A stretch of 46,080 nt of DNA from a bacterium TMED46. GTDB taxonomy: Bacteria; Fidelibacterota; Marinisomatia; Marinisomatales; UBA1611. Location of the stretch: assembly GCA_002167345.2 (NCBI GenBank), contig NHCZ02000012.1, forward strand, positions 79,524 through 125,603, in the 5' to 3' direction. Of this stretch, positions 1 to 46,080 are shown piece by piece. The notes under the pieces are model-generated. The model was given only the letters and a program-made list of their open reading frames with translations. It did no database searches and was not told where the DNA came from. The first letter of the stretch is position 1; each line of letters begins with the position of its first letter. Both the position numbers and the translations under genes were made by a program.

Positions 1-1
1 T

Positions 2-931
2 ATCGTATTTCCAGGACAACAGGTAATCAATGCTTTATTCGCACTAGGACTTCTTATCTTAGGCTTCTACTTAGTTCAAGAACCTAACGAAATGAACCTT
101 TTTTATGGGATTATAATTATTTCCGCTGTCCTTGGAATCACCCTTACCATCCCTATCGGGGGCGCGGATATGCCAGTTGTGATATCTCTGCTTAACTCTT
201 ATTCTGGTATCGCTGCAGCTGCTACAGGGTTTGTTCTCATGAATAATGGATTGATCATCTCAGGAGCCCTGGTTGGAGCATCAGGATTAATCTTGACAAA
301 TATAATGTGTAAAGGGATGAACAGATCTCTAGCGAATGTGATTTTTGGTGCAGTCGGACTTGAACAAGAATCATCACAAGGTGGCTCGGGAAAACAGGTT
401 TCAATAAAAAGTTATTCGACTGAAGAGGCAGCGATGATATTTGATGCTGCAGAAAAAATAATTGTAGTCCCTGGATATGGGCTAGCAGTCGCACAGGCTC
501 AGCATGCAATTAGAGAGGTTGCTGAATTTCTTGAGTCCAAAGATAAGCAGGTCCTCTATGCTATTCACCCTGTGGCAGGTAGAATGCCTGGGCATATGAA
601 TGTTCTATTGGCAGAAGCTAATATTCCATATGAACAACTTAAAGACCTTGATGAGGTCAATCCTGAATTTGAAGATTGTGATGTCGCACTTGTCTTGGGT
701 GCAAATGATGTAGTAAACCCAGCTGCAAGGCACGATACCTCATCTCCCATTTATGGAATGCCAATTCTTGATGTAGATAAATCCAGAACAGTAATTATCA
801 ATAAAAGAACAATGAATACTGGTTTTGCTGGTATCCAGAATGAACTATTTGGGTTTGATAACTCAATAATGGTTTTTGGTGATGCGAAAGATATGCTACA
901 ACAGCTACTTAAAGATCTGAAAGAGCTCTAA
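2..931 (+). CDS. pntB: NAD(P) transhydrogenase subunit beta, C-terminal part
   Basis: The reading frame is open from base 2, so this is the last 309 residues of a protein usually about 460 long; its start lies outside the window. The first third is hydrophobic membrane helices. The rest is the NADP(H)-binding domain III, with the diagnostic stretches VPGYGLAVAQAQH, HPVAGRMPGHMNVLLAEA, LGANDVVNPAA and SPIYGMPIL. The family couples hydride transfer between NADH and NADP+ to proton translocation across the inner membrane, mainly supplying NADPH. The first internal ATG at 92 lies within the membrane domain and is not the true start. pntA is expected upstream. The gene converges on the minus-strand gene ending at 953, with no clear terminator between them. 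Confidence 0.96.
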   Translation: MVFPGQQVINALFALGLLILGFYLVQEPNEMNLFYGIIIISAVLGITLTIPIGGADMPVVISLLNSYSGIAAAATGFVLMNNGLIISGALVGASGLILTNIMCKGMNRSLANVIFGAVGLEQESSQGGSGKQVSIKSYSTEEAAMIFDAAEKIIVVPGYGLAVAQAQHAIREVAEFLESKDKQVLYAIHPVAGRMPGHMNVLLAEANIPYEQLKDLDEVNPEFEDCDVALVLGANDVVNPAARHDTSSPIYGMPILDVDKSRTVIINKRTMNTGFAGIQNELFGFDNSIMVFGDAKDMLQQLLKDLKEL

Positions 932-952
932 TTATTTTTTAAATTTAAACTT

Positions 953-1981
953 CTATGCCTTTTCAAGGTCTACTTTGACCTTTGATGAACTAGAATACAA
1001 TCCTAAGAGAATATATTTTTCACAGACTGCTTCAGCATAATCCTCTGAAAAATATTTACCAACCTTAAAAACACGACCACCACGGGATTCAACTATCTCT
1101 AATTCAGGTAATAATTCTCGTACAGCTTCCATCTGTTGGTCTCCCTGGGGTACAATACTGACCTCAAACATTTCCATCTCTCCGCCTTTTTCTTTACTAA
1201 CGTAATGAGCGATCATACCTGTGAATTCTGCTACTGCCATTGCTTCTTCTTCTGTTACCTCGTCATCTGCCTCAGCCATTAGGTTAATAAGGTCTACAAG
1301 ACCCTCTGCAACATCTGTATCTGGACTTTCATCAAGGTATGATTGTACAAGGCCTTTAAGCTCAACAAGATTAGTAACCTCTTGCGGTTTTCCAGGAGTG
1401 AGGTCAGGAACATCTATTCCCCATTTCTCAGAAAATTGCTCAATGAGCTCAATCTCTTCTTTAGCTATATCATCATCTATGGCAGCCAGTTTTTGAAGAA
1501 TATCAATGATCTTCCTAGCTCCCTTTGGTCTGATCATGTCAGATATAAGATCTCCAGATTCTTTCCCCTCTAATTTTAGTGCTTGACCCAGTAATTTTAA
1601 AAAACCAACTCCTCTATTCTTATCCACAAAATATCCTGTACCTATCAATGTAAAGACAGTTGCGAGAAAAAGTGCTATTACACTTTTTGCAGCATTGAAG
1701 TAGTCTTGGGTAATGATCAAGGCATTCAATAAAAATGGAAAACCAACAACAAAACCAAGCATAGCAGCAACTATAGAGATACTGTTTGATACTTCTTCAT
1801 TTTTTCGACGCTTCCAGATCTTATTTACTGTTAAGTAACCTTTGATCAGAGAAAATACTAGAGCCCCAGATACTAAGAAAGTGAGCAGCTTTTCAAACCA
1901 CGACATGTCTGAACCATCAGAGGCTAAAACTGTCCCTAGGGTAATCATATGGACAAGTACTAATTTATGAATACTGGACAT
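953..1981 (-). CDS. Membrane protein with TerB-like and SPOR-like regions
   Basis: 342 residues. The N-terminal ~120 residues hold two or three hydrophobic segments (near residues 32-45, 68-88 and 100-118). The middle (about 155-260) resembles TerB/DUF533-type helical domains, with acidic helices such as LQKLAAIDDDIAKEEIELIE repeated as LINLMAEADDEVTEEEAMAV. The last ~75 residues (VFKVGKYFSEDYAEAVCEKY and on) look like a SPOR-type fold that in other proteins binds denuded peptidoglycan, but this match is weak. An internal start at Met26 (MSWFEKLL) would remove a poorly hydrophobic leader. Function is unknown; TerB-like domains occur in membrane stress proteins. It converges on pntB and is separated from the NYN gene by about 130 bases in which I see nothing. 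Confidence 0.75.
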   Translation of the reverse strand: MSSIHKLVLVHMITLGTVLASDGSDMSWFEKLLTFLVSGALVFSLIKGYLTVNKIWKRRKNEEVSNSISIVAAMLGFVVGFPFLLNALIITQDYFNAAKSVIALFLATVFTLIGTGYFVDKNRGVGFLKLLGQALKLEGKESGDLISDMIRPKGARKIIDILQKLAAIDDDIAKEEIELIEQFSEKWGIDVPDLTPGKPQEVTNLVELKGLVQSYLDESPDTDVAEGLVDLINLMAEADDEVTEEEAMAVAEFTGMIAHYVSKEKGGEMEMFEVSIVPQGDQQMEAVRELLPELEIVESRGGRVFKVGKYFSEDYAEAVCEKYILLGLYSSSSKVKVDLEKA

Positions 1982-2113
1982 GGGCTTGATAATTGCTTGA
2001 CATTTGAACTTGGTTAAGTATTGTTTTTTGTTGATTTATCATTGATACTTTAGAAATTTAAATCTGATTCATCTGGAAAAAATAAAAAATACAGCTAGAA
2101 ATCCAAACAAGAA

Positions 2114-2605
2114 TTATTTCGTTCTTTTTGAACCCCTATAGATAAACCAATCATCGCTTGTGATCTCATGATAATAGTTAGCCTCAGCTAATAAAACCTT
2201 TGCAGTATTTTGTTTGACTGCTGCTATTTCAACACGTACGCCCTCAGCTTTAAGGTGTGCGACAAGCTCAACAAAGTCTGAGTCTCCTGACATAATAATA
2301 ATGGTATCAACCTTTGATGCTAATTGAGTTGCCTTTATCGATAGCGGGATATCAGCAGACTTATGACAAGGTACTACTGAACCATAATAGTTTTGATGAA
2401 GCCTTTCAGCAAATTTTCCAGAAATGGATTTCCCCTCTCTAAAGTATATTAGTCGATTCAATCCTCTACCATCCAAAAGTTTAGGGATCAATTGATCAAA
2501 ATTGATCATTGCCTTGGGATTCTTTGACATCTCATGTATACTTCTCTCAATATTGTTACCATCACATAGAACAGCGACAGATTGATTGATTAATATATCA
2601 GACAT
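2114..2605 (-). CDS. NYN-domain (LabA/DUF88-type, PIN-like) protein
   Basis: 163 residues with the hallmarks of the NYN family of PIN-like ribonuclease folds: a first acidic strand VAVLCDGNNIE (Asp15, Asn17, Asn18) and the second acidic motif IIIMSGDSDFVELV (Asp108, Asp110), followed by the typical strand VRVEIAAVK. These aspartates form the metal site in PIN/NYN nucleases, so RNA cleavage is plausible; no substrate is evident. The ATG at 2605 follows the stop of the small upstream gene by two bases, so the two are probably translated from one message. Confidence 0.85.
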   Translation of the reverse strand: MSDILINQSVAVLCDGNNIERSIHEMSKNPKAMINFDQLIPKLLDGRGLNRLIYFREGKSISGKFAERLHQNYYGSVVPCHKSADIPLSIKATQLASKVDTIIIMSGDSDFVELVAHLKAEGVRVEIAAVKQNTAKVLLAEANYYHEITSDDWFIYRGSKRTK

Positions 2606-2607
2606 AA

Positions 2608-2799
2608 TTATTTGCGTCCTTTTTCAACGATTTCATAAAAGAGACTCACTGATTCCTCTCTTTCAATATCAAATTTTCTTTTACAATAATGATAAACAAT
2701 ATCTTCAACCATTTCTTCATATTCATCTTCAGAATATAAATCTAAGATAGTCTCTAGGTATTCTTCTAGTTCCGCTAGTTGTGATTCGGTAAGTGCTAT
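2608..2799 (-). CDS. Small acidic protein, apparently initiated at ATA
   Basis: A 63-codon frame directly upstream of the NYN gene, with a TAA stop two bases before its ATG. It contains no ATG, GTG or TTG at a sensible N-terminus. An ATA at 2797-2799 lies six bases after a strong Shine-Dalgarno-like AAGGAA (2806-2811) and gives a natural N-terminus, (M)ALTESQLAELEEYLETIL. The product is rich in Glu, Leu and Tyr, probably helical, and ends EIVEKGRK. I do not recognise a family. Supporting points are the amphipathic composition, the tight spacing to the next gene and the ribosome site. The alternative is that this is untranslated leader, or that a sequence error removed an ATG. Confidence 0.55.
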   Translation of the reverse strand: MALTESQLAELEEYLETILDLYSEDEYEEMVEDIVYHYCKRKFDIEREESVSLFYEIVEKGRK

Positions 2800-2834
2800 G
2801 ATAAGTTCCTTCCCTTTAATTTAACACATTATTA

Positions 2835-2923
2835 GGAGAGATGGCAGAGTCTGGCTAAATGCACTGGTCTCGAAAACCAGCAAGGGTTCAAACCCTTCGG
2901 GGGTTCAAATCCCTCTCTCTCCG
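2835..2923 (+). tRNA. tRNA-Ser (anticodon CGA)
   Basis: An 89-nt class II tRNA with acceptor stem GGAGAGA/TCTCTCC, a long variable arm (AGGGTTCAAACCCT region), anticodon loop CTCGAAA and T arm GGGTTCAAATCCC. The anticodon CGA reads UCG. CCA is not encoded. It is nearly identical to the tRNA-Ser(UGA) at 45160-45248 on the other strand. Confidence 0.95.
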
Positions 2924-3034
2924 CACAGAAATAAAAATAGAAGTTAGATAAGCGACGGAAATTCTAGCCAGTTTAATTTCACTAGATTAAATACTCTCGG
3001 GAAGAGTAATTGATGTTGAGAGAAACTTTTAATC

Positions 3035-3325
3035 TTAGGCAGCTAAGGATGCTGATCTTTTGAAGTAAAAAGATAGTCTATACTTCTCATCTCCAGAACG
3101 TGGGCCTTGCACCGCTGTCTTGTGGAGGCCACCTTTGAGACCTTCTAGCGCGGCTTCAGTAAAATTATACCCTGAGGATTTTACTACCGTTGGATTGGTG
3201 GGCACTGATGCACTGGACAGACCAAACTCCAGAATGCAGAACCCTGATGCGACATGGTTAAGCAGTACTGACTTCAGGTACTTTTTTCTCTCTTTATAGT
3301 TATATATATCGTTCATAACGCTCAT
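3035..3325 (-). CDS. Hypothetical protein, 96 residues
   Basis: An isolated frame between tRNA-Ser and the divergent redoxin gene. It starts at ATG 3325, or more likely at Met4 (3316), which removes a redundant start. The N-terminus is basic (YKERKKYLK) and the middle contains a Gly/Ser/Thr-rich section; it ends YFKRSASLAA. No signal peptide, membrane segment or recognised domain is visible. The codon choice (several GCG and GGC) is a little unlike its AT-rich neighbours, so it could be a chance frame, but nothing else explains this interval. Confidence 0.4.
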   Translation of the reverse strand: MSVMNDIYNYKERKKYLKSVLLNHVASGFCILEFGLSSASVPTNPTVVKSSGYNFTEAALEGLKGGLHKTAVQGPRSGDEKYRLSFYFKRSASLAA

Positions 3326-3429
3326 AAATTATTACAACAGAACTAAAGTGTCAAATGATTTTTTCAACTTATTTTTGCAAAATGCATCTCTATTAAATGG
3401 CTACTCTATTCAAAATTTATTTCGCCCTT

Positions 3430-3450
3430 TAATTAATAATTCATTAATTA
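3430..3450. repeat. AT-rich inverted repeat in a divergent intergenic region
   Basis: Arms TAATTAAT and ATTAATTA separated by five bases, between the divergent genes starting at 3325 and 3569. It could be a regulator site, but such palindromes arise easily in AT-rich DNA. Confidence 0.25.
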
Positions 3451-3506
3451 TTCAGGTGTATTTTAGTTTATCATAATATTTATTATTGGCCATAAAATGA
3501 GACGAC

Positions 3507-3536
3507 TTGTGACAATGTTTTGCAAGCAACTATATT
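3507..3536 (+). promoter_or_regulatory. Candidate sigma-70-like promoter of the 3569 operon
   Basis: TTGTGA at 3507-3512 and TATATT at 3531-3536 with an 18-base spacer, 33 bases before the ATG at 3569. The match is by eye only, and the promoter consensus of this lineage is not established. Confidence 0.3.
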
Positions 3537-3568
3537 AAGGGTAGGAAAAATGGGTAATAAATAAGATT

Positions 3569-4099
3569 ATGAAAAAAAGAATATGGTTATGTGTTGCTTT
3601 TCTTTGTTTTAATTGTGATTCAGGGACGGGTAGTAATGATAACTCAAACTCTACTAATTCCAGCGCGTTAGCAGTTGGTGATACATTTGAAGGGTTTGAG
3701 GTTTTAAGTGTATGTGCTAATGACAATATTGATTATGACCATAATGATGCATCCAAAGTAGTTTTATTGAGCCTATTTGCATCTTGGTGTAGCACCTGCC
3801 AAGGTCATGTCTCAAGTCTTGAATCCCTCCACCAGCAGTATTCTGACCAGGGTCTGCTCGTGATATCAGCTGGAAAAGATATCGGCAACCCTTACACTTG
3901 TGAATCTTGGGTGACAGAGTTTGGTGCTAGTTATATTATTGCAAATGATAATTCTGGAGAGGTTGAACAACAATTTTCTATTGATGGTCAAGTGCCATAT
4001 CATGTCTTGATTGATAAAAGTAAAACCATCAGATATAGTGCAAGTGGCTATGACCAGGGTACGTTAGAAGCTTTAATCCAAACCACTTTAGCCGAGTAG
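3569..4099 (+). CDS. Thioredoxin/TlpA-like redoxin, cysteine form (WCSTC)
   Basis: 176 residues. A hydrophobic leader ends near LCFNC, a possible but imperfect lipobox, followed by a Ser/Asn-rich linker. The thioredoxin-like domain contains LFASWCSTC, and later GNPYTCESW and the cis-proline segment GQVPYHVLID. It is clearly homologous to the selenoproteins at 19887, 22923 and 30297 (LTAFTTW-U-GYC, ATLFTSW-U-GYC, INLFTSW-U-PSC), including the extra PYxC motif and the cis-proline segment. It therefore serves as the Cys counterpart that confirms where Sec sits. Unlike them it has no dockerin tail. It is followed after 29 bases by the DUF6370 gene with a good AAAGGAG ribosome site, so the two form an operon. 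The role is probably thiol-disulfide exchange in the periplasm or at a membrane surface. Confidence 0.88.
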   Translation: MKKRIWLCVAFLCFNCDSGTGSNDNSNSTNSSALAVGDTFEGFEVLSVCANDNIDYDHNDASKVVLLSLFASWCSTCQGHVSSLESLHQQYSDQGLLVISAGKDIGNPYTCESWVTEFGASYIIANDNSGEVEQQFSIDGQVPYHVLIDKSKTIRYSASGYDQGTLEALIQTTLAE

Positions 4100-4128
4100 T
4101 TTAACTAGAATATAAAAGGAGCCTAGTA

Positions 4129-4518
4129 ATGATAAAAAATTTAGTTTTAATGATTTTAATCGCGATGTTTTTTCCCTTAGAGTTGTCCTATGCAGGGTGT
4201 GGGGCATGTAATGTGACCAGTAAAAAGGCTAATAAACCAGATGGTGATTTTGTTACAGAAATAAGTGAAGATGGTGATATAGGTGGACTCGTTTTAGCTT
4301 CTTGCGGAATGTGTAATTTTGGAATGGATAACAAAGATTGTAGCCTTGCCATACAAGTAAATGAGAAAGCATTCAATGTAAAAGGAACAGGAATAGAGGA
4401 CCATGGTGATTCCCATGCTAAAGATGGATTTTGTAATGCTGTAAGGGTTGCGAAAGTATCAGGGAAAGTTAATAAAAATGTTTTCCTAGCCGATTCTTTT
4501 GAATTACAGAAAAATTAA
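4129..4518 (+). CDS. Secreted cysteine-rich DUF6370-type protein
   Basis: 129 residues with a signal peptide (MIKNLVLMILIAMFFPLELSYA) and a mature part starting GCGACN. The core matches my memory of DUF6370: LASCGMCNFGMDNKDCSLAI, then GTGIEDHGDSHAKDGFCNAV and a C-terminal VSGKV strand. Seven cysteines, including CGAC and CGMC pairs, and HGDSH histidines suggest metal binding or disulfides. Function is unknown. The ribosome site AAAGGAG at about 4115-4121 supports the start. Its pairing with a redoxin fits a substrate or partner relationship (inference). Confidence 0.8.
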   Translation: MIKNLVLMILIAMFFPLELSYAGCGACNVTSKKANKPDGDFVTEISEDGDIGGLVLASCGMCNFGMDNKDCSLAIQVNEKAFNVKGTGIEDHGDSHAKDGFCNAVRVAKVSGKVNKNVFLADSFELQKN

Positions 4519-4689
4519 TACCATATTGTATATAATTCCATTCCACATTTTGTGGTATTATATAAATTAGCTAAAGCCTGGCAAATAGACCCATTGTTGT
4601 TATTGTATTCATCTCGATACCTTGTAATAAATCAGAACAAGCCGATACCCTATCTATACGATTTGTTGTTGATTTTATGGTAAAGTAAT

Positions 4690-5145
4690 CTAATTACGCT
4701 TCAGGCGAAAGAATTCTTTTAATATTGCAGAACATTGCTCATCCAATACGCCACCCTTTACAGCAGTAATGCTCTCTAGGCGCTTATCTCCACATAATTG
4801 GTATAAAGACCCGCAGCAACCTTTTTTATCATCATATGACCCAAATATAAGCTTTGAGACCCTTGAATTGATTATAGCACCAGCGCACATTGGACATGGT
4901 TCTTTTGTTACGTATATCGTACAATCATTCAAACGCCAATCTCCAATTGTACTGGCTGCTGCAGTAATTGCTATGATCTCAGCATGAGCCGTAGGGTCGT
5001 TTAATCCTTCTCGCTGGTTATAACCCTGGCCAATGATTCTATTCTCTTTAACAACAATTGCACCGACAGGGACCTCACCCAGTGAAAATGCTTTTTCAGC
5101 AAGACGAAGTGCTTTTTTTATCCAATCTTGATCAGAATAATTGAT
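4690..5145 (-). CDS. tadA: tRNA(adenine-34) deaminase, start codon non-canonical
   Basis: The frame encodes a complete TadA core: DWIKKALRLAEKAFSLGEVPVGAIVV, then TAHAEI (catalytic zinc His and Glu) and the zinc motif PCPMCAGAI, ending LKEFFRLKRN. TadA converts A34 to inosine in tRNA-Arg(ACG), and such a tRNA is encoded at 22182-22255. The frame is open only from 5154, below an in-frame TGA at 5155-5157, and contains no ATG, GTG or TTG before the conserved core. The only plausible start is ATC at 5143-5145 (giving INYSDQDW...). The ATG at 4932 would cut off the catalytic HAE and cannot be right. A base error or a rare start codon are both possible. The length (about 151) is normal for TadA. 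It lies 22 bases after the TPR gene stop. Confidence 0.85.
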   Translation of the reverse strand: MNYSDQDWIKKALRLAEKAFSLGEVPVGAIVVKENRIIGQGYNQREGLNDPTAHAEIIAITAAASTIGDWRLNDCTIYVTKEPCPMCAGAIINSRVSKLIFGSYDDKKGCCGSLYQLCGDKRLESITAVKGGVLDEQCSAILKEFFRLKRN

Positions 5146-5167
5146 AAAAGAGGATCAGCTAATGGTT

Positions 5168-5944
5168 TTACTCACAATAACCACCGCCTTGCCCATCATT
5201 CTCAGTACATTTTAGCCCATTTTCGCCATTTGAGCTCGCTAATTGAGCCTGTAAGATGGATAAATGATTTGCAAGGTATGTTCTACCTGAAATGGTAGTA
5301 TAATCATAATTTAAAGGGTATTCATCAGTTAGAGGGGTACCACTATTATCTACTTCACCATTTGGTATTTGTGACCCATCTAATGTATTGAGATCATTAT
5401 AAACCTGATTGATTGATGTTTGACAGTCACTAAATAGCCCCATACGATATTCTGAAACAGCGAGAATGAGTCTCACATCCAATTGATTGATATCTGTTTT
5501 ATGACAAAAACACCAGTCTGGGTCTCCTATTTCCGCATTCTGATTTCCAAAGAAATAAGTCTCCGCATAAAGACGCGCATTCTCATCGTCTCCAATTGCA
5601 TTATAACCAAAACTTAAACCTGCATAAAAATCTAGAATATTTTCGAATGATGATGAATCTCTAGAAAGATATTCATTAAAGTAATATACAGATGAATCTG
5701 CTTGCCTTAAATGCCCCATGGTCCAACCCACACCGTTATACGCATCCGTGTGAGAAGAATCTTCTTTTATAGCTGTTGTGAACCAATCAAGTGCATCAAC
5801 ATATTCTCCTGCTTCATAAAGATTCCAACCATAACTTGACATATCATTATCTGTTGGAATCACATCTCCTCGACATCCTGGAAGAAATACCGCTGAAGTA
5901 GTTAATGCAACTAGTGAAAAATAGATTTTTATACGATCGATCAT
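5168..5944 (-). CDS. TPR-repeat lipoprotein
   Basis: 258 residues. A signal peptide ends in a lipobox (AVFLPGC, Cys24), so it is probably a lipoprotein. At least two TPR-like units follow: WNLYEAGEYVDALDWFTTAI and the YNGVGWTMGHLRQADSSVYY region, then a further pair around FYAGLSFGYNAIGDDENARL. The C-terminal part carries several Cys (WCFCHKTD, GLKCTEN, GGGYCE). Its ATG overlaps the stop of the giant surface-protein gene by four bases (ATGA at 5941-5944), so translation is coupled. It is likely an assembly or anchoring partner of that protein (inference from coupling only). Confidence 0.85.
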   Translation of the reverse strand: MIDRIKIYFSLVALTTSAVFLPGCRGDVIPTDNDMSSYGWNLYEAGEYVDALDWFTTAIKEDSSHTDAYNGVGWTMGHLRQADSSVYYFNEYLSRDSSSFENILDFYAGLSFGYNAIGDDENARLYAETYFFGNQNAEIGDPDWCFCHKTDINQLDVRLILAVSEYRMGLFSDCQTSINQVYNDLNTLDGSQIPNGEVDNSGTPLTDEYPLNYDYTTISGRTYLANHLSILQAQLASSNGENGLKCTENDGQGGGYCE

Positions 5945-8900
5945 TTCATTAACATCATTTTCTTATTCTTGACAATTCCTGTTTTTGTGCTGAGCTGAAT
6001 GAAATAGACACCCGATGACATTTGCTGTCCAAATTTATCATAGCCATCCCATTGAATTTTGAATTGACCTATCTGGTCCTGATCTTCGACAAGTGTAACG
6101 ATCTGCTGACCAAGAAGATTATAAATGTTTATAGTAACATTCTGGCTTAATCCATCGAGCAAACCAATATCATACATGATAGTTGTAGTCGGATTAAATG
6201 GGTTCGGATAGTTTTGATGAATATTTGTTTGTTCAGGGACAATAATTGTTTTGGGCCCTAATCTAAAATAACCTGATTCATGGGATAGAGTGAAAATTTC
6301 ACTTTCTAGTGTTAATGAAGGCAGTTCTTCCCATGTTACACCATTCTTTCTCCTGTAAATGGCAAGATCATCCCTCTCACCAGCAAACCTAACCTCGATG
6401 GGTTGATTAAAACTGAAATTCTCATTACCCAATACATAGGAAGCTTGATCATAGAAACTTGCCTCAAATAAAGTTGAATCAGCAATCAAAAATGGCTGAT
6501 CAAAGGGAATAGCACCTGGGTCTCCAATGACCGTAAATCTTCCATCATAACTTGATCCGTACCAACGACCTGAAGCCCGACCTGCCGCCAAAGCAAATGT
6601 CTCACTGATAGTCGTGTCTCCGACTACTGCATTCGCATAAATATCAATTGAATAATTACCAGATGATTCAAAACTCAAATCTCCAGTATAAGTATGTGTT
6701 GCAATTGTATCGAGAGAGACATCCTGGTTTTGTACCTCCATGGATAAGTTTACCGTTTTAGAAACTGTATCAGTGACTATAACCTGTAAAAATTTACTGA
6801 AAGCATTATTTTGTACCACAGATACTGCAAGGTGAGGACGAATAACCCTCAATATATCTAGTTTAAATATCGAAGAGTCAGAAGATTCTTCATCAGAGAC
6901 GACTACTTTTATCATTGCTTCATTTGAAAAAAGTGGTTGAGGAGTAAATGTAACAGAATCACCTAGGTTATATGATATCAACATTGGTGGATCTATAGTT
7001 ATCATATCTTCATTTGTGATTGCAGTTATGGTGAAGGTCAAGGATGTATCATCTACATCGGTTGTATAAGAACCAAATTCCAGTTTGATAGAGTCATTTT
7101 CAATGACTTCAATATCAGGAAGATCTGATATTATTGGCGGATCGTTCTTTGCAGTAACATTAGCAATTATAGTATCTCTTACCTGAGCACCAGCAAGATC
7201 TTCTGCTATAAATATAACCCTATGATTGTCCCCATAATAATTTGAATCACTTGAAAATGTAGCTATCACTGAATCCCCCGGGGTATCGATTGTTACGGAG
7301 AGATGAGGAACTGTTCTACTATTATTGATCATTTGTATTGTTTTTGAAGACATATTAGAACCTAACGATGCAGCATCATTAATATTAAAACCTAAATATT
7401 CTCTGGATAGTTTTGCATGTAGGGCCCATGGAACATTAGGGCCAGGGATTACCTGCCCAAGGGGAAAATCTTCATCTAATTGTGATGTGTCAAGTATCAC
7501 TGCTAACCATTCAATCTCTGTTGTGATCTCATTATCAACGTCTGTGATATATCTACTAAGATTAATAGTAACTGCTTCTTCCGTATCTTCCTCCCAGGTT
7601 TTAATATTATCCGGGTCCAGGATAGCAAGGTTTGGAGTATCATTGACGGCCGTGACCGTAAGTGGTAAAAATAGCGTGTCCTTTAAATCGTAATTATCTG
7701 TTACAAGGACCTCAATAGTATAAGAGCCTGTATCATCTTGGGTTGGGGTCCATGCTAAATATCCATTTTGATCAATACTAGCTTCACCTGTGGCTGCATC
7801 TCCAACTATTCGATTTGTCGTTGCTTCATATCTAAAAGAGTCTCCCTGAAGTACAGTGAGGTCTGGGTCGACCAGTTGTACAGAATCAGTCCAATAATTA
7901 TCTTCAAATAACACAGCATCCTGAATAGCTTGTATGTCTGGAGCAGTATTAAATCGAATCAATGTATCGGATAATAATATGTCTGAGATATTACCAGCTA
8001 TGTCAAATGCTCTAATACTAGCAATATATCGATGCTTATGCTCTAATAAGAACTGATTTGAATATTTCGTTTGAGATAGGTATAGTAATGTATCAACCGA
8101 TTGCTCTTCGCCTGATTCCGGGTCGACCACAACTATGGTCGTATCAACTTCCCTTAGAGCGCTAGCCCATTCCACTAAAATATCATCGGAGGCACCTAAA
8201 TTATCAAATCTCTCTATCTTGATCTCATATCTATCTAGTCCGGATTCAAATTCATTTGCTTCAATAAATGGGGTCCAATCAACTTTTGCTGTATCATTTG
8301 AATATATCGTCGTACCAAAATTAGTATTATTCCCAATCACTATCTCACCAATGACAGGTGCGCTAGGGTCATATGCAAGTCGGGTCGTGCTGGGTGTACC
8401 ATATGTTGTATTTCCATAACGGTCAATTATAACGCCTCTTACTGCCAATGAATCACCGCCGATAATATCATCACCCTGGGTCATCACATTGTAAAGTTCA
8501 GCCGTATGTCGATAGAATTGTATGTCATCCCCAGCCGCTAATATTTTATATTGCTCATCAGTCTGATTTGCCTCGGGAGCTACTGTTTGCCAGAAAAGAC
8601 CACGCGTTAAATTCTTGAATTGAAAATGAACCTCGCCTCCTTCATAGAGACTAATATCCTCACCTGCAGTTGGTATAGGAAGCTGTATTCCTACACTATC
8701 TATTATTCCGGTTATCCATCCTTCTACTGGATTGATACCATGCACGCTCAGTAAACCAGTCGAAAAGTCAGTAGGATGTATATTATCCACTATAAATACA
8801 TTACTGTCATTCTGAGTAGTTACAAAATTATTGGCCCTATCTTTTGCAATGAATTCAAATGCTACTAATCCATCATCAACTGGTGTCGTATCTCCATCGA

Positions 8901-11900
8901 TGACAACCAATAGATCTGGCAGTGTTAGATCAAATATGTAATAGTTATTTTGAACACCATCAGCATCACCATCTACCAAAGTGTACGCGATCTCTGTAAG
9001 CTGGGTTGCATTATCATTACCACCACCAAAAACAGCATTCATAGTTGGAATGGGTGCTGTTGGGTTCATTGACTCATTCAGTTGTATTGTAATACGTATA
9101 TTGTCTCCACCTGCACCCATAATGGTAGTTGGGTTACCCGCATAATCATTTAGGTTTGGATTTGAAAGATTCTGATAGGTGAAATTTGCGACTGCTACTG
9201 TATTATCGATCACAAGACGTTCGTTATTAAGTATTGTCACACCATAGTTGTTACTCGTAGAGTCTGAGTCTAATGCATTTGTTGCCAGATCGCTTGCAGA
9301 TAAACTAAAGTGGACTCCACCATTATTAACAATATCTTCTGGTATTATTAGGTCGTAGGCCCATAGACTAGAATCTACTCCCTCTTGCCAACTTCCTCCA
9401 GTAGGCTCACACTCTAAAAATGAATCATCAATACAATCAGGGATAGGCACTCCCTCATCATCTAAACAATCACAAGATCCTGCTATATACATTTCTGATA
9501 GATTGATATCATGCAAATCGCCTTGGAAATTAATTGAGATCTGAGGCGTGAAGGACATATCCTCAATGAAGTCAGAGATGACAGTGACAACTGTATCCAC
9601 ACTTGCAACCAATTGGCTAAATGACAATTGGACAGTCGGTGGGGTTATATCATAGGTATAATTGTTGATAAGGGTCTCACCTATATTGCCAGCCAGATCT
9701 GTACCTGTAAAAGTAACGGTATATGTATCCTCGGTTATATTAGGATCTCCGCCATTAAACTGGTGGTTATCAATCGCAGGATTAGTATTCAATTCATTAG
9801 CATTAGCTCCATTTGATAGAGCAATGGTCTCGATGACATTGCCTATGGAATTAGTAAATGTCACAGACCCTGAGATTATATCCTCTGAAAGAGTCCAACC
9901 AAAATTATTCAAAACGTTATTGAATGAGCCAGATGCTGGAAAAAGCTGGGTAAACTGGGGAGCATTATTGTCGATTGTGACCTGAGCATCATTAAATGAA
10001 AGTGCATTACCTGCTCGATCTTTACCGACAAGATTTAAAAGATTAATAAGACCATTGTTTGTTTCTAGGCCCTCTGTGTCGACAGGAATTGCATAGGTCC
10101 ATTTTTGATCGTCATTAGCAACCTTTGATAGAGTTGCATCGGGTATAGCTAAATTATCATTACCAGCATAGCGAACAAAAGATATAGTTGGAAGATCAAC
10201 CAGATCATCCATTGGCTCTGAATAATCCACTATAACATCAACTGCACCATCTTCAAACCTTACAAGAAGGTCACTAGGGTTACCCCCTTCTTCATAAGAA
10301 ATTGTATGTGTTGGTGCATCAAAGTCCGTTGTTATTTGTAGACCACTACTATAAACGGATCTGTTCCCTGATGAATCTACCTGCTGACTCGTATAATAAT
10401 AATCTCCAGTGGCAGGAACGCCTACTGTATCAAGGTCAGAGACCCCTTCCCAAGTTGAGTCTGCGGGTGGTAGATCTTCGGCATTTAGACCATTAGAGAT
10501 ATTATTCCAATACCATTTTTCATATCTACCGCCAGGCACAAGAGATGAATCTAGACGCAAAAGATCCGAATCGGATGCAGCTGCATAATTTCCATCACCA
10601 TCCACATCCAAAAATGAATAAAGCACCCATTTATACCCTGGAAGTGCGTTCCCATCATCAATATTGATACGAATTTGATTATCAAATTCAGCACCATTTG
10701 CTATTAACGGAGCTGTAAGGTCATCAGAATCTGATTCTCCAATATCATCTGATGTTAAAAGGTCAGGCTGACCAAGCGTTGCAGGCTTGGTCACATCAAT
10801 AGCAATAACAAGAGGCTGACTAAAACCAGAGACATTACCCGCATCATCCTCTATCGTATAGCGAATGGTATGCTGACCTTCAACAAGCCAAAAATCTTCA
10901 GCATCTGTATTACCATCCCCATTCATATCTTGGGTCGCGTTTGGAATCTTTAATGAAACAGTATCCTGATTAAAAACCTTTCTTTTTTCAGCAACTAAAC
11001 GATTCTGAATTCCTGTCAATACATAAAGACGGACATAATAATCATAATCAGTTACATTTTCCATCAAGATACGAGGTGTTTGATTATTAGTGATATTATC
11101 ATTATCGTATAATCCTTTATCCCATGCTGCCATTAAATCAGGAATTGGAAGATCAGGATAATCAGGGTGGTCTGTATCAATGGGCTCTGGCTGAGTGTCT
11201 AGGTTAAATTGCAACTCTGGAGAAGCTAAAGAGTAATTACCTGCATCGTCTTTCGCAAATACTGATAAGGTATATAATCCATCTGGAAGATCATTGTCTA
11301 TTTGTGAGGTGGTCGCTACCAATGAAATAGATGCACCAGCTGCTTTACCCCTTAAGGTGTCATTTGGTGCAACTGGCAATGAGGCATCACAACCAGGAAT
11401 ATTATTACCCGCCTGATCGATACAAACTCTGCTGAAAACCATAAGAATTGAATCACCGGAAACTGTATTATTTATAGTAAATGTCGGGGTTTTATCATTT
11501 GTCAAATTATCAACGTTATCCCTTCCAGTATCTGAACTGGTATCGAGATCGATCTCAACGGATGAAACATCTGTAGCTGTTTGATCAACTGTGATCGTAG
11601 TATTATCTGAATTACTAGATTTATTACCTGCAACATCCTCAATATTTGTGTAGAAACGATAAACCCCATCAGCATCATTTGTAGCAGTATAAGTTAATGT
11701 GCCAGATGCATCCACTAGAAGTTGCTCTACAAGTTCAAGATTATCTGCTGCATCTAATCTATAAAGGTTACCATAATCACCTTCTGTCAAACCTGAAGAT
11801 GTGATCTCCATAGATGCTCTCTTGGTCAGATTATCTGAACTAGAAACTCCTGTATCATCAGAATCAACAAGATCTACAATACCTGGATCACTTGGAGCTG

Positions 11901-14900
11901 TAAAATCTATCGTAATGCTAAGCGCTTCACTTGCAGCAGAAACATTACCCGATGCATCAACTATTTTAAATGTGATATCAAAGGTCCCTTCATCGAGATT
12001 AGAGCCTAATGCAAATTCATGTGTAGTAACATCTGCATTTTTTGTTGATGCAGAAGATAAAATGCCATCTACATAGAGTTGGATGATCTCAGCAGATGCT
12101 GGCAGACCGGTCATTGTAAAAGTAGGTGCTCTATTATTTGTAATTTGATCTTCTGAGTTTATACCTGTATCCGTACCAGGTGTCATATCTGGAATTGTAG
12201 AGATAGTAAATGGTGTTGTATCTATAGTCACGGGAATAATATTTGTCCCATCTATTGTTGTAATGGCTGAAAGGTTTCCAGCATAATCTCTAGCCTTCAT
12301 TGCAAAATTATACTCTCCATCTGCCAGTTCTTTATCATCCGGTATGGTAAACTCATGGGTCGTGCCTGAAGCATATCCTTTGATCGAATCATCATTAAAG
12401 TAAAGGAATACCGAGTCCGTAGCTGTGAGATTTGAAAGAGTAAAGCTTGGCTTGTTATTATTAGTTAGATCATCGGTCGAGGAGGTCCCCGTATCTGAGT
12501 CAGCCTTAAGATCGACAACCATCGGTGGACTTTCTCCAAGATCAGTATAGTTTCCATTGTCATTCACAGTAAATCCATCGATATATGGTGCTGTCTGATC
12601 GATAACAACTGATAAGGCATTGATTGATGAAGATGATATATTCCCTGCCTGATCTCTAGCATACGCTTTAAAGTCACTGCTCGAAGCTTCCGTGATCCCG
12701 GCGATAGTAACTTCAGCAGACGTTTGGCCATTTGCAAATCCACGACCTACTACAACATTCCCTGAATTTATAACATGCACACTATCCCCTGCAGCCATAC
12801 TTGTCACATTAAAAATGATAGTTTCTAAGTTGGTCAAGTTATCCGAATTTGAGGTTCCTTTATCTGCTGCAACTGTAAGATCAGGTGTGTCTGGCGTAGA
12901 TGGCACCGTTCTGTCAACAGTAATAACATTGGTAGCACTCTTAGCGGAGACATTCCCCGCAGAATCAGTGACCGTATAACTAAATGTATACTTATCATCA
13001 GGTAGAGAACGACTGACCCAAATTGTATCCGACCCATCTCTTAATGGAGTGTCTTTGTCTACCTCCATCATAACATCAGCCACTACAAGAAAATTATCCA
13101 CGCCTGCTGATTCAGCATCATAATAAATATCAATAACATTTTGTTTATTTGCGACCAATCCTACGAGATCTAAAGTGAATTTTCTATTGTTTGTCACATT
13201 ATCATCATCTGCAAATCCCGTATCATGTGTGGCTATAAGGTCTGGAGCATTTCCTAATGCTGGTGGATCCGTATCAATCCTAAACTTAAGAACTGTAGTA
13301 GGATCAGAAATATTATTTGCAGGATCCTTTGTCACAATTGTTGCAGAATATGCCGTAAGTTGACTTGCAAGATCTGAAGGAACAGTGAAGTTCATTTCAT
13401 TTGCATTTACCTTAGACCTTATAGTTGTATCGATTGCGGTGCCATTATCTATAATAAGGTATATGGAGTCTCCAGATGCACTTGCAGTACTTGTTAATCC
13501 AGATATGCTAAAGGTCGGTGCCTGTACACTAGTCAAGTTATCAGTTTTACCAACCCAATTGAGATTGCCATCCTCATCATATGCTTGAATACCCGTATCT
13601 GAATCATTGACCATATCCAAGGTTAATCCAGACAGATCGGTCTTTGTTCTATCAATAGTGACATTTGTATTATCTGTGTCACTGGTCAAGACAGCAACCG
13701 CATCACTCTCATTACCTGCAAGGTCAGTACAGGTAATTGAGAATTCAACTTCACCCTCAGAATGGTTTGTAACAACCGTCTTTGATGCCAACCATGTTTG
13801 GTCACTGACTGCATTAGGGGTGTTAGGAGTGACAGTCACATCTTGTGTATTACCAATCATACTAACGGTTGGTGAAGAAATGAGCTCACCATCAGCACCC
13901 GTTGAAATTTCAATGGTAACAATGTCCTGTACTTTGGCCATTGTATTGCTGCTATAGTTGTTATCACTGTATACATTCACTTTTGTTAGGACAGGCTTTG
14001 TTTTATCATATTGAACATATAGATCGTCAGTTGTTGTCGTCCTATTTATATCTGACGTTCTACCCACATTGCCCGCATAATCTTTAAATGTGACCAGTTT
14101 TAATTCTACCTGCCCTTCCACATCATCAGTATTTAGTGTCTTGGTGGCTGTCCATGATCTATCCGTATCGCCAGCACTTTCATCTACTGAAGCAGTGCTT
14201 ATCTTGATAGAGGGTTGCTGGATCAGTTCACTAGCAGTTAAACTAGCCGTGATGATATCATCTGCTTTTGCAAGAGTAGTTGTATTGTTGTTTGAGAGGT
14301 AGGTAAATACTTGAACACTGGGTTCAGTCTTATCATAGGTCACATAGACATCGTCTGTGGTCTCAGTAACCTGGTCTCCACTATAGCCATTTAAATCTGT
14401 AAAGTCAATTGTGAAAGGTATGACAACCCCTGCACCATCATCATCATCTGTACCATCATTTACCGGCCATACCGCTTTCCATTTTTCAAATGTACCATTC
14501 CATTCCGTAAGTTTTGTGATCGTTATAGCGTCATCAGCAACAGTGGGGTATCTACCTCTATTTGCAGCATTCATATAAATATCCAATGCTGCGAGTGGCT
14601 CACTCACTTTAAAGCGAATACTAAGATTATTACCAGGGTTTATATAAGTACTATCCTTACTATCTGAGCTTTCAGAAACCATATAGATAGCACTAAGAGC
14701 AGGCTTTGTCTTATCAAAACTAATGCTAGAGCCATCTGTAGTTCCAGTCTGATCATAGGCACTACCATTATTGCCTGCCAGATCAGAATAAGATATAGCA
14801 AATGGTATGGGGTCTGCAGCATCACTATCATCCTCCAACATAACAATAGTCGCTGTCCATGTTTTGTTACCATTTGAACCAGTTAGATTATCAGGGGGTC

Positions 14901-17900
14901 TACCCACGATCGTTACAGTTGGCTCCTGAACCACCTCATCCGCTATAAATTGAAGCGTAATGGTACTACCTGGGATAGCCAGAGAGGGATCATCTTCATC
15001 AAGATTAGAGGCAATGGTCACCTGCTGTAGGTCTGGATTGGTATTGTCATACACAACATAACTATTGGTCGGGTCAGAAGTATTGGTTACAGCGATCCCT
15101 GTATTACCCGCTGCATCATCATAATTTGTTACGGAGATAGGAATGACTATATCAGGATCATTATAAGTATTATCATTTGTATTATTTTGCATAGCATAAG
15201 TAGCTACAAACTTTGTATTTCCAACTCTAGTAATATCATCATCTGGGATTACATTTCCAGCAATAGATATTGTTGGCTTAGTAGCTGCTTTTATAGGCGT
15301 ATCTGATATCATGGTAAGAGTAATAACATCAGCTGCTATAGCCAGAGTTGAGTCGTTAGCATTACTAGACTTGATCCTGACAGGGTCAAAAACTGGCGCA
15401 GTAATATCATAAATGACATAAGACCCATTTGTAGAACGAAGTGTAGCATTTGCAAAGGAAGCTGCTGCCTGAGTGATAGCAGACCCAGTATTCCCTGTCG
15501 GGTCTGTATATCCAGCGTCAACATTAAAATAGATGACCTGGTTATTAGTGATACCCGTTTCATTACCAGTGATAGTATGCGTTGCTGTAAATACCTTATT
15601 ATCTGCATCTGCACCTACAGCCGCGCTTACACCCAGTATAGTGACAATTGGTTTTGTAGCTGCCTTAAGTGCCTCTGCAGATGTAAGAGTGAGAGTAATA
15701 ACGTCATTAACTGTAGCCATGGTAGGATCACCATTCCCATTATTTGACGTAATGGTTACACTTGAGTTAATGGCTGTGTTGGTAAAATCTGGTGCAGTTT
15801 TATCAAAACTAACCCCACGATCATTGACCAATGAGGTTACCGCTGTTCCAACATTTCCTGCTAGATCGGTAAATGCAACCTGAAATTCTACGGAGTCAGT
15901 TTCTGTATCGGCATCCTGCATCGTATAATTAGCTGTAAATACTAGATCTCCCTGGCTAGCATTTCCATCATTTGCAGCATTCCTAATGGTAACGTCTCCA
16001 TCCGCTGATGATCTATTTGCGATGGTAACAACTGGTAACTGTATTCCATTAGGCTCAACCGTTGAATTAACAGTCATTGACATAGTAATGGCATCGTCAA
16101 CCTTGGATAATTGGTTACTATTACTATTATTAGAAGCCATTGTAAGAGCAGATAATGTAGGAGCTGTTTGATCATAGGTGAGCTGAGAGCCACCTGACAA
16201 ATCAGTCACTGTAGTCCCTACATTCCCTGCGAGATCTTTAAAACCAGCGATTGAAAACGTTAGGGCTTGTTCAAGAACGCCTGCTCCCAATTCGGAGGTT
16301 GCGGTCCAACTCGCGTTTGTATTATCCCCATTCTCAGTGGCATTCAAACTGGCCCCACCAGCACCCGTATCAAATGTTACTATAAGATCCTCTCTCAATA
16401 AACCAGAGCTAAGTGCATCAACGCCTTTAAACTTAAGAGTTACATTGCTACCAGATCTTGCATAAGATGTATCTACAGTATTATCTGATTTTATATAAAC
16501 ATTTGTTAGAGTTGGTGGAGTATAATCTATAGTGACTGTCCCATCAACGCCATCACTCGCGTGAGTATATTGGGTCCCAGCTATATTTGCCTCATTTGTA
16601 AAATCAATTGTGAAGTTTGTATTTGGATTTGTGTCGAGAATATTTTCCTCATGATCATCGGAATCCACAGTAATAGTATAGGTGTAGGTACGCACATTCA
16701 CGCCCACCTTTGTGGCAGCACCACCGGCAATAGACACGGTGGGATCTTCTTTTAAATTCTCGTTAACCTCAAAAATAAGTGTTACTATATCACTTACCTT
16801 TGCCCAAGTAGTGTTATCATTATTTGACTGTATCGATGCACTAACAATGGTCGGAGCTGTTTTATCATATGTAACTGAAGTACCTGAGGTAATATCCGCC
16901 TGAGTCACAACCTTAGTATTGCCTGCCATATCGGTCAATGTTGCTGAAAACTCTAATAGTCCCTCGGGATGTGAATCACCCATGATCGCTGATAAGATCC
17001 ATACCTGGCCACCAGTTCCTCCTTGCATGGTAGCCTCTGCTTCTATCCCACCTATGGTCCCTGCTACTCCATCATCATAATCTGTGATCTCATATTGAGA
17101 TAAATTCCGTAGCTCTTCATTCACATCAATAGTTATTGTTACTCTCTCACCTGGCTTGGCAAATGCAGTATTACTTGTTGAATTAGATGCAATCGTTAGA
17201 TTGTCGATCGTAGGAGCACTATTGTCAATCGTTATTCTAGTACCTTCATTGGTCAATGCAGTATGAGCTGAAGCTTGATTACCTGAACGATCTCTAAACG
17301 CTAATGAAAAATTCAATTGACCCTCTGATAAGCCAGCAACATCATTAAGAGTGGCAGTAAAGTTCTGCAAGTTGCTAACGCTAGCTATCGTATTTGCATT
17401 AAATGAATTGCCACTCCCCCCCCCACCTTGGAACGTCAGAGCTGGTTGTGTATTTATATTATCATCCCAGTTGTAGTCCAATAATTCACTAGCAGCAAAT
17501 GTCAGTTTTATAGCATCTCCATTTTTTGCTCGATATGGGTTTGGATTAGCATTATTGGCAGGTGTTGAGTGAGACATTTCTTCAATGGTTGGGTCTGTAC
17601 TATCATAGTATACTCGATCATTAATGGTCGGCACATCATCTGTGATGGCTGTTTCATTTCCAGCTCTATCATATATACCAGTAATTGAAAAATCTACATA
17701 GGTATTTGAAGTCTCATTGTCATCTGTCACTGTCACTGTGGAAGTAAACTCTGAGCTATTATTGCCTGCGATACCGGAAAGCGCTGGAGTGACTGTGACA
17801 TTCGTTGATGTACCCACATTAAAGACCATGTAGGCACTCTCATCAGTTGCATTATTATTATCAAAGTTACCCTGCACAAGGGTCTCACTTGCTTTTATCG

Positions 17901-18861
17901 AAAGTACAACGTTGTCACCACTTTTAGCAAAATAATCACCATTTCCAGTAACCATAGATGTATAGTATGTTGTACCATTATTAATATCGGGCGCAGTAAA
18001 GTCTGTGATTACGCTTGAACTATTTTCCGTTGATGAAATGGTTGCCGAATTACCATTGGAATCTTTTAAAATAAAACTGAACGTGACCGTCGAACCGTCA
18101 GGCATAGTATTGACTGCATTTATAGTAGCATAAGGAGACGTACTATCTAAATTTTGTGCTGAGATATTACTATTCCCATGAAAGTTACCTGTCAGAGTGC
18201 TAATAGCTTCGTCCGAGGTAAATATCATTTTGATTTGGTCACCTTCCTTAGCATAGTGTGGATAGGTCTGGTTGAAAGGAGCATCTTTAGGTGCCGATAT
18301 GGTTTGATTTGATATGGTCGGTGCGATCATATCAAAATCATATGTCTCGTAATGTTGTGTGCCGCTCGCAGTATTAGGCTCGTCATCATCATCAAGATCA
18401 TCATTCACAATGATCCAGGTCACATTACCATCATAATCAGTTCCTTGCCAATCGTCAGAAGCTTCAATAGCAGCATGAGGAATATATTGAGTAGCGGTAC
18501 CATCTGTTCCAACCGATATCTTTGTATTTCCTGCCTCATTGATCTGCTGGGAAAACCATTGATTCGAATTAGCAGGAGCCCCAGTATGATATTGTACATA
18601 TACTTTATAATCATGGTCAACCGTTGCATCAGTGATCAAAACAACAATACCACCTGTCACACCACCATTATCTGTATTCGAAACATCAATATTATATGAC
18701 CCACGACTACTTGTACCAAAAGTATTATTATTAGATAATCTGATATCAATACTTGCAGCTACTAGCTGAGAAAAACTAAGTATACCAACCAACATAGAAA
18801 CAATGTCTCTTCTGTTTAGTGTGCTCATAAAATAAAATAATATTTTTTTAATTATAAACAT
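5941..18861 (-). CDS. Giant Ig-like repeat surface protein with type IX sorting domain
   Basis: 4306 residues, unbroken. After a signal-like leader (the start could also be Met12, MSTLNRRD, at 18828) come about 13 repeats of roughly 120 residues. Each opens with a DxTAPTI-type strand and contains AKxGDxVTL and DLAGN. From about residue 1740 to 2720 there are about nine repeats of another type, recognised by SDTGxxxxDNLTN and PTFTI. Further Ig/Big-like domains follow, then two cadherin-like units near residues 3730 and 3905 (TAVNDTPN, TAKNDPPI). The last ~95 residues are a type IX secretion sorting domain: HQNYPNPFNPTTTI, INIYNLLGQQ, SGVYFIQL. The family is exported to the cell surface. Adhesion or a surface layer is likely but unproven. 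It starts six bases after the acidic protein gene and overlaps the TPR lipoprotein gene. Confidence 0.93.
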   Translation of the reverse strand: MFIIKKILFYFMSTLNRRDIVSMLVGILSFSQLVAASIDIRLSNNNTFGTSSRGSYNIDVSNTDNGGVTGGIVVLITDATVDHDYKVYVQYHTGAPANSNQWFSQQINEAGNTKISVGTDGTATQYIPHAAIEASDDWQGTDYDGNVTWIIVNDDLDDDDEPNTASGTQHYETYDFDMIAPTISNQTISAPKDAPFNQTYPHYAKEGDQIKMIFTSDEAISTLTGNFHGNSNISAQNLDSTSPYATINAVNTMPDGSTVTFSFILKDSNGNSATISSTENSSSVITDFTAPDINNGTTYYTSMVTGNGDYFAKSGDNVVLSIKASETLVQGNFDNNNATDESAYMVFNVGTSTNVTVTPALSGIAGNNSSEFTSTVTVTDDNETSNTYVDFSITGIYDRAGNETAITDDVPTINDRVYYDSTDPTIEEMSHSTPANNANPNPYRAKNGDAIKLTFAASELLDYNWDDNINTQPALTFQGGGGSGNSFNANTIASVSNLQNFTATLNDVAGLSEGQLNFSLAFRDRSGNQASAHTALTNEGTRITIDNSAPTIDNLTIASNSTSNTAFAKPGERVTITIDVNEELRNLSQYEITDYDDGVAGTIGGIEAEATMQGGTGGQVWILSAIMGDSHPEGLLEFSATLTDMAGNTKVVTQADITSGTSVTYDKTAPTIVSASIQSNNDNTTWAKVSDIVTLIFEVNENLKEDPTVSIAGGAATKVGVNVRTYTYTITVDSDDHEENILDTNPNTNFTIDFTNEANIAGTQYTHASDGVDGTVTIDYTPPTLTNVYIKSDNTVDTSYARSGSNVTLKFKGVDALSSGLLREDLIVTFDTGAGGASLNATENGDNTNASWTATSELGAGVLEQALTFSIAGFKDLAGNVGTTVTDLSGGSQLTYDQTAPTLSALTMASNNSNSNQLSKVDDAITMSMTVNSTVEPNGIQLPVVTIANRSSADGDVTIRNAANDGNASQGDLVFTANYTMQDADTETDSVEFQVAFTDLAGNVGTAVTSLVNDRGVSFDKTAPDFTNTAINSSVTITSNNGNGDPTMATVNDVITLTLTSAEALKAATKPIVTILGVSAAVGADADNKVFTATHTITGNETGITNNQVIYFNVDAGYTDPTGNTGSAITQAAASFANATLRSTNGSYVIYDITAPVFDPVRIKSSNANDSTLAIAADVITLTMISDTPIKAATKPTISIAGNVIPDDDITRVGNTKFVATYAMQNNTNDNTYNDPDIVIPISVTNYDDAAGNTGIAVTNTSDPTNSYVVYDNTNPDLQQVTIASNLDEDDPSLAIPGSTITLQFIADEVVQEPTVTIVGRPPDNLTGSNGNKTWTATIVMLEDDSDAADPIPFAISYSDLAGNNGSAYDQTGTTDGSSISFDKTKPALSAIYMVSESSDSKDSTYINPGNNLSIRFKVSEPLAALDIYMNAANRGRYPTVADDAITITKLTEWNGTFEKWKAVWPVNDGTDDDDGAGVVIPFTIDFTDLNGYSGDQVTETTDDVYVTYDKTEPSVQVFTYLSNNNTTTLAKADDIITASLTASELIQQPSIKISTASVDESAGDTDRSWTATKTLNTDDVEGQVELKLVTFKDYAGNVGRTSDINRTTTTDDLYVQYDKTKPVLTKVNVYSDNNYSSNTMAKVQDIVTIEISTGADGELISSPTVSMIGNTQDVTVTPNTPNAVSDQTWLASKTVVTNHSEGEVEFSITCTDLAGNESDAVAVLTSDTDNTNVTIDRTKTDLSGLTLDMVNDSDTGIQAYDEDGNLNWVGKTDNLTSVQAPTFSISGLTSTASASGDSIYLIIDNGTAIDTTIRSKVNANEMNFTVPSDLASQLTAYSATIVTKDPANNISDPTTVLKFRIDTDPPALGNAPDLIATHDTGFADDDNVTNNRKFTLDLVGLVANKQNVIDIYYDAESAGVDNFLVVADVMMEVDKDTPLRDGSDTIWVSRSLPDDKYTFSYTVTDSAGNVSAKSATNVITVDRTVPSTPDTPDLTVAADKGTSNSDNLTNLETIIFNVTSMAAGDSVHVINSGNVVVGRGFANGQTSAEVTIAGITEASSSDFKAYARDQAGNISSSSINALSVVIDQTAPYIDGFTVNDNGNYTDLGESPPMVVDLKADSDTGTSSTDDLTNNNKPSFTLSNLTATDSVFLYFNDDSIKGYASGTTHEFTIPDDKELADGEYNFAMKARDYAGNLSAITTIDGTNIIPVTIDTTPFTISTIPDMTPGTDTGINSEDQITNNRAPTFTMTGLPASAEIIQLYVDGILSSASTKNADVTTHEFALGSNLDEGTFDITFKIVDASGNVSAASEALSITIDFTAPSDPGIVDLVDSDDTGVSSSDNLTKRASMEITSSGLTEGDYGNLYRLDAADNLELVEQLLVDASGTLTYTATNDADGVYRFYTNIEDVAGNKSSNSDNTTITVDQTATDVSSVEIDLDTSSDTGRDNVDNLTNDKTPTFTINNTVSGDSILMVFSRVCIDQAGNNIPGCDASLPVAPNDTLRGKAAGASISLVATTSQIDNDLPDGLYTLSVFAKDDAGNYSLASPELQFNLDTQPEPIDTDHPDYPDLPIPDLMAAWDKGLYDNDNITNNQTPRILMENVTDYDYYVRLYVLTGIQNRLVAEKRKVFNQDTVSLKIPNATQDMNGDGNTDAEDFWLVEGQHTIRYTIEDDAGNVSGFSQPLVIAIDVTKPATLGQPDLLTSDDIGESDSDDLTAPLIANGAEFDNQIRINIDDGNALPGYKWVLYSFLDVDGDGNYAAASDSDLLRLDSSLVPGGRYEKWYWNNISNGLNAEDLPPADSTWEGVSDLDTVGVPATGDYYYTSQQVDSSGNRSVYSSGLQITTDFDAPTHTISYEEGGNPSDLLVRFEDGAVDVIVDYSEPMDDLVDLPTISFVRYAGNDNLAIPDATLSKVANDDQKWTYAIPVDTEGLETNNGLINLLNLVGKDRAGNALSFNDAQVTIDNNAPQFTQLFPASGSFNNVLNNFGWTLSEDIISGSVTFTNSIGNVIETIALSNGANANELNTNPAIDNHQFNGGDPNITEDTYTVTFTGTDLAGNIGETLINNYTYDITPPTVQLSFSQLVASVDTVVTVISDFIEDMSFTPQISINFQGDLHDINLSEMYIAGSCDCLDDEGVPIPDCIDDSFLECEPTGGSWQEGVDSSLWAYDLIIPEDIVNNGGVHFSLSASDLATNALDSDSTSNNYGVTILNNERLVIDNTVAVANFTYQNLSNPNLNDYAGNPTTIMGAGGDNIRITIQLNESMNPTAPIPTMNAVFGGGNDNATQLTEIAYTLVDGDADGVQNNYYIFDLTLPDLLVVIDGDTTPVDDGLVAFEFIAKDRANNFVTTQNDSNVFIVDNIHPTDFSTGLLSVHGINPVEGWITGIIDSVGIQLPIPTAGEDISLYEGGEVHFQFKNLTRGLFWQTVAPEANQTDEQYKILAAGDDIQFYRHTAELYNVMTQGDDIIGGDSLAVRGVIIDRYGNTTYGTPSTTRLAYDPSAPVIGEIVIGNNTNFGTTIYSNDTAKVDWTPFIEANEFESGLDRYEIKIERFDNLGASDDILVEWASALREVDTTIVVVDPESGEEQSVDTLLYLSQTKYSNQFLLEHKHRYIASIRAFDIAGNISDILLSDTLIRFNTAPDIQAIQDAVLFEDNYWTDSVQLVDPDLTVLQGDSFRYEATTNRIVGDAATGEASIDQNGYLAWTPTQDDTGSYTIEVLVTDNYDLKDTLFLPLTVTAVNDTPNLAILDPDNIKTWEEDTEEAVTINLSRYITDVDNEITTEIEWLAVILDTSQLDEDFPLGQVIPGPNVPWALHAKLSREYLGFNINDAASLGSNMSSKTIQMINNSRTVPHLSVTIDTPGDSVIATFSSDSNYYGDNHRVIFIAEDLAGAQVRDTIIANVTAKNDPPIISDLPDIEVIENDSIKLEFGSYTTDVDDTSLTFTITAITNEDMITIDPPMLISYNLGDSVTFTPQPLFSNEAMIKVVVSDEESSDSSIFKLDILRVIRPHLAVSVVQNNAFSKFLQVIVTDTVSKTVNLSMEVQNQDVSLDTIATHTYTGDLSFESSGNYSIDIYANAVVGDTTISETFALAAGRASGRWYGSSYDGRFTVIGDPGAIPFDQPFLIADSTLFEASFYDQASYVLGNENFSFNQPIEVRFAGERDDLAIYRRKNGVTWEELPSLTLESEIFTLSHESGYFRLGPKTIIVPEQTNIHQNYPNPFNPTTTIMYDIGLLDGLSQNVTINIYNLLGQQIVTLVEDQDQIGQFKIQWDGYDKFGQQMSSGVYFIQLSTKTGIVKNKKMMLMK

Positions 18862-18867
18862 GGTCGG

Positions 18868-19650
18868 TTAGAGATTGACTCCTAGAACGATCTGACCATC
18901 CATCCAACCTGCACGACCCAATTCTACAGACTCTGATGTTTTTGCCATTAAGGTCTCGGTAGAACGTATTCCCCCTCTAACCTCAAGCGTGCCAATTCTA
19001 ATACCATAGGATGCCTCCATAGAGAACCCAGCTGAAGAGCCAACCATACCAACACCAATTTTGATCTTTCCTGGACCAGCAGGAAAAGCGATGATACCCA
19101 TCGCTGTTATACCACTAAAGGTCTCTCCAAGATTAATTACATCATCGCCAACAGTACTGAACTTTGCATTCTCAAACTTGAAAGAACCAACCTCAGCACC
19201 AAAACGAAATCTTGCACCCATAACTTGCATAAGGAGGGGAAACTCAACGCTTGCTCTCAGATCAACATTTGAGTTCCAGTTCATCAGAGCTGGATTCACG
19301 AACCTGGGTGACCCTAAGGCTAGGTCGATGGTATAGCCTAGATTCTCTGCTTCATCTGATAGTTCTTCATCATCTTCATACTCTTCATCATCTTCATATT
19401 CTTCATCATCTTCATATTCTTCATCATCTTCATACTCTTCATCATCTTCATACTCATCATCATCAAGATATTCATCTTCATCCTCATATTCTTCGTACTC
19501 GTCATCATCGCCCCAATACTCTTCTACATCATCTTCTGGATCTTGGGCGTAGAGGTCGGGAGATGGTAAGATTATAAAAACTGAAAGACATGCCCACAGA
19601 AAAAACTGTGCAGCACGAATTAGGATGGAAATATGTGATCTTTCCCTCAT
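18868..19650 (-). CDS. Exported protein with acidic repeat and beta-rich domain
   Basis: 260 residues. A signal peptide (ending near DLYAQ) is followed by about 70 residues made almost entirely of Asp, Glu and Tyr, including five tandem EYEDDE units. The remaining ~160 residues alternate hydrophobic and Gly-rich strands (MGARFRFGAEVGSFKF, IKIGVGMVGSSAGF, SYGIRIGTLEVRGGI), suggesting a beta-barrel or beta-sandwich in the envelope. GGAG six bases before ATG 19650 supports the start. It is the first gene of the operon with the giant protein (6-base gap). No known family recognised. The acidic stretch may bind calcium (inference). Confidence 0.8.
   Translation of the reverse strand: MRERSHISILIRAAQFFLWACLSVFIILPSPDLYAQDPEDDVEEYWGDDDEYEEYEDEDEYLDDDEYEDDEEYEDDEEYEDDEEYEDDEEYEDDEELSDEAENLGYTIDLALGSPRFVNPALMNWNSNVDLRASVEFPLLMQVMGARFRFGAEVGSFKFENAKFSTVGDDVINLGETFSGITAMGIIAFPAGPGKIKIGVGMVGSSAGFSMEASYGIRIGTLEVRGGIRSTETLMAKTSESVELGRAGWMDGQIVLGVNL
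19364..19455. repeat. 18-bp tandem repeat coding EYEDDE
   Basis: About five head-to-tail copies of an 18-bp unit (plus-strand form TTCATCATCTTCATAYTC) inside the acidic protein gene, differing mainly at one C/T position. Near-identity suggests recent expansion, so copy number may vary between strains. Confidence 0.85.
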
Positions 19651-19835
19651 ATCGAACTCCGCATTTGATAGACTACTCCTGTAGCTACCAGCTGTTAATT
19701 AATTTTTGTCTTACCTCGTGAGTACAATGACTCGCCTAAATATAAGAACAGGGCTATGTCGTAGGCAAATTTAAAATAAAATGTATATTTAAATAAAAAA
19801 AGGTGTTTTTTCTTTATTAAGTAATAATAATAAAA

Positions 19836-19859
19836 ATAAAAAGCCCCACGAAGTGAGGC
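19836..19859 (-). terminator. Rho-independent terminator after the selenoprotein at 19887
   Basis: On the minus strand GCCTCAC, loop TTC, GTGGGGC, then a T tract. It lies 28 bases past the stop at 19887 and ends that transcription unit before the acidic-protein operon. The remaining 180 bases to 19650 hold no recognised RNA motif. Confidence 0.85.
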
Positions 19860-19886
19860 TATTTAGAAATGATATATAAAACTCTT

Positions 19887-20678
19887 TTAGTTATCAAAGG
19901 CACCTTCTGAGATCATGGTTACAAAAGCAAAAAGATCGATCGTATTCAAAACACCATCTCCAGTAATATCTCCCTGCCCTCTCTCGCAATGGTTCATTCG
20001 CGTATCCGTTGTAATAAGATCCGAGAGCCTTAACAAATCCATTATATTAATGATAGGTTCATTATCAATGGTATAAGTATGGTCAATGTCTCCAAGAACT
20101 TCTGAGCAGGTGCATAGAGTACATTTATTTAAGGCGCCAAAGAGCTTATCGAAAATTAGGTCATATCCTTCCTGACCATAATAATCAGATGACGAATAAA
20201 TTATCTCCATTGTATGATCTATTATCATATTATATGGAACCCAAGTATCTGTAAATAAATTAGTTCCTAAACCTCCATATTCATATTCATTGTAGGTATC
20301 CTCATCAGATATTATGGGGTAACCTAAACCGAAGTTGTCTACCCACCCTTCACAGGAGTAAGGTTGGCCCCAGTCGCCTCCCATTCCAATCACAACTAAT
20401 CCTGAATCAGCATAAAGATCAAAGTATTCTTGAGTGACAGGAGCCTCCGTCAAACAATAACCTCACCAAGTTGTAAAAGCAGTTAACCATATGACATAGG
20501 GACGGCCTGTTTCATTGATAGCTCCGTTATATGCACTGAGAAATAAACTATCATCACCAGCTGGGTTATTACCACACCAAGGAAGTCCAAAATCGGATGG
20601 TGCAAAATCGCCCACATCATAAACTTGCGCACTAGAAAGCGTCATTAAAAATAATGTGATGATTAGTTTAATTTTCAC
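19887..20678 (-). CDS. Secreted selenoprotein redoxin (UGYC) with dockerin-like tail
   Basis: Read through the TGA at 20463-20465 as Sec, this is one frame of 263 residues. It has a signal peptide (MKIKLIITLFLMTLSSA, cleavage before Gln), an N-terminal LPWCGN segment, then LTAFTTW-U72-G-Y-C75. The PYSCEGW motif, the cis-proline segment TWVPYNMIID and a C-terminal pair of dockerin-like repeats follow (INIMDLLRLSDLI, then DITGDGVLNTIDLFAF). The Cys homologue at 3569 has WCSTC at the same place. A SECIS-type hairpin lies at 20430-20457. A conventional call would give two fragments (20463-20678 and 19887-20453). Probable role: thiol/selenol redox exchange outside the cytoplasm. It follows the cyclase gene by 143 bases and is ended by a terminator. 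Confidence 0.92.
20430..20457 (-). promoter_or_regulatory. Candidate bacterial SECIS element (selenoprotein 19887)
   Basis: Hairpin in the mRNA just after the UGA: outer UUG/CAA, inner UGAC+GG paired with CC+GUCA with one bulged U, and apical loop AGGCU. The loop begins 16 nt after the UGA. A bulged U and a G-containing apical loop are features of the E. coli fdhF SECIS. Folding was done by eye. Confidence 0.75.
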
Positions 20679-20821
20679 GAATTGAATTCCTGATGATAAT
20701 CTAATATTTATATATAAAAAATTCTAATAAAAAACCCTTTATAAGAAGGCCTGAAAAGCTTTTACACCTAATTTTGAAACATATCATTTAAGCTGATGGA
20801 CATGAAATAAAAACAATCAAT

Positions 20822-22102
20822 CTAAATACTATATGTTTTTGTTTTTGTGTCTCTTCCTTTTAGGCTTATCTCTCCCTGATATTCTGATTTATCATAGAGA
20901 TCTTTTGTAAGAGATGTATATATTTTTTGTGAGAAAAGTATGCTAGTACCGAACTCCTTATTCCTCTGCTCTAACCTTGAAGCAACATTAACAGTATCAC
21001 CAATTGTACTATATTGTAACATTCTGTCACTACCAATATTACCAGCAATGACGCTTCCGGTATGTATTCCGGTTCTTGCTGTTATTCCATCAATGCCATG
21101 ATTCTTCCAATATCTTGAGAATTCTGTCTCATCCCATCTGGCATTTAATTCAGATAACTTCTCTCTCATTTCTAAAGCACATTTCACAGAAATTATTTCG
21201 TGATCTTCTAACTTTTGTGGAGCACCAAATACTACCATAACTGAGTCACCAATATAGTTAATGATCTGTCCATTGTGTTTTTCAATGACATCATGCATTG
21301 CAGAAAAATATTCGTTTAGGAATTTTACGGCGGTTTCAGGCGACATATGTTCAATAATAGTTGAGTAAGCTGCAATGTCTGTAAATGATATGGAAACCCA
21401 AATATTGTCTCCTTGAATCTCACCTTCATTATCCAACATTTTTTCCGTAAGTATCTCCCCAAAATAACGTTTTAATGTTTGTTGCATCAATTTTCGATTT
21501 AATTCTAGGTTCTTATTTTGAAAAAAATCTCTTCTATAATCTATTTCTCTGCTGTGTTTATTCATTAAAAGGAAAATAAAGGGAAGAATGAAAACATAAG
21601 ACAATTGGTCCGGTGTCATATTGCCTTCCGATATAACAAGAAAAGCAAAAGGGATTGCAGTGCCGAGAGTGGCAATTACACCGTTAATTAAATTGAATGG
21701 ATAAATAACAAGGTATATCATTATCATATTTGGAATGACGCCAGCACCTACTGGAAACTGAATATCAGAAAAGTAATAAGTCCAAGCTCCACAGTTCATA
21801 AACCCTATTGCTTCAACTAAAAAGTAAGTCTGATGATATTTTCGTTTCTTTTGATCGGAGGAGGTGAGAAAAACGATCAGAAGGATAATTGCAAATGCAT
21901 GATAAGCAAGATAATACGGATTCATTCCCGCACCTCGAATGAAAATATCATCTATCCTTATCATAAATCCTAGAGGCACATTAAAATAAAGGAGAATCTT
22001 TATGTAAGTCCAAACCTTATTCCATCGGGTGAGGAGAAATTCATTCTCTAATTCCTTATCCTCAAATTTGCAGGTGAATTTATTTATTTGTTCTTTGTTC
22101 AT
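20822..22102 (-). CDS. Membrane class III adenylate/guanylate cyclase
   Basis: 426 residues. The N-terminal half holds about six hydrophobic segments (residues 33-50, 62-80, 90-110, 120-140, 142-158, 167-180), then a helical linker QQTLKRYFGEILTEKML typical before class III cyclase domains. The catalytic domain (about 232-426) has both metal-binding aspartates (FTD242I and GD286SV) and the transition-state pair Asn372 and Arg376 (VNVASR). The residue that is Lys in typical adenylate cyclases (DKFIGD) is Asn282 here (INYIGD), and the partner position is Ser365, so the substrate is not certain. The product is presumably cAMP or cGMP made in the cytoplasm. The gene stands between tRNA-Arg and a selenoprotein gene. 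Confidence 0.9.
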   Translation of the reverse strand: MNKEQINKFTCKFEDKELENEFLLTRWNKVWTYIKILLYFNVPLGFMIRIDDIFIRGAGMNPYYLAYHAFAIILLIVFLTSSDQKKRKYHQTYFLVEAIGFMNCGAWTYYFSDIQFPVGAGVIPNMIMIYLVIYPFNLINGVIATLGTAIPFAFLVISEGNMTPDQLSYVFILPFIFLLMNKHSREIDYRRDFFQNKNLELNRKLMQQTLKRYFGEILTEKMLDNEGEIQGDNIWVSISFTDIAAYSTIIEHMSPETAVKFLNEYFSAMHDVIEKHNGQIINYIGDSVMVVFGAPQKLEDHEIISVKCALEMREKLSELNARWDETEFSRYWKNHGIDGITARTGIHTGSVIAGNIGSDRMLQYSTIGDTVNVASRLEQRNKEFGTSILFSQKIYTSLTKDLYDKSEYQGEISLKGRDTKTKTYSI

Positions 22103-22181
22103 TTTATTAATCAGATATTATTGTGATAGAAACTTCCATCAAACGAAAAAGCCATTCTAAAAAGAAGGGTTTGTCGATAAG

Positions 22182-22255
22182 TACGCCCGGGAGGATTCGA
22201 ACCCCCAACCTTCTGGTCCGTAGCCAGACACTCTATCCAGTTGAGCTACGGGCGC
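22182..22255 (-). tRNA. tRNA-Arg (anticodon ACG)
   Basis: A 74-nt tRNA with acceptor stem GCGCCCG/CGGGCGT (one G-U pair), anticodon stem TCTGG/CCAGA, loop CTACGGA and T arm GGGGG TTCGAAT CCTCC. The ACG anticodon needs A34-to-inosine editing by TadA, which is encoded at 4690-5145. CCA is not encoded. Confidence 0.95.
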
Positions 22256-22335
22256 ATATTAAAAATAAATGGCATCATTAAATATTTAATTTATTTGAAA
22301 TCTATATGTAGGAATCTAAAAAGTGATATATTCGT

Positions 22336-22896
22336 CTAAAAATCTATATCTACTTGCTTTTTAGCTGTCTGTTTTTTCTTTTCAGCATCATACGGATCAT
22401 AGCTTATTTCTGCTGCATCAAGATAGTCCGTGATATGTTTTAATATTTTATCTTCATCTCCAGGGTAATATCCCTGATGACGGTAGAGAACTGAACCATC
22501 AGTATCAACTAAGATCGTGGTCGGCATCAGCTCTGCTTTTAATTTTTTCTTTACTTGCCCATTGGGGTCTACGGCTACGAAAAACTTGAATTTCTTTGAC
22601 CTAATATAAGATTTAACCTTACCCATACTTTTTGGAGTATCAGTATTAACAGTTAGTACCTTGAATCCGGCATTTTTAAAATGCTGGTGGAATTTATTTA
22701 AATGGTGCATTTGTTTTTTACAGGGTTCACACCAGGTTGCCCAAAAGTCAATGATCATAGGTCCATCTTTGAGATAATCATAGAGTTTTGCTGAACTACC
22801 ATCTAACATTTTTAGACGTACATTTGGAACCTTACCTTGTGAATATGCCAATGTATAGAGCATTGTAAAAAAAAAGTATCTTTCTAAGCATATCAT
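22336..22896 (-). CDS. TlpA-type thiol-disulfide oxidoreductase (WCEPC)
   Basis: 186 residues. A short hydrophobic leader is followed by a thioredoxin fold: PMIIDFWATWCEPCKKQM, then VLTVNTDTPKSMGKVKSY, VAVDPNGQVKKKL, and the cis-proline stretch LMPTTILVDTDGS with YRHQGYYPGDED. It is closely related to the copies at 26190 and 35931. It begins 26 bases after the selenoprotein at 22923, so the two are co-transcribed. The start is unsure. ATG 22896 gives a leader with an internal Glu, while an overlapping ATGCTTAGAAAG one frame away would give a better signal peptide but leads into a run of nine T that is out of frame. Role: periplasmic thiol reduction, possibly recycling the selenoprotein (inference). 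Confidence 0.9.
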   Translation of the reverse strand: MICLERYFFFTMLYTLAYSQGKVPNVRLKMLDGSSAKLYDYLKDGPMIIDFWATWCEPCKKQMHHLNKFHQHFKNAGFKVLTVNTDTPKSMGKVKSYIRSKKFKFFVAVDPNGQVKKKLKAELMPTTILVDTDGSVLYRHQGYYPGDEDKILKHITDYLDAAEISYDPYDAEKKKQTAKKQVDIDF

Positions 22897-22922
22897 ATCG
22901 AGCTTTAATGGTCATGATTTTT

Positions 22923-23789
22923 CTAATTACCCTCTACTATATAGCTAGCTAAGGCCATTATATCAATTAAATCCAGAGCATTATCACCAGTAAAATCACT
23001 CGCCTCAACATAACATGGTGAAATTTCATCACCACTGCTAACTAGATCTGAAAGGAAAAGTAGATCATATATTTCAATGCTAGGGGCATATACAAAGTTA
23101 AGACCATCAACTACGAGTTCTTCTGAAAAATCAAAATTTCCTACAGCATAAAGATGGGAGTCGGGACAATCATCACATTCATTAGCTGTACCATCTTCAT
23201 CATTATCAACGAGTGCTTCCACATTCAAATGATTCAGAGCACTTTCTATCATTGTAACAGCCTCTTCCCATACTTCTTCCTCAGCAAGGTCATTTACGCC
23301 CCCCCAGATGACTTCCATATTATGGTCTATAATAATATTGTAAGGTAGGCCCCAACCTATTTGATGCATCTGTAGATTGATAGGTATATCTTCTTGATAC
23401 CAATTAGGCATGCCAGTCTCAAAGTCAGCAATGGGATATGTAATATCAAATGAGTTCATCCATTGTTCGCAAGTATATGGCTCACCCCAATCAGCTCCAA
23501 ATGCAACCACTTCAAGGCCTTGGTCATTATATGTGTCGTATAACTGCTGTGTGAGGGGAGCCTCCCCCCAACAGTATCCTCACCAGGACGTGAAAAGAGT
23601 GGCAAATACCACCTTGTAACCACAATCGTTATATGCACCATTAAATGCTTCAAAAAAGTGTAGAGTATCTTCTCCATTACCGTTTTCACATATAGGTACA
23701 CTAAAATCTTCCATGTAAACATCTTGACCATCAAGTGGTGAAATACTAAGAAAGAATGGTATTATCAATATTGAAATGAGCTGCTTCAT
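22923..23789 (-). CDS. Secreted selenoprotein redoxin (UGYC) with dockerin-like tail
   Basis: One frame of 288 residues if the TGA at 23580-23582 is Sec. Signal peptide MKQLISILIIPFFLSI...; N-terminal SVPICENG; ATLFTSW-U70-G-Y-C73-W; then GEPYTCEQW; cis-proline segment WGLPYNIIID; a short calcium-binding type stretch DNDEDGTANECDDCPD; and two dockerin-like repeats (EIYDLLFLSDLV and DFTGDNALDLIDIMAL). It is homologous to the Cys protein at 3569 and to the selenoproteins at 19887 and 30297. The SECIS-type hairpin is at 23547-23574. A gene caller would give 23580-23789 and 22923-23510. It lies between the barrel gene at 23912 and the TlpA gene at 22896, apparently in one operon. Confidence 0.93.
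23547..23574 (-). promoter_or_regulatory. Candidate bacterial SECIS element (selenoprotein 22923)
   Basis: In the mRNA: outer stem CUGU/ACAG, inner stem GGGG/CCCC plus a G-U pair, and apical loop AGGCU starting 16 nt after the UGA. The loop and spacing are the same as at 20430 and 30983, while the inner stem differs but still pairs. Confidence 0.8.
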
Positions 23790-23911
23790 ATTTCTGAGAG
23801 TTTATTTTTGGTTATGATTTACGGATGAAATTTAGCTACATTAATAAAATTTTTCATACGAATATTAATGCAAAATTCTTTTTAGAAATAATTCTTATTA
23901 TTTTGATTAAA

Positions 23912-26188
23912 TCAGAATACTGAAGTCAAACTTAGCTTGAATCCGTCATCAAATGGTTCAACATACCTACAAATACCATTACTACAAATGACACCCCCTC
24001 TTAAGGTCCCATACATAAGATCAAGGCGTGTATTTGAGTTGATATTTATCATAAGATCGATTGCTACCCATTTGTTTTCCATATCCATTATATTGCCAAG
24101 AAGATCTTCTAGAGGGTTAGATATGCTTAAAGGTTGAGGTCCGTATTCATATGCTGAACTTGATTCAATGGTCAATGATAAAGACCAATTAGGTGACTTC
24201 CCGAGGCCAATAGTTAACATATGATTATTTTGAAATTCTTGAGCTAGCTTTTCATCGCTATCGCCATCATAGGCATAAAAGTTAGATCTTGTACTATCTA
24301 CGTAAGTTCCTTTTGGTGTCCATACACCATCATTATTCATATCGTCCAAGACCTCTCCATCATCCCATATTCCATCACCATCAAGGTCAGTGAAAGCTTC
24401 AGCGGGGTCCCAAATACCATCACCATCTGCATCAGAAAATTGCTCTCCAATATCATATTCACCATTGCCATTCGTGTCATAATCTGGTAACAGGTCATCA
24501 GTAATCCAACCATTCAACCAATGATCATACCAAGTGTCTTCAGCATCATCCCACACACCATTTTCATTATCATCAGTAAACAACTCTGCCATATCCCATA
24601 AGCCATCTCCATCAAGATCTTCAAAGTACTCATCCGATGACAATGTGAAATTATAATTAACACCACTTTTCAACCTTTGGTACTCATATTTGAGATCTAT
24701 ACTCAATCCATTTCCCAGATTATAATTAAACAACGTTGGTACTGTGATAGCATTGGTATATTTATTCTCTAATCTTTCATTTACGATACTATATAAATCA
24801 TCATAAGGCTCACCCAGATCCCATGTACCACTATTGTTAAGATCTGTAAAAGACTCTCCTACGTCCCAGCTATTATTTTGAGCACTACTATAAAGAGAAT
24901 GGTATTCAGATATCTTATTTGTAAAGCCTAAACCAAGTTGATATCGTATCTTATTTATATACCCTTCCATTTCAACATACAACTCATTATAAGGGAAAGT
25001 GACATCATCATCATATGGTAAATAAGTTATAGAACTATCGCTGCTCCATTTTGAACTAAATAGCGCGTTTACAGTATCTGGAAATTCTTTTGCCCATAAG
25101 CTGGTCCTGCTAGCAGCCTGATAATTAAGAGTAAAATACCCTAAATTACTGACTGGCCCTACAAGTGAGAGTTGGTAGCCCACCTCATCATTGAAATTGA
25201 CCTGTGGAATTAGCCTTGCTAGCAATACACTACTATGCTCACGAATAACTGTAGGTGGTTGAGTGAAGATCAAATTCATATCATAATTATTTACATAATT
25301 ATTTCTTTGGTCTGGATTGATCTTTGTAGCATTATAATTCTTATACTCCATCATGAGTGACCAACCATCAAAGGGTGACATGTTAAAATAGTAATTCAGA
25401 TTTGCAAATAAGGAGGTTCCATTATAGGGTCTAAAATCTTCATGGTCATCATTTCCCATAGATGTAGGTAGAAGAGTTAATTTATTTGCCAATTCTACAT
25501 ACCCACTTAATGAGTTTCCTTCATACCCACTTCTTAGCCCATGTATTCGGTGTATAACGTCGATGCTGTCTGGCTGCATACCAGCATTAATCGGATGGTT
25601 TTCACGACTTTGCAAAAAAGATGTTGCAAAAGAAACTGGGCCACGGAAGAACTCAAGATCGCCACCAAATAAGGAATGCTTTGGAAAATAATTTGGCTTT
25701 CGAACTTCAAGGTCAAGGTCATACATATAATCAGAAGTAATGTTAGATATATTGGAATTACCTGCAATAAGATTTAATGAATAATCATTTTCTATTAGGC
25801 CAAAACTTAAGCCTCTGTATCCATTGTCTAGGTCTACATCCTGGTCATCAAATTGGTTTAGTATAAGTCCCCTTCCCCATATTTTGTAAATGTCTCCAAC
25901 AGATAGTTCAATATTATCTCCAACATAATCTACCCTAAACTTTCGTAACCCATTTTTAATTAAACCTATTTCAGGAGGGTTACTATATTCAAATTGAAAC
26001 CATGTTGTCATGTAATCATTACTAACATTCATATTTAACAAGACCTCAGAATAATTAAAATTATTCTTACTCTCACCAAATTTAAGTGAAGCATCTCCCC
26101 CTGTACTTATCTGCGCGTTGACTAATGTCGTTAAAAAAACAACAAAATAAAAAATCATAATAGAAAAGAATTTGAGCAGATTATTCAT
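23912..26188 (-). CDS. Outer-membrane beta-barrel, DUF6029-like, with calcium-type insertions
   Basis: 758 residues from ATG 26188, chosen because it lies one base after the TlpA stop and opens a good signal peptide (MNNLLKFFSIMIFYFVVFLTT...NAQ). An upstream in-frame start at 26242 lies inside the TlpA gene. Alternating strands run throughout. The family-like section FEYSNPPEIG...KFRVDYVGDNIELSVGD and WGRGLILNQFDDQD is shared with the paralogue at 33977. So is the C-terminal end MYGTLRGGVICSNGICRYVEPFDDG, with a conserved Cys pair. Unlike the paralogue it has a ~110-residue insertion of DxDGDGxWD units (about 24300-24640) and a smaller one near 24770-24890. It probably forms an outer-membrane channel or scaffold; its ligand is unknown. 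Confidence 0.82.
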   Translation of the reverse strand: MNNLLKFFSIMIFYFVVFLTTLVNAQISTGGDASLKFGESKNNFNYSEVLLNMNVSNDYMTTWFQFEYSNPPEIGLIKNGLRKFRVDYVGDNIELSVGDIYKIWGRGLILNQFDDQDVDLDNGYRGLSFGLIENDYSLNLIAGNSNISNITSDYMYDLDLEVRKPNYFPKHSLFGGDLEFFRGPVSFATSFLQSRENHPINAGMQPDSIDVIHRIHGLRSGYEGNSLSGYVELANKLTLLPTSMGNDDHEDFRPYNGTSLFANLNYYFNMSPFDGWSLMMEYKNYNATKINPDQRNNYVNNYDMNLIFTQPPTVIREHSSVLLARLIPQVNFNDEVGYQLSLVGPVSNLGYFTLNYQAASRTSLWAKEFPDTVNALFSSKWSSDSSITYLPYDDDVTFPYNELYVEMEGYINKIRYQLGLGFTNKISEYHSLYSSAQNNSWDVGESFTDLNNSGTWDLGEPYDDLYSIVNERLENKYTNAITVPTLFNYNLGNGLSIDLKYEYQRLKSGVNYNFTLSSDEYFEDLDGDGLWDMAELFTDDNENGVWDDAEDTWYDHWLNGWITDDLLPDYDTNGNGEYDIGEQFSDADGDGIWDPAEAFTDLDGDGIWDDGEVLDDMNNDGVWTPKGTYVDSTRSNFYAYDGDSDEKLAQEFQNNHMLTIGLGKSPNWSLSLTIESSSAYEYGPQPLSISNPLEDLLGNIMDMENKWVAIDLMININSNTRLDLMYGTLRGGVICSNGICRYVEPFDDGFKLSLTSVF

Positions 26189-26189
26189 T

Positions 26190-26747
26190 CTAAAAATCAA
26201 TATTAAGTTTTTCTTTTTTCTTAATTGCTTGAACTTTGTCAAGATCCAGAGGTAAGTATTCTATTCCTTTTTTATCAAGAATTCCAGTAATAGCCTTCAG
26301 GATACCAACTTCATCTCCTGGGACATAACCCTTATGACGATACAATATTGAACCATCCTGATCAATAATTATCGTTGTGGGCATTTCCTGTACTTTAAGT
26401 CTCTTTTTCACCTGACTATTTGGATCTACGGCAACATTGAATTCAAAACCCTTTGTACGAACATATGGCTTCACCTTACTCATACTTTTTGGTGAATCAG
26501 TATTAACTGTAAGGACATTAAACCCAGTTGGTTTAAAATGATTATAGAAAAGGTCTAAATAACGCATTTGCTTTTTACATGGCTCGCACCAGGTTGCCCA
26601 GAAATCAATTATCATAGGTCCTTCTTTGAGAAAGTCATATAATTTTGCGTACTTACCGTTTATCATTTTAAGTCTTATGTTTGGTACCTTATCTTGAGCT
26701 GATAAAAACGAGGATATCAACGCAATCATTATTATTAGCTTTTTCAC
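26190..26747 (-). CDS. TlpA-type thiol-disulfide oxidoreductase (WCEPC)
   Basis: 185 residues with a clean signal peptide (MKKLIIMIALISSFLSA) and the fold DFWATWCEPCKKQMRYL, VLTVNTDSPKSMSKVKPY, VAVDPNSQVKKRL, EMPTTIIIDQDGS, YRHKGYVPGDE. It is very similar to the copy at 22336. The stop TAG at 26190-26192 is one base from the ATG of the barrel gene, indicating translational coupling. It follows the phosphatase gene by 29 bases. It is expected to act as a periplasmic thiol reductase; the fixed neighbour suggests that it serves the barrel or the selenoproteins (inference). Confidence 0.93.
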   Translation of the reverse strand: MKKLIIMIALISSFLSAQDKVPNIRLKMINGKYAKLYDFLKEGPMIIDFWATWCEPCKKQMRYLDLFYNHFKPTGFNVLTVNTDSPKSMSKVKPYVRTKGFEFNVAVDPNSQVKKRLKVQEMPTTIIIDQDGSILYRHKGYVPGDEVGILKAITGILDKKGIEYLPLDLDKVQAIKKKEKLNIDF

Positions 26748-26776
26748 AATTAATTTTACCTATGTTTCAAAATAAA

Positions 26777-29700
26777 TTACTTTTTCTTTATTACCACAAG
26801 GGTAATATCATCATCGTTCATTAAACCAGACATCCAATCATCACCAAGGTCAATCAGAGAATCAATGATACCCTGTGCTGTTTTATCGCCATTTACTGTA
26901 ATACAATCTTTGACCGGTTCATAGTCTAGCATCTCACCCTCATGGTTTACACACTCTGGCAATCCGTCAGATATCAAAACAAGAGCATCGTTTGACTCTA
27001 GATCAAACGAATGTAAATCAAAATCAGCTTTTTTCATTGAACCTAATGGAAGCCCCGGAACAAGTATCTCATTCACATCTTTTGATGAATGCTTATATAA
27101 GTATGCCGGGGGCATACCTGCTGATGTGAAATCAAAAGACCCATTATTAAACTTTGCCATATTTAAAGACATCCGAGTTGTACCAAGGTCGATTGCCTTA
27201 ATAGTTCTATTAAGACGTGTGGTTGTAATTGCAGGTGTGTCAAAGTCTGATCCATAGAGTCCTGCTTTTGTGATGGAGACCATCATGCCAGCATTTAAAC
27301 CATGGCCAGTTGCATCACCACACACAACATACATAGAGCCATCTTCTTGTGGAAAAAAGTCATAATAATCCCCACCAACTTCCGTGGATGTTTTCATGTG
27401 CAGTGCAATATCATAGTCAGGGTGATCTGGTGGGTTTTGCGGTATCAAGGACATTTGGAAATCTCTCGCTTGCTCGAGCTCTTGGATACGTCGTTCTTCC
27501 TCTAGTTGATATTTTTGTTTATGCATACGGTGACGCATGAAAATAAATATACCAATGATGAAAAGGACTGCATAGAATGAGAAAGCCCAAATACTTAAAA
27601 GAGGATGTGGCGTAAATTTGATATCTAACTTTGCAGGTGCGGACCATACCCCATCATCGTTAGAGCCTTGAACCATAAAATTATAAGTGCTTCTTCCAAG
27701 ATTATTATAGGATGCAAAACGTAACCCTTGAGATGATACCCAGTCCCTATCAAATGGCTCTAACTTATACCTGTATTGGTTTTTTACAGTTTGATGATAG
27801 TTGAGAGCCACAAAATCAATACTGAATGATTTTACTCTATGATCGATCACTAGGGTTGAAATACTCTCTCCCCCATTGGAATTATCAGAATCATTGAATG
27901 AGTATATTTCTTTTATTGAATCATCAAAATAGGTTTTCTTAAGTCTAGTAATCACACAGGGTGGTTGATAATCATTGAGTTGCAATGCTGCCGGATTGAC
28001 CAATGTTATGCCCATGGGTCCACCAAAAAATATGCTCCCATCTGGACTCTGATCATAACTATGCCTATGAAAATCTATATTACCTATACCATCTGTAAGA
28101 CTGTAATTGGTGAATGTTGAATTGACCTGATCATAAAATGAAATTCCTTTTTTCGAACTGATCCACAGCCCATTATTTTTATCAACAACCACACCTGTTA
28201 TATAGTTACTCGGTAAACCATTTTGAACAAAATAATGCTCAAAATTATCTTTTTCACTGACATATTTATTAAGGCCTCCATTAGTACCAACCCAGATTAC
28301 TCCATTTTTATCTTCCGTAATACAAGTTATCTGGGAAGAAGAAATACCACTAGTAAAAGCTTTATCAAAGATATGCCCTTCTAACTCAAAATCTTTTCCC
28401 TTTTCAATATCTTCTAATAGCTCATATGGAATCTTAAAAAGTCCATCCATTTCCGTTCCAAGCCAAATATTGCCGCTTGAGTCCTGGGAAATAACTCTTG
28501 CAATTAAATCTGAATTGAAATCTGTGACACTATTGGTTGTTGTATCAATTATCACCATACCAGATCCTGTGGCAACCCAAATCTTATCTTCAATGGGCAA
28601 AATATCATGAACTAGATTATTTGATATTTGTCTTGTTGGCGGAAGGCTATCTGATTCCGAAAACCTAATAATATTTTCAGCATCATAATCGTTCCAAGTA
28701 TCGATCTTTAGTATGCCTTGATCTGTCGCTACCCACAACATCACATCATTTATGATCTCAAGGTCGATTATATAGTTGACATTTAGGAGAGACTTTTCAT
28801 ACTGTTGGTCCCTGATACCATCATATGAGATTTTTTCAAGACCAAAACCAGTAGCGACCCACATCATGCCGTCACTCTGCGTAGTGATAGAATAGATCTT
28901 ATCACTCTTTAGACCCCATTCATTCTCCTGATCATATCTATGGTTCACAAACTTTGGTTTAACATAAGAAAAGAAACTGATACCATTTTGTCCCGTGCCT
29001 ATCCAAACATGGCCAGCTTTGTCTTCAATGAAATCATTTATTTCATTATCCGCTATTGATGCTTTGTCAATGGGGTCATGCTCAAAATGGTTTGCCGGCG
29101 GAGGACCTTCAGAATAGGGATCTTCTCCCACCAATAAACAGTTCAGTCCAGAATGATTTTCAGTAGTATACCACAAACGACCTGACTTAACTGCAATAAG
29201 TATTTCAGATATATCATTTTCTATTATACTGTCTGCATATGGTGTCATCTGGATATTAAAAAAACTTGACTCTGAAGAGATGTAACGAGAAATACCATTT
29301 TGGGTTGCTATCCAAAGTTCATTTCTCTTTTCATCCCAATCCAAATCTTTAACATAATTTGAAACTATTGACGTATTCTGTTTACTTTTTCTATAAACAT
29401 CTATACTACCACCGAGACCACCATTTAATTTGAATAGACCATTTGAGGTTCCAACCCAAATATCGTTTTTGGCTCCGCGCTCTATAGCATTCACAGCTAT
29501 ATCATTTAATCCAGCTTCAATACCTACTTTGATAATTTGATTTGACTTGATATCATAGTAGCGCAGGCCAGAATTGGTTCCAATTAAAATAGTGCCATCG
29601 GAGTCTTTACTTATAATGGTAACCATCTCATCATATATAACTGATTCATCTGAACAATTAAAACATGTCAATACGCTATCAACACTATTGTACTGATAAA

Positions 29701-30157
29701 CTAAACCACTATCTTTCAATTTGATATAAATATTACCTTGATCGTCATCAATAATAGTTTCAGAATTAATGAGCTCTGCTCTTTCAAGATCAATAGGCCT
29801 TGAAAATTTTCTTTTTGATGGATCAAACTTACTGACGCCTAATTCTGTACCAACCCAAATCATATGACTGGCATCTTCATAAACGGTTGAGACCTTATTG
29901 CCGAGAAGTGATAATTCATTGAATGAGTTCATTTGATAATTTGTAAACTCATAGCCATCATAAACATCAAGGCCATTTTCAGTGCCAAAATACATGAAAC
30001 CATTCCGATCTTCATAAATTACCTTAACAGTGCTCTCAGCAAGCCCATCCTTAACAGATATATTTTTGAAGGAAAAATCGGTTTGACCAAAAATATAACA
30101 AGAAAAGGCCATTAAGGTGATGATGCTTTTGTGCAGATATTTTTTATTATTCAGCAT
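26777..30157 (-). CDS. Propeller sensor with SpoIIE-type PP2C phosphatase output
   Basis: 1126 residues. After a signal peptide come about 12-14 two-component-type propeller repeats (forms such as IYEDRNGFMYFGTENGLDVYDG and EDKNGVIWVGTNGGLNKY), then a Y_Y_Y-like domain (YRYKLEPFDRDWVSS...LGRSTYNF). A transmembrane helix (WAFSFYAVLFIIGIFIFM), a coiled coil (YQLEEERRIQELEQARDFQMSL) and a SpoIIE/RsbU phosphatase domain follow, with GGDYYDFF, GDATGHGLNAGM, FTSAGMPPAYLY, LISDGLPE and NDDDITLVVI. The acidic metal ligands are present. Such proteins sense an extracytoplasmic signal and dephosphorylate an anti-sigma-factor antagonist. No partner STAS or kinase gene is in the window. It leads the operon with TlpA, barrel and selenoprotein, so it may sense envelope state (inference). 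Confidence 0.93.
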   Translation of the reverse strand: MLNNKKYLHKSIITLMAFSCYIFGQTDFSFKNISVKDGLAESTVKVIYEDRNGFMYFGTENGLDVYDGYEFTNYQMNSFNELSLLGNKVSTVYEDASHMIWVGTELGVSKFDPSKRKFSRPIDLERAELINSETIIDDDQGNIYIKLKDSGLVYQYNSVDSVLTCFNCSDESVIYDEMVTIISKDSDGTILIGTNSGLRYYDIKSNQIIKVGIEAGLNDIAVNAIERGAKNDIWVGTSNGLFKLNGGLGGSIDVYRKSKQNTSIVSNYVKDLDWDEKRNELWIATQNGISRYISSESSFFNIQMTPYADSIIENDISEILIAVKSGRLWYTTENHSGLNCLLVGEDPYSEGPPPANHFEHDPIDKASIADNEINDFIEDKAGHVWIGTGQNGISFFSYVKPKFVNHRYDQENEWGLKSDKIYSITTQSDGMMWVATGFGLEKISYDGIRDQQYEKSLLNVNYIIDLEIINDVMLWVATDQGILKIDTWNDYDAENIIRFSESDSLPPTRQISNNLVHDILPIEDKIWVATGSGMVIIDTTTNSVTDFNSDLIARVISQDSSGNIWLGTEMDGLFKIPYELLEDIEKGKDFELEGHIFDKAFTSGISSSQITCITEDKNGVIWVGTNGGLNKYVSEKDNFEHYFVQNGLPSNYITGVVVDKNNGLWISSKKGISFYDQVNSTFTNYSLTDGIGNIDFHRHSYDQSPDGSIFFGGPMGITLVNPAALQLNDYQPPCVITRLKKTYFDDSIKEIYSFNDSDNSNGGESISTLVIDHRVKSFSIDFVALNYHQTVKNQYRYKLEPFDRDWVSSQGLRFASYNNLGRSTYNFMVQGSNDDGVWSAPAKLDIKFTPHPLLSIWAFSFYAVLFIIGIFIFMRHRMHKQKYQLEEERRIQELEQARDFQMSLIPQNPPDHPDYDIALHMKTSTEVGGDYYDFFPQEDGSMYVVCGDATGHGLNAGMMVSITKAGLYGSDFDTPAITTTRLNRTIKAIDLGTTRMSLNMAKFNNGSFDFTSAGMPPAYLYKHSSKDVNEILVPGLPLGSMKKADFDLHSFDLESNDALVLISDGLPECVNHEGEMLDYEPVKDCITVNGDKTAQGIIDSLIDLGDDWMSGLMNDDDITLVVIKKK

Positions 30158-30171
30158 GAGCTTTTATCATT

Positions 30172-30200
30172 AAAAAAAAAGGCGACTAATGACAGTCACC
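30172..30200 (-). terminator. Rho-independent terminator after the selenoprotein at 30297
   Basis: On the minus strand GGTGACT, loop GTCATT, AGTCGCC and a run of nine T, between the stop at 30297 and the phosphatase gene starting at 30157. Confidence 0.88.
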
Positions 30201-30296
30201 TAATTTAACAAAGGGGAATTGTTTATTTTACAATTTACTTAATAAATAAATGACTTCTCAGGCACTAGCTGATTCAGGGCCGCCAAAAATGTGAAA

Positions 30297-31241
30297 TCAA
30301 TTATTTTCCGATACGATATATGAATTAGGCGGCAAAGCAATTGTATTCTCATCTGGTAATTCACCATAAAGGACATACTGTACCAATGTAATAATATCAA
30401 GAATGTTTATAACACCATCTTCTCTAATATCACTGATCTCATAGCCACAACCCTCATCTACACCCAAGAGGACAATATCGGACAAACGAAGTATATCAAA
30501 CAGATTTATGGTTGGATTATGATCGGTCATACCAACAGACCCATCTATATTGCCAGTAACATATATTTCTAAGTTATTACAAATATCGCAAGCATCACCG
30601 AGGCCATCCAAATCAAGATCTAATTGGTCATCATTAGGGATATCAATACAATTGTCGGTACTATCCATTACCCCATCTCCATCTTCATCTCTTGGCACAT
30701 ATGATAACCCAAGTTCTATAGCAGCCATGATCGCACCTTCATTATATCCTGAAGAAGTGTATAAGACCTCATGGTTATGATCTAGAACTACATTATGTGG
30801 AATATAACCATCTCCAAATAGACTCCACGCTTCTCCACCACTTGATCCGCCATCTATCATAGGATATGTAATACCAAATGCTGAGGCCCATCCTGCACAT
30901 GTGTAGGATGTCCAGTCAAAGCCATTGGCAATTATATTGAGATAATTTTCATTTTCTGCTAAGAAGTCCTGCCATATACTCTCTGTTTGTGGAGCCTCCA
31001 CCTGACAGGATGGTCACCAAGATGTAAATAGGTTTATCCAAGTAACCTTTCCATCTCCTTCTTCAAATAAACTCCAGTAATCACCCATTACGATATCAGG
31101 ATTAACATCTTCTCCGTTCATACAAAGTGGGCCACTAAAATCAGGGGAAATATCTCCAACCTGCAGTTGAGCCTGAATAGGCATTAATGCAAGCGCGGTG
31201 AATACAAATAAACGAAGGTTTGATAAAAAAATGATTCTCAT
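30297..31241 (-). CDS. Secreted selenoprotein redoxin (UPSC) with TSP3 and dockerin-like repeats
   Basis: One frame of 314 residues if the TGA at 31014-31016 is Sec. Signal peptide ending MPIQA before Gln; N-terminal SGPLCMNG; WINLFTSW-U76-P-S-C79-Q; then TSYTCAGW; cis-proline segment DGYIPHNVVLD. Thrombospondin-3-like calcium repeats come next (DEDGDGVMDSTDNC, DLDLDGLGDACDIC), then two dockerin-like repeats (NLFDILRLSDIVLL and DIREDGVINILDIITL). Its UPSC differs from the UGYC pair, so it is not a recent copy. SECIS-type hairpin at 30983-31008. A gene caller would give 31014-31241 and 30297-31001. It follows the Omp28-like selenoprotein at 31321 by 79 bases and is followed by a terminator. 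Confidence 0.92.
30983..31008 (-). promoter_or_regulatory. Candidate bacterial SECIS element (selenoprotein 30297)
   Basis: In the mRNA: outer stem CUGU/ACAG, inner stem GUGG/CCAC, apical loop AGGCU starting 16 nt after the UGA. Compared with 23547 the inner pair G-C is replaced by U-A, a compensatory change that keeps the stem. Confidence 0.82.
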
Positions 31242-31320
31242 GACTTAAATGTGCTTGATTCTATTGATCTAGGCAAGAACAATCCGACTATACTTTTAAG
31301 ATATTTAAAGAAACTAGTAA

Positions 31321-32526
31321 CTAGCCTCCTGCCATTACCACATCTACCAGTACTATCAGGTCGAAGTTATTTATTGTTCCATCTTCAAGCATATCTATAG
31401 ACTGGCAATCATTTGGAGGAAGCCCGCTACCATCAAGAAGATCAGATAGTGCTAAAACATCAGCCACACCAATAATCGGAGTAAAGTTTTCTCCATGAGC
31501 ATCGAGGTCTACATTCCCTTGAATATTTACAAGTCCATTACATGCGTCACAGGCATCTCCATATTCGTCTCCATCAGCATCCTCTTGACCAGGATTGTAT
31601 ACATAGTGACAGTTATCATAAAGATAAGTCAATTCATCACCATCTGGATCAGGATCTAGATTATTTATATTTCTTGTTTGAGCTTGAGTAATGGGATGGT
31701 CAGATCCTTCACTTTGAAATTGTTGCACAATAGCAACTATTTTAATATTCGAATGCTCCCAGGCATCTGACAAGAGGACATTGTGCTCAAAGATCTCTGA
31801 CTGTCCCGCTTCGCTTACCGAAACTGGATTCTTATTAGCTTCACTCTTTGTGACGTACCTTCTTGCTACATTCCTGGCGTTATGCCACTGCCCAATACTC
31901 CCCCAGAAGGAATAAATATTATCTTCAACAGCGAATACTTCAACATAGGTATTCTCAATGTTTACAGTAGTATCAATATCATTGTCAATTAGTATCTCTA
32001 CACTAAAATTGACCTCATTATCTCCAGGCTCATACTCACCTGATATGCCAAGACGAAATGCAGATGGCAGGTCATAATGCTCATGATATAACTCTAAATA
32101 TCCTGGATATATGGATTCCCAGTTCCCACCACTGGCTCCACCCACCTGATTATGCACACCATTCCATACAGTGGTCGGGTAAGCATTAACTCCATATAGA
32201 CCAGCTCTCATGGAAAAAGCTGGTTGGAGTAAAAAGTCAGAGGAGTCTGGAGTGTAAGTTGGACTGTGCCATTCAATTGAGTGTAATGTACCTGGGAATT
32301 CTTTTAGAAGTGTATCAATCGCGAAACTCGCGGATGGACAGTATGGTCAGTTAAGACCTGTAAAGTCTTCAACATAAACATTTTGACCACTTTGAGAAGC
32401 ATTCATAACAGCCATGCGTAGATTCTCGAACGCAATGTGTCTATGATCAAGTGCCTGTGCAGATAGGAAAGTAGAAATAAATGTGATCGTAATAATTGAA
32501 AGTGCTATTGAGCGAGCTTTTTTCAT
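31321..32526 (-). CDS. Omp28-like secreted selenoprotein (UPYC) with TSP3 and dockerin-like repeats
   Basis: 401 residues when the TGA at 32347-32349 is read as Sec. The start at 32526 is set by AAGAGG six bases upstream and a signal peptide (MKKARSIALSIITITFISTFLSA). The active site is VEDFTGLN-U60-P-Y-C63-P, matching the EDFTGxWCxxCP motif of Omp28-like thioredoxin-fold proteins, and NAYPTTVWNG is the cis-proline region. A beta-rich domain with QWHNARNVARRYV follows, then calcium-type repeats (DADGDEYGDACDACN) and two dockerin-like repeats (IGVADVLALSDLL, MLEDGTINNFDLIVL). A gene caller would give 32347-32583 and 31321-32211. It is probably at the cell surface; the redox partner is unknown. 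Confidence 0.92.
32320..32332 (-). promoter_or_regulatory. Candidate bacterial SECIS element (selenoprotein 31321)
   Basis: Stem CGCG/CGCG (plus an A-U closing pair) with the G-containing loop AGUUU/GUU, starting 18-19 nt after the UGA. It is identical at 33720-33732, and the sequence-varied form at 37419-37431 still pairs. Confidence 0.78.
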
Positions 32527-32666
32527 GATTAACCTCTTGGTAGTTCTCAATTCAGGATGACACAATAATAGTTGAAAACACATATAAAACTCAATAGTTA
32601 ATATTATGAGCTTTAAAATAAAAAATTATATTTTTCAATAAATTAATAACGTTGGGAAAAGTCTAT

Positions 32667-32697
32667 AAAAAAAGGCGGTTGCAAGAACCACCTTTTT
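32667..32697 (-). terminator. Rho-independent terminator after the selenoprotein at 32727
   Basis: On the minus strand GGTGGTT, loop CTTGC, AACCGCC (one G-U pair) followed by a T run. It separates the selenoprotein ending at 32727 from the next gene starting at 32526. Confidence 0.88.
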
Positions 32698-32726
32698 TAT
32701 AACTATGCTAAATTTAAAAATTAAAA

Positions 32727-33902
32727 CTAGAACGCACCTTCCATTACAAAGGAAGCAAGTGCAATAACATCAATTATATTAACATCACCATCTCCAGTTA
32801 GATCGCCGGCTTGATATCCACAACTTTCTTCTTCTCCTGATTGGATAATCTCCGAAAGTTTTAAAACGTCAAACACATCAATAGTTACCGTTGGTTCTAG
32901 GCTACTAGTATCATAATACCAATAATCACCACTGACATTACCAGGAATGTATATGTTTGTGTTGTCGCAGAGATCACATGCATCGCCTAGTCCATCTCCA
33001 TCTATATCTTCTTGCCCAGGGTTATAGTCTGCCATACAATTATCTTCATTATTGGCCACACCATCCTGATCCGTATCAAATTCGTTAACATTTATCTCTT
33101 GAACTTGAAATACTTCATAATTCCCATAATTCTGAACCATTGAAATAATTTTAACACTGTCAGAGTTCCATGCTTCTTCATCTATCTCAAATGATCCTGA
33201 AAAAGTTTGTGATTGCCCAGCTGAATTGATGGTCAGGTCTTCAGTACCTATCCAATACCTTGCTACATTCCTTGCATTATGGTCCTGGTTTGCACCTGCC
33301 CAGTATGACATAATGTTATCCTCTACAACTATTATTTCTACTTTTTGGTTCTGGACAGAATAGTTATCATCCATAGAAACAGTAATCTCATAATTAACTG
33401 TTGAGCCATCTTTTATTCCATTGATAATGATCTCATAGGGGGTTTCAGTTCCAATAAGATCATTATAAAACCCGATAAAATAATTATATGCTGGTTCCCA
33501 ATTACCATTGGCCCAACCGCCTGTCAGGTCATAAATACCATTCCATTCTGAATGTGGGATGCCTCCTACGCCATAAAGACTAGCTCTTGCACCGTAGCAG
33601 CCTCCAAAGTTGTCATAATAATAACACTCTTCAAAGTCAGAATCTCCTGGCGTATAGCCCGCTGAGTGCCACTCAGTGCTGATTAGGGTTCCAGGAAACT
33701 CATCTAACATTTCTGAAATCGCGAAACTCGCGGATGGACAGTATGGTCAGTTTAATCCTGTAAAATCATCAACAAAAACACGCTGACTTGACCTTGATGC
33801 AGCTTCAACTCTAGTTCTTAATTCTTCAACGGCCATATCAATAGGGTCCAATTGCTGTGCAAAGGGTAGTGATATCAATAGTATTAAATATACGTTTTTC
33901 AT
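32727..33902 (-). CDS. Omp28-like secreted selenoprotein (UPYC) with TSP3 and dockerin-like repeats
   Basis: 391 residues read through the TGA at 33747-33749. It starts at ATG 33902 with signal peptide MKNVYLILLISLPFA before Gln-Gln. Then VDDFTGLN-U52-P-Y-C55-P and GGIPHSEWNG (cis-proline). A beta-rich domain with NQDHNARNVARYW is followed by calcium-type repeats (DTDQDGVANNEDNC, DIDGDGLGDACDLC) and two dockerin-like repeats (IDVFDVLKLSEII, DLTGDGDVNIIDVIAL). The conventional call begins only at 33710, missing both the leader and the active site. It is a paralogue of the genes at 31321 and 36471. It follows the barrel gene by 74 bases and is ended by a terminator. Confidence 0.93.
33720..33732 (-). 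promoter_or_regulatory. Candidate bacterial SECIS element (selenoprotein 32727)
   Basis: The same CGCGA GUU UCGCG hairpin as at 32320, at the same distance from the UGA. A block of 36 nt spanning the hairpin and UGA is identical between the two genes. Confidence 0.78.
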
Positions 33903-33976
33903 TTTTTTACTTTAATTATTAAAAATTCATTAAAATTAACTGTAGAGTCTAACATTCTTCGTATAATAGAGCAAAC

Positions 33977-35953
33977 TTAGAAACTAGCACTGTAACTGAT
34001 CTTAACCCCATCATTGAAGGGGGGTATAAGTCTGCAAACACCATTACTGCAAAAGAGCCCGCCTTGAATAGAGCCATACATAATTGAGAGTCTTTGTGAT
34101 GATGTGATATTATAGGCAAACTCCACGGAGACCCAACGATTTTGTATCCAACTGGGTGGTTCAATATTGTTCCTTTTTCCTGTAAAGTATTTTAGATCAC
34201 CAGAGATCAATGCTTCAAGTGGATTATAGTATGGGTCATATGGTGAGCTTGCTTCATATGCATTGGTCATATCATGGGTAATAGTAAAAGACCATTTAGG
34301 AGCTTTACTTATAGATAGATAAATCAGCCGATTATATTGTGTTTTTACAGTACCATCTGGATTTGCAAGCTGACTTACGGTCTCATCATATGTATTTGAA
34401 TAATCGTCAGGGTCATACATGGTCCATGATGAGTCACCAGCATTAAATGTTGTAGCATTACCCTTTGACCTGTTCACCTTCTCTCTCTCTTGGTACTGAA
34501 AACCCAGACCAACAGTATATCCATTATCAAAGATATAGTTTACTTCTAGGGGAATCGTAAAAGCTTTACTTTGTTGCCATAATTTGGACTCAACATTAAA
34601 AGGAGATGTATAATTGGTATCATAAAGCTCAACTTCTGTTGAATCAAAATATGTCTCATCATTCCAGACAAGTGTATCATAGACCCATGTTAGTGAAGTA
34701 TCTACAGATGAAATATCAACCTGTGTACCTTCAAAATATCGTATAGTCTTTAAAATTTCTTTATTTGAACCCCTACCAAGTTTGAAATATAATTTATCAC
34801 TGAATGCGTACCCACTGACTTCCTGATAATTCTCCCAATATGGTAAAGCAGATATGTCTGAACTTGGTAGAAAGCCATCAATAGCCTTATCTGTCCATTC
34901 AAATGACCCAACTGACTGCCATGTCTCATTTCGACTGAGATGTGCGTATTGCGCCGTTACGGACAATCCAAAAAGCGATCCATTTAACTCAACTTGCGCC
35001 CCTCTTTCATCATTAAAATTATAGTTGTGTGTCAGGCGACCAAGTAAGGTAGAGTTATGTTCCTTACCAAGTGTTGGCATCTGTTGGTATTCTATCTGGT
35101 TCCCATAATCATCAGACGTTATATCACCATATGCTTTATCAAAAGCATACCGTTTGTATTCAGTTGAGATACCCCAATTACCAAAATAAAAATTAAAATT
35201 TTGATAATAGCCATGCCCTTTCAGCAAAGTATCATTAGGTATGGTACCAAACATAGTTACTTTTTCTGTTGAAACTTTATCTACGTACTCTACAAAAAGA
35301 TCTGCATTGCCGCCTGACCATGTAGCGTAGGCACCTTTAAGGTCATGATTGACCAAAACAGATGGACCAAAATTTACATCATGTTCCTCATTTGACCTTA
35401 GCTGGGTAAGACCTAATGCAATAAGACCTCTGTTGTACTCTAATCGATTTGCCATCATACTATGAATATTATTGTATTCCGGCGTTCTTGTATCTGCTCC
35501 CATATTCCATATACTTGAATTTCCATTCATATGACTTGCAGAAAAAGAGCCACCGTCATACTCGATCAACAACCCTCTGGTGCCATTATCAAAATTAGTC
35601 ACTTGATCATCAAACTGATTAAGGAGAAGTCCTCTCCCCCAGAACTCATAGAGGTCACCCAATTTTAGGATAAAATCTCCCGTTGAGTATTCAAGCCTAA
35701 ATTTTCTTATATCATTATTCCCAAAGCCAATGTCAGGAGGATTTGAATATTCATACTGGATCCAACCTTGAAGGTCATTGTAAAATATATTTAGATCAAG
35801 TATGTTTTCAGAGAAGTCGTAAAATCCGTAACTGTTTCCAAAATTTGAATTCACAGCTCCATTCATATCTACTTGATCAGCGAAAATAAATGACGTAGTA
35901 ATTATAAGTACAAATGCTTCTTTTAAGATCTTAGTCTTCAAATGTTTCTTCAA
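33977..35953 (-). CDS. Outer-membrane beta-barrel, DUF6029-like
   Basis: 658 residues. The start is a TTG at 35953, supported by GGAG seven bases upstream and a signal peptide (MKKHLKTKILKEAFVLIITTSFIFA). It overlaps the TlpA gene by 23 bases, so translation is coupled. Shared with the paralogue at 23912: IQYEYSNPPDIG, KFRLEYSTGDFILKLGD, FWGRGLLLNQFDDQ and the end MYGSIQGGLFCSNGVCRLIP with a conserved Cys pair. It lacks the DxDGDGxWD insertions. Alternating strands and terminal aromatic residues (SYSASF) fit an outer-membrane barrel. It sits between TlpA and an Omp28-like selenoprotein in the same transcription unit. Confidence 0.85.
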   Translation of the reverse strand: MKKHLKTKILKEAFVLIITTSFIFADQVDMNGAVNSNFGNSYGFYDFSENILDLNIFYNDLQGWIQYEYSNPPDIGFGNNDIRKFRLEYSTGDFILKLGDLYEFWGRGLLLNQFDDQVTNFDNGTRGLLIEYDGGSFSASHMNGNSSIWNMGADTRTPEYNNIHSMMANRLEYNRGLIALGLTQLRSNEEHDVNFGPSVLVNHDLKGAYATWSGGNADLFVEYVDKVSTEKVTMFGTIPNDTLLKGHGYYQNFNFYFGNWGISTEYKRYAFDKAYGDITSDDYGNQIEYQQMPTLGKEHNSTLLGRLTHNYNFNDERGAQVELNGSLFGLSVTAQYAHLSRNETWQSVGSFEWTDKAIDGFLPSSDISALPYWENYQEVSGYAFSDKLYFKLGRGSNKEILKTIRYFEGTQVDISSVDTSLTWVYDTLVWNDETYFDSTEVELYDTNYTSPFNVESKLWQQSKAFTIPLEVNYIFDNGYTVGLGFQYQEREKVNRSKGNATTFNAGDSSWTMYDPDDYSNTYDETVSQLANPDGTVKTQYNRLIYLSISKAPKWSFTITHDMTNAYEASSPYDPYYNPLEALISGDLKYFTGKRNNIEPPSWIQNRWVSVEFAYNITSSQRLSIMYGSIQGGLFCSNGVCRLIPPFNDGVKISYSASF

Positions 35954-36458
35954 GATTATTCTCCAAAAGTTGTTTGATCTGGTTATTCACCTCAATTTCT
36001 TCTCCTGATATGTAGCCTTGATGACGCCATTTTACTTCGCCACCTTTGTCTACAAGTATCATAGTGGGCATTACCATCCCATTTAATTTCTTTGAGATCG
36101 TTTTATTAGGATCCATTCCAATATAGAATTTATAATCTTGAGCTCTAACATATGACTTTACTTTACCCATTGATCTGGGAGTATCTGTATTGATCATCAA
36201 GACCTTGAATCCGTCACTGGAATAATCCTGATGGTACTGGTCTAGGTATCTCATTAGCTTTTTACATGGCACGCACCATGTAGCCCAAAAATCGATCATA
36301 AGAGGACCATCATCAACGAGTTCATGTATAGTTGTGGTCGTACCATCAAGTAACCGTATCTTAAGATCCGGTATGGTATTCCCAATATCCGCACTTTCGG
36401 CAAATATAAGATTTATTATGAAGAAGAAGTAAAAAGTAAATCTAAATATTGGTTTCAT
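35931..36458 (-). CDS. TlpA-type thiol-disulfide oxidoreductase (WCVPC)
   Basis: 175 residues. Signal peptide MKPIFRFTFYFFFIINLIFA, then GNTIPDLKIRLLDG, MIDFWATWCVPCKKLMRYL, VLMINTDTPRSMGKVKSY, IGMDPNKTISKKL, VMPTMILVDKGGE and WRHQGYISGEE. It is the third conventional TlpA copy and the most diverged of the three (CVPC rather than CEPC). It begins 12 bases after the selenoprotein at 36471 and overlaps the barrel gene. Role as for the family: periplasmic thiol reduction, with likely partners being these neighbours (inference). Confidence 0.92.
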   Translation of the reverse strand: MKPIFRFTFYFFFIINLIFAESADIGNTIPDLKIRLLDGTTTTIHELVDDGPLMIDFWATWCVPCKKLMRYLDQYHQDYSSDGFKVLMINTDTPRSMGKVKSYVRAQDYKFYIGMDPNKTISKKLNGMVMPTMILVDKGGEVKWRHQGYISGEEIEVNNQIKQLLENNLEETFED

Positions 36459-36470
36459 AAACTATTTAGC

Positions 36471-37601
36471 CTAATCGTTGTCGTTTAAAATATACTGGAC
36501 CAATGCTATTACATCAACGACATTTATAAACTCATCATTATTAAAATTCATTGTTGGATCCTGACAAGCATAGGAATCATCAAATAACAAATAATCCACT
36601 AAAGAAAGAACATCCATAATATCGATAACGGGAATTCCCGCATCATCTGTATCACCATTTATATTACCAACAATATAAACTAAATTATCACAGGGGTCAC
36701 AAAGATCGCCTACGAGGTCACTATCACTATCTTCTTGGCCTGGATTGAAGATATCTATACAGTTGTCTTCTCCATTCAAAATACCATCATCATCGATATC
36801 CGGGTTCATATCATTGATATTTACCGCGGTGACCTGATAGATCTGTTTTGAAGAATAGTTTTGAACAATTGCAATGATCTTTACACTGTCTGAATTCCAA
36901 TCCTCATCAAGATCAAAACTACCTGAGAATATTTGTGATTCACCTTCTGAGCTAATTGTCAGATCTTCTGTGGCTAACCAATCCCTTGCTACATTCCTTG
37001 CATTATGATATTGGCTCGCACCTGTCCAATATGACCATATATTATCTTCGACTACAAATATATCAACTTTTTGGTTGGAACTACTCATATCAGAATCCAT
37101 TGAAACTGCTACTTCGTAGCTTACCTCTGAACCAGCATAGCCATTGATACTCACTTCATAAGGGGTATCATTCCCAACCATATTATTGTATAATGCTGTG
37201 AAAGTTCCTATGAATTGTTCCCAGTTACCATTTGGATAACCTCCAACCGTTTCTTGTACACCATTCCATTGAGTATGAGGAATACCGCCCACTCCATACA
37301 TAGAGGCTCTAGAGCTATATTCTGGAATATCAAAATCTGAATTTCCAGGGGTGAAACTTGAGTTGTGCCATTCGATATTCATTAATGTTTCTGGATAATC
37401 ATCAAGCATCTCTGATATTGCGAAACTCGCAGATGGACAGTATGGTCACTGAAGACCAGTGAAATCTTCAACAAATACCCTCTGCGATGACCGTGATGCC
37501 ATTTGAACTATTGTTTCTAGCTCTTGTAGTGCTAAATCTATTTCATCGAGCTTTTGTCCAAATGAAAGTGTGATTAAAATAATAAAAAGTGATTTTCTCA
37601 T
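36471..37601 (-). CDS. Omp28-like secreted selenoprotein (UPYC) with TSP3 and dockerin-like repeats
   Basis: 376 residues read through the TGA at 37446-37448. It starts at ATG 37601 with signal peptide MRKSLFIILITLSFG before Gln. Then VEDFTGLQ-U52-P-Y-C55-P and GGIPHTQWNG (cis-proline). A beta-rich domain with QYHNARNVARDW is followed by calcium-type repeats (DIDDDGILNGEDNC, DSDSDLVGDLCDPC) and two dockerin-like repeats (IDIMDVLSLVDYLL, NNDEFINVVDVIAL). The conventional call begins only at 37409. The first gene of a Sec protein/TlpA/barrel/Sec protein series, it starts 31 bases after the gene at 37633. Confidence 0.93.
37419..37431 (-). promoter_or_regulatory. Candidate bacterial SECIS element (selenoprotein 36471)
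   Basis: Stem UGCGA/UCGCA with loop GUU. Relative to 32320 and 33720 the outer C-G pair is U-A. Both changes are synonymous (Ser TCC to TCT, Ala GCG to GCA), so pairing rather than protein is being kept. Confidence 0.82.
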
Positions 37602-37632
37602 ATTAGTTGACAATTTTTTTATCTTCCATTGT

Positions 37633-38952
37633 TCAAAGAATAGGGTCTAAAAATGTTCTAAGGTCAGTTTCATTTATAAATTTTAGACTAACATTACTGA
37701 GTGATTCAAGCTCAGAAACGGGCAGGATAAATTCATATACTGCTTGAATATCTACTGTTTCCATAGCTACCTGAATAGACCACCCACCCACAGAAAAATC
37801 TATCAATGGTGAAAACTGATGCTGAGGGATATAAAGAACTTTATTACTATTTCTGGAATGCCAATATTCTTCAGGCGTATCTGCAACAAGAATAAGAGTA
37901 TTACGATTTTTATCGAATATTCTCATGACAGGTATGATCCTGTAAGATCCAGATTTTATCGCATCAACATGATGTTTAGGAAAATTGAATTTAGTTCTAT
38001 CAAAATAGAAAATAGTCAGTGTGCCATCTTGCTCTAGGCCTGTATACGGTAGCCCAGATAACATATCCTTTAATATTTTATCTTTCAGGCGGTATATGAC
38101 AGGGAAACGGACGGTCATATACAATTCATCATCCTCATGATAATCAAACTCGGGGCGCTGTAATTCCACTTCATAAGGGTTGGTCAGTAGTTGGTCCAAT
38201 ACGCCCGATAACAGTTGAGTATTGCCTGCATTTTCGGGGTTCTCTTCCATCTTGCGATCGACATCAAAATCCATGGTCCACTCTCCAGAATCAAATCGAG
38301 AAACATCCTTTTTAGGCCTCTCCTTATCTCGAGCCTTGGCACCTAAAAGAAATTCCATGGATGATTCCAACTCAGCGATCTGCTGATCTAAACTGGATGC
38401 AACTTTTTCTGCCTGCATAGATACAGGGTTTCTTTTTTTAACAACTGTCTTTTCAGTATACTTTGGAAAGGGGGATATAGCAACTTTGGGCTGAGCGGGT
38501 AAAAAGGGTTTGACCATTTGATGGACAGAAGAACCAACTGCTTTATTCAATGCTGGGACCTGGGTATAGACCTCAGTGAGTTGCGACTTTGCAAGTTCTT
38601 CCCAGTTCGCCACATCTACTACCTGGATGGTAACGTGTACCTTATCCAGTTGTCGATTATACTTACCTAATACTAAAAGATTACGAGACCCTCTTGGCTG
38701 CTTTAACATGAGTGAACGATCGTTCATGATTGTCTCCAGATCTTCTTTTGTTTTGATCCGTACACCATATACATTTTTCATCTCTTCACGAGCCATATCA
38801 CTCAAACCAGCGGCTATCCACTCCACAGCCGGATCATTTTGTATATTATCAAATGGTAAAAGATAGAGATAGGCATATGGTTCCTTTGCAAAAACAAAGG
38901 ATAAAAAAGTCAGATATGGAAGAACTTTGCGCATCCGTATGAATGGTTTCAT
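37633..38952 (-). CDS. Exported protein with CsgG/TolB-N-like N-terminal domain
   Basis: 439 residues, starting at 38952 or at Met7 (38934, MRKVLPYLTFLSFVFA). After the signal peptide comes YLYLLPFDNIQNDPAVEWIAAGLSDMAREEM and LLVLGKYNRQLDKVHVTIQVVDV. This resembles the nucleotide-binding-like fold found in CsgG, FlgO and TolB N-terminal regions, where proteins build or probe envelope complexes. The central part is charged and partly coiled coil (AEKVASSLDQQIAELESSMEF). The C-terminal half contains predicted strands with no family I know. It lies between glnS (51-base gap) and the selenoprotein at 36471 (31-base gap), so it may share their transcript. Confidence 0.72.
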   Translation of the reverse strand: MKPFIRMRKVLPYLTFLSFVFAKEPYAYLYLLPFDNIQNDPAVEWIAAGLSDMAREEMKNVYGVRIKTKEDLETIMNDRSLMLKQPRGSRNLLVLGKYNRQLDKVHVTIQVVDVANWEELAKSQLTEVYTQVPALNKAVGSSVHQMVKPFLPAQPKVAISPFPKYTEKTVVKKRNPVSMQAEKVASSLDQQIAELESSMEFLLGAKARDKERPKKDVSRFDSGEWTMDFDVDRKMEENPENAGNTQLLSGVLDQLLTNPYEVELQRPEFDYHEDDELYMTVRFPVIYRLKDKILKDMLSGLPYTGLEQDGTLTIFYFDRTKFNFPKHHVDAIKSGSYRIIPVMRIFDKNRNTLILVADTPEEYWHSRNSNKVLYIPQHQFSPLIDFSVGGWSIQVAMETVDIQAVYEFILPVSELESLSNVSLKFINETDLRTFLDPIL

Positions 38953-39003
38953 CGACCCAAGTTAGGGGTAATCATTGGTTTAATCCAACCCAATTTAGAT
39001 TTA

Positions 39004-40686
39004 TCACTGACCTGAGCCCTGTTTCATCATTCTTGCCCAAGAATCCCTTAGTGACACAACTCGGATAAAAACATTATTTCCATTAGATGAAAAAACATCA
39101 TCCTTTTTAAAGTATCCTAAACGCTCAAACTGATATATAATTGATTCTGGCTCTAATAATAATGGCTCTAATTTGCTATCTGGTAATATTTTACACGAAT
39201 CTGGATTAAGGGCATCTAAAAAATCACCCCCCTCTTCGGGGTTTTCTTTTTTGAAAAGACGGTCATAAAGTCTAACCTCAGCATCAATAGCATGCTCTGC
39301 ACTGACCCAATGTATCGTCCCCTTTACTTTTCTACCATCTGGAGCATTACCACCTTTGGTCTCAGGATCATAAGTACAATGTATCTCTTTTATAGTTCCA
39401 TTTTCATCTTTGATAATATCTGTACAGGTCACAAAATAAGCGTACCTTAATCGAACCTCTCTTCCAGGACCAAGACGAAAGAATTTCCTAGGTGGGTCTT
39501 CCATAAAATCATTCTTTTCAATATAAAGCTCTTTTGAGAAAGGGACCTCCCTTGACCCTGCATTTTCATCCTCAGGATTATTGATCGCTTCAAGCATTTC
39601 AGTTTTATTTTCTGGATAATTTGTGATTACCACTTTGAGAGGGTCCAGAACTCCAAGCACGCGTGGTGCTGTCTTGTTCAATTCTTCTCTAAGAGAATTT
39701 TCCAGCCTTACAACATCAATAATTGAATCACGCTTTGTAACTCCTACCCCTTCTGCAAAATTACGTATCGATAATGGAGTATATCCTCTCCGGCGTAACC
39801 CTGAAAGTGTTGGCATCCGTGGATCATCCCACCCTTCAACATGTTTTTCATCTACCAGTTTTTTCAACTTTCTCTTACTTACAACGGTGAAATTAAGATT
39901 CAACCTTGCAAACTCTATCTGCTGAGGGTGATAAACGTCTAGTTTTTCTAAGTACCAGTCATAGAGAGGGCGGTGATCTTCAAACTCCAGCGTACAGATA
40001 GAATGAGTGATTTCTTCGATGGAATCTTCTAAACCATGAGCCCAATCATACATAGGGTAAATACACCACTTATTTCCTGTTCTATGGTGCGACGCATGCA
40101 AAATACGATAGATGACCGGATCACGCATGTTTAGGTTAGAATGCGACATATCTATTTTGGCTCTCAGCGTTTTCTCTCCATCCGGATAATCTCCATTTTT
40201 CATACGCTGAAATAATTCAAGATTTTCTTCTATACTTCTGTTACGATTAGGACTCTCTTCTCCTGGTTGCTTAAGAGTGCCCCTACAGTCCCTCATTTGA
40301 TCTGAACTCTGATCGCAAACAAATGCATCGCCATTTTGAATAAGTGTTAAGGCATAATCGTACATCTGATCAAAATAATCTGATGCATAGTACAATCTCT
40401 CCTCCCAGTCAAAGCCTAACCACTTTACATCATCAATAATGGATATTACATATTCGTCTTCTTCTTTTACTGGGTTAGTATCGTCAAAGCGAAGGTTGCA
40501 TTTTCCATTATTTTTTTCGGCGATACCAAAATTAAGACAAATAGATTTTGCATGTCCGATATGCAAATACCCATTAGGCTCTGGTGGAAATCGAGTATGA
40601 ACACGGTTACTCCATTTGCCTGATAGGTTATCCTCATCAATGATCTTTTGGATGAAGTTTTTTATTACAGTATTACTTTCACTCAT
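39004..40686 (-). CDS. glnS: Glutamine--tRNA ligase
   Basis: 560 residues, typical for bacterial GlnRS. The class I signature is H42-I-G-H45 in [16 protein letters not shown], then FDDTNP, the acceptor-binding region and the KMSKS-like VVSKRKL. The GlnRS-specific C-terminal beta-barrel domains carry [24 protein letters not shown] and [24 protein letters not shown]. It charges tRNA-Gln directly, so this organism need not use transamidation for Gln. It starts three bases after the gltX stop, one operon. Confidence 0.97.
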
Positions 40687-40689
40687 AGC

Positions 40690-42120
40690 CTAAAATTCTT
40701 TTATTATATAATTTAAACGACTTATGACTACTTCTTTTCCCAATAATTCCATTATATCAAATAGTGATGGACCTTGTAAGTTACCGCATAACCCTAACCT
40801 CACCGGTTTCATTACTTTTCCAAAACCATACCCATTATTTTCCATGTATTTTTTCAAGATAAGTCCAAGCTCATTAGCAGTCCAATCATCTATATTGCCC
40901 AGCATTTGAATTACCTCTTCTAGGATGACTTGAGAATCCTCTTTCCATGTTTTTTGCACATCATTTTCATTGAAACTGGAAGGGTCATTGAAAAAGTAGC
41001 CTGCCTGCTCAATAAGGTCTACTAAGGATCTCGAACGGGTCTTCATAATATTTATGACGCAAAGGCAAAAGGAGTTATCCTCTTTTATCCCCCATTCGGT
41101 ACTTATAAGCCTTATTCGATCTAAGATATCCTGATCATTCTGCAATGCCAAATGCTGTGAACTGATCCAATTCAATTTTTTTTGATCGAATACCGCTGCT
41201 TTTTTTTGAACCTTAGAAATATCAAACTTTGATACCAATTGATCTAGACCCATTATTTCCTCTTCTGTTCCTGGGTTCCACCCCAATAGAGCGAGGTAAT
41301 TTAAAAGGGACTCTGGTTGAAAACCTTCATCGCGATATGACTGCACTCCAGTTGCCCCATGTCGCTTACTCAATCTTTTTTTATCTTCGCCTAAGATCAT
41401 AGGTAAGTGTGCAAAAATTGGAGGCTCCCAGCTAAAAGCCTTGTAAATAAGGATCTGCTTTGGAGTATTGGATATATGGTCTTCTCCTCTAACAACATGA
41501 GTGATATTCATATTCTGGTCATCAATTACATTGGTAAAATTATACACTGGACTGCCATCCGATCTTGCAATAATAAAATCATCAATTTCTGAGTTAGATA
41601 TGGAAATATTACCGTATATCATATCATTAAAAACCGTATGCCCATTGTTGGGAGACCTTAGTCTTATTGTAAAAGGAGTCTTTTTTTCTAACTCTGCATT
41701 GATATCATTGTCACTTTTATTTCTCCATAGACCACTGTAATGATAGGAGCCTGTCTCTTTGCGAATCTGCTCTAATTCTTCTTTTGATGCAAAACATCTG
41801 TAAGCTTTTCCAGATGACAATAGGTCTTCTAATGAATTATTATAACTTTCCCCACGCTTAGACTGATAGACCAACTCTTCATCCCAATTCAGCCCCAGCC
41901 ACTGCAACGAATCACAAATTTGATCTATATGTTCCTTTTTTGATCGTTCCAGGTCTGTGTCTTCGATCCTTACTAAAAATTGTCCGCCATTCTTCTTGGC
42001 GTATAAATAATTTGATAAAGCAGTCCTGGCTCCCCCAAGGTGTAATTGTCCTGTCGGGCTTGGCGCAAATCTTAAGCGGGGCTTCATGATATTAGTGATA
42101 GATGATTCAAAAGTATTCAT
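40690..42120 (-). CDS. gltX: Glutamate--tRNA ligase
   Basis: 476 residues. Class I signature FAPSPTGQLHLGGARTA (HLGG at residues 27-30), then FLVRIEDTDLERS, VVRGEDHISNTPKQ and the KMSKS loop KRLSKRHGATGV, followed by a helical anticodon-binding domain ending YIIKEF. The start at 42120 adds eleven residues before Met12 (42087), which is equally possible and gives the more usual N-terminus MKPRLRFAPSP. It forms an operon with glnS, and a terminator at 42145-42171 separates it from the zinc genes upstream. Confidence 0.97.
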   Translation of the reverse strand: MNTFESSITNIMKPRLRFAPSPTGQLHLGGARTALSNYLYAKKNGGQFLVRIEDTDLERSKKEHIDQICDSLQWLGLNWDEELVYQSKRGESYNNSLEDLLSSGKAYRCFASKEELEQIRKETGSYHYSGLWRNKSDNDINAELEKKTPFTIRLRSPNNGHTVFNDMIYGNISISNSEIDDFIIARSDGSPVYNFTNVIDDQNMNITHVVRGEDHISNTPKQILIYKAFSWEPPIFAHLPMILGEDKKRLSKRHGATGVQSYRDEGFQPESLLNYLALLGWNPGTEEEIMGLDQLVSKFDISKVQKKAAVFDQKKLNWISSQHLALQNDQDILDRIRLISTEWGIKEDNSFCLCVINIMKTRSRSLVDLIEQAGYFFNDPSSFNENDVQKTWKEDSQVILEEVIQMLGNIDDWTANELGLILKKYMENNGYGFGKVMKPVRLGLCGNLQGPSLFDIMELLGKEVVISRLNYIIKEF

Positions 42121-42144
42121 GAAATTACTTTTTCTTCTAAAATC

Positions 42145-42171
42145 AAAAAAGCCTCTTAAAGAGGCTTTTTG
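42145..42171 (-). terminator. Bidirectional-type terminator after the DUF1826 gene
   Basis: GCCTCTT, a one-base centre and AAGAGGC, flanked by A and T runs on both sides, between the DUF1826 stop at 42226 and the gltX start at 42120. Genes on both sides run on the minus strand, so it acts on the zinc operon. Confidence 0.88.
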
Positions 42172-42225
42172 ATTTATTTTTATCAGATTCTTGTATTAGT
42201 CTTTATTAATAAGACAGCTAATTAA

Positions 42226-42942
42226 CTAAAAACCTTTTAGAGTATTCTGGTATATCCTTAAGTATAATTCCACAAAATCGATCGTCATGTACAAACGCTT
42301 ATAATGGCCTTCCTCATGTGGTGAACGGTGAACTATACCTGCTCCTTGATTACCATCCCAACTTTCACCTTTCAATAAAGCTATATGACCAGGACAAAGT
42401 TGCTGAATATCCGAATTTTTTGAAAACAAACCAGATTCTGCATCTGTTTTCCCTTCATTTCCATGTCCAAGCTTAGCTCTATTCACTTTATGATGAGACA
42501 GCCACTGCGTTGCAGGACCAATATAAGTCGTAACCAATCGGCATTTAACATTATCAGCATGAAAACGTGGACACATCGGTTGGTCTATTGCATCAAGTCT
42601 TAACCATACTTTTTTCAGTTCAAATAAATTGCAAAACATGTTAACTATTTTCGAGATATCGTTTGAAAATGTTAACAGTTCTTTGCTTGAGCCGAACTCT
42701 TTTATCATTATTTCGTTAATATTTCCCGGGTCAACTACTTCTGATAGTTGAAGCTCAGGGTTTTCCTGGAGAATGTATTCACCTGCTTGAATAAGCTTAC
42801 TATCTAGCTCACGCTGCCATATTGAGATATTAATATTTTTTCGATATATCTCAGAAATTTTCAATGGATCATCGGTGAAATATCCACTAAAACTATCTGT
42901 TTGAGGTAAAACTTTTTCTAGAGTTGGCGTTTGTAAACTCAT
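42226..42942 (-). CDS. DUF1826 family protein
   Basis: 238 residues from ATG 42942, chosen because it overlaps the GTPase stop as ATGA (42939-42942); a TTG five codons upstream is less likely. Family features are NISIWQREL near the N-terminus, then [20 protein letters not shown] with TQWL, and [17 protein letters not shown]. The spaced RFHxDN and HRSP motifs recall a cupin/dioxygenase-like metal site, but no reaction is established. DUF1826 genes are often found beside COG0523 GTPases in zinc-limitation regulons, which is the arrangement here. Confidence 0.87.
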
Positions 42943-44138
42943 GCGGCTACTCCCCAATCAGGAAAAGGATCTGGGAATTTAGACCAGTGGTCTTTGCCAA
43001 GTAACAGGTCCTCATCTGACAAAAGACACTCATCGAGTAACTTAGTTATTTTATTTTGGTCTAACCCCTGTCCAATAAATACTAACTCTTGCCGCATATC
43101 ACCAAATGGCTCAACCCATTTTTCCTTAATATAATCAATAGATTCTTTTTCTTTTGGCCATTCTTCATGAGGTATAGCTTTCCAGAACATGCCTGCAAAC
43201 CCGTGATGCGCTATGCCACCAGCCTGGCTCCAATTACCTGCAAATTGAGGACGAGTTGCAAGCCAGAAATAGCCTTTTGATCTAATAAGTTTTCCTGACA
43301 AATCTTTGCTATGCAAAAAATCATGAAACTGTTTAGGATAAAAAGGTCTACGCGCCTTGTAAACAAAACTACTGATTCCATATTCTTCTGTTTCGGGTAT
43401 ATGCTCATCACGCATTTCTTTTAACCAACCAGGAGATTGCTGAGCGCGTGCAAAATCAAATAAATTTGTATTTAGTATGCTTTCAATGGGTATCTCACCC
43501 ATAGAAATTGGGATAATACATGCATCAGCATTCAATGTCTTTATGATAGCCTTCAGCTTGTCCAATTCAGAACTATCAACTAAATCCGTCTTGCTAATAA
43601 GTAATATATCAGCAAACTCTACCTGTTCAACAAGTAAATCTGCTACACTGCGTTCATCATCTTCACCAAGAGATTCACCAACTTCTTGTAAATATTTAGC
43701 TTCGTTATAATCCTTAAGAAAATTAACTGCGTCAACGACTGTAACCATAGTATCTAACTTTGAAACATCTGAAAGGGAAACACCATCTTCATCTGCGAAT
43801 GTAAAAGTTTCTGCAACTGGCAAAGGTTCGGAGATTCCTGTTGATTCGATGAGCAAATAATCAAACTTGCCCTCTTTTGCTAATTTGGTGACTTCGATCA
43901 AAAGATCTTCACGCAGTGTACAACAGATGCAACCATTGCTCATTTCTACCAATTTTTCCTCTTTATGATTAAGAGAAACGTCATTTTGAACCATTGAGCT
44001 ATCAATATTGATCTCGCTCATATCATTGACAATAACAGCAACCTTTTTTCCTTCACGATTATTAAGAACATGTGTTAAGACTGTTGTTTTTCCTGCCCCG
44101 AGAAAGCCAGAGAGCACAGTTACAGGTAATTTTTTCAT
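42939..44138 (-). CDS. COG0523 (CobW/ZigA-type) zinc metallochaperone GTPase
   Basis: 399 residues. GFLGAGKTT (residues 11-19, Walker A), metal motif NGC70-I-C72-C73, the ESTGISEP switch, ISKTD for guanine specificity and a CobW C-terminal domain with [10 protein letters not shown]. The family moves zinc to client proteins under zinc limitation using GTP hydrolysis in the cytoplasm. AGGGA before ATG 44138 supports the start. It is divergent from the Fur-family gene at 44251 across a region with a perfect palindrome, so it is probably Zur-controlled. The stop overlaps the DUF1826 start. Confidence 0.93.
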
Positions 44139-44221
44139 TATATGTAGTCCCTTAAAAAGTATTACTTTAATTTTAATTAAATAAAATCGAATTATTTTAT
44201 ATACAAAAATTCACTTTATTC

Positions 44222-44244
44222 TTAATGCAACATGGTTGCATTAA
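44222..44244. promoter_or_regulatory. Palindromic operator, probably Zur/Fur-type
   Basis: Perfect inverted repeat TTAATGCAAC-ATG-GTTGCATTAA, 10-bp arms with a 3-bp centre. It ends six bases before the ATG of the Fur-family gene and lies 84 bases upstream of the GTPase gene, fitting autoregulation plus control of the divergent operon. Arm composition and length fit Fur-family sites. The assignment is from position. Confidence 0.75.
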
Positions 44245-44250
44245 TAATTT

Positions 44251-44634
44251 ATGGGCGTTTCTAGAAAAACAAAAACAGTAAAATTATTATTAGATCTATT
44301 TGATAGAAAAGATTGCGCTTTATCTATCGTAGAACTGGTATCGACCTTCAGCGGAAAAATGAATAAATCTACTGTTTATAGAATATTGAATAGGCTAGAG
44401 GAAAGTGGTCTTTTACATTCTTTTCTTGGCAATGATGGGCTAAAAAGATACGCAAAGGGAGACCAAAGACCCGCAAAGTCAAAAAACACTACCATGCATC
44501 CCCATTTCTTATGCGAAGATTGCGGAATTTCATCCTGCCTTCCTCTTGAAATATCTACATCATCGATTCCCAACTACACAATAAAGAGTTCAGAACAATT
44601 ATACTTAGGACAATGTAATAATTGTCAAATGTAG
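44251..44634 (+). CDS. Fur-family transcriptional regulator, probably Zur
   Basis: 127 residues. A winged-helix DNA-binding half (LSIVELVSTFSGKMNKSTVYRILNRLEESGLL) and a short dimer half with zinc ligands MHPHFLCEDCG and QCNNCQ, the CxxC pairs forming the structural site of Fur proteins. It is shorter than typical Fur (about 140-150). The divergent COG0523/DUF1826 operon points to zinc sensing: with zinc bound it would repress those genes through the palindrome at 44222-44244. Metal identity is inferred from context, not from residues. Confidence 0.9.
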   Translation: MGVSRKTKTVKLLLDLFDRKDCALSIVELVSTFSGKMNKSTVYRILNRLEESGLLHSFLGNDGLKRYAKGDQRPAKSKNTTMHPHFLCEDCGISSCLPLEISTSSIPNYTIKSSEQLYLGQCNNCQM

Positions 44635-44645
44635 ATCGCTACCAC

Positions 44646-44750
44646 CTAGCATCTAAATAGAGAAAGTTTAAAACTGGAGTCATCAAATTCTAGATTAGAT
44701 TCTTTAAACCACCTTTCTGGTTTTCTTTTACGAATTGCTTTGGGTTTTAT
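44646..44750 (-). CDS. Possible small basic protein with ATA start
   Basis: A 34-codon frame beginning at ATA 44748-44750, immediately after the NTF2-like gene stop. It reads (I)KPKAIRKRKPERWFKESN and ends SLFRC. The basic-then-acidic composition looks protein-like, but the frame is short, has no canonical start and no ribosome site. It may be chance, or a degraded C-terminal extension in another frame. Confidence 0.25.
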   Translation of the reverse strand: MKPKAIRKRKPERWFKESNLEFDDSSFKLSLFRC

Positions 44751-44751
44751 T

Positions 44752-45099
44752 TTATTTAGGTAATATGGAAGAGTGATGGGATAAGATCTTCCAATCTTCT
44801 TTACTTTTTACAAAGACGAAAGAAAATCTTGCTTCAATTATACTATCATTAACTTCAAAATTATAAAGACCAGAGGCAGTAGAAATGGATTCAGCTTTAT
44901 ATTCATGTTTTGTAATTATTTTAACATTCACTTGTGAAGACAATAAATCTTTAAAATAGTCCAATATTAATTCCTGACCTTTTCTTTCAATATTAGAAAA
45001 AGTCCCAAGCAATAATCCTTCTCTGTGGTATAACCCTGACACCTGAGAGGCATCATTTGTCCTTATTTTTTCAACCCATATATTGAGCAAATCAGTCAT
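44752..45099 (-). CDS. NTF2-like / SnoaL-type small protein
   Basis: 115 residues, no signal peptide. The pattern LNIWVEKIRTNDASQVSGLYHREGLLLGTFSN, then a conserved aromatic section YFKDLL and C-terminal strands IEARFSFVFVKSKEDWKILSHHSS, matches the NTF2-like superfamily, close to the CaMKII-association or DUF4440 type. Members act as small-ligand binding or association domains and the specific role here is unknown. It stands alone, with tRNA-Ser upstream. Confidence 0.82.
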   Translation of the reverse strand: MTDLLNIWVEKIRTNDASQVSGLYHREGLLLGTFSNIERKGQELILDYFKDLLSSQVNVKIITKHEYKAESISTASGLYNFEVNDSIIEARFSFVFVKSKEDWKILSHHSSILPK

Positions 45100-45159
45100 T
45101 TTATTTATTCACTAGTGAACTAAAAGTAGTTTATAATTGAGGAACATTATAAAAAAGTG

Positions 45160-45248
45160 CGGAGGGGGAGGGATTCGAACCCCCGAAGGGCGTAAACCCT
45201 TGCTGGTTTTCAAGACCAGTGCATTCAGCCAGACTCTGCCACCCCTCC
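45160..45248 (-). tRNA. tRNA-Ser (anticodon TGA)
   Basis: An 89-nt class II tRNA: acceptor GGAGGGG/CCCCTCC, anticodon loop CTTGAAA (TGA), long variable arm and T arm GGGGGTTCGAATCCC. It reads UCA/UCG-type serine codons. It is almost the same body as the tRNA-Ser(CGA) at 2835-2923. It is ordinary serine tRNA, not tRNA-Sec, whose anticodon would be TCA. Confidence 0.95.
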
Positions 45249-45385
45249 GGAAATATTTTCATAACAATAGATCATAACCCTGATCCTACTGTACTTTCAA
45301 ACTTTTCAATAAACTCCTCATGAACAAATAAGATAATATTATTTGACCACAAGAAGGTCATAATATTACTAAGAGAACTGCAAAC

Positions 45386-45408
45386 AAAAAACCCCACTAA
45401 TGTGGGGC
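45386..45408 (-). terminator. Rho-independent terminator after the MORN-repeat gene
   Basis: On the minus strand CCCCAC, loop ATTA, GTGGGG then T6, starting 27 bases after the stop at 45435. Confidence 0.9.
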
Positions 45409-45434
45409 TTTCCCTTAAATGTATAATATTTTAA

Positions 45435-46079
45435 TCAAAATTGTTCTTTACTTACAAATTCTCCATTATCATAGATATTCTTTTCTTTCAATGAACCATC
45501 TTTATTCCATATGGTCCATATACCATTTCTTTGCTGTTCATCTGCATAGTTGCCCTCTTTCCACTTCTCGCCCGTATTATACCACCAGGTCCATGTACCA
45601 ATTCTAAGCTTATTCGCATAGGGACCTTGAATTGACATTTGTCCATTTTCATGAAAAATAGTATAGATTCCTTCTTCCTTACCAGACTTATGTTCTGTCT
45701 CACGCTGTTTGACTCCGCTTTCATCATAGAAGGTCCAACTCCCTTCTTCTTTTCCATCTACCATCTTACCTTCTTTGAGCTTATTTCCGTTGGAACTGTA
45801 ATAAGTGTGTAAGGTGTCTACACCATCTGCAAAAAGTATTTCTTTTTCCTTGGTCCCTTCCTCATCGTAAAACTTCCACACGCCATCTTTTTGACCATCC
45901 TTGTATTCTCCCTCTCCTTCTAACCTCTTAGCTTCTGCCGCCACCTCTGCTGCTAGTTTTTCTGCCAACGCTGCTGCTTCCTCTTCGGCTAATCTTTTGG
46001 CTTCTGCAATTGCCTGTTCTTCGGCTAATCTCTTTGCTTCTGCGATTGCCTGTTCTTCGGCTAATCTCTTGGCTTCTAA
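45435..46079 (-). CDS. MORN-repeat (YwqK-like) protein with coiled-coil, 5'-truncated
   Basis: 215 codons remain; the start lies beyond the window edge. The first ~55 residues are an Ala/Glu/Lys/Arg coiled coil built from 12-residue AEEQAIAEAKRL repeats. The rest is MORN-variant repeats of about 22-24 residues: YKDGQKDGVWKFYDEEG, KMVDGKEEGSWTFYDESG, HKSGKEEGIYTIFHENG, YANKLRIGTWTWWYNTG, QQRNGIWTIWNKDG. Such YwqK-like repeats occur in many bacterial surface and antitoxin-like proteins and have no fixed function. It is ended by a terminator. Confidence 0.88.
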   Translation of the reverse strand, partial: LEAKRLAEEQAIAEAKRLAEEQAIAEAKRLAEEEAAALAEKLAAEVAAEAKRLEGEGEYKDGQKDGVWKFYDEEGTKEKEILFADGVDTLHTYYSSNGNKLKEGKMVDGKEEGSWTFYDESGVKQRETEHKSGKEEGIYTIFHENGQMSIQGPYANKLRIGTWTWWYNTGEKWKEGNYADEQQRNGIWTIWNKDGSLKEKNIYDNGEFVSKEQF

Positions 46080-46080
46080 T
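45981..46080. repeat. 36-bp tandem repeat coding the coiled coil
   Basis: Units at 45981-46016, 46017-46052 and a partial one from 46053 to the window end. They are nearly identical and encode AEEQAIAEAKRL. The array continues out of the window. Confidence 0.85.

Follow-up and report, generated by a model that had tools for sequence, protein, structure and literature searches.

Thrombospondin type 3 repeats, represented by the models TSP_3 and TSP3_bac, are tandem Asp-rich calcium loops without helices. An insert in one outer-membrane barrel, here called barrel A, resembles them as a tandem set of Asp-rich candidate calcium loops, but it contains no cysteines and matched no Pfam model, the EF-hand and TSP_3-type models included, at E values of up to 10 in a search whose HMMER filters drop most weak matches. 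EF-hand-type Dx[DN]xDG loops have also been described in non-EF-hand settings (PMC3123361), and the part of that survey used here, from which we took the EF-hand ligand positions, includes a protein with a short motif-less loop whose relative carries a longer, motif-bearing one. Barrel A follows the same register (DxDxDGxxxxxE), whereas its tandem array, the usual spacing of 15 residues, the W or Y at position 8 and the location in an outer-membrane barrel loop set it apart from the loops in that part of the survey. Further searches with the insert returned one chance-level match in NCBIfam (CglD, E 3.3, 5.3 bits vs 400) and none among PDB chains up to E 10, and the six unit strings that we searched in the literature were found in no paper.

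The window, by which we mean the whole 46,080-nt stretch analyzed (G000:C37:79524-125603), comes from a genome of 2.35 Mb in 56 contigs and encodes two barrels of the DUF6029 family, A and B, both of which match the Pfam model above its gathering score (82 and 76.9 bits vs 27). The gene for barrel A likely starts at the ATG at 26188, with the mature chain beginning at about 26113 (both judged by eye). DUF6029 is its sole Pfam match up to E 0.1, with neither a cohesin nor a usher-family domain, and the whole protein gave one chance match to PDB chains (E 0.88). The DUF6029 family is present in 45 of the 61 genomes searched, the window's own genome counted. Barrels A and B are 32% identical over their best 509 aligned columns, and a quick tree places B in a clade of 19 rows, to which the window's family contributes 18, and A in a 3-row clade from a single genus. 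Given these separate clades, we rejected A as a recent duplicate of B; the deeper position of A is weakly supported.

Mature barrel A contains seven units of the form [DN]x[DN]x[DNS]Gx[WYF][DNST] (Table 1); 5000 shuffles gave 0.03 units on average and never more than 3. The units are 12-residue loops in the EF-hand loop register, and six of them lie in one long stretch at a spacing of 15 residues, interrupted by a single gap of 32. The stricter pattern Dx[DN]x[DN]Gx[ILVWYF][DSTN]xx[DE] is fitted by five of the seven, the misfits being one unit with S at position 5 and one without an acid at position 12. The stretch as a whole is strongly acidic, with 27 Asp, 8 Glu and a computed pI of 4.05. 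These results confirm the description in an earlier note of a roughly 110-residue insert of DLDGDGLWD-type units that the paralogue lacks, as six units fall within 107 residues of A. For the smaller insert that the note had also described (DLNNSGTWD), the motif is indeed present in A and absent from B, but extra length relative to B is not: this loop, loop 9, is longer in B, at 45 residues, than in A, at 35, and its median across the 63 aligned sequences, which include A and its two congeners, is 8. The seven units have 40–69% of their bases in common, and a recent tandem expansion at the DNA level was rejected, as Tandem Repeats Finder reports nothing in 24295-24890 at a score of 30.

Table 1. 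Features of the two barrel loci, with positions in the window.
Feature	Positions	Strand	Basis
Protein, in-frame TGA giving U-GYC, dockerin-like tail	19887-20678	minus	tail picked by eye
AhpC-like protein (25.5 bits, cut-off 26) with in-frame TGA (U-GYC) and dockerin-like tail	22923-23789	minus	
Barrel A, DUF6029 (PF19494) outer-membrane barrel	23912-26242	minus	Pfam, E 4.9e-23
CSNGIC, last predicted extracellular loop of barrel A	23969-23986	minus	alignment and motif count
107-residue repeat stretch in predicted extracellular loop 10	24308-24628	minus	motif scan and model
Degenerate unit DMNNDGVWTPKG, position 12 without acid	24308-24343	minus	motif scan
Unit DLDGDGIWDDGE	24353-24388	minus	motif scan
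Unit DADGDGIWDPAE	24398-24433	minus	motif scan
Unit DTNGNGEYDIGE	24443-24478	minus	motif scan
Unit DDNENGVWDDAE	24539-24574	minus	motif scan
Unit DLDGDGLWDMAE	24584-24619	minus	motif scan
Part of predicted extracellular loop 9 that carries the motif	24794-24877	minus	motif scan and loop comparison
Seventh unit DLNNSGTWDLGE, loop 9	24809-24844	minus	motif scan
TlpA/ResA-like thioredoxin, overlaps barrel A reading frame	26190-26747	minus	Pfam, NCBIfam
Redoxin-like protein with in-frame TGA (U-PSC); tail weakly matching TSP_3 and Dockerin_1	30297-31241	minus	
Omp28-like protein (29.2 bits, cut-off 34.9) with in-frame TGA (U-PYC) and dockerin-like tail	31321-32583	minus	
Omp28-related selenoprotein (NF045500, 2e-118), part after TGA, dockerin-like tail	32727-33710	minus	
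Barrel B, DUF6029 paralogue without units	33977-35953	minus	Pfam and motif scan
TlpA-like thioredoxin, overlaps barrel B reading frame	35931-36458	minus	profile partly built from this gene
Omp28-like protein, part after TGA (U-PYC), dockerin-like tail	36471-37409	minus	

AlphaFold models of mature barrel A (63 sequences; mean pLDDT 79.1, pTM 0.77) and of barrel B (50 sequences; mean pLDDT 90.1) share a layout of 24 strands by our own count. On the short side of the barrel A model, the 11 inter-strand turns have 2–9 residues (0–10 across the alignment); on the long side there are 12 turns of 2–135 residues, nine of them of at least 10, and the model places both inserts here. Outer-membrane barrels of this kind have, as a general rule, periplasmic termini, so that inserts on the long-loop side would face outside; loops 9 and 10 thus presumably lie on the outer side of the barrel and not toward the periplasm, an orientation deduced from the lengths of the loops and from what generally holds for such barrels. 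Loop 10 has 135 residues in A and 37 in B, with a median of 16 in the 63 aligned sequences. It is mostly well predicted in B, where loop 9 is partly so (blocks of 55–84), whereas segments 409-441 and 499-601 of the barrel A model are almost wholly below a pLDDT of 50, as are the few short helices in its loop 10. The 15-residue spacing leaves three residues between most of the loops in the insert, and this spacing together with the EF-hand-type register makes it likely that the units bind calcium outside the cell. The earlier note's proposal of calcium-binding extracellular loops thus finds support, as far as calcium-type loops on an outer face are concerned, in the register of the units and in the predicted topology.

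Chaperone-usher pores are 24-strand barrels, and in a structural comparison of barrel A the ushers FimD and PapC, with the same strand number, were the best VIA-align matches (Z 17.7, rmsd 4.2 over 362 aligned residues, and Z 17.0), but at 11% identity and with porins and AlgE nearly equal (Z 14–16). The top Foldseek rows were TonB receptors, OmpM1 and AlgE, at TM-scores of about 0.2–0.5. These matches are consistent with a likeness in strand number and general barrel shape rather than with kinship or common function.

Both barrels belong to DUF6029, but among 85 distinct members (each at least 450 residues, pooled from two overlapping sets) only three carry at least two units, all from the window's genus; a single DxDxDG match occurs in five others (L063, L082, L175, L183 and L202). 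The repeat itself is far more widespread, occurring in 113 of the 199 phylum genomes searched and in 52 of 61 related genomes (the window's own included in both counts), while the reversed peptide was found in none of the 61. A search of five genomes of other groups (reached via L193, L194, L198, L199 and L205) did not find it, a negative that shows little. Loci L213-L215 did not enter the analysis. From 35 loci, a part of the repeat-search matches, we took 39 open reading frames selected for at least two units, which include one cluster of 15 and another of 18. Pfam matches among the 39 were to CarbopepD_reg_2 (15), the TonB Plug (13) and the TonB receptor barrel (8), and we take the proteins with these matches to be the cluster of 15. 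Among the cluster of 18 is an open reading frame that adjoins a TonB receptor in the window's own genome and has, by eye, a lipoprotein-like N-terminus. In that TonB receptor a unit lies at residue 720, within the barrel domain (589-1072), and the repeat also occurs in a secreted-type M6 peptidase. An open frame at L122:8583-12500 (G059:C23) contains more than 20 calcium-loop units by a looser pattern and has no Pfam match below E 0.1; a PDB search with a 1306-residue stretch containing more than 20 units yielded just three matches, all to antibodies and at chance level. The survey thus documents a candidate tandem calcium-loop repeat in more than half of the genomes sampled from the phylum, presumably Candidatus Marinimicrobia, unmatched by the Pfam and NCBIfam libraries searched, and barrel A is a clean case of this repeat entering a single barrel loop.

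We consider loop 10 of barrel A to be, quite probably, a genus-specific, calcium-stiffened surface extension with a structural role rather than a specific dock for dockerin-like tails. In one genus, the tenth extracellular loop of a 24-stranded barrel would have grown by acquiring six EF-hand-type calcium loops, presumably free of helices and for the most part spaced by 15 residues, with a seventh in loop 9. In what is presumably a marine setting, seawater would load these loops with calcium and may thereby stiffen an acidic, otherwise floppy loop of 100 residues into a surface spur that would most likely brace or shield the pore mouth or present a surface. A possible but rather unlikely alternative is that the loop offers a surface for adhesion or for gathering ligands, for example by holding an acidic polysaccharide or secreted substrate through bound calcium. 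Such a role would suit the presence of the repeat in proteins predicted to be secreted or at the surface (TonB receptors, a neighboring family in which one member looks lipoprotein-like by eye, and the M6 peptidase), and one paper raises a link between barrels resembling DUF6029 and polysaccharide export as a possibility (PMC9603273); against it, the immediate neighbors of the barrels that we scanned in the window are thiol-redox and regulatory genes.

It is unlikely that the loop is instead a disordered, acidic and near-neutral expansion held by drift, with no calcium role. The low pLDDT of loop 10 is compatible with plain disorder as well as with the structural extension that we favor, and the loop is confined to one genus. 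Protein change is also faster in the repeat stretch than in the rest of barrel A, at 15 of 107 vs 56 of 598 residues relative to one congener (L044) and 5 of 107 vs 11 of 598 relative to another (L042). Synonymous codon changes relative to L042 are few in the stretch (3 of 107, vs 82 of 598 in the rest of the barrel), so that amino acid changes (5) exceed synonymous ones (3), and the stretch could therefore be weakly constrained. However, across the three genomes with units, the side-chain ligand positions 1, 3, 5, 9 and 12 vary at only 1 of 35 sites, whereas the other loop positions vary at 10 of 49, six of the ten at position 7 (Fisher p 0.022). This conservation of ligand positions, the exactness of the 12-residue EF-loop register and the reuse of the unit throughout the phylum all argue against drift.

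The earlier note had further suggested that the loops could dock calcium-type partners such as the dockerin-tailed selenoproteins. Around barrels A and B, six genes, chosen by eye, have dockerin-like tails, and the in-frame TGA of each would read U-x-x-C; in the Omp28-related selenoprotein gene, a neighbor of the barrels that matches NF045500, this TGA is at 33747-33749 and would give U-PYC. A tRNA-Sec was found at 63.3 bits (cut-off 47), in a search that also scores in all 14 control genomes and exceeds the cut-off in five of them. Pfam Dockerin_1 gave nothing above its cut-off in the three tail proteins scanned and one match at 13.3 bits vs 22.9, and the label ‘dockerin’ for these tails is weakly based. 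Because we used only proteins of the window to build the tail, TlpA and Omp28 profiles, the window's own matches to them arise by construction. A dockerin-like tail gene lies within 6 kb of all three barrels with units and of 36 of the 82 without (Fisher p 0.09, with the three forming one clade and barrels near contig ends counted without correction). By the same profiles, 21 stretches around repeat genes contain no dockerin-like tail, TlpA, Omp28 or DUF6029 gene. Dockerins bind cohesins, and their calcium is internal to the dockerin. The window's genome encodes, outside the window, a 1112-residue cohesin-domain protein at L212:2584-5922 (G000:C24; PF00963, 35.2 bits vs 24.1), with a secretion-tail match just below its cut-off (25.4 vs 27) and further cohesin-like segments by eye; the dockerin-like tails could possibly bind this protein. 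Of the 61 genomes, 47 have cohesin matches, although the six-frame match in the window's genome fell under the cut-off. Docking of the tailed selenoproteins at the loops, although all three unit-bearing barrels have such neighbors and both loops and tailed proteins are predicted or expected outside the membrane, is thus very unlikely and finds no support in gene neighborhoods, given that unit-less barrels also have these neighbors, that repeats occur in TonB-type receptors and in stretches without a tail gene, and that a cohesin is encoded elsewhere. Judged by gene neighborhood, the repeat is present in barrels that lack such partners, an outcome that the earlier note had named as refuting its proposal. 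Literature searches found no paper pairing Marinimicrobia with dockerin, or Omp28 with selenoprotein, and nothing related on barrels with TSP3 and calcium.

Among 79 DUF6029 barrels with at least 500 bases of upstream sequence, 73 have a TlpA-like gene directly upstream, overlapping the barrel gene in 56 and lying within 50 bases in 15 more; two of the six without one have such a gene nearby on the opposite side. In both A and B, the mature chain has no cysteines other than those of a CX4C motif in the last predicted extracellular loop, whose length is constant at 16 across the alignment. The CX4C pair is found in all 42 barrels of at least 540 residues from the family search and in 62 of the 63 rows of the alignment, the remaining row ending short there, although this latter count is biased because one of the two patterns that led to 74 of the loci covers the CX4C region. 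A literature query by the word DUF6029 only found no paper linking TlpA to the family. The near-constant pairing of a TlpA-like gene with a large, cysteine-paired barrel gives this uncharacterized barrel family a testable redox partner. We speculate, as a tentative and rather doubtful proposal, that a redox module for thiol exchange or redox-controlled export across the outer membrane could be formed by three parts: a TlpA-like thioredoxin in the periplasm, a DUF6029 pore of 24 strands with a conserved CX4C pair at the surface, and secreted selenocysteine-containing thioredoxin-like proteins, held by dockerin-like tails on a cohesin scaffold. The calcium-loop spur of barrel A would then be an accessory at the surface of this module, specific to the genus.

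The redox genes of the window are interspersed with a Reg_prop/Y_Y_Y/SpoIIE regulator (26777-30157, minus strand) and a guanylate/adenylate cyclase (20822-22102, minus strand). Elsewhere in the window, 5941-18861 (minus strand) encodes a protein of 4306 residues that has a Por_Secre_tail match and nine Ig-like stretches of the Big_13 type, and an 18-base tandem repeat at 19363-19494 encodes an acidic EYEDDE-type tract within a 260-residue open reading frame (18868-19650).
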